Shown here: positions 1 through 64,000 of the stretch, piece after piece
Layout: each line of letters begins with the position of its first letter
How positions within the stretch are numbered: position 1 is the stretch's first letter
DNA from: Candidatus Altimarinota bacterium
Lineage (GTDB): Bacteria > Patescibacteriota > Gracilibacteria > BD1-5 > UBA6164
Reading direction: 5' to 3'
DNA length: 64,000 nucleotides
NCBI GenBank assembly: GCA_028713225.1
Contig: JAQTOS010000001.1
Span: forward strand, 186,001 to 250,000
Position numbers and translations under genes: made by a program
The notes under the pieces: generated by a model
The model's input: the letters and a program-made list of their open reading frames with translations, nothing else
Database searches by the model: none
What the model was told of the DNA's origin: nothing

Positions 1-2157
1 GAAGATGACGCATTAAACAATTTTACAAATGTTTTTGGTTCTCTTGGAAAAGAAGATAAAGCTATAATGCAGGTAGTTGTAAAACCAGTTTCTTCAAATT
101 GGAATACAAAAGCTAAACATGCAGCAGGTCTTGTTGCAAAATGACAATATACAAAAAAAGCAAGATTGCCAGTTCTGGATATTTTTTGGAATCCTATTGT
201 TACTATGATAGAAGGTCCAGATAAGGCAATAAAAGACTCTAATGCGCCAGGAGCTAGTTCAGGAGATTCATATAAAATCTTTAATCAAGCTGAAACAGAG
301 GCTCAAAAAATAATGTGAGAAACTGCGGCTCAACCAAGTTTTAAAGGATCTATTAGAATATTTGTTTCTAGCCCTTCAGCAAAATCAGCTGATACTGGAG
401 TACATTCTATTATTGCAGCTTCAAGTATTTTTACTGATGAATATAACAATTCTCTAGACAATCCACAATTGATAGAAGATTTATTCCCATTTATATTTAC
501 TCCAATTAGATATTTTGCATTTAGATATAAACTTGTTTGAATGTTTCAAAATGTTTCAGTTTATTCAGCTGACGAATTGTCTACGCTGTACCATTTACCT
601 GATATAAATTATAATAAATCTCCACTTATACAATGGCTTGATTATAAGAAATTAGCACCACCACATAATCTAAAAACTCCTCATGAACCAATTATGCTTG
701 AGGAAAAATTCAAAATTTGAGAAAAAGAAGTTATAGATACTGAAACTGGAGAGAAAAAAATGGAAGACATTTTTGAAACAAAAATGGTTCATAGACAACT
801 TTGAGGTTTTCCTACATTCAAAGATTGAGCACTTATGTGACGGAATGAATATAGAAATAAAAGACTTCCAATCTATTTTATGAGAAAAGATAGATGAAGA
901 CACCATTATATTATTTGAAAATCTTGAGGTTGAAAATCGGTTTTCATATCATATATGGCTAGACAAGATCTCCGGGCTGGAGATGGACTTTGTATCATAG
1001 ATCCACATGGAGATTTGGTTGAGGATACTCTTGTTTATACACCAAAAGAAAGAGCAAAAGATGTAATAGTTTTTGATCCATCAGATGATGAAAGACCAAT
1101 GGGGTTAAATATGCTTGAAATTATAGCAATAGATCCTATTGGAAGAGCTAGAGAAATGGATAGAGCAGCTATTGATGCTACTGAAATTTTTATCAAAATA
1201 TTTGGTGATGAAGTTTTTGGTCCTAGAATACAACATTACTTTAGAAATGGTTGTTTGACTCTTATGGAAGATGAAGAAGATGGAGGAACTCTTATAGATG
1301 TACCTAGACTTTTTGTAGATGATGCTTTTATGAAATATAAAACTTCAAAAGTAAAAAATCCAGTTGTGAAATCTTTCTGGGAACATGAATATGCTTCAAC
1401 TTGAGATAGAGAAAAACAAGAAATGATACCTTATTTCTCTTCTAAATTTGGTCCATTTATTACTAATACTACTATAAGAAATATTATTGGACAACCAAAA
1501 TCTGCTTTCAATTTGAGAGAAATTATGGATAACCAAAAAGTACTTTTAGTTAATCTTTCAAAAGGTAAAATTGGAGCTTTAAATGCACAGCTTTTGTGAT
1601 TGATATTTGTATCAAAAATTAATATGGCTGCGATGAGCAGAGCTGATATGCCAGAAGACCAAAGAAAAGATTTTTTCCTATATGTTGATGAGTTTCAAAA
1701 CTTTGCAACTGAAACTTTTGGAGAAATATTATCTGAAGCCAGAAAATATCACTTAGCGCTTATTATGGCTCACCAATTTATTGCACAAATTTGATGAAGT
1801 GGTGCTAAATCTAAATGAGATAAACCAAGTATTAAAGATGCAGTTTTCGGTAATGCCGGAACAATTATGTCTTTCAAAGTTGGTGCCGATGATGCTGAAT
1901 ATTTAGAAAAAGAATATGCTCCACTTTTATCTCAACAAGATATTATAGGAATTGCAAACTTTACAACTTATGTAAAATTGAATATAGATAATGCTACAAC
2001 TAGACCTTTTGATATGAGAACTATTTGGGATTCAAGTTATAAAAATCCTAAAGCTGCAGAATTAATCAGAGATTATTCTAGAAAAAAATATGGTAGAAAA
2101 AGGAAATATGTTGATATGGAAATAGAAGCAAGACTAGGAATATCTAGAGCTGAATAA
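1..2157 (+). CDS. VirD4/TraG-like type IV secretion ATPase (5' partial)
   Basis: Open from the window edge to TAA when TGA is read as Gly (718 residues visible). Walker A GKSGGGKS lies at 916-939, with three of its four Gly encoded by TGA, followed by a DPHGDL motif and a Walker-B-like FFLYVDEFQNF (1672-1704). The IDPHGDL, DEFQNF and late GNAGTIMSFKVG motifs are typical of the large VirD4/TraG/HerA-like ATPases found next to pilin-like genes in Patescibacteria. Family knowledge: such proteins couple ATP hydrolysis to DNA or protein transfer at the membrane. It is followed by three exported membrane proteins on the same strand, supporting a secretion or pilus role (inference). The N-terminus is outside the window, and no VirB4 is visible. 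Confidence 0.85.
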
Positions 2158-2168
2158 AAATTAATCTG

Positions 2169-2194
2169 TAGTGACCACAGGCCTGTGGTCACTA
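2169..2194. repeat. 26-bp perfect loop-free palindrome
   Basis: TAGTGACCACAGG is followed directly by its exact reverse complement, just after the ATPase stop codon. No T-run follows, so it is not a classical terminator alone; a separate hairpin lies 40 bp downstream. It shares its TAGTGA/TCACTA ends with the palindrome at 35899-35942, which has a different core. Confidence 0.85.
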
Positions 2195-2233
2195 TGAAAT
2201 ATAAAACATGTTTTATACAAAAACAAAAAAAAT

Positions 2234-2261
2234 AAAAAAGAGAAATTGATTTCTCTTTTTT
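2234..2261 (+). terminator. Intrinsic terminator after the ATPase gene
   Basis: A 13-bp stem (AAAAAAGAGAAAT with its complement), 2-nt loop, ends in a T-run. Placed between the ATPase and the next same-strand gene. Confidence 0.7.
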
Positions 2262-2307
2262 ATTTGCTATAATAAAGGCAATTTTAAAATATACATAAAA
2301 AATACTC

Positions 2308-3396
2308 ATGAGAAAAATACTTCTTTTTTTAATTTTGATATTTTCATTTAGTTCTGCTTTAACTTATGCAGATACTCGAGTTAATGCTGCATGATGACTG
2401 GATTCTGATTATGATGGAGTTCCTGATAGTGTAGATAAATGTCCAAATACTCCGGCTGTAGAAGCTCATTTAGTTGATGCTGGATGATGTGCTATCGATA
2501 CGAAACAAACTTATGCTAATCCAACTGGTTGAAGTAATGAAGTAGGAGATAATATCAAAACTGGTTGAGCAAATAATCAAAATTGAGTTGTTAATAATCT
2601 TATGACAAACTTCAAATGAGATGAATTTTTTTGAGCAAGTCAATGATGAGAACAAGGAATATTTTATTTCATAGTTAGAATAGCTAAGGACTTAAAAGAT
2701 TTATTTTTTGTTATAGTTTCTGTATATCTAATCATTTCAGTTTTGATGATATTTTTTGCTGCAAATACTGAAGAGCAAATATGAAAATTTAAAAAAGCTA
2801 TAGTTTGGTCGACTGTATGAATAATGGTTATGCAAACAGCTTATGCTTTTACTAAATCTCTTTATGATAAATGAGTAAGTCAATATGCTGCTACAAATTT
2901 CATAGCAGATATTGTTTATCCACTTATTCATTTACTTGAACAATTGGCTGCATTTTTCTTTTTGGCTGTTGCTATATATTCTTTTTTCAGACTTGTTACT
3001 GCAAATTGAGCAGAGGATAAAATTAAGCTATGAAAAAATACTATAATTCAAGCAATAATCTGATTTATAGTTATTAAAATTTCTGGGGTTGTAGTTTCAA
3101 ACATATATGGGCATGTAAATTGTGATTCATTAAATCAAAATTGTTTAATAAATGGTAATACAGAATGAACTCTTTGAGTTGCTATAAGTTTGATAAATTG
3201 GTTAAATGCATTCATTTGAATTTTGGTTGTAATTATGACTATATATGCAGGATCAAAAATAATGTTATCTTGATGAAATGAAGAAGATGTAAAAAAATGA
3301 AAAGCTATAATAAAATACATATTTATATGACTTTTATTACTTGCAACAAGTTATTTGATACTAACTTTCTTTATTATTCCTGAATCTAAAATTTAA
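2308..3396 (+). CDS. Exported multi-TM pilin-like protein with one thrombospondin type 3 repeat
   Basis: 362 residues with TGA as Gly. An N-terminal signal peptide (hydrophobic residues about 4-20) is followed by the Ca-binding repeat DSDYDGVPDSVDKC (residues 32-45), then a Gly/Asn-rich stretch and several hydrophobic segments. The C-terminal part has the pattern of VirB2/TrbC-like membrane proteins: TM, a short loop with GGNEEDVKKGK, TM. Twelve nucleotides separate it from the next gene. The context with the VirD4-like ATPase suggests a surface or channel component of a type IV secretion-like system; the substrate is unknown. Length far exceeds a simple VirB2 pilin, so it is probably a fused or duplicated form. 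Confidence 0.7.
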
Positions 3397-3407
3397 TCTA
3401 AAAAAAT

Positions 3408-4370
3408 ATGCGCAGTGAAACAAGTACTCTTGGGGTATATACTAAAATAATAACTATTGTCTTTAAGAAAATATTAATTTTTATCTCTTTGCTTTTTGCA
3501 TTATTTGCATCTAATTATACTTTCGCAGGAGTTATTGATATTCCAGCTGGAGATTGAGTTTCTAAATTACAAGGAGTTTCTATGGCAGCTTCAACTAGTG
3601 ATAATTTCACAGACAATGTAAATAATATCGGGAAAAATATACTTAGAACTTTTAAGCTTATTATATCAGCTTTGATGGTTGTTTATCTAGTTTATGTGTG
3701 AGCAGAAATGATAATGGCTATGTGAAAAGATGATGAAGCACTTAGCAAATCAAAAAGACAATTACGGTACGCTCTTGTGGCTTTTCTTTTTATAAATATT
3801 CCGGGGACTATTTATGATTCACTTCATAGACAATGAGCTGTTAACTTAGATGTTACAAATAGAAATGGGCTTAGTTCTTGGACAGATGTCAATAATAGTG
3901 CAAATGTATTTATAAATCCATTTAATTTTGGTTACACTATAGATGATTCTATTTTATGATTTATAAAAGTTACTATTTTTATTATAGCTGTATTTATGTT
4001 TGTTTTTGAATGAGTAAAGATAATGACAGCAAGATGAAGAGATGACAAGTTAAAAGAAGCAAAATCAAAACTTTTATATACAATTTTAGCTTTGGTTTTC
4101 GTATGAGTAATAGATGTATGGAAACAAGTAGCTTTTTCTTGAAGTATAGCAGATTGAAAAAACTTATTTGATAATATAGCAAATCTTTCACTTTTCTTTG
4201 CAGGACCAGTTGCTATAGTATTTTTGATTTTAGCAGGTTACTATTATGTGACTTCTGGATGAAATGAAGAGAAAGTAAAAAAAGCCAAGAGTATAGTAGT
4301 AAACACAGTTATCGCTACGCTTATACTTCTAGCTTCATACACTTTCCTACTTGATTTAGCTACTTTATAA
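3408..4370 (+). CDS. Multi-TM type IV secretion-associated membrane protein
   Basis: 320 residues. It begins MRSETSTL, followed by a hydrophobic signal-like stretch ending near TFAG, then about five further TM segments. Two copies of a TM/charged-loop/TM unit (loops with MAMGKDDEALSKSKRQL and SGGNEEKVKKAKS) resemble VirB2/TrbC-like pilin modules. The first 20 nt of the gene are identical to the start of an unrelated membrane protein gene at 34877. Twelve nucleotides separate it from the following pilin-like gene. Function inferred only from topology and neighbours. Confidence 0.65.
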
Positions 4371-4382
4371 TTTTTACACAAC

Positions 4383-4790
4383 ATGAAAAAAATAATATTA
4401 ATTTTAGTTCTATGATTTTCTTTATTTGCTTGAAATAGTGTTTTTGCTGCTACTTGAGATACTTGATGAAACTGAATAGAAGTAAAAGTAACAGAAAAAA
4501 TTCCTTGAGCTGAATGTGATTGAGCTCCTGGAGCTTATACTTGTACAGTAAAACCAGGATTTGGAACTGTTATGCAACTTATGGGTTGAATAATTAAATA
4601 TTTTACATTTTTGGCGAGTCTTGGTTGAGTACTATTTATAGTAATAAACTGACTTATGTTGTCTATGTGAGGTATGTGATGAAGTAAAGATGAAATAAAA
4701 AAGAGAATTACTATGACTATTTGATGATTAATTCTTTTGCTATTATCAGGATTGATTTTGCATAGTATTGCTCCGTGGATTTATCAATAA
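4383..4790 (+). CDS. Small VirB2/TrbC-like pilin subunit candidate
   Basis: 135 residues. A signal peptide ending around VFAATG is followed by a Cys pair (AECDG, TYTC) and two TM helices separated by a short loop MGGMGGSKDEIKKR. This length and two-helix layout match VirB2/TrbC pilins better than its larger upstream neighbours do. Most Gly codons are TGA. It is the last gene of the cluster, before a bidirectional terminator shared with mutL. Role as major subunit is inference. Confidence 0.65.
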
Positions 4791-4793
4791 AAT

Positions 4794-4829
4794 AAAAAGA
4801 AGTATGAATTATCTTTCATACTTCTTTTT
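4794..4829. terminator. Bidirectional terminator between convergent genes
   Basis: 15-bp stem AAAAAGAAGTATGAA with its complement, 6-nt loop, T/A-runs on both sides. The mutL stop codon (4809-4811) lies in the loop and its last codons form one arm. Confidence 0.85.
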
Positions 4830-6695
4830 TAGTTCTTCTAGATTTATTTCAAATGCTACAGGTCTGCCATGTGGACAAGTTCGAGAATAGTCTAAAACTG
4901 CATCATTAAGCAATTTATTCATCTCGAATATAGACAATTTATTACCGAATTTTATTGCTCGTCTACATGCTGTATAAGCTAGTATTTTGTTTCTTATTTC
5001 TTCAAGAGTTTTTATTTTAGCAGTTCAATTTTCCAAATCTTGGATTATAGACAAAAATACTTCTTTTGCATTTTGTTTGTTTATAAAATCTGGAATAGAA
5101 TTCAGGATTAAACTAGTTCCAGCCATAAATTCAAAATCGAATCAGATGTCGACAAAAGTGTTTTGATTGTCTATAATTAGTTCTCTTTCTTTTGCTGTAA
5201 GGCTAATATTTTCAGCGATGAGTAATCTTTGAGATTTTATTTCTCCTTTTTTCTTATAGAGTTTTTCATAAATTATTCTTTCAGCTAAAGCATGTTGATC
5301 TAAAATAAGCATAGATTTATCGGGTGATTCTACTATTATGTATGAGTTAAACATTTGTCCAACTATTCTACCAAGCTTAGTATCATTTAAATCATTAGAT
5401 GGATAATCGGTACCGGTACTTGTAGCCTCGGTAGTACCGGTACCTAAAATCTCTCTTGAAAAATTCATACTTGCTTCTATGCTAGATTGAGCTGGATTTA
5501 AATTTACTTCTTTGTAAGGAGAAAATTCTCTGAAATTTGTTCCAGAAGGAGTATAGTATTTTGGAGAGTTATTCTGATTACTACCCCATCAGTCCTGCGG
5601 ACAGCTTCCCTTAAGTCTAAGGGAAGCATTTTCTGTTCTACTCCCTTCCATTAGACTTAAGGGAAGGGTTGGGGATGGGTTATTTATATAATCTCATCCC
5701 ACAACACTCACTTTCTCTAATTTATCTGCAACTGCATGATAAAAACATCTGAAAACTTCTGATTCTGAAGCAAATCTGATTTCTTGTTTTCTTGGATGAA
5801 CATTTACATCTATGATAGTTGGATTGATTTCTAGGTTTAATACATAGGCAGGATATGATGAATGAGGAATATATCTCAAATAAGCATCATTTATGGCTTT
5901 GTAAATTAACTGACTTTTTATTATTCTGTTATTTACGAAAATTACTTGTCTATTTCTATTTTGGAAACTTACACTTGGGCTAGAAATATATCAACTTACT
6001 TTCATTCCAGACATAGTAAAATCAATATCCAGTATATTTGAAGCAAATTCATCTCCATAAATATTGTAAATTCTTGTTTTTAAGTCTTCATTTGCTTTAT
6101 ATTTAAATATTTCTTTTCAGTCGCTTATAAATTCAAAACCTATTTGAGGATATGAAAGAGCTATATTTTGCATAAATTCTTGAATATTTGAGTATTCAGT
6201 CCTAGCTTTTTTTAGATAATTTAATCTAGCAGGAGTATTAACAAACAAATTATTTACTTCTATTTTTGTTCCATTTTCACTTGCTGTTTTTGTTATTTCT
6301 TGCTTTTCTCATCAATTAATTATAAGCAAATTTCAGAAATCTGAAATACTTGTTTTTGAAGTGATTTTCATTTCTGAAACAGAAGATATAGAAGCTAAGG
6401 CTTCTCATCTAAACCCGAAAGTCATTACATTATATAAATCATCAAGAGATTTTATTTTGCTTGTTGTGTATTTTTCTGTTGCTATTTCCAAATCTTCTTT
6501 ATCTATACCAGAACCATTATCAGTGATTATAATAGATTTTATTCATCATTCTATAATTTCTACTTTTATTTGAGACGCACCGGCATCTATAGAATTTTCC
6601 ACAAGTTCTTTCACAACCGAAACTGGTCTTTCAACCACTTCTCCGGCAGCGATTTGATTAGTAAGATTTTTATCAAGTTTTATTATTTGCGACAT
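4809..6695 (-). CDS. mutL: DNA mismatch repair protein MutL
   Basis: 628 residues. The N-terminal GHKL ATPase domain shows [12 protein letters not shown] and [13 protein letters not shown]; the C-terminus has the metal-site motif CPHGRP. MutL couples MutS mismatch recognition to strand nicking; CPHGRP is found in the endonuclease-type MutL C-terminal domain. The interdomain linker contains two palindromic insertions (5409-5444 and about 5583-5680) that stay in frame, adding low-complexity peptide such as [20 protein letters not shown]. The start codon lies 2 nt downstream of the stop of a small membrane protein gene, so the two are co-transcribed. No mutS is in the window. Confidence 0.93.
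5409..5444. repeat. Inverted repeat inside the mutL linker
   Basis: GGTACCGGTACT and its perfect complement are separated by 12 nt. The region is in frame with mutL and clearly GC-richer than its surroundings, as expected for an inserted element. Confidence 0.75.
5583..5680. repeat. Palindromic element inserted in frame in mutL
   Basis: A 16-bp perfect inverted repeat (CTTCCCTTAAGTCTAA at 5605-5620; complement at 5651-5666) is flanked by further partly complementary ACCCCATC and GGGGATGGGT. Base composition differs from the AT-rich host gene. Reading it in the mutL frame gives no TAA or TAG. Resembles in-frame palindromic elements known from Rickettsia (RPE) in behaviour, not in sequence. 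Confidence 0.75.
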
Positions 6696-6697
6696 AT

Positions 6698-6916
6698 TTA
6701 TTTACCAATTATAGATTTTATTTTTTCTAGTATAATATTTGGAATTTGTTCCCACATAGCAAGAAGTGCATTTACTTTTTTAACGTATTCCATAGATTCG
6801 TTTACTACTCATAAAATTTTTATAAGTCTAAATAAAGCAATAACAAGCAAAGTTCAAACAATAGAAGTAAATATACTTAATACGATATAAAGTATATCAA
6901 GAGTAGATAAAATCAT
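6698..6916 (-). CDS. Small single-TM protein upstream of mutL
   Basis: 72 residues: an N-terminal hydrophobic helix (about residues 5-35) followed by an amphipathic charged tail ending KIKSIIGK. No family recognised. The stop is 2 nt before the mutL start, implying translational coupling. A promoter (6951-6978) lies just upstream on the same strand, so this is the first gene of the mutL transcript. Confidence 0.65.
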
Positions 6917-6950
6917 AAGTACAAATTATTAGTAACTAAAATTTTTCTGC

Positions 6951-6978
6951 ATTATAATGGTTTAAAATAAAAATTCAA
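6951..6978 (-). promoter_or_regulatory. Promoter of the small membrane protein-mutL operon
   Basis: On the minus strand: TTGAAT, 16-nt spacer, TATAAT. About 35 nt upstream of the 6916 start; divergent from the rplS promoter. Confidence 0.65.
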
Positions 6979-6985
6979 AAAAAAT

Positions 6986-7013
6986 TTGATTTTATTAGTT
7001 TTTTGTATAAAAT
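6986..7013 (+). promoter_or_regulatory. rplS promoter
   Basis: TTGATT, 16-nt spacer, TAAAAT, about 35 nt before the rplS start. No Shine-Dalgarno follows; the leader is A-rich. Confidence 0.65.
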
Positions 7014-7048
7014 CTCCCGCGTAACTTTAAAAAATAATTATATCAAAA

Positions 7049-7405
7049 ATGAGCGATGTAGCATTAATAAGAGAAATTCAATCTGAATTCGTAAAAGGTG
7101 ATAGACCAGTAATTAAAACTGGAATGGAAGTAGAAGTACACCAAAGAATTATGGAAGGTACTAAAGAAAGAACTCAAAGATTTAAAGGTCTTGTTATAAA
7201 AATGTCTGGAAAAACTCCACTAGAAAAGACTTTTACAGTTAGAAAAGTATCTGGAGGTTTTGGTATCGAAAAAATATTTCCAGTTAATTCTGCAAATATC
7301 GAAAAAATCGATGTTCTTAGACAATTTAAAGTAAGAAGAAAAAATATCGGATTTATTAAAACTCTTACTGGTAAAGCTGCTAGACTTAAAGAAGTTAGAA
7401 AATAA
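7049..7405 (+). CDS. rplS: Large ribosomal subunit protein bL19
   Basis: 118 residues, full length for bL19. The core GMEVEVHQRIMEGTKERTQRFKGLVI and KVSGGFGIEKIFP segments are characteristic. bL19 sits at the 30S-50S interface. All ten Gly codons are GGN; no TGA is used, unlike most neighbours. Monocistronic by position: promoter at 6986 and a divergent gene upstream. Confidence 0.96.
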   Translation: MSDVALIREIQSEFVKGDRPVIKTGMEVEVHQRIMEGTKERTQRFKGLVIKMSGKTPLEKTFTVRKVSGGFGIEKIFPVNSANIEKIDVLRQFKVRRKNIGFIKTLTGKAARLKEVRK

Positions 7406-7632
7406 TAGAAATATCTTACTTTTTATCCAAAAAGTAACAAAAGAATTTAGGGGGACAAAGTTGTCTCTCTTTTTTTGTTTTCAAAATTCTCTTTGATTTC
7501 TATTTGTCCCCCCCCAAAACCCCCAATCTATAAAGTATGTTTTTTGGTAATGGACCGAGTTTTTGTTAATTTATATAGTTTTAGTTCCATAAAACTATTT
7601 TTAGAAACAAAAAAAATCCCCGGAGGGATTTT
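7406..7632. other. rplS-gltX intergenic region with inverted repeat
   Basis: Contains GGGGGACAAA (7450-7459) and its complement TTTGTCCCCC (7503-7512) separated by about 43 nt, including a C8 tract, and a short terminator at 7611-7634. No coding potential seen. The G/C-tract repeat could be the rplS terminator or a small RNA. Confidence 0.45.
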
Positions 7633-7634
7633 TT
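7611..7634. terminator. Bidirectional terminator, rplS/gltX
   Basis: AAAAAATCCC, loop CGGA, GGGATTTTTT. The gltX stop codon (7633-7635) overlaps the distal arm. Confidence 0.7.
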
Positions 7635-9264
7635 AGCTTAATCTTTCAAAAACTTTATCTTTTCAAAGTACTTGCATAATGTAGTACATATCGGGAGTTT
7701 TTGTTTTTCCTGTTAGGAAAAGTCTTAAAATTGTTGTTACTTCTACGATGCTTCCTTTGAAATTTTCGGGAGCTTTTTTGTATTCTTTTATATTTGATGC
7801 AAATCAGATAGAATCACAAAGTGCTTTAACTTTTTCAAACCAAATTTCTTTTGAATCTGATGAGTCATAAGTCGCTTTAAAACCGCTAAGTATATTTGAA
7901 ATATCAGCCTCATTTAAGTTTGGATAAGTTTCTTTTAAAGAAGCTTTATCAAATGAGTATCATTCGTCGAAAAAATATTCAGTTTCTCATTTTACATCTG
8001 ACCATTTTCCTATATCTTTTCTTGTTTTTTCTCCATTTCTTTCTATAGAAAAAATACTCAAAAATTTTTCTTTGTTGTTTTTCATTAATGAAGCTAAATT
8101 TTTATCAAATTTCTCAGCCCAAACTAGACTTCTAGTATAGATTTCTTCTGATGTCATTCTAGAAATTATTTCTTTGCTGATATTATCAAGTTTTACGAAA
8201 TCAAACAATGCTCAGCTAGAATTTGATAATCTTTCAAAACCTATTTTGAAATCAGTTATTGGAGCATTTAGATTAGCTTTTCTCCAGTCTTCAAAATCAG
8301 AATTAGCAAGATTAGTTAGATATTCCAAAATTGATTCTTTTGTATAACCATTTTCATCATAATAAGACATTGAAGCTTCAGGGTCTTTTCTTTTACTTAA
8401 TTTTCTTTTATTTCCATTATCAAGTTTTTGAATAGGAGCAAGATGTCCATAACGGGGAGCTTGCCACCCCATCATTTCAAACATTTGAAGATGTAGCGGA
8501 GTTGAAGCTAACCATTCATCTCATCTAATTACATGAGTTGTTCACATCAAATAGTCATCAACTATATGTGCAAAATGATAAGTAGGAAGTCAATCAGCTT
8601 TCATAATAACTATATCCATATCGTTTTCACTTGTTTCAATAGTTCATTTCAATAAATCTTGGTATTTTATTTTTTTATTATAGTTTCCAGCAGATCTAAG
8701 TCTGATAACAAAAGGAGTATTTTTCTCTAGTTCAGCTTGTATATCTTCTTCTGTTGCATTTCTCCATTTTGCCCATTGTCCATAATAACCAGGTCTTTGA
8801 CTATATTCTTCTTGAGTTTTTCTTGTTTCTTCTAATTCTTCACTAGAACAAAAACAAGGATAAGCAAGTCATTTTTCCACCAAATCTTTTACGAAACTAG
8901 CATAAATTTCTTGTCTTGCGCTTTGTTTATATGGTCCATAATTTCAAATTTCTTTTCCACTCAAATCTTGTCATTCATCAATTTTGATTCCATAATAATC
9001 CAAAGCTTCAACTACTAATTCTCCAGCTCCTTCAACTTCTCTTTTTTTATCAGTATCTTCAATACGAAGCATAAAAATACCACCACTTTGGTGAGCAAAT
9101 CTTTCTGAAACCATTGCAGTATACAAAGTTCCAATATGCATAAATCAAGTAGGACTTGGCGCAATTCTTGTAACCATAGCTCCTTCCGGTAAATTTCTCT
9201 TTGGATATCTTGCCAATATTTCAGTTGTTGTTTCTAGTTTATTTGGAAAAAGTTTATCTATCAT
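7633..9264 (-). CDS. gltX: Glutamyl-tRNA synthetase
   Basis: 543 residues. Class I signatures: RIAPSPTGFMHIGT (HIGH variant, with the PSPTG Gly encoded by TGA) near residue 34, and KLSKRK (KMSKS variant). LRIEDTD follows as in GluRS. Charges tRNA-Glu, and possibly tRNA-Gln if a GatCAB system is used (not visible here). Single-gene unit between the 7611 terminator and the 9353 palindrome. Confidence 0.94.
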
Positions 9265-9352
9265 AATTTTTCTTTAAATATTATTTATTCGGCCGCTATT
9301 ATACAGATTTAGTCCAGATTTCAAAATCGAAGTTTTAGCAATTTCATAAAAG

Positions 9353-9388
9353 CAAAAACTCCCCGGCGATATCGCCGGGGAGTTTTTG
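9353..9388. terminator. 36-bp loop-free palindromic terminator
   Basis: CAAAAACTCCCCGGCGAT is followed directly by its exact reverse complement, ending in a T-run on both strands. Lies upstream of gltX and downstream of the 9404 minus-strand gene, whose transcript it would stop. Confidence 0.8.
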
Positions 9389-9403
9389 GAGAAAGATTAA
9401 GGA

Positions 9404-11569
9404 TTATTTAGTTTCAGGTTTAAAGAAATCATCTCATAATTTATTTATAACTGCATCTATTTTAATTTCATCATCTTTTCAATTTAATCAAGCTTTTTGT
9501 AAAGATGCTTTAAGTCATTCTTTACTTATACTATCTCATCAAAATTCTGATTTATTATCTTTAATATGTTTACTAAAAGCATTAATATCTCAAATTGAAT
9601 AATCTGTTGTTCAATTATTCGTATTACTATTTATTCAAACAGTAGTTAAATTATTCAGATTTATAGTTGTATCTCAGTCAACTTTAGGGATTAAGTAAGA
9701 ATTTCATAAATCTTTAATAGCACTATCGACTGAAGCATATCAATTTAATTTATTTCATTTTTGATTGAAGATATCTGCTCAGACTCTTTCAGAGTTTTTA
9801 TCCATTTCTATCAGAAGATTTGCTACTGATTCTCTATCTCAAAGTTTTACTTTATCTATTTTATCTTTATCTATTTTCATTTCAGTTGCTATTTTTTTCA
9901 AAGATTCAATTCATTGAGTACTATTTGCTAATTGTTGAGTATCTTTAACTTCTTTTAATAAATCTTGAGTTAAGCCACTAAGTTGTTTAATGTCTCATCT
10001 AGCATTATCTATTCTAGGATTTATTTCAGTTGCTTTTTGTGTAACCTTATCTCAGTTTCAAAAAGTTTTATTATAAAAATCAGTTCATTTTCTATTTTGA
10101 GCGCTTTCAAAAGCTCAAGATATATTACTTCAAACTGTACTCATACTAGCAGCACTTTGTCCACCTGGGAAAATAGGAGCATATTGTGGTAATTTTGAGA
10201 CAGTTTTTCATATACTTGTTCCAAAGTCAGCTATTGGTTTAACAACGCTTTCTGTTATACTAGAAGAGCTAAGGGCGGCCATAACAACCATCCAAAGTAT
10301 TGCAATACCAAAAAGTTGTATAAGAAATTGTCATACTAGGTCTCATCCTCGTCCAAGTATACTTAGAGCTGTAGTTCATTCTGATCATGCAGAGTCTCGT
10401 TTATTACTAGCTCAAACTATATTAAATTGTATACCTGCGATATTGAATCAAGATCCAGTAGTCGCTCATCAAGTTTTAGCTCCATCGTTATCTTGAGTAA
10501 ATCAAGCAAGTCAATGTCATGCAGAAATTAGAAATATAAATCAAAATGACAATGCTGCTGCTACATATACAGGAACAAAAGCAAGTCATATAAGTTTAGG
10601 AATAGTTAATATTTCAAGTTTTTTCATTCAAGAAGGTAGTGATTTTCCGAAAAAATACATAAGTCAGAAAATTGGAGAAAACATAGTATATAACCATAAA
10701 TATATTCATCTAGTAAATAGTGCTAAAGCTATTGCTCAAAGCAGAATTAAATAGGCAATTACAAAAGTAATATCAACTATTACCTTTAGTCATAAATCAA
10801 AGATAGATTTTATTCAAGATCAAATTTCTCAGCCACTAAGTTGGTCACTTGTTAATTGAGTTAAATGTCATATGTTTATAAGTCAAAATGAATAAAATGC
10901 TACAACTCATCCAATACTATCTTTTGAATTCATCATTTGATCTAAAGTTGTTACCTTATCTTTATTACAAGTAACTCAAGATCAAGTAGCAGACATATCT
11001 ACAGTACATTCGTTTGGGATTTTTACTTGTTTTAATATGCTAGCTTGTGTATCAGATCATTTAAATATATCATATGGTAATTGTATAACAGAGGCTGTTA
11101 ATATACTAGATATAGATACTATGAATTGTACAATAAACCATGTAAAAGGAACTATAATTATTCATACTATTAACTTCGGAAGAGCTGTTTTAAGTTGATA
11201 ATTATTATCTCAATGTCATATTATATTCATAAAAGCAATTGATATAAGTAGAAATGCAAATACAAAATAAACTATATTTGAAATCATTACCCAAATATTT
11301 TTTAATATATCATTTAATCAAAATACTGTCCCACTAGTCCATCCTGGTTCAAGAAATTTCATAACAAGCCCTGTCATTAAACCAAGTCCACTTGTTACAA
11401 CTGACATCATTCAATTAACCCATTTTACTACATCAGATCAATCAGCGGGAGTAGCATCAGCGGCAAAAGCATTATCAGCTGAAAAAAGTAGTACAAAAAA
11501 AGCTACAAAAATTATATTATTTTTGTTTTTTAATATTTTTGTTTTTATCTTGCTAATCAAATTATTCAT
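9404..11569 (-). CDS. Large polytopic membrane protein (VirB6/TrbL-like candidate)
   Basis: 721 residues with TGA as Gly. Signal peptide (IIFVAFFVLLFSADNAFAAD), then roughly eight hydrophobic segments over residues 60-480, including a Gly/Ala-rich helix pair and FTRGIYLWLYTMFSPIFGLMYFFG. A C-terminal soluble region of about 240 residues is rich in Lys/Asp/Asn. The layout of many TM segments followed by a hydrophilic tail resembles VirB6/TrbL-type T4SS channel proteins common in CPR clusters; the sequence itself carries no motif I can name. It is the last gene of a minus-strand group of giant membrane/coiled-coil genes. Confidence 0.6.
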
Positions 11570-11671
11570 TTTTATTTTTGTTATTTTTAAAAACTTTTAT
11601 ACATCATATCATATATTTTTTAGTTTTTCAAATTCTGGACTTGATTTTTTGATAATTTTATTTGTAAGACA

Positions 11672-11700
11672 AAAAAGACCTTATTTATTAAGGTCTTTTT
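11672..11700. terminator. Terminator
   Basis: 12-bp stem AAAAAGACCTTA and its complement, 5-nt loop, A/T-runs on both sides. Downstream of the 39-residue minus-strand ORF. Confidence 0.7.
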
Positions 11701-11707
11701 GTTGTAC

Positions 11708-11827
11708 TTAAGCCATATCTAGATTAGCAAATCTTTTTGCTTTTGATTCTCTAGCTAGTTTTACAAGTTGTTGTTTTCTTTCGCTCTTAACATTTTTTAG
11801 AGCTTCTATATTTGTTTTTCTTAGCAT
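11708..11827 (-). CDS. Small basic protein, 39 residues
   Basis: MLRKTNIEALKNVKSERK and onward, ending FANLDMA: highly charged, Lys/Arg-rich and predicted helical, with no Gly. It has its own downstream terminator and sits between two large membrane-protein genes. It could be a ribosome-associated or nucleic-acid-binding peptide; no family recognised. Confidence 0.5.
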   Translation of the reverse strand: MLRKTNIEALKNVKSERKQQLVKLARESKAKRFANLDMA

Positions 11828-11894
11828 AATTGTATAAATTATTTTCTAAACATGGGAAGTTTAGTATAAAAAATTAATATTGTCAAGTTGGGTG

Positions 11895-14762
11895 TTAAAC
11901 TTTTTTTACAAATTCAATTTTTCATTCATATCCAAATGATTCTAAGTATGATTCTATTCTAGGATCTTTTATAAGAATTTCTCATAAAGTATCTTTATAT
12001 GTTTTACTTGATACATAAAATTTTCAGTTTTCATATTTAAAAACCATATTTCAAGCAGGTTCTATAAAAGATTGTTTTGTACTAAATATAAGTTCTAGGA
12101 AACTGGCTTTTTTGTTATCATTTAATCAATTAAACCATTTTTTTGCTTCAGTTTCTTTTCATTTTATAACATTTCAATCTTTATCTAATATTCACTTTTT
12201 TTCTAATTCTTGGAAATCATTTCCTATAGAATTAAAATTTTCGTAAGCATATAGAGAACCAGCAACAATAGGAACTCCTAATAATAAAGCCATTTTTCAA
12301 TATCTAGAAGCTTTAGCTATTTTAGAGATTTCAGATGCATCTTTTTCTCATCATTTTAACATTCATTTTGTTTCATTCCATACTTCTCACCATGTTCATT
12401 TAGCTTTTGCTACATCTATAATGTTTTTAGTCATTTTTCATGAGTGTATAGCAAATTTTCACATATCAGTTATAGGACTTACTACATATTTTAATGTATG
12501 AAATAACACATTAGTACCTCATTTATAACTACGTATTAATCAGTATCCATCAACTCATATTAAGACACTTCATGCTGTAGCTGATGCTACATTGAACCAT
12601 TCTACCTTTTTAGTTTCAGGATCAAACATATTTCAAGCTGATAATATTAACATAGCAGGTCAAGCAACCCTTAACATCATTAATGTCCCCATTGCTGTTC
12701 ACATCCATTTTTGTCATTCTTCAGCTGTTGCAAATGATAATCAAATACAAGTAAATCCGGTTACCCCTGGAAATAGTAATCTAAAAAATTCAGGGGAATC
12801 TGTTGCTAATTTTGACATTGCTTGTAATTTTGTCAATTGTTCAGCAGGAGTTCATTCAAGTATTACTTTATTAGTATCTCTTTTTATATTTGCGAAGGCC
12901 TCGATTTCATCCATTTTTTTAAAAGATCTGAAAGGTCTTATATACCAATGTTCTCATCAACGAATTCTAGATTTTATATAGTTAAAAGAATCATCTAAAT
13001 CTTGATTCAACATAGATATTGCTTTTGCTTTTCATTCATATACAGATGCTGATATATAATCTTTTGCAGCACTTCAAGTAACTCATTTATAAGTATAGCT
13101 TATGTGTTTGGCATCAGGAATATTATTTTTTGCATATGATCTAAGCTCATCAAAATTTTTAATTTTATTAATTCATTCATTAAATGATTGAGAGTCTATT
13201 TTTAAATCTAATATTTCTTTTTTAGCTAGTTCTATATCAGTTTTAGAATGTTGTGATTTTTCAAGAATATTTGCTACTTTATAATATTTTTCAAGTTCTA
13301 TGATTTGTTTTTTAAATGCATTAAGTGCATTTGATAATTCATCGTCAAAATTTCAAGTTATAGATTTTTCAATATCTCATAATATTTTTATTTGTGAGTC
13401 AAAGTCTGATTTCAAAGCACTCATTCATCATTTAAATCATCCAGTTCAAGGACTAAATGATTCAATAGCCAATCTGCTGCTCATTTGTAATATTCATGAA
13501 ATTACTCAGAAAAATATTCAAGCTTCTCTATAAAGTAATCATAAAGTAATCATTTTTTCTGCTTCAGATTTTCATTGCATTTCTTTTTTAAATTCTTCTA
13601 TACTTTCTCATCTAACTCAGAAAGGAGTCATAAGAGTTATTGATTTTAATCATGAATCTACTATTTTAAATCAAATATCATTCATTGATATTATTCATTT
13701 TCATATTAAGGTCATAGAAAACCATAACATACTACTAAATGAGGAAAGAGCAATTCAAAACATATCAAATCAACTCATAGGTTTTCATTGTATATATTGT
13801 TCAAATACTTCAGCAAAATTAAATTTAGATTTGTAATCTTTTAATACTTTTGTAAGTTCAGCTCTTTTTTCTGGGCTTAAATCTACATTGTATCTTTTTT
13901 GAATATCATCTACCATTCGTTTCTCCATTTGAGCTTCAATAGCCTGTTTTCACTCTTCATCAAGAATATCATTTTTAAATAATTTATATTTATCTCATAA
14001 TATAGATTTTAAATATAATATATCTATTTTTTGTCCTTTAGCTTTATCTTCCTCTATTTTTTTTATTATATCTGGACTAAATATATTTGGATCATTCAGG
14101 GCTTTATCTAATTTGGCTTTAATTATAGGATTATTTTTTATATTTTCAGGAATGATAAATCATATTTTTCATGTAATAGCATTTTTTATTTCTTTTTGAG
14201 TTGATGGATTTAGAGTAGTATTTGCTGCGGCTTCTTTAGCTGTTGAGGCTTCTTCTTTCAATTTTTCAGTATCAACAGAAAATCAAAAAAGTCATCCTAA
14301 AGTTTTAAAAAGAAATCATAAAATTCCACCAATTAATGGAATTGCAGATAATTGTTCTACGATTTTAGTAAAACCTGCATTTGTTCAAACTTCCTTTGCT
14401 ATAACACTAGCTTTATCTCATAAATCTTTAGCTGCTTCTTTGGCTCATTCTACTCCAGTTTGAGCTTTTTTTGCGGCAGCTTCTAGTGTTTTTTGAGTTT
14501 CATTTTTTAGTTTGTCTTGAGATTGTTCACTTTTAAAAAGAGTATTTGCTTTTTCTTTTAAAAACTCTTTTGTTTTGGCCAATTTTTCAGTTTCAGGTAA
14601 TTTATCCATTTCTTCCTTGAATTTTTTTAATTCATTTCTAGATATACTGATTGGCTGAGCTAATTCTTCCATTCATTTTGGATTTATTCAGAATTTTTCT
14701 AAATCACCAAGAGAATTGATGTTTTCGATTGTATCTGGTTTTTCAGTGTTTATTGCCGTCAT
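11895..14762 (-). CDS. Giant coiled-coil/membrane protein, function unknown
   Basis: 955 residues, no signal peptide. Residues 1-300 are Lys/Glu/Ala-rich, with a long coiled coil and an early hydrophobic segment (VEQLSAIPLIGGILGFL). Later hydrophobic stretches lie near FGIALSSFSSMLWFSM, EAGIFFGVISGIL, GTAMGTLMMLRVAGPAMLIL and KMALLLGVPIVAG. No catalytic motif is seen. The neighbouring 14861-17715 gene has the same size and architecture, suggesting paralogy or a two-component structural assembly, and the downstream 9404 gene is a polytopic membrane protein. Confidence 0.65.
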
Positions 14763-14819
14763 AATTTATAAAAATTAAGTATATTTGCTTCATTTTAACA
14801 TATTTATTCTTTTAAAGCA

Positions 14820-14854
14820 AAAAATAGAAAGATTTTTTAAGTCTTTCTATTTTT
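14820..14854. terminator. Terminator between the two giant genes
   Basis: 13-bp stem AAAAATAGAAAGA and its complement, followed by T-runs. Separates 14861-17715 from 11895-14762. Confidence 0.65.
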
Positions 14855-14860
14855 TGAGTT

Positions 14861-17715
14861 TTATGCTGCTTTTTTAGAGTTTCAAAGTCATAGCTTTTCA
14901 TCTACTTCATAATATTCTAAAATCATAGAATTTATTACTCATAAGTACATAAATTCTAAATAATTTGTAGCCATATTTGCAGGATTAACTTCCATTGCTT
15001 GTCAATTATATTTATCCCACATAATTTCAGCTCGAGTTGGTGCAATAGCATAAACTCAAACTTTTCAAATTCATGAACCAAATCATGTAATTGGATTTAT
15101 AGAATTTGGTAAAACCCAATTTATATTTTTATCTCGGAATAATATAGCTTTTGTAGCCTCTCAGAATCATTCAGAAGCTTTAAAGTTTTTAACTATATTA
15201 TATGGAGTTATGATATCATTAAAAATAGGTTTTGCTATTTTATTTTTTCAGAATTTATAAATTCAACCTGGTCAATATGGGATACTTTCCATAAAATTAT
15301 CTGCAGCTGTTCACATTTTTCAAAATTTCGTATCAGAAAGTTTTGCAAAGTATGATTTAGACGTATCTTCAGCTACTTTGTTTACATCAATTCATTTAGT
15401 CTTTTTAAGTAATTCTTCGAAATTATCACTATAAAATTTATTTAATTCAGTTTCATTAGTGATTTTTCTCCATGTTCCGTTTTCTTTTACTAAAACTTCA
15501 TTCTTAGAAACTTTATATTTTCATAGAAAATCAAAAAATCAATCTTTTAATTTTATAGTTTCTTCTCATAAATTAGCTATATTTTGTTTAGCTCTAGATT
15601 GTAGAAATACAATTTTATCTTCATCTTTAATTTTGTCTAAAATTTGTTTTTCAGAATATAATATATCATCTCATTCTATTTCAAATTTTCAATCAGCTCT
15701 TTTTTTATAAGTATTTTCTCAAATTGTAATACTTTTATTTTCTTTTAATTCTTTTTTAAACAAGTCAGTAAATTTATTTTTTGCAAATTTAGAAATATTT
15801 CAAGCATTATCCAAAATTTCTTCACTGGCTCTAGCTTCAGTTTTAATAGTTTCTTCTGTAGCTTTTGTTGATTTCGCTAATTTTTGTAAAATATTTTCTA
15901 TTTCTTTTCCAAAACTTTGCTGAATAGATAATTCTCTATCACTAATTTTTTCATTTTTTGCTATTTTTTTTGCTATTGATTCTAATACATCTTTTGGTAT
16001 TTCTCATGTTTTAGTAAATGTGTCAAATATATCATCAGAAATAGTTTCAGGAATTTTAGATTTTAATAAATCTTTAGCAATTTCTCTATCTAGTTTTTTG
16101 ATTTCTTTTCATCTTGCAGCAGCATCAGTAATTCATTTTGCATCTAATTCTTTATATAGATTTTCATATCTTGGAGCATATTTAGAAAATTCTCCTTCTG
16201 GTAAACCATTTTTTCAATTAACTCTGGCATTTTCTAATTTCTTTGTTTCACTTATAATTCCTCTTCATTCTTTTGTAGAAAATGATTTTTCATTTGTTTT
16301 AGCTCATTCTGAAGAAGTTTTTTCAGTTTTTACTTCCGTTTCAGCAGTTTTTTTAGTAGACTTCTTTTCTTTAGCAGCTTTTTCTCGAGCTTTTCTTAAG
16401 TCGTTTGCTTCTTTACTATGTTCTAATCATATTTGTCATTTTTTTGCGGCAGTTTCTCAAATTCAGAAAAATCTGTCTTTAAAAAATGATTCCATTTTAT
16501 TAAATTCAGCTAGTTCTTCTGGTTTTAGTATTTTTGCAAATTTTGCTATTTTATATCATTTTGTAGCTGCTGTCATTCAAGGGACTAATCATAGTACTGA
16601 TAATGCTCATTCAAGATATGATTGTTTTCAATTATTGAATCTAGGATCTACAAGTCATGATTTTTTAAGAATTTGCCATCAAGCATCTTCATTTCATGAT
16701 AAAAATTCCTTTATATTATATCCATCATAAGCTGTTCAAATAACTAGAGATGGAGCTGTTCATACTCAAGTAAATCATGCTAAGTCAACGGCTACCATAG
16801 CTCACATAAGAGCCATATATTGAATCATATAATTTTTCTTCTTTCAATTTTCATATATATCAACTTTACCGTCAGGATACTTTATTGTTCCATTGTATAA
16901 AGTTCTTAATCATTTGTCGTTTTTAATAAAATCTCAGCTCATTATACTTCAATCACTAGTTTTTATATTTTGAGCTATTTCGTGTTTAATTTCTTTTGTT
17001 TTTGGTTCAGCTTTTAGTGTAGTAGTAGGATTTGTAGTTTTAGGATGGTTTTCAGGAGTATTTTTATCTGGAGTATGTTCAGGTTTATGATTTTTTTAGG
17101 AGTATCAACAGTTTTAATTCCAACAATTTTTTCCAAAGCTTTCATTGTTTTTTTTCCAAACCATCAATCAGAATTAATTTTTGCTCAAGAACTTATTAAC
17201 AAGTCTTGAAGATTTCTTACTCGTATATCACTAGAACTAATTAAAGTATTTCCTAAAGCTTCTTTTATTTCTTTTTGAGTTTTATCATTTTCATCTAGTT
17301 TTCCAAGTACAGTATTTATTCTTTTTGAATAAGTTTCTATGTGTTTTTCATTATATTTTTTTTGAGAATCATTATTAACTTCTGATGGTTTAACTAAAGT
17401 TCATTTTACTTCTTGAGTAGAATCAACGCTTCCGTCTATTATTGTTTGTTTTTCTTCACTATAGTTTGATAAAAGTTTTTCAAAATCTTCTTTTTGACTG
17501 TTTAATGTATTTACTGCAACAAAATTACCAGCAGGGAAATTTTTAACTTCTCTGTCTAATAATTTAATTATTTCTTCAAGTTGAGCCTTGCTTGCTTTTT
17601 CTGATTTAATAACTTCTAAAATAGACTTAGCTTCATCTAATTTTTTAGAATCTATTCAATTTGATGCTAAGTTTTGTAATTTTTCTATTTGTGTTTTTAT
17701 TTGTATTTCACTCAT
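14861..17715 (-). pseudogene. Giant coiled-coil/membrane protein with frameshift at an A7 tract
   Basis: The frame from the 17715 ATG runs to the A7 tract (17091-17097 on the plus strand) and, unshifted, stops at 17014 (233 residues). Adding one A joins it to a second open frame ending at 14861; the junction then reads PKKNHKPEHTPDKNTPENHP, matching the low-complexity linker on both sides, for about 951 residues in total. The N-terminal part is coiled coil; a TM pair follows (MIQYMALMGAMVAVDLAGFTG). The long C-terminal part alternates coiled coil with Gly-rich hydrophobic patches. Same size and style as the downstream 955-residue protein. Could be a true pseudogene, a sequencing or assembly error, or slippage that restores the frame. 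Confidence 0.6.
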
Positions 17716-17828
17716 AAAATTAATTTATTAAATATTATTTATTCTATCTTATCATAAATTTTTTTTATTTGCAAAAAATTGAATTGTTTTTATTTTATAT
17801 TAAATCATTTAATAAATTATAAATCATT

Positions 17829-18731
17829 ATGTTACCAAGAATTTTAAAATATGCAGTTAAAAATATACTTAGAAATAAATTTCTTTCTATTTCTTCTATA
17901 CTTGTTCTTACATTATTAATATTCTTTATTAATATTCTATTTGTTTTGCATAATGTTACTTTGAAAGTAATGAATTCTATAAATGATAAATTAACAATTT
18001 CTCTTTATTTAAAAGATACTTATGACAAAAATTCAACTGAAACTTTGGGGCTTTTAAATGATATATCAAGAGATTTTCCAAATATAAAAATAGACTTCAA
18101 ATCAAAAGACCAGGTTATGGAAGAACTTAAGAAAAAAGATGAAGAACTTATTAGAATATTAAATTCTGATTGAGTAAATCCACTTCCAGCTACTATTTCT
18201 ATATCAAATATTAAGTTAAATGATTATGAATGACTTGATTCTATAATAGAAAAAAGAATGTTTATCTTTATTGATTCAAATAAAGATGCTAAAAATAATG
18301 TATCAAACTACAGGGATCAATATGATAATATTATAAAAGTTATACATACTATTAAGACTCTTCAAATGGGGCTCTACTTTATTATAGGGGTTTTCGTTAT
18401 TTCTATATTTGTTATAGTTTATAGTATTATAAGTAACTTTATATTCTATTATAGAGATGAAATATATATAACTAAACTTGTTTGAGGTTCTAATATATTT
18501 ATATATTGACCATTTTCTCTGCAATGAGTTATATATGTATTATTATCTTTTACATTTAGTATAGCTTTGTTTTTGTTGCTTTTACAAAATATCAATTTCT
18601 TATTTTCTTCATTTTCATATAAAGAATTCGTTTTTAATAATGCAAGTATGAATTTATTTTTGATTGAATTAGTAGTTTTCTCTAGTCTATGAGCATTGAG
18701 TGGCTATTTTTCAAGTAAAAAATATATATAG
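17829..18731 (+). CDS. ftsX: Cell division protein FtsX
   Basis: 300 residues, the family's usual size. One N-terminal TM helix follows MLPRILKYAVKNILRN, then an extracellular domain of about 130 residues, then three C-terminal TM helices; this is the FtsX/MacB-type permease layout. FtsX with the ATPase FtsE activates cell-wall hydrolases at division. No ftsE is adjacent. The stop is TAG. Divergent from the giant gene cluster, and followed by a tRNA pair with its own promoter. Confidence 0.85.
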
Positions 18732-18752
18732 AAAAAAAAGTAAAAAAAAAAT

Positions 18753-18780
18753 TTGCAATTATTCAAAACTTTCATATAAT
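18753..18780 (+). promoter_or_regulatory. Promoter of tRNA-Asp/tRNA-Ala
   Basis: TTGCAA, 16-nt spacer, TATAAT, then TCCCT; the tRNA starts 22 nt downstream. Confidence 0.7.
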
Positions 18781-18801
18781 TCCCTAGCTTTTTAAAAGTA
18801 A

Positions 18802-18878
18802 GGGATCGTAGCTCAGCTGGTTAGAGCGCGGCACTGTCACTGCCGAGGTCGCGAGTTCGAATCTCGTCGGTCCCGCCA
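18802..18878 (+). tRNA. tRNA-Asp (GTC)
   Basis: 77 nt with encoded CCA. Acceptor GGGATCG pairs with CGGTCCC; anticodon loop CTGTCAC. Confidence 0.95.
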
Positions 18879-18893
18879 TTAAGAAGTTATTAT

Positions 18894-18970
18894 GGGGCAT
18901 TAGCTCAGTTGGCTAGAGCACCTGCCTTGCACGCAGGGGGTGAACGGTTCGACTCCGTTATGCTCCACCA
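18894..18970 (+). tRNA. tRNA-Ala (TGC)
   Basis: 77 nt with encoded CCA. Acceptor GGGGCAT pairs with ATGCTCC; anticodon loop CTTGCAC. Confidence 0.95.
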
Positions 18971-18993
18971 TTTTAGTTTTAAATTTTATTTCT

Positions 18994-19206
18994 ATGGGAT
19001 TATCGAATAAGAGACCTAGAACTCTTAATTACTGAGTAAATAAAAAATGACCTAAATCTTGAAATAAGGTACAAAAAGCTATAGATCATTTCTTGACATT
19101 AAAAAAGAGAGAAGAAATAGAATGAACTACTAAGTGGATTTCTAAAGCTTACGAATTTGTTAATGTTAAGTTAAAGAAATATTGAATTAATACTAACAAG
19201 ATATAA
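18994..19206 (+). CDS. Small basic protein of 70 residues
   Basis: Begins MGLSNKRPRTLNYGVNKKGP, with four TGA-Gly codons. Lys-rich, no TM. It lies 23 nt after tRNA-Ala and one base before a 28-residue ORF, then tuf, so it may be a nucleic-acid-binding or ribosome-associated protein. No family recognised. Confidence 0.6.
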
Positions 19207-19207
19207 T

Positions 19208-19294
19208 ATGGCAAGATTAACAGGACATGCTCACAGAAAGCTTAGAAGAGCTTTACAAATTATAGAAAAAAAGATTAAGAAGATTCGTTCTTAA
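19208..19294 (+). CDS. Tiny basic ORF, 28 residues
   Basis: MARLTGHAHRKLRRALQIIE and a Lys-rich tail, predicted as one basic helix. Starts one base after the preceding stop, suggesting coupling. Size and charge recall very small ribosomal peptides, but I cannot assign it; could be spurious. Confidence 0.4.
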   Translation: MARLTGHAHRKLRRALQIIEKKIKKIRS

Positions 19295-19348
19295 TATTTT
19301 TCTTTTAAAAAATGTTTTAAAATTATTTTAATTAATTACTTTTATATT

Positions 19349-20539
19349 ATGGCTTTTGATAGATCTAAACCACATATGAATATTGGTACTATTGGTCATG
19401 TAGATCATGGTAAAACTACTACTACTGCTGCTATCTCATCTGTTTTAGGACACATGAATGGTGCTGAAATTAAAGATTTTGCTGCTATTGATTCTGCTCC
19501 AGAAGAAAGAGCAAGATGAATCACTATTAATACTGCTCATATTGAATATGAAACAGCTAATAGACATTACGCTCACGTTGATTGTCCAGGACATGCTGAT
19601 TATGTTAAAAACATGATTACTGGTGCTGCTCAAATGGATGGTGCGATTCTAGTAGTTGCTGCAACTGATGGGCCTATGGCTCAAACTAGAGAACATATCC
19701 TATTATCTAGACAAGTATGAGTTCCATATATCGTTGTTTTCATGAACAAATGTGATATGGTTGATGATGAAGAAATGTTAGAATTAGTTGAAATGGAAAT
19801 TAGAGATTTACTTTCTAAATATGATTTCCCAGGTGATGATACTCCAATTATTAGAGGTTCAGGGCTAGTTGCTCTTCAAAATCCTACTGATATGGATAAA
19901 GCATACGGAGCTAAATCTATTATTGAATTATTTGATGCTATTGAATCATTTATCCCAGTTCCAGAAAGAACTCTTGATAAACCATTCTTGATGTCAGTAG
20001 AAGATGTATTTTCTATCAAAGGTAGAGGTACTGTAGTTACTGGTAAAATAGATCAAGGTGTAATTAAAGTTGGTGAAGAAATTGAAATCGTTGGTATCAG
20101 AGATACTAGAAAAACTACTGTTACTTGAATAGAAATGTTCCATAAATTATTAGATCAAGGACAAGCTTGAGATAATGCTGGACTTTTACTAAGAGGTATA
20201 GAAAGAGATGATGTAGAAAGAGGACAAGTTCTTGCTAAACCAGGATCAATCAAACCACATACTAAATTCGAATCAGAAGTATACGTACTTACTAAAGACG
20301 AAGGTGGTAGACATACTCCATTCTTTAAATGATACAAACCACAATTTTACTTCAGAACTACTGATGTAACTGGTGGAGTTGAATTACCAGCTGGTGTAGA
20401 AATGGTTATGCCTGGTGATAATACTAAAATGACTGTTGAATTACAAGCTCCAATAGCTATGACTGAATGATTAAGATTCGCGATTAGAGAATGAGGAAGA
20501 ACTGTAGGTTCATGAGTTGTTTCTAAAATTATCGCTTAA
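19349..20539 (+). CDS. tuf: Translation elongation factor Tu
   Basis: 396 residues, full length. P-loop GHVDHGKT, switch [10 protein letters not shown], and NKCD specificity motif. Delivers aminoacyl-tRNA to the ribosome as a GTP complex. Eight Gly are encoded by TGA (for example in ARGIT and VGVPY), showing that recoded glycine enters a highly expressed protein. Followed by a hairpin and rpsJ. Confidence 0.97.
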
Positions 20540-20553
20540 TTTAGACTGATATC

Positions 20554-20587
20554 CTTTCTAGCTTGATTACTTTTTCAAGCTAGAAAG
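20554..20587 (+). terminator. Hairpin between tuf and rpsJ
   Basis: 13-bp perfect stem CTTTCTAGCTTGA with its complement, 8-nt loop; no U-run follows, so a processing or attenuator structure is as likely as a terminator. Confidence 0.55.
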
Positions 20588-20627
20588 TAATTAGCTTATA
20601 TTAATTTATTATTGTACTTTAAAATAT

Positions 20628-20948
20628 ATGGCAAAAAAAACATCTCAAAAGATAAGAATTAGAGTAAAAGCTTTTGACCACAGACTTCTAGATGAAGCTG
20701 TTAAAAAAATAGTTATGATAGCTAGAGATTCTGGAGCTATGGTTGTTGGTCCTATTCCTCTTCCTACAGAAATAGAAAAAATAACTGTAAACAGATCTAC
20801 ATTTGTTAATAAAGATGCTAGAGAACAATTTGAAATAAGAAGACATAAAAGACTTATTGATATACTTGAACCAACAGCAAAAACTTTAGAAATGCTACAA
20901 GACGTTAGTATTCCTAGTGGAGTTGGTGTTGAAATTAAAGTTTCATAA
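20628..20948 (+). CDS. rpsJ: Small ribosomal subunit protein uS10
   Basis: 106 residues. [27 protein letters not shown] and [18 protein letters not shown] are diagnostic. Component of the 30S head, also the transcription-antitermination partner of NusB (NusE). No TGA codons. Here it follows tuf and is separated from the S10 operon, since bL28 comes next. Confidence 0.97.
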
Positions 20949-21018
20949 TAACTGTGTGAATTGTATGGGATATTTTTAAACCATATAATCAATTATTAAT
21001 TATTAAAAAAAATAGTTT

Positions 21019-21216
21019 ATGGCTAGAGTTTGTGAAGTAACTGGTAAGAAAACTTCTGTTTGAAATAATAGAAGTCATTCTATGAGAGCTACTAGAAGAA
21101 AATTTTTACCTAATCTTTTTTATAAAAATATCTTAGATAAAGAATCAGGAATCGTATATAGAATAAGAGTTTCTGCTGCTGGGTTAAGAACATTAAAAAA
21201 GAAAGGAGTAATATAA
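21019..21216 (+). CDS. rpmB: Large ribosomal subunit protein bL28
   Basis: 65 residues. MARVCEVTGKKTSVGNNRSH and the TRRKFLPNL motif identify it; the Gly of SVGNN is TGA. A weak hairpin (21233-21257) follows before tRNA-Leu. Confidence 0.93.
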
Positions 21217-21271
21217 TAAAAAATGTAAGATTGTAGAGGTGAATATTTTACCTCTACATGATCTACAATTT

Positions 21272-21357
21272 GCCCGGGTGGTGGAATTGGTAGACACGCG
21301 GGACTTAAAATCCCGTTCCTTCGTGGAGTGCGGGTTCGATTCCCGCCCCGGGCACCA
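21272..21357 (+). tRNA. tRNA-Leu (TAA)
   Basis: 86 nt with long variable arm and encoded CCA. Anticodon loop CTTAAAA; acceptor GCCCGGG pairs perfectly. Confidence 0.95.
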
Positions 21358-21405
21358 TTAAAAAAGAACAAAAATTTAAAAATACTAATTTGTAATTAAA
21401 AAAAT

Positions 21406-21645
21406 ATGCTTAAAATAAGACTAGCGAGAGCTTGAAAGAAAAATTCACCATTTTTTAGATTGGTTTTAACTGAAGATTCTGCTGCTGCTAAACACGGTTA
21501 TAAAGAAATACTTGGTTTTTTTAATCCTATGACTAAAGAATTTAAAATAAATGATTTAGACAAAATTAAAAAATATATATCTAATGGTGCTCAATTTTCA
21601 GAAAGAGTTGTTAAATTAATGAAAATGAATGACATTTCTCTATAA
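21406..21645 (+). CDS. rpsP: Small ribosomal subunit protein bS16
   Basis: 79 residues. MLKIRLARAGKKNSPFFRLV is the conserved N-terminus (Gly by TGA), followed by EILGFFNP. A terminator follows, then khpA, reproducing the common bacterial rpsP-khpA order. Confidence 0.95.
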
Positions 21646-21652
21646 TTTTACC

Positions 21653-21690
21653 ATAATACCCCCTAAGATTCATTTTTTAAGGGGTATTAT
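21653..21690 (+). terminator. rpsP terminator
   Basis: ATAATACCCC stem with complement, about 18-nt loop, followed by T-rich sequence. Confidence 0.65.
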
Positions 21691-21717
21691 TTTTATTTTT
21701 TAAAACATATAAATTTC

Positions 21718-21954
21718 ATGAAAGAAGTAGATTTTTTAAAATTTGTTGTTGAGAACATAGTTGCTCATAAAAATGAAATAGAAATAGAAAGAAAAGAAGA
21801 TGAATTTGGTGTTTTATTGACTTTAAAGGTTAATAAAGAAGATATGCCTTATATAATAGGTAAAGGGTGAAATATAGTTACATCTATGAGATCTTTACTT
21901 AGAGTTTTAGGTTTGAAATTAGGTAAAAAAATTAACTTAAAAGTTTTGGATTAA
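21718..21954 (+). CDS. khpA: KH-domain RNA-binding protein KhpA
   Basis: 78 residues, one KH domain with the signature YIIGKGGNIV (second Gly of GKGG by TGA). KhpA binds RNA, often with KhpB/Jag, and is linked to cell elongation and post-transcriptional control in Gram-positive bacteria. Position right after rpsP supports the call. Confidence 0.9.
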
Positions 21955-22044
21955 TTTTTATAAAAATTAATTTTGTGATTTAACTCAATTTGAGTATATT
22001 AAATATGACTTGAATTTACCTTTAAATTTAACTTTAAAAAACTT

Positions 22045-22485
22045 ATGTTTATTGAAATTGCTAATGCCGCTGCTGTTACAACAACTCCACTTTTTACATC
22101 AAGAATGGAATTAGGAGATTTTATACTTCTTGCTATTTCTCTACTTGTTTTTTTTGCTTGAATCTTCTCTATAGGATATATTCTACGGGGATGATTATTA
22201 CTTATACTTTCTGGTGGAAAAGATGATAAAATGAAACCAGCTATCAATTCTATAAGATATGCAATAATTTGATTTATCGTTATAGTTTTATCACTATACA
22301 TATTTCCTAGAATAGCAGGTCTTCTTGGTTTAGATGTTTCTAAATATTCTAGTCCAGATAAAATATTTAAACAAATCAAAACACTTTGAGATAAAGTACT
22401 TTGAACTCAGTCATCAACAGAATTAGATATTAATTCTAGTGATACTACTCCTGCTCAATTGCCTGATGATTTCTCAAATTTATAA
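22045..22485 (+). CDS. Two-TM VirB2/TrbC-like pilin candidate
   Basis: 146 residues. Two TM helices (FILLAISLLVFFAGIFSIGYIL and YAIIGFIVIVLSLYIF) are separated by GGLLLILSGGKDDKMKPAINS, the same helix/charged-loop/helix plan as the 2308-4790 proteins. No clear cleavable signal. The C-terminal tail of about 45 residues is polar. Likely another subunit of the secretion or pilus system, although it is 17 kb away. Ends 2 nt before a long palindrome. Confidence 0.6.
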
Positions 22486-22487
22486 AT

Positions 22488-22527
22488 ATAAAAAAATCAC
22501 AAAATTTAAATTTTGTGATTTTTTTAT
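22488..22527. terminator. 40-bp loop-free palindromic bidirectional terminator
   Basis: ATAAAAAATCACAAAATTT is embedded in a 40-bp perfect palindrome with no unpaired centre, between convergent genes. The stop codon of the minus-strand gene (22524-22526) is inside it. Confidence 0.85.
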
Positions 22528-22931
22528 TCTCTTATGTCTTTTTTGAATATAAAATATATCCATTTTTCAAAATTAGTCATATTATCATAAATATTTGTTT
22601 GAGTTGCTTCTTCATCAGTATCTGCAACTTGTTTTTCTGTTGTTTTTATAAATTTAGTATATTGGCTTTCACTAGTTATATATACAACTTTTTCTCATTT
22701 ATTTTTCATTCCTTGTTCTTCTTTCAAAACTTTATTTTTATAACTTTCAGTATTTAGATAATCAAGTGTTCTTTTGTAATTATCTATATGTGAGCTTATT
22801 TTAGTGTTTTCAATGTTTAGGTATTCTATATTTGAATTAATTAGATATTCCTTATATTTATAGCTTACAATTAAGTACATTAAATATAACATAACAACAA
22901 TTAATACAAAAAATATGTATTGTTTTCTCAT
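22524..22931 (-). CDS. FtsB/DivIC-like septum formation protein
   Basis: 135 residues. An N-terminal TM (YIFFVLIVVMLYLMYLIV) is followed directly by a coiled coil and then VLKEEQGMKNKGEKVVYIT, matching the FtsB/DivIC layout and its post-coil LGxxxPGExv pattern. These bitopic proteins join the FtsL/FtsQ divisome subcomplex. Single gene with its stop inside the palindromic terminator. Sequence identity is low, so the call rests on architecture. Confidence 0.7.
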
Positions 22932-23009
22932 AAATTAAAAATATTTGAATAATTATTTATTTTTGTTAGAATGGATTATAAATAATTTAGCTTATTTAAC
23001 AAATTAAAA

Positions 23010-24320
23010 ATGAAAATAATTTTAAATAAATTCGTTATACTTACAGTTCTTATAATATTTTCTCTTATAGCTTATCAAATTTATCAAATCAACAATTCTT
23101 TTGCTTATAAAGATACTAATTCTTATTTCCATATAATTAAGGGGAATTGATATATAAGTACTTCTGGAACTAAAAAAATACTTAGAGAAACAAGTTCTAA
23201 GGAAATTCTTAAAGCCTGAGATATAGTTTCAACTATTTGATGAGAGAGTTTATGAGTAATAGAATGGTGAGATAATTCTATAACAAGAATTTGAGGTAAT
23301 TCAAAATTAGAAATAAAAGAAACGGATATTAGATGAGATTTATCAAGTATAAAAATAAATTTCAAATTAATTGAGTGAAAATCTTGGTCAAATGTCGTAT
23401 CAATGTTTGATTCTAATTCTCATTTTAATGAAGAATTTCAAGATGTTATAGCTTGAGTTAGATGAACAGTTTTTGAGGTAAATTTGGACAATGATTATGT
23501 TTATGTAAAAGATCATCAAGTAGAAATAAATAATATCTCAAAAAATGAAATAAAAACTTTAAATGCAGGAGATTATTATTCTTTGAATTTACTTGAAATT
23601 ATCAAAAATCTGGATGGAAAAGCTAAAGATGCTTTGTGGCAAACTATGAATGAAAACATAGATAAAGATTATATAAAATCTATTACTTCAAAGGCAATAA
23701 ATCAATTAAATTCTTATAAGTGAAAATTTAATATAAATAATTATCTAGATTCAAAATATACAGTTACAAATGAACTTCAAAAATCTAATCCAAATATGGA
23801 CAAAATAAAGAAATTAATTTCTGAAATGACAGATGAAGATAAAAATAAGCTTTATTATATGCTTATGTTTGATTATCAAAAATTAAACATTATAGATTCT
23901 TCATCTGATATATTCATAAAAAAAATGAATTATAGAGATGCTTTGATGCTTGTAGCTACGGATGAAAATAAAAAAACTATTTTAAAATATACTTTTTATG
24001 ATTTAAATGATAGTTTAAATACTTATTCTTGAGCAAATTTAGATAGTATTACAGGATTTTTATGAGCAAATAAGAATTATATAAGTTCTATTTGAGTTGA
24101 TACTTCTGTAGTTGATTTATCAGGGAAAAATTTGAACCTAGATTGATTAAAAAATATTATGTGAAATAATATGCAAAATTTGGAAAATATTTTGTGAGTA
24201 GAAAAATTAAAGGCTCTGAAATGAGATACAGTAAAAGATACTTTGAATAATATAAATGATTCTGCAAAGGAAAAAGTGAATGATACACTAAACAGTATTT
24301 TTAATTCAATTAAAAAATAA
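23010..24320 (+). CDS. FecR-domain membrane-anchored protein
   Basis: 436 residues. N-terminal TM helix, then a FecR-type beta domain: ILKAGDIVSTIGGESLGVIEWGDNSITRI, later AGVRGTVFEVN (the classic xxRGTxFxV). The C-terminal 230 residues are helical and Lys/Asp/Asn-rich with no named family. It starts a tight pair with the downstream adenylate cyclase (2 nt apart). In many bacteria FecR-domain proteins are encoded beside CHASE2 cyclases, so it probably senses an envelope ligand for the cyclase (inference). Confidence 0.82.
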
Positions 24321-24322
24321 TT

Positions 24323-26374
24323 ATGCAATTTAAAAATTTTATTACAAGACATAAAAAATCTTCAGTTATATTGTTATCAAGTTTATTGTTTCTAATATCA
24401 TATTTTTGACTTTGAGTATTTTCTTATACCATTGATAAAGATTTGTATTATTTGATTAAGGAATTTGTTTCGAATGATAAAGTTACTAAAAATGTAGTAA
24501 TTGTTGAAATAGATGATAAAACATTAAATAAAACAGGCTTTCCTATGGATAGGAAATATTTCATAGACACTTTAAAACATATTGATGAAGGTCATCCAGC
24601 AACAGTGTGAATAGATGTATTTTTTGCAGATAAATGAACTAATCCAGTTACAGATAAATTACTTGCTCAAAAATTTAAAGAATCAGGAAATATAGTGCTT
24701 GGTTCAGCAATTCTAAATTGAAAAACTCTTGAAAAACCATATAAACTTTTTTCTGATTCAGTAAAAACAGTTTCATATTATCCGCCAATACTTGATCCTA
24801 AAAATGATAAAGTTTATTCTATAAGACCATTTAGAACTTTTGATAATTGAGAAGTATTGGAAAATTTTTCATTTGCACTTTTAAGAAATTATTATTCTTA
24901 TATTTATTCTAAAGATTTCTCTTTTAAATCTGATTTAGGAGAAAAAAATTATGATTTCCCAAATTCAAAAGTATATCTTTGAGATTTTTCAGATAATGCA
25001 AAATTGGATATAAATTATAGTGAGCCAAAGAAATTTGATACTCTTAGTTTTTATGATGTATATAATGGTGAATTTAACCCAGAACAACTAAAAGATAAAA
25101 TTGTAATAATCGGTTATACTGCAGAATGAGTAAAAGATGATTTTATCGTTCCAGAATATGGAATAGTAAAATGAATTTATGTTCATGCAAATGCTATAAA
25201 TACTATTATGAACAAAGATTATATAAAATATTTTAACAAAAATATAGAATATGTAATTGGTTTTTTATTTGCTATTATAATAGTATATTTAAATGTTTTT
25301 TACATTAGAAAAGAATCATTATTTTTGATACTTTTTGAAACTTTCGCATTGTTTATAATAGTTTTATTTGCATACTTAATATCATTTCTTTGGTTTTGAA
25401 TAATATTTAATTTTCCTTTTGAATTTATATTCACACTAGCTGCGGCTTTTGTTCTGTCATCTAGTATAAAATCATATTTTGAAGAATGAAATAAAATAAG
25501 GTTAAATCAAGCTTTGGCAGAATATGTTTCTCAAGATATAGCAAGTGAAATACTTCATTGAACTTGAGCTGTAAATTTGAGTTGAGAAAAGAAAAGAATA
25601 ACTACTTTTTTTTCTGATTTAGCTGGATTTACTACACTTTCAGAAAAATTATCACCAGAAGAATTAGTATGATTTTTGAGATCTTATTTATGAGAAATGT
25701 CTGGGATTATAATGGATAATAAATGATTTATTAATAAATATGAATGAGATGCTATAATGGCTTTGTGGTGAGTATTTTGAAAGACACGAGAAACTTCTAA
25801 TTATGATGCTTGTTTTTCTGCAATTATTCAACAAAAACATATTTTTTTGATGAATCAAAGAAGACTTGAAATGTGAGAATGAGAAGTATGAGTAAGAATG
25901 GGGATAAACTATTGAGATGCAATTATTTGAAATATCGGGCGAGAATGAAGAAAAATGGAATTTACAGCACTTGGAGATAGTGTAAATCTGGCTTCTCGTT
26001 TGGAATGAGTAAATAAATTTTATGGAACAGCGATTTGTGTTAGTGAATCAGTTTACGATGAAGTAAAAGATAGTTTTGAATTTAGGTATCTTGATAAGAT
26101 AAGAGTTAAATGAAAAAATGAACCAATAAATATTTATGAACTTATTTGTTTAAAAGGAGATTTAACTGATATGAAAAAACAAATTATTTCAGATTTTGAT
26201 ATAGCGATAGAATTGTATATAGCTAGAAAATTTCCAGATGCTTTAGAAATATTCAAAAAATTGGCTGAAATTTGAGATAAACCAAGTCAAACTTATAAAA
26301 ACAGATGTGAATTATATCTAGAAAATCCACCAAGTGAAAGTTGGGATTTAGTATGGACTATGAATGAAAAATAG
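24323..26374 (+). CDS. CHASE2-type class III adenylate/guanylate cyclase
   Basis: 683 residues. A TM helix, an extracellular CHASE2 sensor domain (VVIVEIDDKTLNKTGFPMDR, GIDVFF, DKIVIIGYTA), three TM helices, then a class III catalytic domain with TTFFSDLAGFTTLSE (first metal Asp), KYEGDAIMALWG (second metal site) and ALGDSVNLASRLEG. A TPR-like C-terminal tail follows. Converts ATP to cAMP (or GTP to cGMP; specificity not decided here). Co-transcribed with the FecR gene. Stop is TAG. Confidence 0.9.
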
Positions 26375-26415
26375 CAAAATGATTCAAATTTTTGCAAAAA
26401 AAATTAAATTATGAT

Positions 26416-26451
26416 AAAGTAGGGATAGATTTACAAATTTATCCCTACTTT
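26416..26451 (+). terminator. Terminator after the cyclase
   Basis: AAAGTAGGGATA and complement, 12-nt loop, T-run; 2 nt before the next start codon. Confidence 0.65.
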
Positions 26452-26453
26452 TT

Positions 26454-28604
26454 ATGAAAACTAAAGAACGAGTTAGAAGTTCTACATGATGATGAAAAAC
26501 TCCTACTATGAGCCCAGCAATCAATAGTAGAAGAGTAGAAGTTTTAGAAACAACAACAACAATATTATCAGAAACAAATTGAACTTGGTCTGAAATAAAG
26601 GCAAAATATAATTCTATAGTAGAAGAAGATTGACTAGTAAAAGTAGATTTTTCTAATTTTAAGTTTGAAAAAGAATCATCTTGAAATTTAATGCTATTAA
26701 ATTTTTTTAAAGATTTGTTCAACAAAGGTTTTTATATGAAAGGGATTTATAATAATCTTGAAATTTTAAATAAGATTTATGATGTAAAATATTTTAAACA
26801 AGAAGATACATTTATTTTAGGAACAGCTGTATCTAGAATGTCAAAAGAAGACCTAAATATGTATTCAAAACCGGAATTATCAGGAAAAAATGATTTTGCT
26901 AAATATGACTTTCTTCCTTCACAAATTTATGATAGAGATAAATTTATAGCAAATTTATATAAAAATTGAATAGTTTATTGATATGATAAAAAGGGAATTG
27001 AAGATTGAATAGACCATTCTCTTAGTTGATATAAACAAAAATTATACCTTACTATTGCAAGACAAAAAGAAGCAGTAAATGGTATAGATGCCAGTGTAAA
27101 AATAGTTTCAAGCAAAGTTAAAGAAGATTATAGAGCTCGAACTATTGTTAAAAACTGATTAGATTCAAAGGAACAAGCAAAGTATTTTGAATTTGCGAAT
27201 TCTACTAATTCTGTTGAAGCTTGAATAAAAATAATCAAAAAAATCCCTGCAACTACATGAGAACCTGGAAGAAATGTTTTAGGTAAAGTTATTGCTAATA
27301 TTCCTGGGGCAGATAAAATTATTTTATCTGACATGATTTGAGAATGACTTGAGGTAAGAACGGATGAAAATTGAGAGGAATTTGTTTTTACTAGTAGAGC
27401 TTGAAAATTACAAGAGGATAGAGCTACAGGAAAACGTTTTGTTACAGAATGATATAAATTTAATGAAATAGATCATAATCATACAGGAGATATTGATCTA
27501 GTTGAAAATGAGAATTATTCTATTGAGTGAGATATACAACAATGAAGAAAAATAAAAGGTAATTGAAAATATGTAGAAATAGGTGGAAATGTTTTTTGAA
27601 CAATAGAAGTGGGGGGAGAAACAGATATTTTAATAAAATGACATTTGAGTTGAAAAGCTAAAATTATTCATCACTGAACTTGAAAAATAGTAATAGAGTG
27701 AAAAATTATGACTGGGGCCCTTTTAAATGCTAGAAAATCACATCTAAAATTAGGATCTTTAGAAATATGAAATATATTTGTTAATGAATTGGAATTAGAA
27801 ACATTTGCAGCTTGAAACATCGTTGCAAGAACTATGGATATAACAGATTTTAGTATTGGTCAAAATGCTAAAGTAAGTTTAATATGAGAAAATATACATA
27901 TTAAAAATTTTAATTCTCCATGAATTTGTAGAGTAACTTTGATGTCAAAATTTCTTAATTCTTGAGAAAAAAAGAAAAATTTTGATAGCGAAATAATAGC
28001 AAAAAAAGAAGAAATAAAAAATATTATTCTTAAAGATTTTAAAGCTATACAATTAAATTTATCAGATCCATTTCTTTTAGATTCTATTGATTCTATAGCT
28101 CCAAATGTAGAAAAATATATACAAATATCAAAGTGAAAATTAACTCTTTTATGACGTAAGGAAAATGAAGTTCCAGAAAAATATAAGGCTGCAGTGAAAA
28201 AGTTGATGTTAGAATTACCTACAAAAGAGCAAAATTATACATATGATCTTAAAAGAAATATCTGTACTCAAAACATATCGGAAGAATTAAATCCAGTAAT
28301 AGTTGCTTATAATAAAATCTCAGGTCTTTATAATGAAATAGCTAAAAAGAGAGAAACTATTGAGAAAATTAATAATATTCCAACTAGCTCATCCCTTAAA
28401 ATAGATAAACCAAGGCCATTATCTATAATTGAATTATATTCATATGAAACTGGGGAAAAAGATTTTTATGAATTAATAGATGATAAGGAACTTATATCTT
28501 TAATTAGATGAGATAGACCAATTGATTGAATCATATTTTCTAGAACAAATTTTAAACTTGGATCATCTCCTGTTAATTATATTTCAGACAAAAAAGAAGC
28601 CTAA
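26454..28604 (+). CDS. FapA/DUF342-family protein
   Basis: 716 residues. The middle part shows the DUF342 pattern: PGRNVLGKVI, RTDENGEEFVFTSRAGKL, then a right-handed beta-helix-like series (GNGKYVEIGGNVFGTIEVGG, ILIKGHLSGKAKIIHHGTG) with Gly largely TGA, and a C-terminal helical coil. FapA-like proteins include Vibrio FapA, a polarity/membrane-association factor, and polymer-forming relatives. No flagellar genes are present, so a scaffold or polarity role is likelier than flagellar assembly (inference). Its stop is inside the terminator palindrome. Confidence 0.75.
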
Positions 28605-28616
28605 GGCTTCTTTTTT
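28590..28616. terminator. 27-bp bidirectional palindromic terminator
   Basis: AAAAAAGAAGCCT, 1-nt centre, exact complement. Contains the stop codons of both convergent genes (28602-28604 on plus; 28615-28617 overlaps on minus). Confidence 0.85.
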
Positions 28617-29805
28617 AATTTTTAAATTGTACTAGTTCAACATCAAATATTAGTTTTTTTCAAGCAAGGAAGTGATTGAAATCAACTTTTACTTTATCTC
28701 AAATTACAGATAGAATTTTCGCTTTTCACATTCCAGTTTGTATTTCAAGACCAGCTTTTGGATCTATTCCAGCAGTTTTAAATTCTTTTAAATCTAGGTC
28801 TTTTATTAATTCTTTATTAACTTCACCGTATCAGTCTTTTGCTTCTATTTCAATAGTTTTTTTCTCTCATACTTTCATTCCAAGAACTCAAGTATCAAAT
28901 CATTTAATCATTTTACCTGCTCATACTTTGAACTCTAAAGGCTGTTTTCTATCATAAGAACTATCAAATTTAGATCCATCTTCAAGTTTTCAGATATAAT
29001 TAACAGCTATTTGGTCTCAAGCCTGAACTTGTCTATTTTTGTTAGCTTCAGCTTTTTGTGCGTTTAATTCATCTAGTTTTTTCATTTCAGTATTTAAATC
29101 AAATTTATGTTCTTTTAATCCTGCATCAGAATAATCCATAATATCTACACTTATGATTTTTACATCTTTTACAGGTTTATCATTTGAATCTGTTTTTAAA
29201 CCATCAATTTTATCAATATTTTCCATTCCTTCATAAGTTTGTCCATATACAGTATGTACTCAGTCAAGCCAAGAAGTAGAAGCTGTTGCAACTATAAAAA
29301 ATTGGCTACCATTTGTATTTGGTCCACTATTTGCCATAGATAAAGCACCTTTTATATTGTGTAATTTAGAAGAAAATTCATCAGTAAATTCATGTCCGTA
29401 AATACTTTCTCCTCACATTCCTGTTCATGTTGGATCTCCTCATTGGATCATAAAATCTTTTATAACTCTATGGAAAATTAAACCATTATAATATCATTTT
29501 TTAGCCAAAGCTATAAAATTTGTAACAGCTAGAGGAGCTTCATTTGGAAATAATTTTATTTTTATAGTTCCATTTGTAGTTTTCATTACTGCAACTATAT
29601 CTCAAGCAACTGGTTTTGCTAATTGGTAATCGTTATTTGCCATATCTTCTTTATTATTATCAGTTAAATTAGTTGTTCAAGAATTTGTTTGTTCTTGATT
29701 AGAATAATTGTTTGTTTGTTGTTCTTCCTTTTTCTTATCAAAAAAACAAGAGCTAAGAGCCAAAGTTCAAACAAGACTTATTACTATTAAATTAGATTTT
29801 TTCAT
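28615..29805 (-). CDS. Lipoprotein with cyclophilin and FKBP peptidyl-prolyl isomerase domains
   Basis: 396 residues. Lipobox LALSSC near residue 20. Cyclophilin domain at about residues 65-240 ([34 protein letters not shown]), then an FKBP-type domain from about residue 275 ([53 protein letters not shown]). Both families catalyse cis-trans prolyl isomerisation. Anchored outside the membrane, it likely folds secreted proteins. This cyclophilin-then-FKBP order is the rare dual immunophilin (CFBP) arrangement. Confidence 0.88.
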
Positions 29806-29938
29806 AAAGTTCTTTATTAATTGTAAAAACAAGGCTCATTATAAAAAAAACTCCAATTTTTACAACAAAATATTTTTAAATTTTACATTTAGTATCTTTT
29901 TTATAGACTCCTTCTTGTTACATTTTTATAAAAGCACA

Positions 29939-30790
29939 ATGATTTGATTATTACTTTGACTTATATGAACTTTTTTTGAAGAAATAAATAACTCTATATC
30001 AAAAGAAAAATCCCAGAAAATAGATTTACTTAAAATATGAATAATAACTAGTTTTTTCTCTATTATAATTTTTATATTATCACTACTTTATAAATTTTAT
30101 TTCTGAAATATAGAAATTCATTTTAATACCTGAAGTATTCCATTACTTATCGTAAGAGTAATTGCAGAAATATTACAATCTTATGTTACTATTCTAGCTA
30201 TTAAACATAGCGATAGAAGTACTTTTTCTATAATTAGGATACTTACTATTCCATTATTGTTACTAGTTGATATTATAATGTGATATAGTTTTTCAATATT
30301 TTCTATAATTTGAATATTTATAATAGTTTTTTCTTTTATATGATTTAATTTAAAATTAAAAACTATAAATTTTAAATGATGGTATTTGGTTTTATTTACT
30401 GCAGTTAATGCTGTTATTACTATGTCATTATTTAAATATTCTCTTAGTCATTATCATAACTCTGTTGAAATAGATCAGATGCTTATGAGTATAGGTATAT
30501 TTCTATTTTTTATAATCTTTAATCGGTATAAACACAGAACTTGCTGATTAAAATTGATTTTTCAAGATAGAGCTTTTGTTTATCAATGAGTATCAATTGC
30601 AATAGCATGATTACTACTTAGTTATACTTTTTTATATATGAATGCATCAGAAGCATCAGCATTAAAAAGAGCTTGAGAAATGTTTTGGTCCATTATTTCT
30701 TGAGTAATCTTTTTCAAAGAGAAGCATTTATTCAAAAAGTTAACATTTGCATTTATAATAGTTATATGACTTATAGTTATGTTTCTATAA
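29939..30790 (+). CDS. EamA/DMT-family transporter-like membrane protein
   Basis: 283 residues, about ten hydrophobic helices in two five-helix halves; short basic loops. The end KRAGEMFWSIISGVIFFKEKH matches the second EamA repeat (alanine- or proline-rich helix then FxE near the end). Substrate unknown. Divergent from the PPIase lipoprotein; convergent with typA across a terminator. Confidence 0.7.
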
Positions 30791-30794
30791 AAAT

Positions 30795-30828
30795 AAAAAG
30801 ACTTGGGAACAATTCCTCAAGTCTTTTT
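30795..30828. terminator. Bidirectional terminator, EamA/typA
   Basis: AAAAAGACTTG with perfect complement, 12-nt loop, A/T-runs. Confidence 0.7.
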
Positions 30829-30839
30829 TATTTTTATAA

Positions 30840-32636
30840 TTAGCCATTTTTACCAGCTCTTTTTCTATCAGTTTCAGTTAAATATTTTTTTCTGATTCTA
30901 ATTGAAAGTGGAGTTACTTCAACATATTCGCCTCTACCGATATAATCTATTGCTTCTTCTAAACTCTTTTTATTAATTGGAGTAAGTCTAAGCGCTTCAT
31001 CAGTACCAGAAGATCTAACGTTTGTTAATTGTTTATTTTTACAAGCATTTACTACTAGATCTCATCCTTTTAGATGTTCACCAATAATCATACCTTCGTA
31101 AATTTCAACAGCTGGATCAACGAAAAGTGGTCATCTTTCTTGTAATTTCCATAGAGAGTAAGCCATAGTTTTGTCTGTTTCTCAAGATATCATAGAACCA
31201 ACATCTCTTTTTTCAATTTCACCTTTATATGGACCATATCATTCAAAAGAAGAAGTTAATATACCTTCACCTTTAGTAAGAGTAGTAAATTCAGATTTGA
31301 AACCAAGAAGTCATCTAGTTGGAATTAAAAATTCTAAATTAGTTGTTCCCATATCAGTAGACATGTTTAACATTTCTCATTTTCTTTTACCCATTTGAGC
31401 AATAACTCAACCTGCTGATTCATCAGGAACAGAGATTGAAACTATTTCCATAGGTTCCATTTTTACATGATTTTCTTCATGCATGATTACTTGAGGAGCT
31501 CAAACTTGTAATTCAAATCCTTCTCTTCTCATAGTTTCAATTAGAACTGATAAATGTAATTCTCATCTACCAGAAACAATGAAGTTTTCATCAGAAAAAT
31601 CTATTTGCATTCAAACATTTGTTTCTAATTCTCTTTCAAGTCTATCTCTGATTTGTCTAGAAGTTACGAATTTACCTTCTCTTCCTGCAAATGGAGAATT
31701 GTTTACCAAGAATTCCATTCTTAGAGTAGGTTCATCAATAGTAATTGGTGGTAATACAGGAACATCAGCATTTTCAGCAATAGTTTCTCATACGAAGATA
31801 TCTGGTATTCAAGCAACAGTTACTATATCTCAAGCAACAGCTTCAGTTGATTTTACTTTTTTAAGACCTTCATTTGTTAATATTTCAGAAATTTTACCAT
31901 TTCTTTTTACTCAGTCATTACTAGTAATAATTACTTGTTGACCAACTTTGATTTTACCTTCATAAACTCTACCAATAGCTAGTCTACCTAAGAAATTATC
32001 ATAAGCTAGATTAGCAACTTGCATTCTAAATGGTTTAGTTGTATCATTTGGAGATTCCGCAACTTTTTCCATTATTAGGTCAAATAGAGGAGTGATATCT
32101 TTTGAATCATCTTCTAAATTGATTTTTGCTATACCTTCTCTTGCAATTGCATAAGCTACTGGGAAATCTAATTGTTCATCTGTAGCACCAAGTTTAACGA
32201 AAAGATCAAAAACCATATCAACAACTTCATCTGGTCTAGCAGTAGGTTTGTCGATTTTGTTTATTACAACGATAGGTTTGATTCCTAATTCTAGTGATTT
32301 TTTTAATACGAATTTAGTTTGAGGCATAGGCCCTTCGTAAGCATCAACTACAAGTATAACTGAATCTACAGTTCTAAGTACTCTTTCTACTTCTGAACCA
32401 AAATCAGCATGTCCTGGCGTATCAACTATGTTTATTTTATTTCCTTTATAGAAAATAGAAGTATTTTTAGAATAGATAGTAATCCCTCTTTCTTTTTCTT
32501 GAGCATTAGAATCCATAACACAAGTTTCTACAACTTCGTTTTCTCTAAATGTTCCACTTTGTTTTAGCATTGCATCAACTAGTGTTGTTTTCCCGTGATC
32601 TACATGGGCAATTATCGCTACATTTCTTATAGACAT
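30840..32636 (-). CDS. typA: GTPase TypA/BipA
   Basis: 598 residues. [45 protein letters not shown] and NKIDKP are the G1-G4 motifs in TypA spacing; the two-thirds C-terminal region has the EF-G-like domains. Ribosome-binding GTPase for 50S assembly and stress. The first 241 residues contain no TGA although many Gly are present, in contrast to the rest. Confidence 0.95.
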
Positions 32637-32795
32637 TTACATATAAGTAAAAAAATAATATTTAATAATGAATAGTAAAAATTGAAAATTCATTAAAAGA
32701 TTTTAAATATATAAAACCGGCCTCTTTTGTAATACTCCAGAGTCCGGATTTATTTACTGGCAAATTATAGTAAAAAAGTATAAAAAAGCAAATTT
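32637..32795. other. typA upstream region with imperfect inverted repeat
   Basis: No gene. ACCGGCCTC (about 32717) and GAGTCCGGATTT (about 32741) can pair imperfectly as a hairpin in the typA leader. No known riboswitch recognised. Confidence 0.35.
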
Positions 32796-32828
32796 AAAAA
32801 AGAGCTTTCAAATCGAAAGCTCTTTTTT
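32796..32828 (-). terminator. rpsF-ssb-rpsR operon terminator
   Basis: 14-bp perfect stem AAAAAAGAGCTTTC, 5-nt loop, T-run. Confidence 0.75.
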
Positions 32829-32836
32829 AAATTATA

Positions 32837-33052
32837 TTAATCATTGAATGTAGGTTCAAATTTAACTATGAAAGGAAGTAAAGCCATTGTTCTAGCTCTT
32901 TTAATTTCTCTAGCTAATTGTTTTTGTTTTTTTAAACTTACTCCAGTATAATATCTAGGAACGATTTTCCCAAATTTAGATATGTATTTTTTTAGAAGTT
33001 CTGTATCTTTGTAGTTTATTTCTACACCTTCTAATGGACATTTAGTAGCCAT
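32837..33052 (-). CDS. rpsR: Small ribosomal subunit protein bS18
   Basis: 71 residues. [21 protein letters not shown] and the [10 protein letters not shown] motif identify it. Third gene of the rpsF-ssb-rpsR operon. Confidence 0.95.
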
Positions 33053-33071
33053 CTTTTAGATAATTTAAAAA

Positions 33072-33473
33072 TTAAAATTTATCATCTTCTTCAAATAAAT
33101 CATCATCTAGAATTTCTTCATCATGTGATTCACTAAAATCAGATTTTTTGTTTAAAAATATTAAGTTTGTTACAACTATTTCAGTTTTATAATTTTTTTC
33201 TCAATTTTCTTTTTCTATAATTCTAGTTCTCAGTCTTCATTCTATGTAAACAAGTTTACCTTTTGTAAGAGAAATTTCTAATTTGTCAGCTAAAGTTCCC
33301 CAAGCTACACAATTATGAAATTCAGACTCAGATTTGTTTTCTCCAGTAGCAGTTTTGAAATATCTATTAGTTGCAATTGTAAAAAGTGCAATTTTTTTCT
33401 TTCAATCATTTTGTTTTACTGAAGCATCTCTAGTTACATTACCAATAAGAATAACCTTGTTAACTGTTCTCAT
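33072..33473 (-). CDS. ssb: Single-stranded DNA-binding protein
   Basis: 133 residues. OB-fold signatures MRTVNKVILIGNVTRD, EFHNCVAWGTLADKL and GKLVYIEGRLRTR. C-terminal acidic tail EEILDDDLFEEDDKF resembles the protein-interaction tip (classically DDDIPF). Replaces the short gap between rpsF and rpsR as in most bacteria. Confidence 0.95.
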
Positions 33474-33505
33474 CTTTTTAAAAAAAAATTATAAATCTAA
33501 ATATA

Positions 33506-33793
33506 TTATTTTTCTAATTTAACAAACATATATCTCCATATATTTGGCATAAGGTTTATAGTTTTGTTCATTTCTTTTAATTTAGTTCATTCAAGTTCTA
33601 AAGTAAAAAGTGTATAGAATCCTTTTAATGTCCCGTTAATTTTGTAGGCCATTTTTCTTTCTCCCCAGATTTCTTCTGAGATTATATTTGCAGAATTAAG
33701 CGAAAGAAGATCTTTCAATTCTGTCATAGTAGCAGTTCTCTCTTCGTCAGTTAGACTTGGAGACATTATAAGCATAAGCTCGTATTTAGTCAT
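33506..33793 (-). CDS. rpsF: Small ribosomal subunit protein bS6
   Basis: 95 residues from MTKYELMLIMSPSLTDEE. An upstream in-frame ATG would add 25 residues, but the bS6 N-terminus fits the internal start. Heads the rpsF-ssb-rpsR operon. Confidence 0.92.
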
Positions 33794-33962
33794 AATACCC
33801 CTATGGATTATCATCTTATTGCATTTTTGCAAAAAGAAGGAAATAAAATAAAAATCGCTTTTAGTCAAAAAAGCTGGTGGTATTTTAAAAAATATTTACT
33901 TTTTGTCAAAAGAAAATATATTATTAGAGCTAATTTTTAATATAAATTTAATACGCTTAAAT

Positions 33963-34856
33963 ATGATAGAATTAAATAAAGAAGATATATTGTCAAAAAT
34001 CAACTTTACGGACATAAAAAAGAAGGTTTGATATATTGCAGTTATTGGTAGACCAAATGTTGGGAAATCTACTTTTGTTAATGCTTTAATTTGAGAAAAA
34101 GTTTCAATTATTTCATCTGTTCCACAAACTACAAGAAAAAGAGTTTTAGGTATTTTTAATGATACTGATTCTCAAATAATATTTTTTGATACTCCTGGAA
34201 TACATAAAGAAGAAAAAGTTTTCAATGAAGAAATCAATAAACAAGCTATGAGTTCTATGAAAGAAGCTAGCTTAATTGTTTATTTTGTTGATCCAACTAG
34301 AGAATCTTGAGCTGAAGAAAAATATATAGAAGAATTACTTTCTTTCACATCTATTCCTGTTTTGAAAGTATTTACAAAAGCTGATATTAATAAAAAAGTT
34401 CTAGATACTTCAAAAAATCTAAATATTTCGTCTGTTACTAAAGAATGATTTGAAGAACTTCTAGAAAAGATGAAATCATATTTGCCAGAATGAGTTTTGC
34501 TTTATGATGAAGATTATTATACAGTTCAGGAAATGGATTTTAGAATTGCTGAAATTATTAGAGAAAAAGTGTTTTTGCATACAAAAGAAGAAATTCCACA
34601 TAGTATTTTTATAGATGTTACTGATATAGAAGACAAGCCATCAATTCTCAGAATAAATGCTTATATTTATACAGAAACTGATAGTCAAAGATATATAATT
34701 ATAGGGAAAAACTGAGATTTAGTTACTCAAATTTGAACTGAAGCAAGAACAGAATTAGAAGAAATTTTTGGAAAAAAAGTTTTCCTAGCTCTTAGAGTAA
34801 AAACTCAAGAAAAATGGAGAAAAAATGAAAGATTAATTAAACAAATTTTGAGATAA
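33963..34856 (+). CDS. era: GTPase Era
   Basis: 297 residues. GRPNVGKSTFVNALIGEKVSI, DTPGIHK and TKAD G motifs, then a C-terminal KH domain (EIPHSIFIDVTDIEDK, IIIGKNGDLVTQIG). Era binds the 16S 3' end near the anti-SD for 30S maturation, notable because that end is altered here. Confidence 0.95.
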
Positions 34857-34876
34857 ATTATAAATAACTAAATTTT

Positions 34877-35902
34877 ATGCGCAGTGAAACAAGTACCCTT
34901 ACTTTAAAAGAAAAACTAAAAATTCTACTTATTGTAATATTAGCAATAATATTTTGATATATTTGATGAATTTATTGAAGCATTGATTTTATAATTGCTT
35001 TATCATTTTATTCATTGTTTTTATACACTTTAATTTTTCCGTTTAAGAAATTTAAAGATAGAGATTTTGAATTTTTTAATGCAGAAAATTTATGAAAATT
35101 TGCTTTTGCCTTTGCTTATAGAATGTCAGCATTTCTTATAATTATTTTTTCAATTTTAGGATGATTTGCTTATTATCAAAATAAGATAAGTCCAGCGATG
35201 ATGCCAATTTATGAAATATCAAATTGAGATAAAACTGTAGTTTTTCATTCTATGAGTCATATTGCAAGTCCTGAATTTTATACTGAAACTAAAAAATATG
35301 TAGAAAATTTAGAAAAATCAGGTTACCTGCTTTTTTATGAAGGAGTGAAGCCTGGAACAAAAGAAAGTTCTCTAAAATTTGATAAAGCTCTTTGAGTGAA
35401 ATTTGACAAAGATTTATATAAAAATATGAGTAAATTATATGGTTTAGTAAATCAAGATAATTCTATTTTTGTATCAAGTTGAGCAAAAAATGTAGATTTG
35501 AGTATGGATGAAATAATCGCTTTATATGATAAAATTCCATCACAAAATAGATTAAGTCAAGAAGTAGTAGATGTGAATCCTTTAATAAATGCTACTTTGG
35601 ACTCACTAAATCCAAAAGAATTAGAAATACTTAGATTTTTGAACAAAGCTATAATAAACACAATAATCAAAAATTGAGATATTCAAGATGCGATGTCTCA
35701 AGGTTTAGGGAATAAAGCTCTTATGGATACAATTTTTGGAAAAAGAAATGATAATTTAGCTGCATCTATAATAGAAGAAAAACAGAAAAAAATAGTTATA
35801 ACTTATGGACTTCTACATTTCAAATGAGTTTTAGAATTACTTCAAAAAAATGATGCAAATTGGAAAATAAAAAAAGTTGATTATTCACAAGTAGTTAGAT
35901 AA
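34877..35902 (+). CDS. TraB/GumN-like multi-TM protein
   Basis: 341 residues. Begins MRSETSTL (first 20 nt shared with the gene at 3408). Four N-terminal TM helices precede a soluble domain with VFHSMSHIASPEFY, an FYEGVKPG Glu motif and, near the end, ITYGLLHFKGVLELL. The two H-containing motifs and the middle Glu match the TraB/PrgY/GumN/TIKI family, proposed metalloproteases acting on the outer face. Assignment from motifs only. Ends in a 44-bp palindrome. Confidence 0.6.
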
Positions 35903-35942
35903 AAAAATAGTGAACGCGGGCCCGCGTTCACTATTTTTTTAT
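35899..35942. terminator. 44-bp loop-free perfect palindrome, bidirectional terminator
   Basis: ATAAAAAAATAGTGAACGCGGG joined directly to its reverse complement, which begins CCCGCGTTCACTA. Covers the stop codon of the plus gene; seven T residues on each outer side. Confidence 0.9.
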
Positions 35943-35948
35943 TGGCTT

Positions 35949-37544
35949 TTATAAATATTTTTCAATTATTTTCTCAGCAACTACAAGTCAATCAATAGCT
36001 GAAGATGTTATTCCTCAGGCATATCAAGCTCCTTCTCAAGATGGGTAAATTCCTGCAATATTAGACTCTAAAGTTTCTTTATCACGAACTATTCTGACAA
36101 CAGCTGAACTTCTTGCTTCAATAGCAGTTAATATAGCATCAGGACTTGCGAAACCTTTTATTTTTCTGTCTAGTTCAGCTATTCCTACTCTAAGAGCTTT
36201 TGTTATAAAATCAGGTAAAGCTTCATCAATTTTTCCAAGTTTAATTCCTGGTTTGTAAGTAGATTCCAGTTTTCCAAATTTTGTTGACGGAATATTTTTC
36301 AAAAAATCTCATACTAGTTGAGCTGGTGCCTTATAATCACTTCATCCAAGTAAAAAAGCTTTTTCCTCCCATTTTCTTTGGAAATTTATTCAAGCTAAAG
36401 GATGAGTAGACCCAAAATCTTCTGGTGTAACAGAAACAAGTAATGCGGAATTTGAAACTCCACTATCTTGCTTGTATTCACTCATTCAATTTGTACAAAG
36501 TCTTCAGTTTTCGCTAGCTGCAGCTACAACATGTCAACCGGGACACATACAAAAACTGTAAATACTTCTAACTTCTGTAGAATGATTTACTAGTTTATAA
36601 GAAGCTGTTCCAAGTTTTGGATTGATACAAGATTCTCAGAATTGAGATCTATTTATCATATCAGCAGAATGTTCAATTCTAACTCACATAGCAAATGCTT
36701 TTTGAGTCATTTCAAGTCACTTTTCATAAATCATTTCATAAGTATCGCGAGCAGAATGTCATAAAGCTATAATCAAATCACTTACTTCTATTTTTTCATT
36801 TCAATTTACTATAATGGCTTTTATTTTATCATTCTCTATCTCCAAATCTGTCATACAAGTTTCAAATCTAACTTCTCAGCCAAGATTTATGATTTTTTCT
36901 CTCATCTTTTTTACCATAAGTCTTAGCTTATCTGTACCAACATGAGGTTTTGCATTATAAGCGATTTCGGCAGGAGCTCAGGCTTCTATAAATTCTTCAA
37001 ATACGTATTTGCTTCTATGATCATTTATAAGAGTGTATAATTTTCAGTCAGAAAAAGTACCAGCTCATCATTCTCAAAATTGGATATTTGAGTTAACATC
37101 TAATTCTCAAGTAGACATAAATTTGTCCACATCTTTTATACGGCTGTCCACATCTTTCCCTCTTTCTATAATTATCGGCTTTAGTCCAGCTTTAGCCAAT
37201 GCAAGTCAGCAAAAAAGTCCAGCTGGACCAGTCCCAACTATGACTATATTTTTTTCTGGTTTTCTAGTCGTTTTTTTGATAAGATAGCTAAATTCTTCCA
37301 CGAACCTTGCTCTATGTTTTTTAAATTTTTCTAAATCTATATTTTGGTTTTTTAAGTCTAAATCAACAGAATAGATAAACAAAATATCTCTTTTATCTCT
37401 TGAATCTATAGATTTTTTTACTAGTTTTAGGCTTATTAAATCCTCCTTTTTAATTCCAAGGAGTTTTATTATTTTTCATTCTAAGTTACTTTCATCTTCT
37501 TTTATAGAAAGTTTTATTTCTTCAAGTCTAAGTAATTGGTTCAT
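35949..37544 (-). CDS. FAD-dependent dehydrogenase of the YtfP/COG2509 type
   Basis: 531 residues. A basic N-terminal domain of about 80 residues, then an FAD-binding Rossmann motif IVGTGPAGLFCGLALAKAGL, QFGEGGAGTFSDGKLYT, GHSARDTYEM, CPGGHVVAAASE and a final GAGYAGGITSSAIDGL. These match the large uncharacterised FAD/NAD(P) oxidoreductase family; reaction unknown. Many essential Gly are TGA. Single gene between the palindrome and a Fur-regulated unit. Confidence 0.82.
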
Positions 37545-37628
37545 ATTTTTGTTATTCTGAAATATTTTTGTTTAATTTACTTAATTTTAGTTTAAAGACA
37601 AATAAATTTGATTTATATAGTTTTCTTT

Positions 37629-37643
37629 TGAGAACTATTCTCA
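37629..37643 (+). promoter_or_regulatory. Fur-type 7-1-7 operator upstream of the fur-like gene
   Basis: TGAGAAC-T-ATTCTCA, an inverted repeat with the 7-1-7 spacing of Fur/PerR boxes, 62 nt before the start of the fur-like gene. Supports autoregulation (inference). Confidence 0.6.
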
Positions 37644-37704
37644 TTAATTTGCTTTTTTTGGCTTTTTATTTATTATATTTAAAATAATTTATAAAAAGTC
37701 ATTT

Positions 37705-38046
37705 ATGAAAACACATGCTTACTTACCTGTAATTAGAGAAATCTGTACAGATACTCATTGTAATGTAGATCAAATATATGATAAATTGAAAGAAGCTCAT
37801 CCAAAAGTTGGTAGATCTACTGTATATAGAAATGTAGAAGAAATGACAAAAGAGGGAATTTTGACAAAAATAAGTGGTCTTGGCGAAAAAGCTATTTATG
37901 AGCTTACAAAATGAAATCATATTCATTTAATTGATACAGAGACTTGAGAAATAATGGATATTGATATGGATAAAATAGAAATTCCAGGTTTACCAAAAAA
38001 TTTTAAGTTGGAATTTAGTGATATCAAGTTATTTGGTAAGTTTTAA
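37705..38046 (+). CDS. Fur-family transcriptional regulator
   Basis: 113 residues. Winged helix with CNVDQIYDKLKEAHPKVGRSTVYRNVEEMTKEGILTKI is the Fur/PerR DNA-binding pattern. The dimerisation part is short (GNHIHLIDTETGEIMDID) and lacks the CxxC zinc pairs typical of Fur/PerR. Metal specificity cannot be called. Operon start: recX follows 3 nt later. Confidence 0.82.
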
Positions 38047-38049
38047 TCT

Positions 38050-38628
38050 ATGAAAACCTACACTTTTGATTCACTTAAAAACTATGCACTTCGGTATTAT
38101 TTCAAATATTTTGTTTCTCCAAAAAAGCTTATGCAAAAGCTAAAAGAAAAATCTAAGGATACTGATTTACCAGAAAAAGTTTTTGAAAATATTAAGCATT
38201 TAATAGATGAAAAACAAGTAATACAAGACAAAATCAGACTTTATTTACTCGCAAATAAAAACTATACTTATATCAAAAATAAGCTAACAGAAAAGCTTTT
38301 TGATAAGACTCTCGTAAAAGAAATTTTAGAAAAAGATTTTTTTATAGAATGAGAGAGTTTATTAAATGAACATTCAATAAGAATAAAAGTACAAAATTAT
38401 AAGGCAAAAAATAAGTCTATAACTTATATAAAACAAAAACTTGTAGACAGACAAGAAGACAAGGAAATTATAGACAAAATTATAGATGAAGTTTTTTGAG
38501 AAGAGAGAGAAAGCAATGCTATTCAAAAGGAAATTTCTAAATTAGAAAATAAGTATGACAAACCAAAAATTATTCAGAAATTACTGGCAAAATGATTTAG
38601 ATATGATGACATAAAAAGAAGTTTTTAA
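38050..38628 (+). CDS. recX: RecX-like RecA regulator
   Basis: 192 residues. The N-terminus FDSLKNYALRYYFKYFVSPKKLMQKLKEK matches RecX (ALRYLxYRxRS), followed by repeated three-helix modules with DDIKRSF at the end. RecX modulates RecA filaments. Overlaps functionally with the fur-like gene as an operon (3-nt gap). Its stop is in a terminator stem. Confidence 0.72.
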
Positions 38629-38642
38629 AAAAGCTTCTTTTT
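38613..38642 (+). terminator. recX terminator (copy 1 of a duplicated hairpin)
   Basis: AAAAAGAAG paired with CTTCTTTTT. Nearly identical to the hairpin at 39603-39631. Confidence 0.7.
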
Positions 38643-38707
38643 TCTTGACTTAGAAAATAAAAGGCTATTATGGTAGTTATCACTTTAGTACTTAATCTTA
38701 TAAAATT

Positions 38708-39598
38708 ATGAAAAATTTATGACTACTTGATAGACTTTTAAGAATAGTTTTATCAGAAATATTATTTATTATTGGATATTTTTGGCTTTGATGAATGTTA
38801 CAAATTCTAGTTTTTGTATTTGCTGTAGTATTTTTACTTACTCGAATTATATGATTTTGCCTTTTATATAAACCATTTTGATTTGATACTTTGAAAAATG
38901 AAAAAGTATTAGGAAAAATTTATAAAATTTGATTTGTAATATTAGTTTTACTTATCGCTTGATTTGTGTCTTATTATAGCAATTTTTTCACAAAGAAATT
39001 CTTTTTAGAAGATTATAATAAAATGAATAATTACTATAAACAAACTCTTTTTAACACTTGAAAAGATAAAAGAGCGGAATCAATTTCAAACTATGATATG
39101 TTGTTTTTAGAATATAAAATTTTTTCAGACAAGTATATAGCTTATCATCCATATGTTTTGAAAAATGATACTAAGTTAAATTCAGATTTAGTGAATATGT
39201 GAGTAATGATAAATGGTCTTAAAGAACAAGTTTATACTTGAGATTTACCAAAAGTTCATTTAGAATTTGAGAAAATTCGTCCTATTTTTCAAGATATTTT
39301 GAAAAGAAATAATTTCTCAATGTTGGCTGTGAGTTTGGTTGATTTTCATGATGTTATGGAAAAAGTTATAGATGCAGCTGATAAAAAAGATGTTTCTTGA
39401 GTACAAACAGCATATTTAGAAGCTGATGAAAAATTAAAAGCAGTTGAAATAGAAGCAAATGATGATGAAATAAAGGCTATTAGAAAAAGTTTAGATGATT
39501 TAAAATCTTTAGCAGAGTCTAAAAAACTTGATGAAATGCCAGCAAAAGCAGCAGAATTAAAATCTAATTTTGTGAAAGTTTACTTAAAAAGAGGATAG
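38708..39598 (+). CDS. DUF2892-like membrane protein with helical tail
   Basis: 296 residues. The start LLDRLLRIVLSEILFIIGYF with a following helix resembles the short DUF2892 inner-membrane domain; a third TM precedes a 200-residue charged helical tail (AESKKLDEMPAKAAELKSN). No motif for catalysis. Stop is TAG. Flanked by the two near-identical terminators. Confidence 0.55.
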
Positions 39599-39602
39599 TT
39601 AT

Positions 39603-39631
39603 AAAAAGAAGTTTTTACAAAGCTTCTTTTT
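39603..39631. terminator. Terminator (copy 2 of the duplicated hairpin)
   Basis: AAAAAGAAG and CTTCTTTTT, with the same inner GTTTTTA as the copy at 38613; serves convergent genes. Confidence 0.7.
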
Positions 39632-39634
39632 TAA

Positions 39635-40390
39635 TTAAAATCCGGCAATAATATTTTCATCAAAACTTATTCTTCACTTTTGTACATGTTCTGTGTACTT
39701 ATTTATATAATCATCACTAGAATATTTCTTGTCTAGATTATAAATTCATATAACATTTCACCTATCATTTGTTCAAGCTAAGAATTGAGAGAAATTTTTT
39801 CCAAAAATATTTACTAAATTTTCGTGAGTTTTATCATGTTTTAGGTTTCATATATAATAATCAGCGAAATTTACAGAAACAACTCAATCATCTTTTAATA
39901 CAGATTTTACATATTCAAAAAATTCTATATCCTTTATATAATCAGGAACTTCGCCATCTCACCCGTAAATATCTAGTAAAACTAAATCATATTTTAAGTT
40001 ATTTTTGACTAATTCTTTTAATGCAAGAAGAGCATCAGAAACAATAAAATTATCACTTTTAACAAATAATTCTTTTTTTGCTATTTCAAACATAGTTTTA
40101 TCTATGTCGATTCAAGTTATGTTGATATTTTTTATATGGTCTTCTAAGTATTTTGCGAATGCTCCTCATCAGAATCAGATTATCAAGACATTTTCTGGAA
40201 TTTTTTTTATAAATCATCCAAGTAAACATTTATTTATATAGACACTTTGTGAAGTTTTTTCCTCTATGTCATACCAAGTATAGATAATTTCTCTTCATTT
40301 ATCATCTGTTATTATCACAAGAATTTCTCATTCTATATTTGCTACTTCTATCGCTTTGGAATAAAATTCTGAATTGTAGTATTTAGACAT
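39635..40390 (-). CDS. Spermidine synthase-like protein
   Basis: 251 residues. Methyltransferase-like Rossmann core VLIIGFGGGAFAKYL, then GIDIDKTM and LVLLDIYGGDGEVP matching the spermidine/spermine synthase fold (D of VEID and DxxD/DxY at the substrate site). No speD/speA neighbours. It may be an aminopropyltransferase or a related fold of unknown substrate. Confidence 0.7.
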
Positions 40391-40545
40391 TTATATTTTT
40401 TAATTTAAGTATTTTAGAGAGAATATAGTAAATTTTTTAAAAAAGACTAGTTTTTCTTTGTAAATTCTTACAGAACTTTAACATATTACTATTATTATGG
40501 GTTTAATCTCAAAAAGAGAGATTAATAATTTTTAATAAAAAACCT

Positions 40546-41439
40546 ATGAAAAATACTAGAAAAATTTTAGCTGCGATTGTAGCTAGTGCGATAATTTTAA
40601 GTGGAACTGTTTCTACTTATGCAATGTGAAATGGAAATGGACAATGAATGTGAAAATGACAACATATGCAAGAATGAGATAAATGAGAAAATCCTGCAAA
40701 TATGCTGACTTGAGTAGCAACTTGAACTTTATCAGATGTTGAAAAACAAGAATTATATTATGGATATAGTGAAGAAAAAGTGGCTCATGATTTATATGCT
40801 TATTTCTATTCACTATATGGAACTCAAACTTTCCAAAATATAGCAAATTCTGAAAGCCAACATATGGCAGCTGTAAAAACTTTACTTGATAGATATTCTC
40901 TAGAGACTCCAAAGGATTACGGAACTTTACAATCTACTTTTGATAGTTTAAAAGCTGAAGGTGAAAAATCTCTACAAAGCGCTTTAGAAGTTGGTTTAAA
41001 AGTAGAAATGCTTGATATAGACGATATTACAAAAACTATTAAATCTACAGATAATAATGATTTTAAAATAGTTTTTACAAACATTTGAGGAGCTTCTTAC
41101 AATCATATGAGATGATTTTTAAAAGCATTAAATAATAATTGACTTACAACTAGTATAGATTATAGTTCTTATCTAAGCCAAGATGAACTAAATACTAAAG
41201 GAAGTCTAAAAAACAAATTATCTGAAAAATTAGTAAGTGAATGAGTTAGCTTACCTAGCCAAGTAAATCAAGATAATAAAGCTAAGACTCAAGACAAAAA
41301 TATTAAAGCTTCAGATAAACAAACGAGTACAATTGATAAAAAAATAGAAAATTCTACTAGTCTTACAAGTAAAATCAAAGAAAAAACTTTGAATATGTAT
41401 CACAAAGTAAAAGCTTATTTATCAGGATTATTTAAATAA
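40546..41439 (+). CDS. Exported ferritin-like (DUF2202) protein
   Basis: 297 residues. Signal peptide (KILAAIVASAIILSGTVSTYA), a Gly/Met/Gln-rich stretch, then a four-helix DUF2202-like domain: GYSEEKVAHDLYAYF, NSESQHMAAVKTLLDRY and GASYNHMRGF supply Glu/His metal-ligand candidates. The C-terminal 90 residues are Lys/Ser-rich. A hairpin (40503-40522) lies in the leader. Extracellular iron or peroxide handling is inferred; context does not prove it. Confidence 0.75.
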
Positions 41440-41554
41440 AATTTAGAAAATTTAAGAAATAAAGAGGGATAATAAATCTCTCTTTATTTTTTCTTTGACA
41501 AAAGATGTTATATGCTTATATTTGTCTCTTATTCTTAATTAAATATATATTTTT

Positions 41555-42121
41555 ATGTCTTGATTAGAAGAACACAAAGTTTCAGTAACAGCAGCTCCTT
41601 GAAAAGTAAATGATTTGCTTTCAATATCTGAAAACATATCAGATGAAGTTTTAGAATTATTACAGCATATTGAAAATGCTAAAGAAATTAAAGATGAATT
41701 TTTATCAGAAAAACTTACAGAAATATTTAATACTAAATATTTAGATAAATTATTTGAAAAGCTTATTGAATTACAATCTCAAATTGTAGATAGCCTTAGT
41801 GCAATGGGAATTTTAATTCTTTCTGAAGATGAGATAAATAGAAGATTAGAAATAAGAAAAATAGTATCAAATAATAGATTTATTATAAATTTAGATACTG
41901 AAAATAGTATCTCTAATATAAGTATTTGAATAATAGATTTATCAATTGATGTTGATAATGAATTATTTTTTCTTGCTGAAGAAAGTGTTAAATATATTTG
42001 AAAAAGTAATTTTTATTTAGATGACTTTATGACAAGAGAAGAATGGCTTAAATTAAGAACAGATATTCTTAATGAAGATTGAGTATTAATAAAGGATGAA
42101 GAAAGCTTTTGGAGAGAATAG
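41555..42121 (+). CDS. Uncharacterised soluble acidic protein
   Basis: 188 residues, helical, Glu/Ile-rich; no signal or TM; includes EEWLKLRTDILNEDG. No known motif. Only five TGA codons. Stop is TAG. Confidence 0.6.
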
Positions 42122-42125
42122 TCAT

Positions 42126-42160
42126 AAAAAAACTAGTTTAAGCTATAAACTAGTTTTTTT
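42126..42160 (+). terminator. Terminator
   Basis: 15-bp stem AAAAAAACTAGTTTA with complement, 5-nt loop, T-run. Confidence 0.75.
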
Positions 42161-42220
42161 ATTTTACTTTTTTCAGATTTGTCTATAATAAAATATTAAT
42201 AACATATAATCTTTCGTTTT

Positions 42221-44233
42221 ATGGGACTAATATCAGATATTCAAGCAAAAAAACATAAATCATTGTTGCTAAAAATCATAATTTGACTTCTTATTTTTGG
42301 CGGAGTTTATTCTTATTATGCTTATAATAAGTCAAAAAATGCAAATTTAAATACACCAGTTTACAAAACTTATACACCAGTAAAATGAGATTTGGAAACC
42401 AGTATGGAAGCGGATGGGAAAGTCTATTACAAAGATTATTATTCGCTATCTTTTCCTGTTTCAGGAACTATTAAAGAAATAAATAAAAAAGAATGAGATA
42501 AGGTGGCTAAATGAGAAATCATTGCAAGACTTGATGATACTTATTATTCTTTGGCTGTTTCCAAGGCAGAGATTTCTCTTCAAAATGCAAAAGCTAATTT
42601 GAATGCAAAAATAGCTTCAAAAGCATCAAGTGCCGATTTGAATGTACTTAAAGAACAAGTAAATAATGCGGATGCATCGCTTGATTTATCAAAAGGTTTA
42701 GAATCAGCAAATATTGATCAAGCTAAAAAAGCTATGGATTTGGCTTCAATAAGTTTAAATTCTTTAAAAGATGATTTAGCTAATACAAAAAATCTTCAAA
42801 CAAGTGATATAAAAACTCAAAATCAAACTATAGATAGTATAAATCTTGAACTTCAAAATTTAAAGAAAGAAAGAGATAGAACAAAATCTCAAGATGATTT
42901 AAGTTTGTCTAATATGCAATCACAAGCTAAATTGCAAATAGATTTACTTCTGGATTATGTTGATAAATACATAAAAGAATCAGATTATATTTTATGAGCT
43001 ACTGATGAAAATAAATATAAAAATGATAATTTTGAAACTTATTTAGGAGCAAAAAATACGTCTATTAAAACAAATGCAGAAAATGCTTTGAGGCAAACTA
43101 TTTCAAATTATGCTGTTTTTCAAAATAATTATGCAAAACAAACTGATATACAAATGTCTCTTAGTGAAGCCATTTCTTTAGCAGATTCTATGAATAATAC
43201 TTTAGATTTGACTCTTCAAACTTTAAAAAATTCTATATCTTCATCGTCTTTTCCAGATGCAACTATAAACACTTATACAACAAGTTTTGAAACTTATTTA
43301 ACTACACTAAAAACTATTAAACAAGCTGTAGTTGCTGATTCTCAACAAATATCTTCTCAAATCAAATTAGCAAGCGATAAAGAAGCTAATATTAATGACA
43401 ATATTTCACTTTTAGAAACAAAATTAAGTTTAGCTCAAACTGGACTTGATAAATTAGATACTTCCAATTCTTCTAGTATTACAAGTCTGCAAAATAAATT
43501 AAAAACAGCTCAAACTACTTATGAACAAGCTAAATTAAATTACGAAAATGCTCTTTCTAAAGCTCAAAATTCACTTAAAGTATCTTCTAGTCAAGTTTCT
43601 GTTACACAAGCTAATTTGCAAGCTAAAAAATCAAATTATAGCCAAGCTGAACTTGCTCCTTATTATACTGCTATAGATGAAGCAAAAAGGAATTTGAAAG
43701 AAGTCCAAGCTAGACTTGACGATACTATTTTAAAAGCAAGCAGTGATTGAACTATATCAGAAATAGACGGAAATATTTGAGAATTAGCAAATACAAACAA
43801 AGTTTTTGCAAATATTATAAATGCTAAAAATATTTACATAGAATCTTATGTAGAGGAAACAGATATAGCGAATGTTAAATTAAACCAAAAAGTTAAGCTT
43901 AGTTTTGATGCGATAGAAAATCTAAGTCTTACTTGAGTTGTTGCTTATATTTCAGATAAATCAACTATTGATACAAGCTGAATTGTGACTTACAAAGTAA
44001 AAATCAAGTTTGATAATTCTAAGTCTCTAGTAAAAGAATGAATGACAGCGAACATCAATTATATTACAAATGAACTAAAAAATGTTTTACTTGTGCCAAG
44101 CGAGGCAATAGTATGACAAAAAGTATTTTCACTAGACAAAAATGCTCAAGTTCAAATTCAAACTTGATTCTCAAACTGAGATTTTACACAAATTCTAAGT
44201 GGACTTAAAGAAGGAGAGAAAATTAGGTATTAA
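42221..44233 (+). CDS. MacA/HlyD-like adaptor of an ABC exporter
   Basis: 670 residues. N-terminal TM (IIGLLIFGGVYSYYAY), a lipoyl-type half motif (FPVSGTIKEINKKEGDKVAKGEIIARLDD), two long coiled-coil blocks (about residues 110-250 and 290-500), then the returning barrel (GTISEIDGNIGELA). This is the membrane-fusion-protein layout, but the coiled hairpin is much longer than in E. coli MacA. Followed directly by the MacB-like permease and ATPase. Confidence 0.85.
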
Positions 44234-44246
44234 TCCAACACACCCC

Positions 44247-45431
44247 ATGCTACTAGACATCGTATGACTTGCAACAAAAAGTCTGTGAGCAAATAAACTG
44301 AGAACTTTTTTGTCTATCCTGTGAATAATCATAGGGGTTTTTACGATAGTTTTGGTTGTGGCAATTGGAAAATGAGTGGAAAAAATCATAGATGAACAAT
44401 TTAAATTTTTGTCGGTGACTACGATAATAGTCGCTCCGATAGATACAGATATTGCGAAATCTAAGCTAACTATTGATGATATTGATACAGTTATAAAAGA
44501 ATCAAAATATATAAAAACTGGAACTCCTTTTTATATGTGAAAATCGGCTTTTACAGCAAATTCTACTACTAAACAATACAATGTTTTTGGTGGGAATACT
44601 CAGTTTAACGATATACTTAATTTTAAACTAAAATATGGTAGATTTTTTACTGAGGAAGAGTTTAAAAGATGAGATAAAGTAGTAGTTCTTGGGAAAAATG
44701 TTGTGAAAGATATTTATTGAGAATGAACGGATGTCATTTGAAAATATATAAATCTAGGAAAAAAGAAATTTAAAATAATCTGAGTTCTTGATACTACCGT
44801 GACTTTTGGTAATTTTTCATTTGATGATTCTGGGGTTTTACCAGTTACAACAGCAAATAAATTTATTTCTAAATCTGACCAAGTCTATCTATTTTTTATT
44901 GCAGACAAATTGGAAAATATGACCCGAGCCCTAGAAGAACTTAAAAATATTTTAGTTAAAACTCATAAATTAAAAGCAGACGATAGTGAAGATTTCCTTA
45001 TAAGAGATCAAGGAACCATACTTGTTATGGCAAAATTAGTGGCAACTGGAACTACATACTTGCTTGTCGCAGTTTGAGCAATAGTTTTGCTTGTTTCTGG
45101 AATCTGAGTTATGAATGTTATGTTTGCCTGAGTAGCTGAAAGAAAAAAAGAAATCTGAATAGCAAAAGCAGTCTGAGCCAGAGAAAAAGATATTTTGTCG
45201 CAATTTCTTATAGAAGCAATTTTCCTGACAATTATTTGAGCTATAATTTGAATAATCCGAGCTGAATCTCTCATACTATTTGTAAATTTTCTAAGCTGAC
45301 GAGAATATCTAGTTAGAACTAATTTCTGAGATATCCTAGCCCTAGTTTTTGCATTTATAACAGGAATAACAAGCTGAGTTTATCCTAGTTATAAACGAGC
45401 AAAATTAGATGTAGTTGAAGCACTTAAATAA
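44247..45431 (+). CDS. MacB-type ABC transporter permease
   Basis: 394 residues. One N-terminal TM after MLLDIVGLATKSLGANKLRTFLS, a large periplasmic-type domain, then three TM helices; ends YPSYKRAKLDVVEALK, the MacB/FtsX-family C-terminus. Thirteen bases after the adaptor. Likely exports peptides or lipoproteins; substrate unknown. Confidence 0.9.
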
Positions 45432-45438
45432 AAATTTT

Positions 45439-46134
45439 ATGAAAAACCTAATAGAATTAAAAGAAGTTTGTAAATCTTATTATCTGGAAAATTGAACAGA
45501 AATTCCAGTTTTGAAGTGAGTTGATTTGTCTATAAAAGAAAATGAATTTGTGGCTTTGATGTGAGAATCATGAAGTGGTAAATCCACTCTTTTAAATATT
45601 TTAGGTTGTCTGCATCCTTTGACTTCTGGAATATATAAACTTGAATGAGAAGATATTTCAGAGCTAAAAGATGATGAAGCACTTTCTTATATCAGAAATA
45701 TAAAAATAGGTTTTATTTTTCAACAATTTTATCTTTTCCCAAGACTTTCAGCTCTAGAAAATGTTACTCTTCCAGCGATTTATGCTGAAAAAAGTTCAAA
45801 AGAAAGGAAAGAAAAATGATTAGAACTTCTAAATAAAGTCTGATTATCAGAAAAAACAGATTCAAAACCTGGGGAAATGTCAGGTTGACAACAACAAAGA
45901 GTCGCTATTGCAAGAGCTTTGATAAATTCTCCTGATATTATTCTAGCTGATGAACCAACTTGAAATCTGGATTCAGTAAATACAGAATGAATTATAAAAT
46001 TATTACTTGAATTAAAAGCTTCAGGGAAAACAATAATTATGGTTACACATGCACACGATGTTGCGAAAAACGCAGATAGAGTTATTTTTCTGAAAGATTG
46101 AAAAGTAATGAGTGAAAATTATAAATTGGATTAA
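45439..46134 (+). CDS. MacB-type ABC transporter ATPase
   Basis: 231 residues. Walker A GESGSGKST with two Gly by TGA, Q-loop FIFQQFYLF, signature MSGGQQQRVAIARAL, Walker B IILADEPTGNLD, H-loop MVTHAHD. In E. coli ATPase and permease are one protein (MacB); here they are separate genes in adaptor-permease-ATPase order. Ends in a terminator. Confidence 0.93.
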
Positions 46135-46163
46135 AAAAGACTAGAAATTTTTCTAGTCTTTTT
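46134..46163. terminator. Terminator of the MacAB-like operon
   Basis: AAAAAAGACTAGAAA with complement TTTCTAGTCTTTTT; short loop. Confidence 0.7.
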
Positions 46164-46175
46164 ATTTTACAAAAT

Positions 46176-46249
46176 TGGTATCCCTGATAAGAATCGAACT
46201 TATGTCTAAGCCTTAGGAGGGCCTCGTTCTTCCACTGAACTACAAGGAC
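46176..46249 (-). tRNA. tRNA-Arg (CCT)
   Basis: 74 nt on the minus strand with encoded CCA; anticodon loop CTCCTAA reads AGG. Acceptor GTCCTTG pairs with CAGGGAT. Confidence 0.9.
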
Positions 46250-46262
46250 TTGCAAGTTTGGT

Positions 46263-46829
46263 TTACACTTTTATAAACCAAACTATAACAAGTAGAATAA
46301 GAGCAATAATTGCAACAGAGACAAAAATCATACTCATCTTATTTTCTTTTTTGATTTTTACTTCTAATTCGTTATTTTTCTTTTTTTCCATTTCTAAATC
46401 TTTTTCAAGTGATTCTCTAGATTGTTCTAACAGAAATTGAGATTTTTTGAATTCTACCATTGTAATAGAATTTTTTAAATTTTCTTCTACTTTAGCCAAA
46501 GTATAAGTAAGATTTTCTATTTTTCTATCTTTTTCTTCTATTATTTTTTTCAAATCAGTATAGATAAAATCAACTTGTCTAGAATTTTCAGTTTTTACTG
46601 CTATATCTTTGCTAGTAATTTCTTTTTCTTCTTTTATTTCTTTAGATTTTACTATTATCTCTTGATTTACTTTTCCGCCACCAAGCATTTTGTTGATGTC
46701 ATCAGTATTAACAAGAATAGTTTTACCTTCTTTTTTATGTCTTAATTTACCTGATTTTATATACCTGTCTACATTTCTAGTAGACATTTTTAATAGGTCT
46801 GCAGCTTCTTGTCTAGTTAAATTGTACAT
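46263..46829 (-). CDS. Tail-anchored MerR/excisionase-type HTH protein
   Basis: 188 residues. The N-terminus LTRQEAADLLKMSTRNVDRYIKSGKLRHKKEGKTILV is an excisionase/HTH_17-type DNA-binding domain; a Lys/Glu coiled coil follows (residues about 85-160), and the last 25 residues are a TM helix (MIFVSVAIIALILLVIVWFI). The order DNA-binding head, coil, membrane anchor suggests a membrane-tethered regulator or chromosome anchor. Gly codons are all GGN here, and no TGA is present. Confidence 0.75.
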   Translation of the reverse strand: MYNLTRQEAADLLKMSTRNVDRYIKSGKLRHKKEGKTILVNTDDINKMLGGGKVNQEIIVKSKEIKEEKEITSKDIAVKTENSRQVDFIYTDLKKIIEEKDRKIENLTYTLAKVEENLKNSITMVEFKKSQFLLEQSRESLEKDLEMEKKKNNELEVKIKKENKMSMIFVSVAIIALILLVIVWFIKV

Positions 46830-46909
46830 GTGTTTGATGTTTAACTAAATAAAATACACGGGCAACTGTATCAAAAAATTAAAATAAATCAAATAATTCA
46901 TAAAAAAAT

Positions 46910-46936
46910 TTGACTTATTTCAAAAATATATATAAT
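46910..46936 (+). promoter_or_regulatory. Promoter of the tRNA-Glu-Met cluster
   Basis: TTGACT, a 15-nt spacer, TATAAT, then TCCCT as at the 18753 tRNA promoter. Confidence 0.6.
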
Positions 46937-46959
46937 TCCCTCACACTTTAAGTGTATGT

Positions 46960-47034
46960 GCGGCCATCGTCTAGGGGTTAGGACAGTAGGTTTTCATCCT
47001 ATAAACCGGAGTTCGATTCTCCGTGGCCGTACCA
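46960..47034 (+). tRNA. tRNA-Glu (TTC)
   Basis: 75 nt with CCA; anticodon loop TTTTCAT; acceptor GCGGCCA pairs with TGGCCGT. Confidence 0.93.
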
Positions 47035-47045
47035 TTTTTGTTTTC

Positions 47046-47120
47046 CGCGGAGTAGAGAAGTGGTATCTCGTCAGGCTCATAACCTGAAGATCGTCTGTTC
47101 GATTCAGACCTCCGCAACCA
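47046..47120 (+). tRNA. Initiator tRNA-fMet (CAT)
   Basis: 75 nt with CCA; anticodon loop CTCATAA. Position 1 C faces A72, the unpaired acceptor end that marks bacterial initiator tRNA. Confidence 0.9.
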
Positions 47121-47182
47121 ATTAAACACCAAAAAAGAAGCTAAAACTAAAAAATGTATTGGTTTCAGCTTCTTTTTCTTAT

Positions 47183-47257
47183 GTCAGTATAGCTCAGTGG
47201 TAGAGCACAGGATTCATATCCCTGCGGTCGGTGGTTCAAATCCACCTACTGACACCA
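47183..47257 (+). tRNA. tRNA-Met, elongator (CAT)
   Basis: 75 nt with CCA; loop TTCATAT, perfect acceptor GTCAGTA/TACTGAC. The TTCAT loop is like elongator Met rather than Ile2. Stem position 31/39 is an A-C mismatch. Confidence 0.8.
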
Positions 47258-47270
47258 AAAAAGATACCCG

Positions 47271-47299
47271 AAAAAAGCGAAATTTAATTTCGCTTTTTT
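47271..47299 (+). terminator. Palindromic terminator of the tRNA cluster
   Basis: AAAAAAGCGAAATT, single central T, exact complement, T-run. Confidence 0.8.
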
Positions 47300-47350
47300 T
47301 TATTTTTATATTATTATATCTAAGTAATTTATCTTAATCAAATTCATATT

Positions 47351-48022
47351 ATGAAAGATTTAATTAAAAAATCATTTACATCAGCTTTGATTTTTTCTGC
47401 CACAGTAATCTGTGTATGAATAACATATGCAGCTATTTCTACAGTAGAAACAGGAACTACTCTTAATAAAGATATGTGGAATGAATTAGTAACAAATATT
47501 AATAATTTAAATACTACTGTGTCTGGTCTTACTACTAGTATAGCGCGAATAAATACTAATTTATCTCAAATAACTAATAATTGAACAAATAATATAAAAG
47601 TTAATATTTGATCTTCTTCTGAAACTGCAGATTTAACAGTTTCAACTCAAACATGGACAGCAATTCCTTGAGTATCGAATACTTTTAATCTAGCGTATTG
47701 AAAAACTGTTAAGATGAATGCTTATTGATCGGTTACTACTACTTTATGACGAGCTAATACTTATGCTCATTGTTGATTTCGTTTTGTTATAGATGGTATA
47801 CCATATTGACAGGCAACTTGGTGAGATCAAATAATAGGTTGTGCTGATTCTAGTAAATCAGTATGATATTGGTGTCCTTGGAGTATCGAACGTGAATTAA
47901 ATTTGTGAGCGGGGAGTCATACTATAAGTGTTCAAATGGTATCACAAGGAGCTACTTATGAAGCATGTGCAACTAATACACAAGATTATTCTAAAGCTAG
48001 AATGTTTATAGAAGCTCGGTAG
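47351..48022 (+). CDS. Secreted Cys-containing protein of unknown function
   Basis: 223 residues. Signal peptide or anchor (ALIFSATVICVGITYAA), a short heptad stretch (WNELVTNINNLNTTVSGLTTSIARIN) suggesting a trimeric coil, then a Gly/Trp/Cys-rich beta domain with four or five Cys (HCGF, GCADS, YWCPW, YEACA). Resembles exported fibre- or adhesin-like proteins with disulphides; no named family. Stop is TAG. Confidence 0.65.
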
Positions 48023-48028
48023 AATATC

Positions 48029-48060
48029 AAAAAAACTTTCTAGAAATAGAAAGTTTTTTT
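48029..48060. terminator. Bidirectional terminator
   Basis: AAAAAAACTTTCT and exact complement, 6-nt loop. The minus-strand gene's stop (48059) overlaps its end. Confidence 0.8.
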
Positions 48061-48682
48061 ATGTGTAAAATTTGAAATCAACATTGAATCACATTTTGAA
48101 CATATTTTCTTTAAATATCTTAATATTTTTTTCAATGACAGATTTATCAGTACTTCAGTGCATTAAAATATTATAGCTTTCAGCTAAATTTAGATAAATA
48201 GGATTTTCTTTTTTTAATTCTAGTCTTTTTAATTTTATTTCTAGTTCTGAAAAGAGACTTCAAAGAAACTGATTTACTTTGTTTGTTTTTGAAAAATTGT
48301 TTATTGATATTTCCCAAATTCAAGATGGAGCTATTATCCTATGTTTTAATTCTTTTTTACTTCTATTTACTTGCATGAAGTCATCACTACTTGGAGGTGC
48401 TATAATTATTGTATCTTTGTTTTTATCAGTTTCTTCATTATAGTTTGTAATAGAGTGATTGTGATAAAGATATTGTTCTTTTATTCATATTTTATTTTCA
48501 AGTATAGATTTATCAAAACTAACTTCTCAATCGTTTCCATCTCGTATTTTTACGAATTTATGGTCTCAATTTTTATATATTGAAAGAACCCAAACACATT
48601 CATAGTCTAGTTTTTTTATTTCTTCTATTTGTTCTTTTGTTAAATACTCTTTTGCTGTTTCTAGACTTTCTAAATTTTCCAT
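48059..48682 (-). CDS. Uncharacterised protein with HNH...PSSDD motif
   Basis: 207 residues, soluble. YLYHNHSITN followed about 22 residues later by PPSSDDFMQ is reminiscent of JAB/JAMM metalloprotease ligands (HxH and SxxD), but the spacing is longer than usual and the Glu is not evident. The C-terminal half is helical. Function unknown. Confidence 0.6.
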
Positions 48683-48735
48683 ATTTTTCTTTTTGTTTAT
48701 ATAATTGGCTTAATTATAACATATTTTTAAAAACT

Positions 48736-48763
48736 TTGCAAAAAAAGCATTTTTCTATACAAT
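48736..48763 (+). promoter_or_regulatory. obgE promoter
   Basis: TTGCAA, 16-nt spacer, TACAAT, about 35 nt before the obgE start. Confidence 0.65.
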
Positions 48764-48798
48764 ACGGCCAAATTTAATATATTAATAAAGTAAATCAG

Positions 48799-50160
48799 AT
48801 GTTCATTGATGAAATTAAACTAAAAGTTATTGCCTGAAGAGGATGAGATTGAATTGTCTCTTGGAGAAGAGAAAAATATATTCCGAAATGAGGTCCCCGG
48901 GGATGAGATGGATGACATGGGTGAAATGTATTTTTAAGAACAAATGAAAATATCAACACTTTGTCTGATTATAGACATATAAAACATATAAGTGCTGAAG
49001 AATGAGTTAGATGAGATACTCAAGATATGCATGGTAGAAATGGTGAAGACCTAGTTTTAGAAGTGCCAGTTTGAACTATTGTTACAGATGCAAATACTGG
49101 GGAACTAATCGTGGATTTGAGTGAAAATAATATGAAATATCTTATAGCTAGATGAGGTAGATGAGGGTTTTGAAATACCCATTTTACATCTTCTACTAGA
49201 CAAGCTCCAGCTTTTGCTGAACTTGGTGATATTTGAGAAGAAAAAGATTTGAAATTAGAATTGAAACTTGTTGCAGATATTTGAATTATTGGTATTCCAT
49301 CAGCAGGTAAATCAAGCCTAATCAGTGTAATTACAAATGTAAAACCAAAAATCGGAGATTATCCATTTACTACTCTTACTCCAAATTTATGAGTAATGGA
49401 GCATAAAGGAAAAAATCTAGTAATAGAAGATGTTCCAGGTCTTATTCCATGAGCTTCAGAATGAAAAGGGCTTGGTGTAGATTTCTTGAAACATATAGAA
49501 AGAACTAGAGTTTTACTTCATTTAGTTGATTTATATACTCTAGATCAAGTTTTCCAACATTATACAGATATTAGATATGAACTTGAAGCTTTTTCTCCAG
49601 AATTAGCTGAAAAAGAAGAAGTTATCGTTTTTTCAAAAGCTGATTTGCTTGATGAGGAAATGAGAGATTATATAGTTTCAGAATTTAATAAAAGATTTCC
49701 AAATAAAAAAACTTTGGTTATTAGTTCAGCATCTTTTTACTGAATTGAAGAATTAAAAGATTTCTTAGTTGATAATTATCTTGTAGAAAAAGAAGTTTTA
49801 ACTGAAGAAGAATTAAAGAAAAATGAAATAAAACTATACGATTTGAGAGAATATGAAGATCCAAAATCTTTTGAAATAGAATATCTTGGAGATTTGAAAT
49901 TCAGACTTATCTGAAAAAGACTTGAACAAATTGTTAGAATGACGAATTTTGAGAATTTTGAAGCGATAATGAGAGTTTATGATGTACTTGATAGAGTTTG
50001 AGCAATCAAAAAAATAGAAAGTATGCTTAAAAAAGTTCAAGAAGAGGAAGGTTATAACACGGATTTCTACTTTGTAGGAAACGAAGATCAAGAATTTTCA
50101 CCTAAAATCATAATAGGAGAAAAAGAAATATCTCTTGATAAATTGAAGTTTGATTTATAA
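48799..50160 (+). CDS. obgE: GTPase ObgE/CgtA
   Basis: 453 residues. The Gly-rich Obg domain (residues 1-155; VIAGRGGDG, KYIPKGGPRGG, DGGHGGN, ARGGRGGFGN) uses TGA for about half of its Gly. G domain: [25 protein letters not shown]-terminal OCT-like extension is present. Essential GTPase for 50S assembly and growth control. Confidence 0.96.
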
Positions 50161-50163
50161 AAG

Positions 50164-50187
50164 AAAATACCGCTTTTGCGGTATTTT
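50164..50187 (+). terminator. obgE terminator
   Basis: AAAATACCGC, TTTT loop, complement, T-run. Confidence 0.75.
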
Positions 50188-50245
50188 TTGACTTTTAAAT
50201 TATTATTTTTATAATCAACTCTTTTTATAATTTAAAAAATATTTT

Positions 50246-51265
50246 ATGTGATTATTGTCAAATATTTTATGATGAACTATATCAGAAAAAAATAGAGAAA
50301 TAATAGAAGATTTATGAGTTATTGATTTTCATTCTCATATATGAAATATATTAGTAAGAGATGAAGACCAAATTTATGATGAAAATAAAAGATTTCCAAC
50401 TGATATTAGAACTGTCTGATGAAATTTTGGTAAATTTAAAGCACCATGAAAAATTATGCAAACAATAATGCATACAAAAATAGTTGATGATATTTTGAAA
50501 GAATCAGGAAAGAATAGGAATTCTAGCGCTACATTAAAAACATTTTCAGAATCAATAAACAAATCATTTATTACTAAATCTATAATACTTCCTATCCCAC
50601 CACATCAAACATTTGAAGATTTATTGATGGCAAGAGATTATGATGAAAGAATGATACTTTTTACTTGAGTTGATTTCACTTCATTAGTCAATTTATCAAA
50701 GGAAAAATATCAAATTGAATTAAAATTACTAGATAATAAATTTAAAGAGCAAATAGCATTGTGAGCAAAGTGATTAAAAATTCATCCTATAATTCAAGGT
50801 GTTTCAGCTGATAGTGACATAGTTGATGATGTTGTTGATATTTGGAAAAAATATGATTTACCAGTTATTTTTCATACTTGAGTTACAGAGTATTGTAATA
50901 AGAAAGAAAATTGTTCAGCTCATAAACCAGAATATGGTGAAATAAAGTATTTTATAAATCTTGCTCAAAAACATAGAGATTTAAAAATAGTTATATGACA
51001 TTCTTGATTATTTCAGGTTGATGAAGTTATAAATTATTTATCAAGATACGAGAATGTTACTGTAGATACATCCTTTCAATCAAAAGAAAAAATTTTATGA
51101 CTTTTAAAATCTTTTTGAAGTGACAGACTTATGTTCGCATCAGACTGGCCATATTGAGATAGAATTCCAGCATTAAATGTTATGTTAGAAACATTGAATG
51201 GTGATGAAGATTTAATTAGAAAGATAATGAGAGATAATTCTTTAGAATCTATGAATTTAAAATAA
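50246..51265 (+). CDS. Metal-dependent amidohydrolase (Amidohydro_2 type)
   Basis: 339 residues. VIDFHSHIGN (HxH metal site), KIHPIIQG, IFHTGVTE, IVIGHSG and FASDWPYGDR give the five ligands of the amidohydrolase TIM barrel. Substrate unknown. Starts ATG TGA, so the second residue is Gly. Stop lies in the terminator stem. Confidence 0.82.
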
Positions 51266-51290
51266 TCACCTAAACAAGGTGATTATTTTA
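51258..51290 (+). terminator. Amidohydrolase terminator
   Basis: TAAAATAATCACC, 7-nt loop, exact complement; the gene's TAA is within the left arm. Confidence 0.75.
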
Positions 51291-51293
51291 AAT

Positions 51294-51321
51294 TTGATTT
51301 ATAAGCACTTTTCTATATACT
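51294..51321 (+). promoter_or_regulatory. prfA promoter
   Basis: TTGATT, 16-nt spacer, TATACT, 33 nt before prfA. Confidence 0.65.
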
Positions 51322-51354
51322 ACGAGCAAAATTTAAACTTAATAAAACAATCAT

Positions 51355-52434
51355 ATGAAATTTAATTTAGATGCACTTGTGGCGGAATACGAAAATCTAG
51401 AGGCTCAACTATCAGATCCTTCTATTTTTTCTGACCAAAAAAAAGTAAAAGAAGTATCAAGTAGAAAAAAAGCAATTTCAGAAGCTGTAAATCTTTATAA
51501 AGACTATAAACAAGCTCATGTTTCTTTAGATGAAGCAAAAATGATTTTGGAAACAGAATCAGATGAAGAAATGAGAGAACTTGCAAAAATGGAAAGAGAA
51601 GAAAATGAAGCTAAAATAGCTGATTTAGAAGCTAAAATCAAAATTTCACTACTTCCAAAAGATGAGGATGATGATAAAAATATTATAGTAGAAGTAAAAG
51701 CTTGAACTGGTTGAGAAGAAGCTGCACTTTTTGCTTGAGAATTAGCAAGAGCTTATCTAGTTTTTGCTGAATCTGAAGGCTTTAAAACTGAAATTATGGA
51801 ACAAAGTGAATCAGAAAACTGAGGTTATAGAGAAATAGTTTTTGAAGTAAAATGAGATTGAGCTTATTCAAAATTCAAATATGAAGCTTGAGTTCATAGA
51901 GTTCAAAGAATTCCAGAAACAGAAAGTAAATGAAGAGTACATACTTCCGCTATAACTGTAGCAATTTTGCCAGAAGTAGAAGAAGTAGATGTAGAAATAA
52001 GAGAACAAGATTTGGAAATCAAAGCTTGTCGTGCTTCAGGAGCTGGATGACAACATGTAAACAAAACAGATTCAGCTATACATATGGTTCATATTCCAAC
52101 TTGAGTTGCTGTATTTGTACAAGAATGAAGATCTCAACATAAAAACAAAGAAAGAGCTTTGCAAATAATTAGATCTAAAATATATCAAGCTGAACAAGAA
52201 AGAATTTCTCGTGAAAGATGAGAAGAAAGACTTTCTCAAGTTTGAAGCTGAGATAGATCTGAAAAAATCAGAACTTATAATTTTCCACAAGATAGAGTTA
52301 CAGATCATAGAATCGGTCAAAACTTTTCAGGAATTCCTCAAATAATGGCAGGAAGACTTGGAAATATCATAGAAGCGTTAGCACTTGCTGATGAACAACA
52401 AAAATTAGAAAGAGCTTCTTGATTAGAAGAATAA
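51355..52434 (+). CDS. prfA: Peptide chain release factor 1
   Basis: 359 residues. Helical N-terminus, then [10 protein letters not shown] with the PxT tripeptide that selects UAA/UAG, and [13 protein letters not shown] with the catalytic GGQ at 52045-52053, whose second Gly is TGA. RF1 recognises UAA and UAG; code 25 organisms are expected to have lost the UGA-reading RF2. Internal TGA is frequent. Confidence 0.96.
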
Positions 52435-52698
52435 TAGAAAAGCACCGTGAAAACGGTGATTTTTTTGTTAAAACACTCAAAAATTTTCGATTTAAGCAAT
52501 TTTTCATCTATTTCCGTCTGACTAAAAAATTTATAAAAACACTATTTTTCCAAAAAATAGTGTTTTTTCTATAAAAATCGCTTTTTTTAGAAGGGCTAAA
52601 AAATCTATCGTCTTACTAATCAAATAATCTTGATTTTTTATTTTAAATAAATATAGTAAATTGGTAGAAATTTATTTTTTAGCATATGAAATATAAAT
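52435..52698. other. prfA-gyrB intergenic region with two hairpins
   Basis: 264 bp, no gene. A prfA terminator (CACCGT/ACGGTG, about 52443-52458, then T7) is followed by a second 15-bp hairpin AAAAACACTATTTTT (52535-52567), whose role is unclear: no gene ends there. Could end a short RNA or be an isolated member of the palindrome family. Confidence 0.5.
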
Positions 52699-54609
<1,911 letters not shown>

Positions 54610-54610
54610 A

Positions 54611-54648
54611 AAAAATAAGAAGGTTTAGAAATAAATCTTCTTATTTTT
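54611..54648 (+). terminator. gyrB terminator
   Basis: AAAAATAAGAAG with complement CTTCTTATTTTT, 14-nt loop. Confidence 0.65.
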
Positions 54649-54692
54649 TAGTTTTTGTTTATAATCTCGAAAATATTTCTAAATAAAATCCT

Positions 54693-55388
54693 ATGTTCTA
54701 CCAACTAATCCAAAAGCTAAATTCTCTTCAAAATCCTGCAAAGGCTAAAATTTTGCAGGGATTTTTTAAGACGGGGATTTGAGAATACTGAGAAGGAGAT
54801 ATTTTCTTGGGGATTCAGGTTTCACCACTTAAGACTTTGGCTAGAGAATATATTGATTTAAGTTTTGCTGATTTAGAAAAATTGCTTTATTCAGAAACTC
54901 ATGAATATAGGTATATGGCTCTTGCTATTTTGAGATTGAAATATGAAAAATGAGATGAAAATATTAAAAAGCTTGTTTTTGACTTTACTATAAAACATAA
55001 GTCTCAGATAAATAATTGGGATTTGGTGGATTCGTTTATTCCTTATACTTTTTGAAATTATTTGATAAATAGAGATACCTATATACTTTATGAATTTGCA
55101 AAATCTGAAAATCTTTGGACTAGAAGAATTGCAATTATTTCTACATTTGCTTTTATTAAACAAAATTTATTTGAGGATACTTTGAAAATTTGTGAAATCT
55201 TACTAAATGATAAACAAGATTTAATTCATAAAGCAACAGGTTGGATGCTTAGGGAAGTTTGAAAAAGAGATAAAGATACTCTTTTATTATTCTTGAATAA
55301 ATTTCATAAAATTATGCCAAGAACAGCACTTAGATATTCTATAGAAAAATTTTCAAAAGAAGACAGAATATTTTATATGAGCAAATAG
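54693..55388 (+). CDS. AlkD-like DNA alkylation repair protein
   Basis: 231 residues of HEAT-like helical repeats; NNWDLVDSFI, LWTRRIAIISTF and HKATGWMLREVGKRD match the PF08713 DNA glycosylase family, which excises 3- and 7-alkylpurines. A Trp/Asp pair (NNWDLVD) is the typical active-site region. Stop is TAG. Confidence 0.85.
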
Positions 55389-55639
55389 TGGAGTTTGTAC
55401 ACAATTTTAGAACTAGCAAAAGCTATAAAAAGCTCTTTTGTGGCATTAAATACGCATTTTTTAAAAAGTATCAAATTTCTTTTGACTTTTGACCCAATAT
55501 CAATAAAATCTTTCTCGCTTTTAAAATAATCTGATTTACGAAAATTTAGGTATAAAAATATAAAAACAATATTGATGCAAATTTGTTACTTTATAATTAA
55601 ATACTATAAAATCTAGTAAAAAACACATATTATATATAT
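55389..55639. other. Region between alkD-like gene and tRNA cluster
   Basis: 251 bp without genes. Holds two promoter-like pairs with 16-nt spacers: TTGACT/TAAAAT (55482-55509) and TTGTTA/TATAAA (55583-55610), the latter ending 30 nt before tRNA-Asn. Confidence 0.5.
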
Positions 55640-55714
55640 TCCTCAGTAGCTCAGCGGTAGAGTAGATGGCTGTTAACCATTTGGTCACTGGTTCGAATCC
55701 AGTCTGGGGAGCCA
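55640..55714 (+). tRNA. tRNA-Asn (GTT)
   Basis: 75 nt with CCA; loop CTGTTAA; acceptor TCCTCAG pairs with CTGGGGA. Confidence 0.94.
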
Positions 55715-55729
55715 TATAAAAAATTACGT

Positions 55730-55817
55730 GGAGGGATGGCAGAGTGGTTTAATGCAACAGTCTTGAAAACTGTCGTGGGGCAACTCACCCTGAGTTCGAA
55801 TCTCAGTTCCTCCGCCA
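55730..55817 (+). tRNA. tRNA-Ser (TGA)
   Basis: 88 nt with long variable arm and CCA; loop CTTGAAA, decoding UCA (not the UGA codon). Confidence 0.93.
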
Positions 55818-55873
55818 TTTTTTTTGTTAAAGAGCAAAAATGAAAAAAACTTAAAATCTTAAATTTGTCTTTT

Positions 55874-55965
55874 GGAAGGATACCCAAGTGGCTGAAGGGG
55901 ATGCACTGCTAACGCGTTAGTAGGTCTAAAGCCTAGCGAGGGTTCGAATCCCTCTCCTTCCGCCA
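55874..55965 (+). tRNA. tRNA-Ser (GCT)
   Basis: 92 nt with long variable arm and CCA; loop CTGCTAA. Confidence 0.93.
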
Positions 55966-56110
55966 TTACAAATTTGAGAATTAAAAAACCACATAAATAA
56001 ATTCATTTATATAAGTCGTATTAAATAAATAGTTTTCCTACATATATATAACCATACATATATACTAAATAGAAACTACTTATACAATATATACTATAAA
56101 AATAATTTAA

Positions 56111-56186
56111 GGGCCTGTAGCTCAGTGGTTAGAGCAGTCGGCTCATAACCGATTGGTCGTTGGTTCAATCCCAACCAGGCCCACCA
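56111..56186 (+). tRNA. tRNA with CAT anticodon, probably Ile2
   Basis: 76 nt with CCA; loop CTCATAA and acceptor GGGCCTG/CAGGCCC. The loop matches bacterial Ile(CAT, lysidine) rather than elongator Met. Identity by resemblance. Confidence 0.8.
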
Positions 56187-56216
56187 TAAGTAAACAAAGA
56201 TTTTTATGAAAAAGTT

Positions 56217-56244
56217 TTGACAAAAAGATTCATTTTCATATAAT
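56217..56244 (+). promoter_or_regulatory. rRNA promoter P1
   Basis: TTGACA, 16-nt spacer, TATAAT, then CAGCTTTAGAAATAAGGC, a block repeated at each rRNA promoter. Confidence 0.85.
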
Positions 56245-56321
56245 CTTCCAGCTTTAGAAATAAGGCAAAACATTCTAGAAAAGTTAATATAAATGACTTA
56301 AAAGAAAATATAAAAAATCTT

Positions 56322-56349
56322 TTGACAAATCATCTTAATTCAATAGAAT
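56322..56349 (+). promoter_or_regulatory. rRNA promoter P2
   Basis: TTGACA, 16-nt spacer, TAGAAT, then the same CAGCTTTAGAAATAAGG block. Confidence 0.8.
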
Positions 56350-56425
56350 CTGTCAGCTTTAGAAATAAGGTAAACAGCTTCTAGAAACTTAATATAATAA
56401 GTTAATAAGAAAATTAAAAAATCTT

Positions 56426-56453
56426 TTGACAAATTACATTAATTCCATAGAAT
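56426..56453 (+). promoter_or_regulatory. rRNA promoter P3
   Basis: TTGACA, 16-nt spacer, TAGAAT, then the CAGCTTTAGAAATAA block; nearest to 16S. Confidence 0.8.
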
Positions 56454-56491
56454 GCACCAGCTTTAGAAATAAAGCACAACAACAAAGAAAT

Positions 56492-56526
56492 CGTTCTTTA
56501 AAATAAATGAGATATTAGGAGAAAAT
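56492..56526 (+). promoter_or_regulatory. boxA-like element and 16S processing stem, left arm
   Basis: GTTCTTTAAAAT resembles the rRNA boxA (antitermination) and recurs before 23S (about 58109). The 26 nt at 56501-56526 are exactly complementary to 58083-58108, flanking 16S as an RNase III-type processing stem. Confidence 0.8.
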
Positions 56527-56572
56527 CTTTTTAAGGTTTTCTCGAGAAAAAACAACAAAATTAATGCAATAC

Positions 56573-58050
<1,478 letters not shown>

Positions 58051-58082
58051 TAAATTCTCTAAAGAGAATCTTAAAAAATTGT

Positions 58083-58108
58083 ATTTTCTCCTAATATCTC
58101 ATTTATTT
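58083..58108 (+). other. 16S processing stem, right arm
   Basis: Exact 26-nt complement of 56501-56526, followed by boxA-like GTTCTTTAAAAT. The 16S-23S spacer (about 130 nt) holds no tRNA. Confidence 0.8.
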
Positions 58109-58129
58109 GTTCTTTAAAATAATCTGAAT

Positions 58130-58147
58130 AGTTAAAGTTAGTTAATG
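58130..58147 (+). other. 23S processing stem, left arm
   Basis: AGTTAAAGTTAGTTAATG is exactly complementary to 61171-61188, beyond the 23S 3' end. Confidence 0.75.
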
Positions 58148-58179
58148 TTTAAACAAGTAGTTTAAATAGTTAATAAAAT

Positions 58180-61140
<2,961 letters not shown>

Positions 61141-61170
61141 AAAACGATTAAATGTTTCTACGCATTTATT

Positions 61171-61188
61171 CATTAACTAACTTTAACT
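61171..61188 (+). other. 23S processing stem, right arm
   Basis: Exact complement of 58130-58147. Confidence 0.75.
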
Positions 61189-61242
61189 GTACAGATTTTT
61201 TAAACAAAGAACATATAATTAAGTGAGAACTTGATGTTAAGA

Positions 61243-61359
<117 letters not shown>

Positions 61360-61424
61360 TCTTGATATTAAGTTTTTTTTCTTAGATGAGATGGTTTTTT
61401 GGAAATGACCTAGTGCAAATATAT

Positions 61425-61500
61425 GCGCGAGTAGCTCAGCTGGAAGAGCAGCGCCCTTCTAAGGCGAAGGTCACAGGTTCGATCCCTGTCTCGCGTACCA
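61425..61500 (+). tRNA. tRNA-Arg (TCT)
   Basis: 76 nt with CCA; loop CTTCTAA. Confidence 0.93.
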
Positions 61501-61529
61501 TAAATCTCATTTATTAAATATAAAACCCC

Positions 61530-61606
61530 GGGTGATTAGCTCAGTTGGCGAGAGCATCTGCCTTACAAGCAGGGGGTCATTGGTTCGAATCCAATATTAC
61601 CCACCA
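61530..61606 (+). tRNA. tRNA-Val (TAC)
   Basis: 77 nt with CCA; loop CTTACAA; acceptor GGGTGAT/ATTACCC. Confidence 0.93.
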
Positions 61607-61725
61607 TTTTAAAACAAAATAAAAAGACTAAATAGAAATATTTAGTCTTTTTTAGTGTTTGATTTTTGCAAAATAGAAATTTATATGATAAGATTAAAGA
61701 GAATTTAATTTTTAAATATGAATCT

Positions 61726-62280
61726 ATGATAGAAAATGAATCTGTTTTTCCATTATATGATACTAAAGTTGTTGAAAAGATAATTATTGATGTTTGAGCT
61801 ACTCAAGAACAGTACTTAAAAGCTGTTGACTATATTATTGATATGTCAAAAAATAAATGAAGGGTATTTTGGCTTTGAGTAGAAGATACTTCTTTAGATG
61901 AATTAGTTAAGAGAAAACTATATTCTAATATGTTTTATGATTATTGTCATGATAAATGAGCTTATTGATGTTATGAAATTGATGAATTATTTTTTAAAAA
62001 AGATATTCCGTTGGATTTAATAGATAAATATATTTTATGAAGATCTTTTGGTGGAGAAACAATAGGTTATATAAAAATGATTTATTGATGAAAACTTTCT
62101 ATGGAATCTAATAAAATTCTTTCAGAACAAAGAATTTTAAATTATATACAACTATCATCAGATACTCGTGATTGGTTAAATAATTTTTATGAACAAAATT
62201 ATTCTAATTTATCTGAAGATGTTCAATTTGTTTTAAGTAATTACATAGATTTCGATGATATTTATAATGAACAGTTTTAA
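61726..62280 (+). CDS. Uncharacterised protein sharing its last residues with PheS
   Basis: 184 residues, soluble, Asp/Tyr/Ile-rich; IIIDVGATQEQYLKAVDYIID start, no recognised motif. The last residues NEQF are encoded within a 33-bp inverted repeat with the end of pheS, whose C-terminus is also NEQF. An ATG upstream leads straight to TAG, so 61726 is the start. Confidence 0.6.
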
Positions 62281-62320
62281 CAAAAAAAATCTCTTAGCAA
62301 TCGCTAAGAGATTTTTTTTG

Positions 62321-62335
<15 letters not shown>
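62266..62335. terminator. 33-bp perfect-stem bidirectional terminator
   Basis: Arms 62266-62298 and 62303-62335 pair with no mismatch, with a 4-nt AATC loop. Contains the final codons and TAA of both convergent genes, so both proteins end in NEQF. Confidence 0.9.
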
Positions 62336-63370
<1,035 letters not shown>

Positions 63371-63491
63371 AAACTTATCTCTACTTTATGTTTTAAATAT
63401 GGCTTTATAATATTTAATTTTTATAATAAATCAATTTTTCCTTTATTTTTCTTGCTCTAACATATAAAACATAAGTTTTTTTAAAAAAGAT

Positions 63492-63519
63492 TTGCAATTC
63501 TTTTTTTTTTGGATACACT
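63492..63519 (+). promoter_or_regulatory. infA operon promoter
   Basis: TTGCAA, 16-nt spacer, TACACT, about 33 nt before infA. Confidence 0.65.
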
Positions 63520-63552
63520 CCAATGGCTTTTATTTTTAAAAGTTTATACATC

Positions 63553-63780
63553 ATGGGAAAGGAAGACAAAATAGAGGTTGAATGAACCATCGTGAAAGCT
63601 CTTCCAAATCTGGTTTTTGAAGTTCAATTACCAGAGGAGTTTTGATGACAAATTATAAATTGATACCTTAGTTGAAAGATGAGGATCAACTTTATTAAAC
63701 TTATAGAATGAGATAAGGTTTTAGTTGAGCTTAGTCCGTACGACTTAACTAAAGGTAGAATCATTTTTAGAAAAAAATAA
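63553..63780 (+). CDS. infA: Translation initiation factor IF-1
   Basis: 75 residues, OB fold: [51 protein letters not shown]. Blocks the ribosomal A site during initiation. Followed by rpmJ and rpsM as in many bacteria. Confidence 0.95.
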
Positions 63781-63802
63781 TTTAATTTATTAATAATTTA
63801 GC

Positions 63803-63916
63803 ATGAAAGTAAAACCATCTGTTAAAAAAATATGTGATAAATGCAAAATTATTAGAAGAAAATGAGTTGTTAGAGTAATATGCGAAAATTTGAAGCATAA
63901 ACAAAGACAAGGTTAA
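63803..63916 (+). CDS. rpmJ: Large ribosomal subunit protein bL36
   Basis: 37 residues: MKVKPSVKKICDKCKIIRRK, then VIC: zinc-type CxxC (Cys 11 and 14) with a later Cys, the C+ form. Confidence 0.93.
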
Positions 63917-63955
63917 CATTTTTTAATAATTAATTTTTAACTAACAATTATTTTT

Positions 63956-64000
63956 ATGGCAAGAATTGCTTGAGTTAATTTACCAAATGGTAAACACGTA
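63956..64000 (+). CDS. rpsM: Small ribosomal subunit protein uS13 (3' partial)
   Basis: First 15 residues MARIAGVNLPNGKHV, the conserved uS13 start; runs off the window. Confidence 0.85.

What the first reader, a model, noticed from the sequence alone, without database searches (positions are those of the whole stretch)
9404..17715. Three giant membrane/coiled-coil genes of unknown function
About 8 kb of one strand encodes 721-, 955- and about 951-residue proteins, the last two similar in plan. None carries a known catalytic motif. This is the largest undescribed block in the window and may be a structural part of a secretion or attachment machine.
Basis: inference. Interest (0 to 1): 0.7.

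Follow-up and report, generated by a model that had tools for sequence, protein, structure and literature searches.

The report
Shuffled giant proteins beside VirB6-like gene
In a tiny, probably host-dependent bacterium, two very large proteins of unknown function sit next to a likely part of a protein-transfer machine, and related species carry reshuffled versions built from swappable pieces, which suggests that they act where the cell meets its host.

Summary
The genes are real when TGA is read as glycine, but the "951-residue" protein is two overlapping frames (233 aa and a 744-codon open frame). Gene 1 (721 aa) is a very divergent TrbL/VirB6-like type IV secretion (T4SS) protein, found in 93 of 99 relatives; a 2025 survey reported VirB6 scarce or absent in Gracilibacteria. 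Genes 2 and 3 match no known family beyond weak wall-binding modules and are not detectably homologous to each other. In relatives such giants sit beside ftsX (37 of 42 loci read); in three genomes ftsX and queA are only 120-181 bp apart. Within one genus, flanking proteins are 73-99% identical, yet gene 3 is a mosaic of N, middle and C blocks in different combinations, and gene 2's core switches together with gene 3's middle in the four genomes compared. The giants lack signal peptides and mostly have marginally hydrophobic segments. In the window's genus they lie directly upstream of the VirB6-like gene, as unrelated large genes do in 11 of 13 outgroup loci. Best reading: polymorphic host-contact proteins, probably T4SS-linked, perhaps its cargo. 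Export and function are unproven.

The parts
9404..11569 (-). Gene 1, 721 aa, TrbL/VirB6-like polytopic membrane protein
   Evidence: Family in 93 of 99 relatives; PF04610 at E 1.8e-4 in the G307 homologue, below cut-off; profile comparison 95.9%; six strong hydrophobic segments
11895..14762 (-). Gene 2, 955 aa, giant of the gene-2 family (N block constant within a genus, core in types)
14307..14363 (-). Only segment of gene 2 over KD19 1.6 (residues 134-152, 1.8)
14861..17095 (-). Gene 3, second frame (744 open codons; first ATG ORF 14861-16942)
17014..17715 (-). Gene 3, first frame (233 aa), N-terminal part
   Evidence: no homologue among the 101 giants compared
17091..17097 (-). Run of seven A inside the overlap of the two frames of gene 3
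17131..17220 (-). Weak peptidoglycan-binding-like match (residues 166-195; PG_binding_3 E 0.005, PG_binding_1 E 0.018, both below cut-off)
16442..16918 (-). Block of gene 3 shared with a giant of G318 only (E 1e-18)
15317..15850 (-). Block of gene 3 shared with a giant of G308 only (E 4e-32)
17829..18731 (+). ftsX-like gene (name recalled), the fixed flank used as anchor
   Evidence: Matches in 87 of 99 relatives
67..2157 (+). VirD4-like ATPase of the T4SS
   Evidence: PF02534 41.1 bits, cut-off 20.1
2308..4790 (+). Three T4SS_pilin (PF18895) genes: 2308-3396 and 3408-4370 over cut-off, 4383-4790 below it
22045..22485 (+). Further T4SS_pilin gene (27.5 bits, cut-off 26.6)

Best explanation
Gene 1 is a long-diverged VirB6/TrbL-like channel subunit of the Gracilibacteria type IV secretion machine. 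Genes 2 and 3 are a pair of giant, modular, polymorphic proteins that work at the contact with the host cell and are linked to that machine, most likely as very large proteins that it exports or displays. They are made without a signal peptide; segments of intermediate hydrophobicity would let them stay soluble at first and enter a membrane late; wall-binding modules in some members would hold them at a cell wall; gene 2's core and gene 3's middle behave like a matched pair; and alleles are exchanged between species, presumably because hosts, competitors or phages keep selecting for change. Shown: the VirB6-like relationship (moderately), the mosaics, presence and absence, co-switching in four genomes of one genus, lack of signal peptides, wall-binding modules in some members, adjacency to gene 1 in this genus and of comparable genes in outgroups. 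Inferred: export by the T4SS, insertion into a membrane, physical pairing, host-contact function.
For: Mosaic blocks with conserved flanks; closest FtsX pairs differ in middle type in 3 of 3 cases; no extra copies for two queries in six genomes; occupied and empty sites within one genus; genus mate G286 has unrelated giants; giants directly upstream of gene 1 in 2 of 2 genomes of the genus and a signal-less ORF of 466-1008 aa among the three genes before gene 1 in 11 of 13 outgroup loci; no N-terminal hydrophobic stretch in 99 of 101 and intermediate hydrophobicity; SH3 or peptidoglycan-binding matches; VirD4-like ATPase and pilins in the window.
Against: No export shown and no known T4SS signal found. 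In most other family genomes gene 1 lies elsewhere, mostly behind a gatB-like gene, with the giants at ftsX; three order-level loci show no clear case. Three genomes lack giants beside ftsX yet have gene 1. The outgroup upstream genes have KD19 1.41, nearer to soluble proteins, and no similarity to the giants was shown. 14 of 100 giants reach KD19 2.1 or more. Type 1-like gene 2 cores also occur in genomes without a type 1 middle, and three genomes with a type 1 middle show no gene 2, so the pairing rests on one genus. The window's own gene 3 is split.
Confidence: 0.42

Rival explanations
1. The giants are wall-anchored surface or coat proteins of the bacterium itself, varied to change attachment or to escape phages, and unrelated to the T4SS.
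For: SH3 and peptidoglycan-binding modules in some members; giant membrane-located proteins are reported for Vampirococcus (PMC8080830, passages); in most family genomes they are not beside gene 1.
Against: No signal peptide or strong anchor in 99 of 101; adjacency to gene 1 in this genus and of comparable genes in outgroups.
Confidence: 0.25
2. A polymorphic toxin system: gene 3 is the toxin and gene 2 its matched immunity or carrier protein.
For: Modular exchange and co-switching of two neighbouring proteins; one gene 3-type row has a weak Ntox33 match (E 0.0045, 1 of 32).
Against: N, middle and C blocks all vary, not the C-terminus alone; gene 2 is far larger than usual immunity proteins (recalled); no toxin domain over a cut-off.
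Confidence: 0.13
3. Cytoplasmic or membrane-bound scaffold proteins that evolve fast by drift.
For: No signal peptide; 26 of 101 giants have no hydrophobic segment over the threshold.
Against: Drift does not give blocks that are mostly 56-91% identical beside unrelated ones in reticulate combinations; wall-binding modules would have no use in the cytoplasm.
Confidence: 0.12
4. Remnants of phage tail tape-measure or internal virion proteins.
For: One of 40 other giants matches TMP_3 at E 0.0073; several weak tape-measure rows in the viral fold search, none significant.
Against: No phage tail genes seen among the neighbours at these loci, which are housekeeping genes or other giants (by size and recalled names); kept at one chromosomal site in many genera.
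Confidence: 0.04

Closest known systems
TrbL/VirB6 (PF04610), T4SS inner-membrane channel protein
   Same: Gene 1: polytopic, alignable over 225 columns with PF04610-matching proteins; sub-threshold Pfam match in a homologue
   Different: Window protein itself not matched by Pfam; own genome has no PF04610 match at E 1; longer variable C-terminal part
T4SS effectors, e.g. the Xanthomonas-type antibacterial X-Tfes (PMC6536674, passages)
   Same: Made without Sec signal as seen here; some giants carry wall-binding modules; a T4SS with a VirD4-like protein is present
   Different: No XVIPCD or other secretion signal seen, no enzyme domain, far larger, no small immunity gene recognised
Polymorphic toxins (PMC3482391, listing only)
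   Same: Exchange of modules between alleles
   Different: All three blocks are exchanged and no toxin domain was found over a cut-off
Giant or hypervariable surface proteins of CPR bacteria (Vampirococcus, PMC8080830; Gracilibacterium 28_42_T64, PMC6851277; passages)
   Same: CPR bacteria, very large proteins, proposed host contact
   Different: Those reports describe adhesion and interaction domains or a PTD repeat behind an N-terminal membrane segment; here none was found and there is no N-terminal anchor

Membership tests
TrbL/VirB6 (gene 1) | Match to PF04610 over the curated cut-off | tested here: inconclusive
   Not in P0001 or at E 1 in 13 aligned members; 21.8 bits against 25.9 in G307; over cut-off only in six-frame matches with TGA read through, inside gene-1 places of G307, G325, G368
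TrbL/VirB6 (gene 1) | Polytopic membrane protein | tested here: met
   Six strong hydrophobic segments
TrbL/VirB6 (gene 1) | Profile similarity to proteins that match PF04610 | tested here: met
   hhalign 95.9%, E 5e-9, 225 columns, three template proteins of which two are over cut-off
TrbL/VirB6 (gene 1) | Function in a T4SS | not testable with these tools
   Only the presence of a VirD4-like ATPase and pilins in the window was seen
T4SS effector (genes 2, 3) | Translocation through the T4SS | not testable with these tools
   No experiment
X-Tfe effectors | C-terminal XVIPCD recognised by VirD4 | tested here: inconclusive
   Not among Pfam matches listed for 86 rows; whether the library holds such a model was not checked
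Polymorphic toxin system | Constant N-terminal and variable C-terminal toxin domain | tested here: not met
   N, middle and C blocks all vary; no toxin domain over a cut-off in the window frames, one weak Ntox33 match in 32 rows
Polymorphic toxin system | Adjacent small immunity gene | tested here: inconclusive
   None recognised by eye; small ORFs were not tested
Phage tape-measure protein | Profile match over cut-off | tested here: inconclusive
   One of 40 rows at E 0.0073; none reported for gene 2 or 3 families at the thresholds used

The most novel reading that the evidence does not exclude
These are cargo, or the host-facing end, of the patescibacterial T4SS: cognate pairs of 800-1500-residue proteins that pass through or dock on a VirB6-like channel and enter the host envelope. 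Their middle modules set partner specificity, and their N and C modules are exchanged between species like interchangeable tips.
Probability: 0.28. Interest if true: 0.85.

Novelty: new variant of a known kind. Interest (0 to 1): 0.62.

Why it matters
What the T4SS of Patescibacteria moves is unknown: a 2024 perspective calls its role in Saccharibacteria completely unknown (PMC11665869, passage), although its genes were essential for epibiotic growth in one species (PMC10633639, passage). A 2025 survey found VirB6 scarce or absent in Microgenomatia and Gracilibacteria and suspected extreme divergence (PMC12102498, passage). The gene 1 family is a candidate for that missing part, and the giants are a concrete, variable candidate for cargo or for the host-contact surface. 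Shuffled alleles between close relatives show which parts change under selection, and make the question testable.

Tried and rejected
Pfam, NCBIfam and PHROG scans of the four window frames gave nothing over a curated cut-off (PHROGs has no cut-offs, best E 0.001). PDB sequence searches with three family profiles gave nothing better than E 0.012. The AlphaFold model of gene 2 (mean pLDDT 49.9, 11 sequences) was not searched. A 500-residue middle stretch of the G314 gene 3 homologue (9 sequences) had pLDDT 56.6 and pTM 0.59; its best Foldseek match was E 0.8 in PDB and E 0.06 in BFVD, and the best VIA Z was 7.3 (rmsd 4.5, 107 residues), within what the tool calls common for helical models. No fold is claimed new.

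A shared N-terminal leader across different giants looked likely by eye, but a profile of 14 gene-2 N-termini found one further giant convincingly (G312, E 2e-4; the other strong hit is a second copy of the G313 protein), so I dropped it. Phase variation at the A run is not specially supported: runs of 7 or 8 A or T are frequent in the giant genes listed. PF19590 matched neither the own genome nor any of 14 controls, so that search says nothing. Gene 2 was found in 1 of 286 genomes drawn over the phylum, the own one. A scan of genome contigs with gene 1 alone found no relative, although one search shows many; short back-translated patterns do not suit a TGA=Gly genome.

Rows dropped before counts: one search listed 149 ORFs of 400 aa or more; I removed the 19 conserved ORFs of about 800 aa beside ftsX (found by an N-terminal motif), all of loci L077, L081, L082, L083, L088 and L096 and a few named ORFs, and replaced gene 3 of the window by its two frames, leaving 101. 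G313 is in that set twice (L047, L118) and a few of the 101 may not be island giants. Of 47 family genomes with an ftsX match I read 42; G292, G317, G321, G329 and G331 were left out because ftsX lay near a contig end. Of 11 outgroup upstream genes counted, 8 were scanned with Pfam (L060, L061; L060, L169, L170, L172, L173, L174, L176) and none reached a cut-off; L171, L175 and L177 were not scanned.
Full report
WHAT IS THERE. The window lies in a 1.24-Mb genome held as 19 contigs. The frames are open only if TGA is read as an amino acid (glycine in code 25). Named relatives are mostly Candidatus Gracilibacteria; one record is labelled Altimarinus, one Absconditabacterales, and some only 'bacterium' or Patescibacteria. 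On the minus strand gene 1 (9404-11569, 721 aa) and gene 2 (11895-14762, 955 aa) are single frames. Gene 3 is not: 17014-17715 (233 aa) and 14861-17095 (744 open codons) are two frames that overlap, with seven A at 17091-17097. The G309 homologue is also spread over two frames. Assembly error and broken gene cannot be told apart here.

GENE 1. A protein search finds it in 93 of 99 relatives, 70 of 72 of the good genomes. Pfam gives P0001 nothing of note, and 13 aligned members show no PF04610 at E 1. Three results point to TrbL/VirB6. The G307 homologue matches PF04610 at E 1.8e-4, below its cut-off. Of five six-frame PF04610 matches over cut-off in 99 genomes, three (G307, G325, G368) fall inside gene-1 places, though scored with TGA read through; the other two (G367, G375) do not, the own genome has no match at E 1, and 5 of 14 controls match at all, one over cut-off (places). 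The family profile aligns to three PF04610-matching proteins, two of them over cut-off, with 95.9% probability over 225 columns. A 2025 survey of patescibacterial T4SS (PMC12102498, passages) found VirB6 scarce or absent in Microgenomatia and Gracilibacteria and suspected extreme divergence; this family is a candidate for the missing part. It evolves fast: 41% identity to genus mate G286, against 74% for FtsX and 96% for EF-Tu. The window also holds a VirD4-like ATPase and T4SS pilins.

A HYPERVARIABLE SITE. Anchoring on ftsX, I read 42 of 47 family loci, the window included. The names ftsX, queA, gatB and EF-Tu are recalled from the sequences, not tested. In 37 of 42 at least one ORF of 400 aa or more lies beside ftsX, often two to five in a row on the strand facing away; in some (for example G294 to G297) these may not be island giants. 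In G302 and G306 the contig ends; the giants of G302 are on another contig (L045). In G316, G322 and G326 ftsX and queA are 120-181 bp apart, while G291 and G309 of the same genus have 6.5-6.9 kb between them. The genus mate of the window, G286, has three giants without detectable similarity to the window's. Gene 2-type proteins occur in 14 genomes; gene 3-type ORFs form a chain of 35 at E 1e-5. Among 101 giants or frames, 223 pairs match at E 1e-3: 24 cover under 30% of the shorter protein, 89 cover 30-70% and 110 cover 70% or more.

MOSAICS AND CO-SWITCHING. In genus g251 (six genomes) pairwise identities are 80-99% for FtsX, QueA and EF-Tu and 73-95% for an FKBP-like and a 1010-aa gene. Gene 3 falls into three blocks: G328 is a/1/x, G314 b/1/y, G320 b/2/y, G325 b/2/x. 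Shared blocks are mostly 56-91% identical, unshared ones mostly 14-41%. G307 and G289 have a third type with other partners. The closest FtsX pairs (G328/G307 96%, G320/G289 93%, G314/G325 92%) differ in middle type in 3 of 3 cases. DNA alignments of the four genomes show the same steps. Searches of the six genomes with two of these proteins matched only at the ftsX site (3 of 6 genomes each), so no spare cassettes were seen. Gene 2 keeps a similar N block in the four genomes, while its core is type 1 in G328 and G314 and type 2 in G320 and G325, in step with gene 3's middle; between G314 and G320 the segments in between are shared while both partners switch. Beyond the genus the support is thin. 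A type 1 middle is found in 8 genomes: five have gene 2 with a type 1-like core (E 3e-28 or better), three (G312, G324, G311) show no gene 2 at the locus or in the genome search. Type 1-like cores also occur in G305, G302, G309, G300, G291 and the window, where no type 1 middle was found, and weak type 2 middles in G303 and G309 do not go with core 2. The window's own gene 3 is mosaic too: one block matches G308 (E 4e-32), another G318 (E 1e-18). The gene 2 and gene 3 families are not detectably homologous.

WHAT THE GIANTS LOOK LIKE. In 99 of 101 there is no hydrophobic stretch in the first 60 residues; at KD19 1.6, 26 have no segment, 52 one and 23 two to four. The strongest segment has median KD19 1.76 (n = 100; 14 reach 2.1 or more), between EF-Tu, QueA and the 1010-aa gene (1.13-1.25) and FtsX or gene 1 relatives (2.79, 2.97). 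Pfam finds SH3_3 in 5 of 32 gene 3-type rows and PG_binding matches in one (the window's first frame) at E 0.1, PG_binding_1 in 5 of 40 other giants at E 0.01, and neither in 14 gene 2-type proteins; G313 is among the 32 rows twice, and the window's match is below cut-off. Structure prediction gave no usable gene 2 model and no fold match for a middle module.

LINK TO THE SECRETION MACHINE. In the window and in G286 the giants lead straight into gene 1 on the same strand (2 of 2 genomes of the genus). In 13 class-level outgroup loci, 11 have a same-strand ORF of 466-1008 aa without N-terminal hydrophobic stretch among the three genes before gene 1 (L060, L061, L169-L177; not L062, and L167 is cut by the fetched stretch). 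Among L169-L177 only the L176 and L177 genes resemble each other. Against the link: in most family genomes read, a gatB-like gene precedes gene 1; three order-level loci show no clear case; and the outgroup genes have median KD19 1.41, nearer to soluble proteins, with no shown similarity to the giants.

INTERPRETATION. Sharp, reticulate blocks between conserved flanks, absence beside ftsX in some genomes and no spare copies fit selection for variety and exchange between species rather than decay. Wall-binding modules make a purely cytoplasmic role unlikely, and the lack of signal peptides makes ordinary Sec export unlikely. A T4SS is at hand, and a 2026 review argues that T4SS effectors with moderately hydrophobic segments can avoid the signal recognition particle and go straight to the T4SS (PMC12981334, passages). 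I therefore favour T4SS-linked host-contact proteins at 0.42, with wall-anchored surface proteins as main rival. Paper searches on Gracilibacteria with large proteins, hypervariation, T4SS, mosaics and polymorphic toxins listed nothing that by title or abstract start describes this site. I read passages of eight papers and no supplements.

Noticed in passing
L067-L075, L078, L080, L085, L088, L092, L097, L098, L118, L119: gene of about 795-800 aa next to ftsX: A conserved protein of about 800 aa with the N-terminal text LLGQNARNL or close to it stands between ftsX and EF-Tu in part of the family and is missing there in others, the window included. Not identified.
   Followed up: no
L096 (G297) 1-10212: An ORF of 3403 aa, open at the edge of the fetched stretch, near ftsX.
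   Followed up: no
window 23010-26374: Two genes in a row that look by eye like a FecR-like protein and a CHASE2-type nucleotide cyclase (recalled motifs; not tested).
   Followed up: no
window 26454-28604: 716-aa protein with a FapA_N domain (PF20250, E 1e-17).
   Followed up: no
L057 (G300) 7947-12414: Two gene 1 homologues in tandem, 723 and 755 aa.
   Followed up: no
L060, L169, L174, L176, L177 upstream of gene 1 homologues: A small ORF (143-197 aa) with a hydrophobic segment also precedes the large upstream gene in several outgroup loci, and some have a mid-sized ORF with a C-terminal hydrophobic segment: gene order seems kept without sequence similarity.
   Followed up: partly
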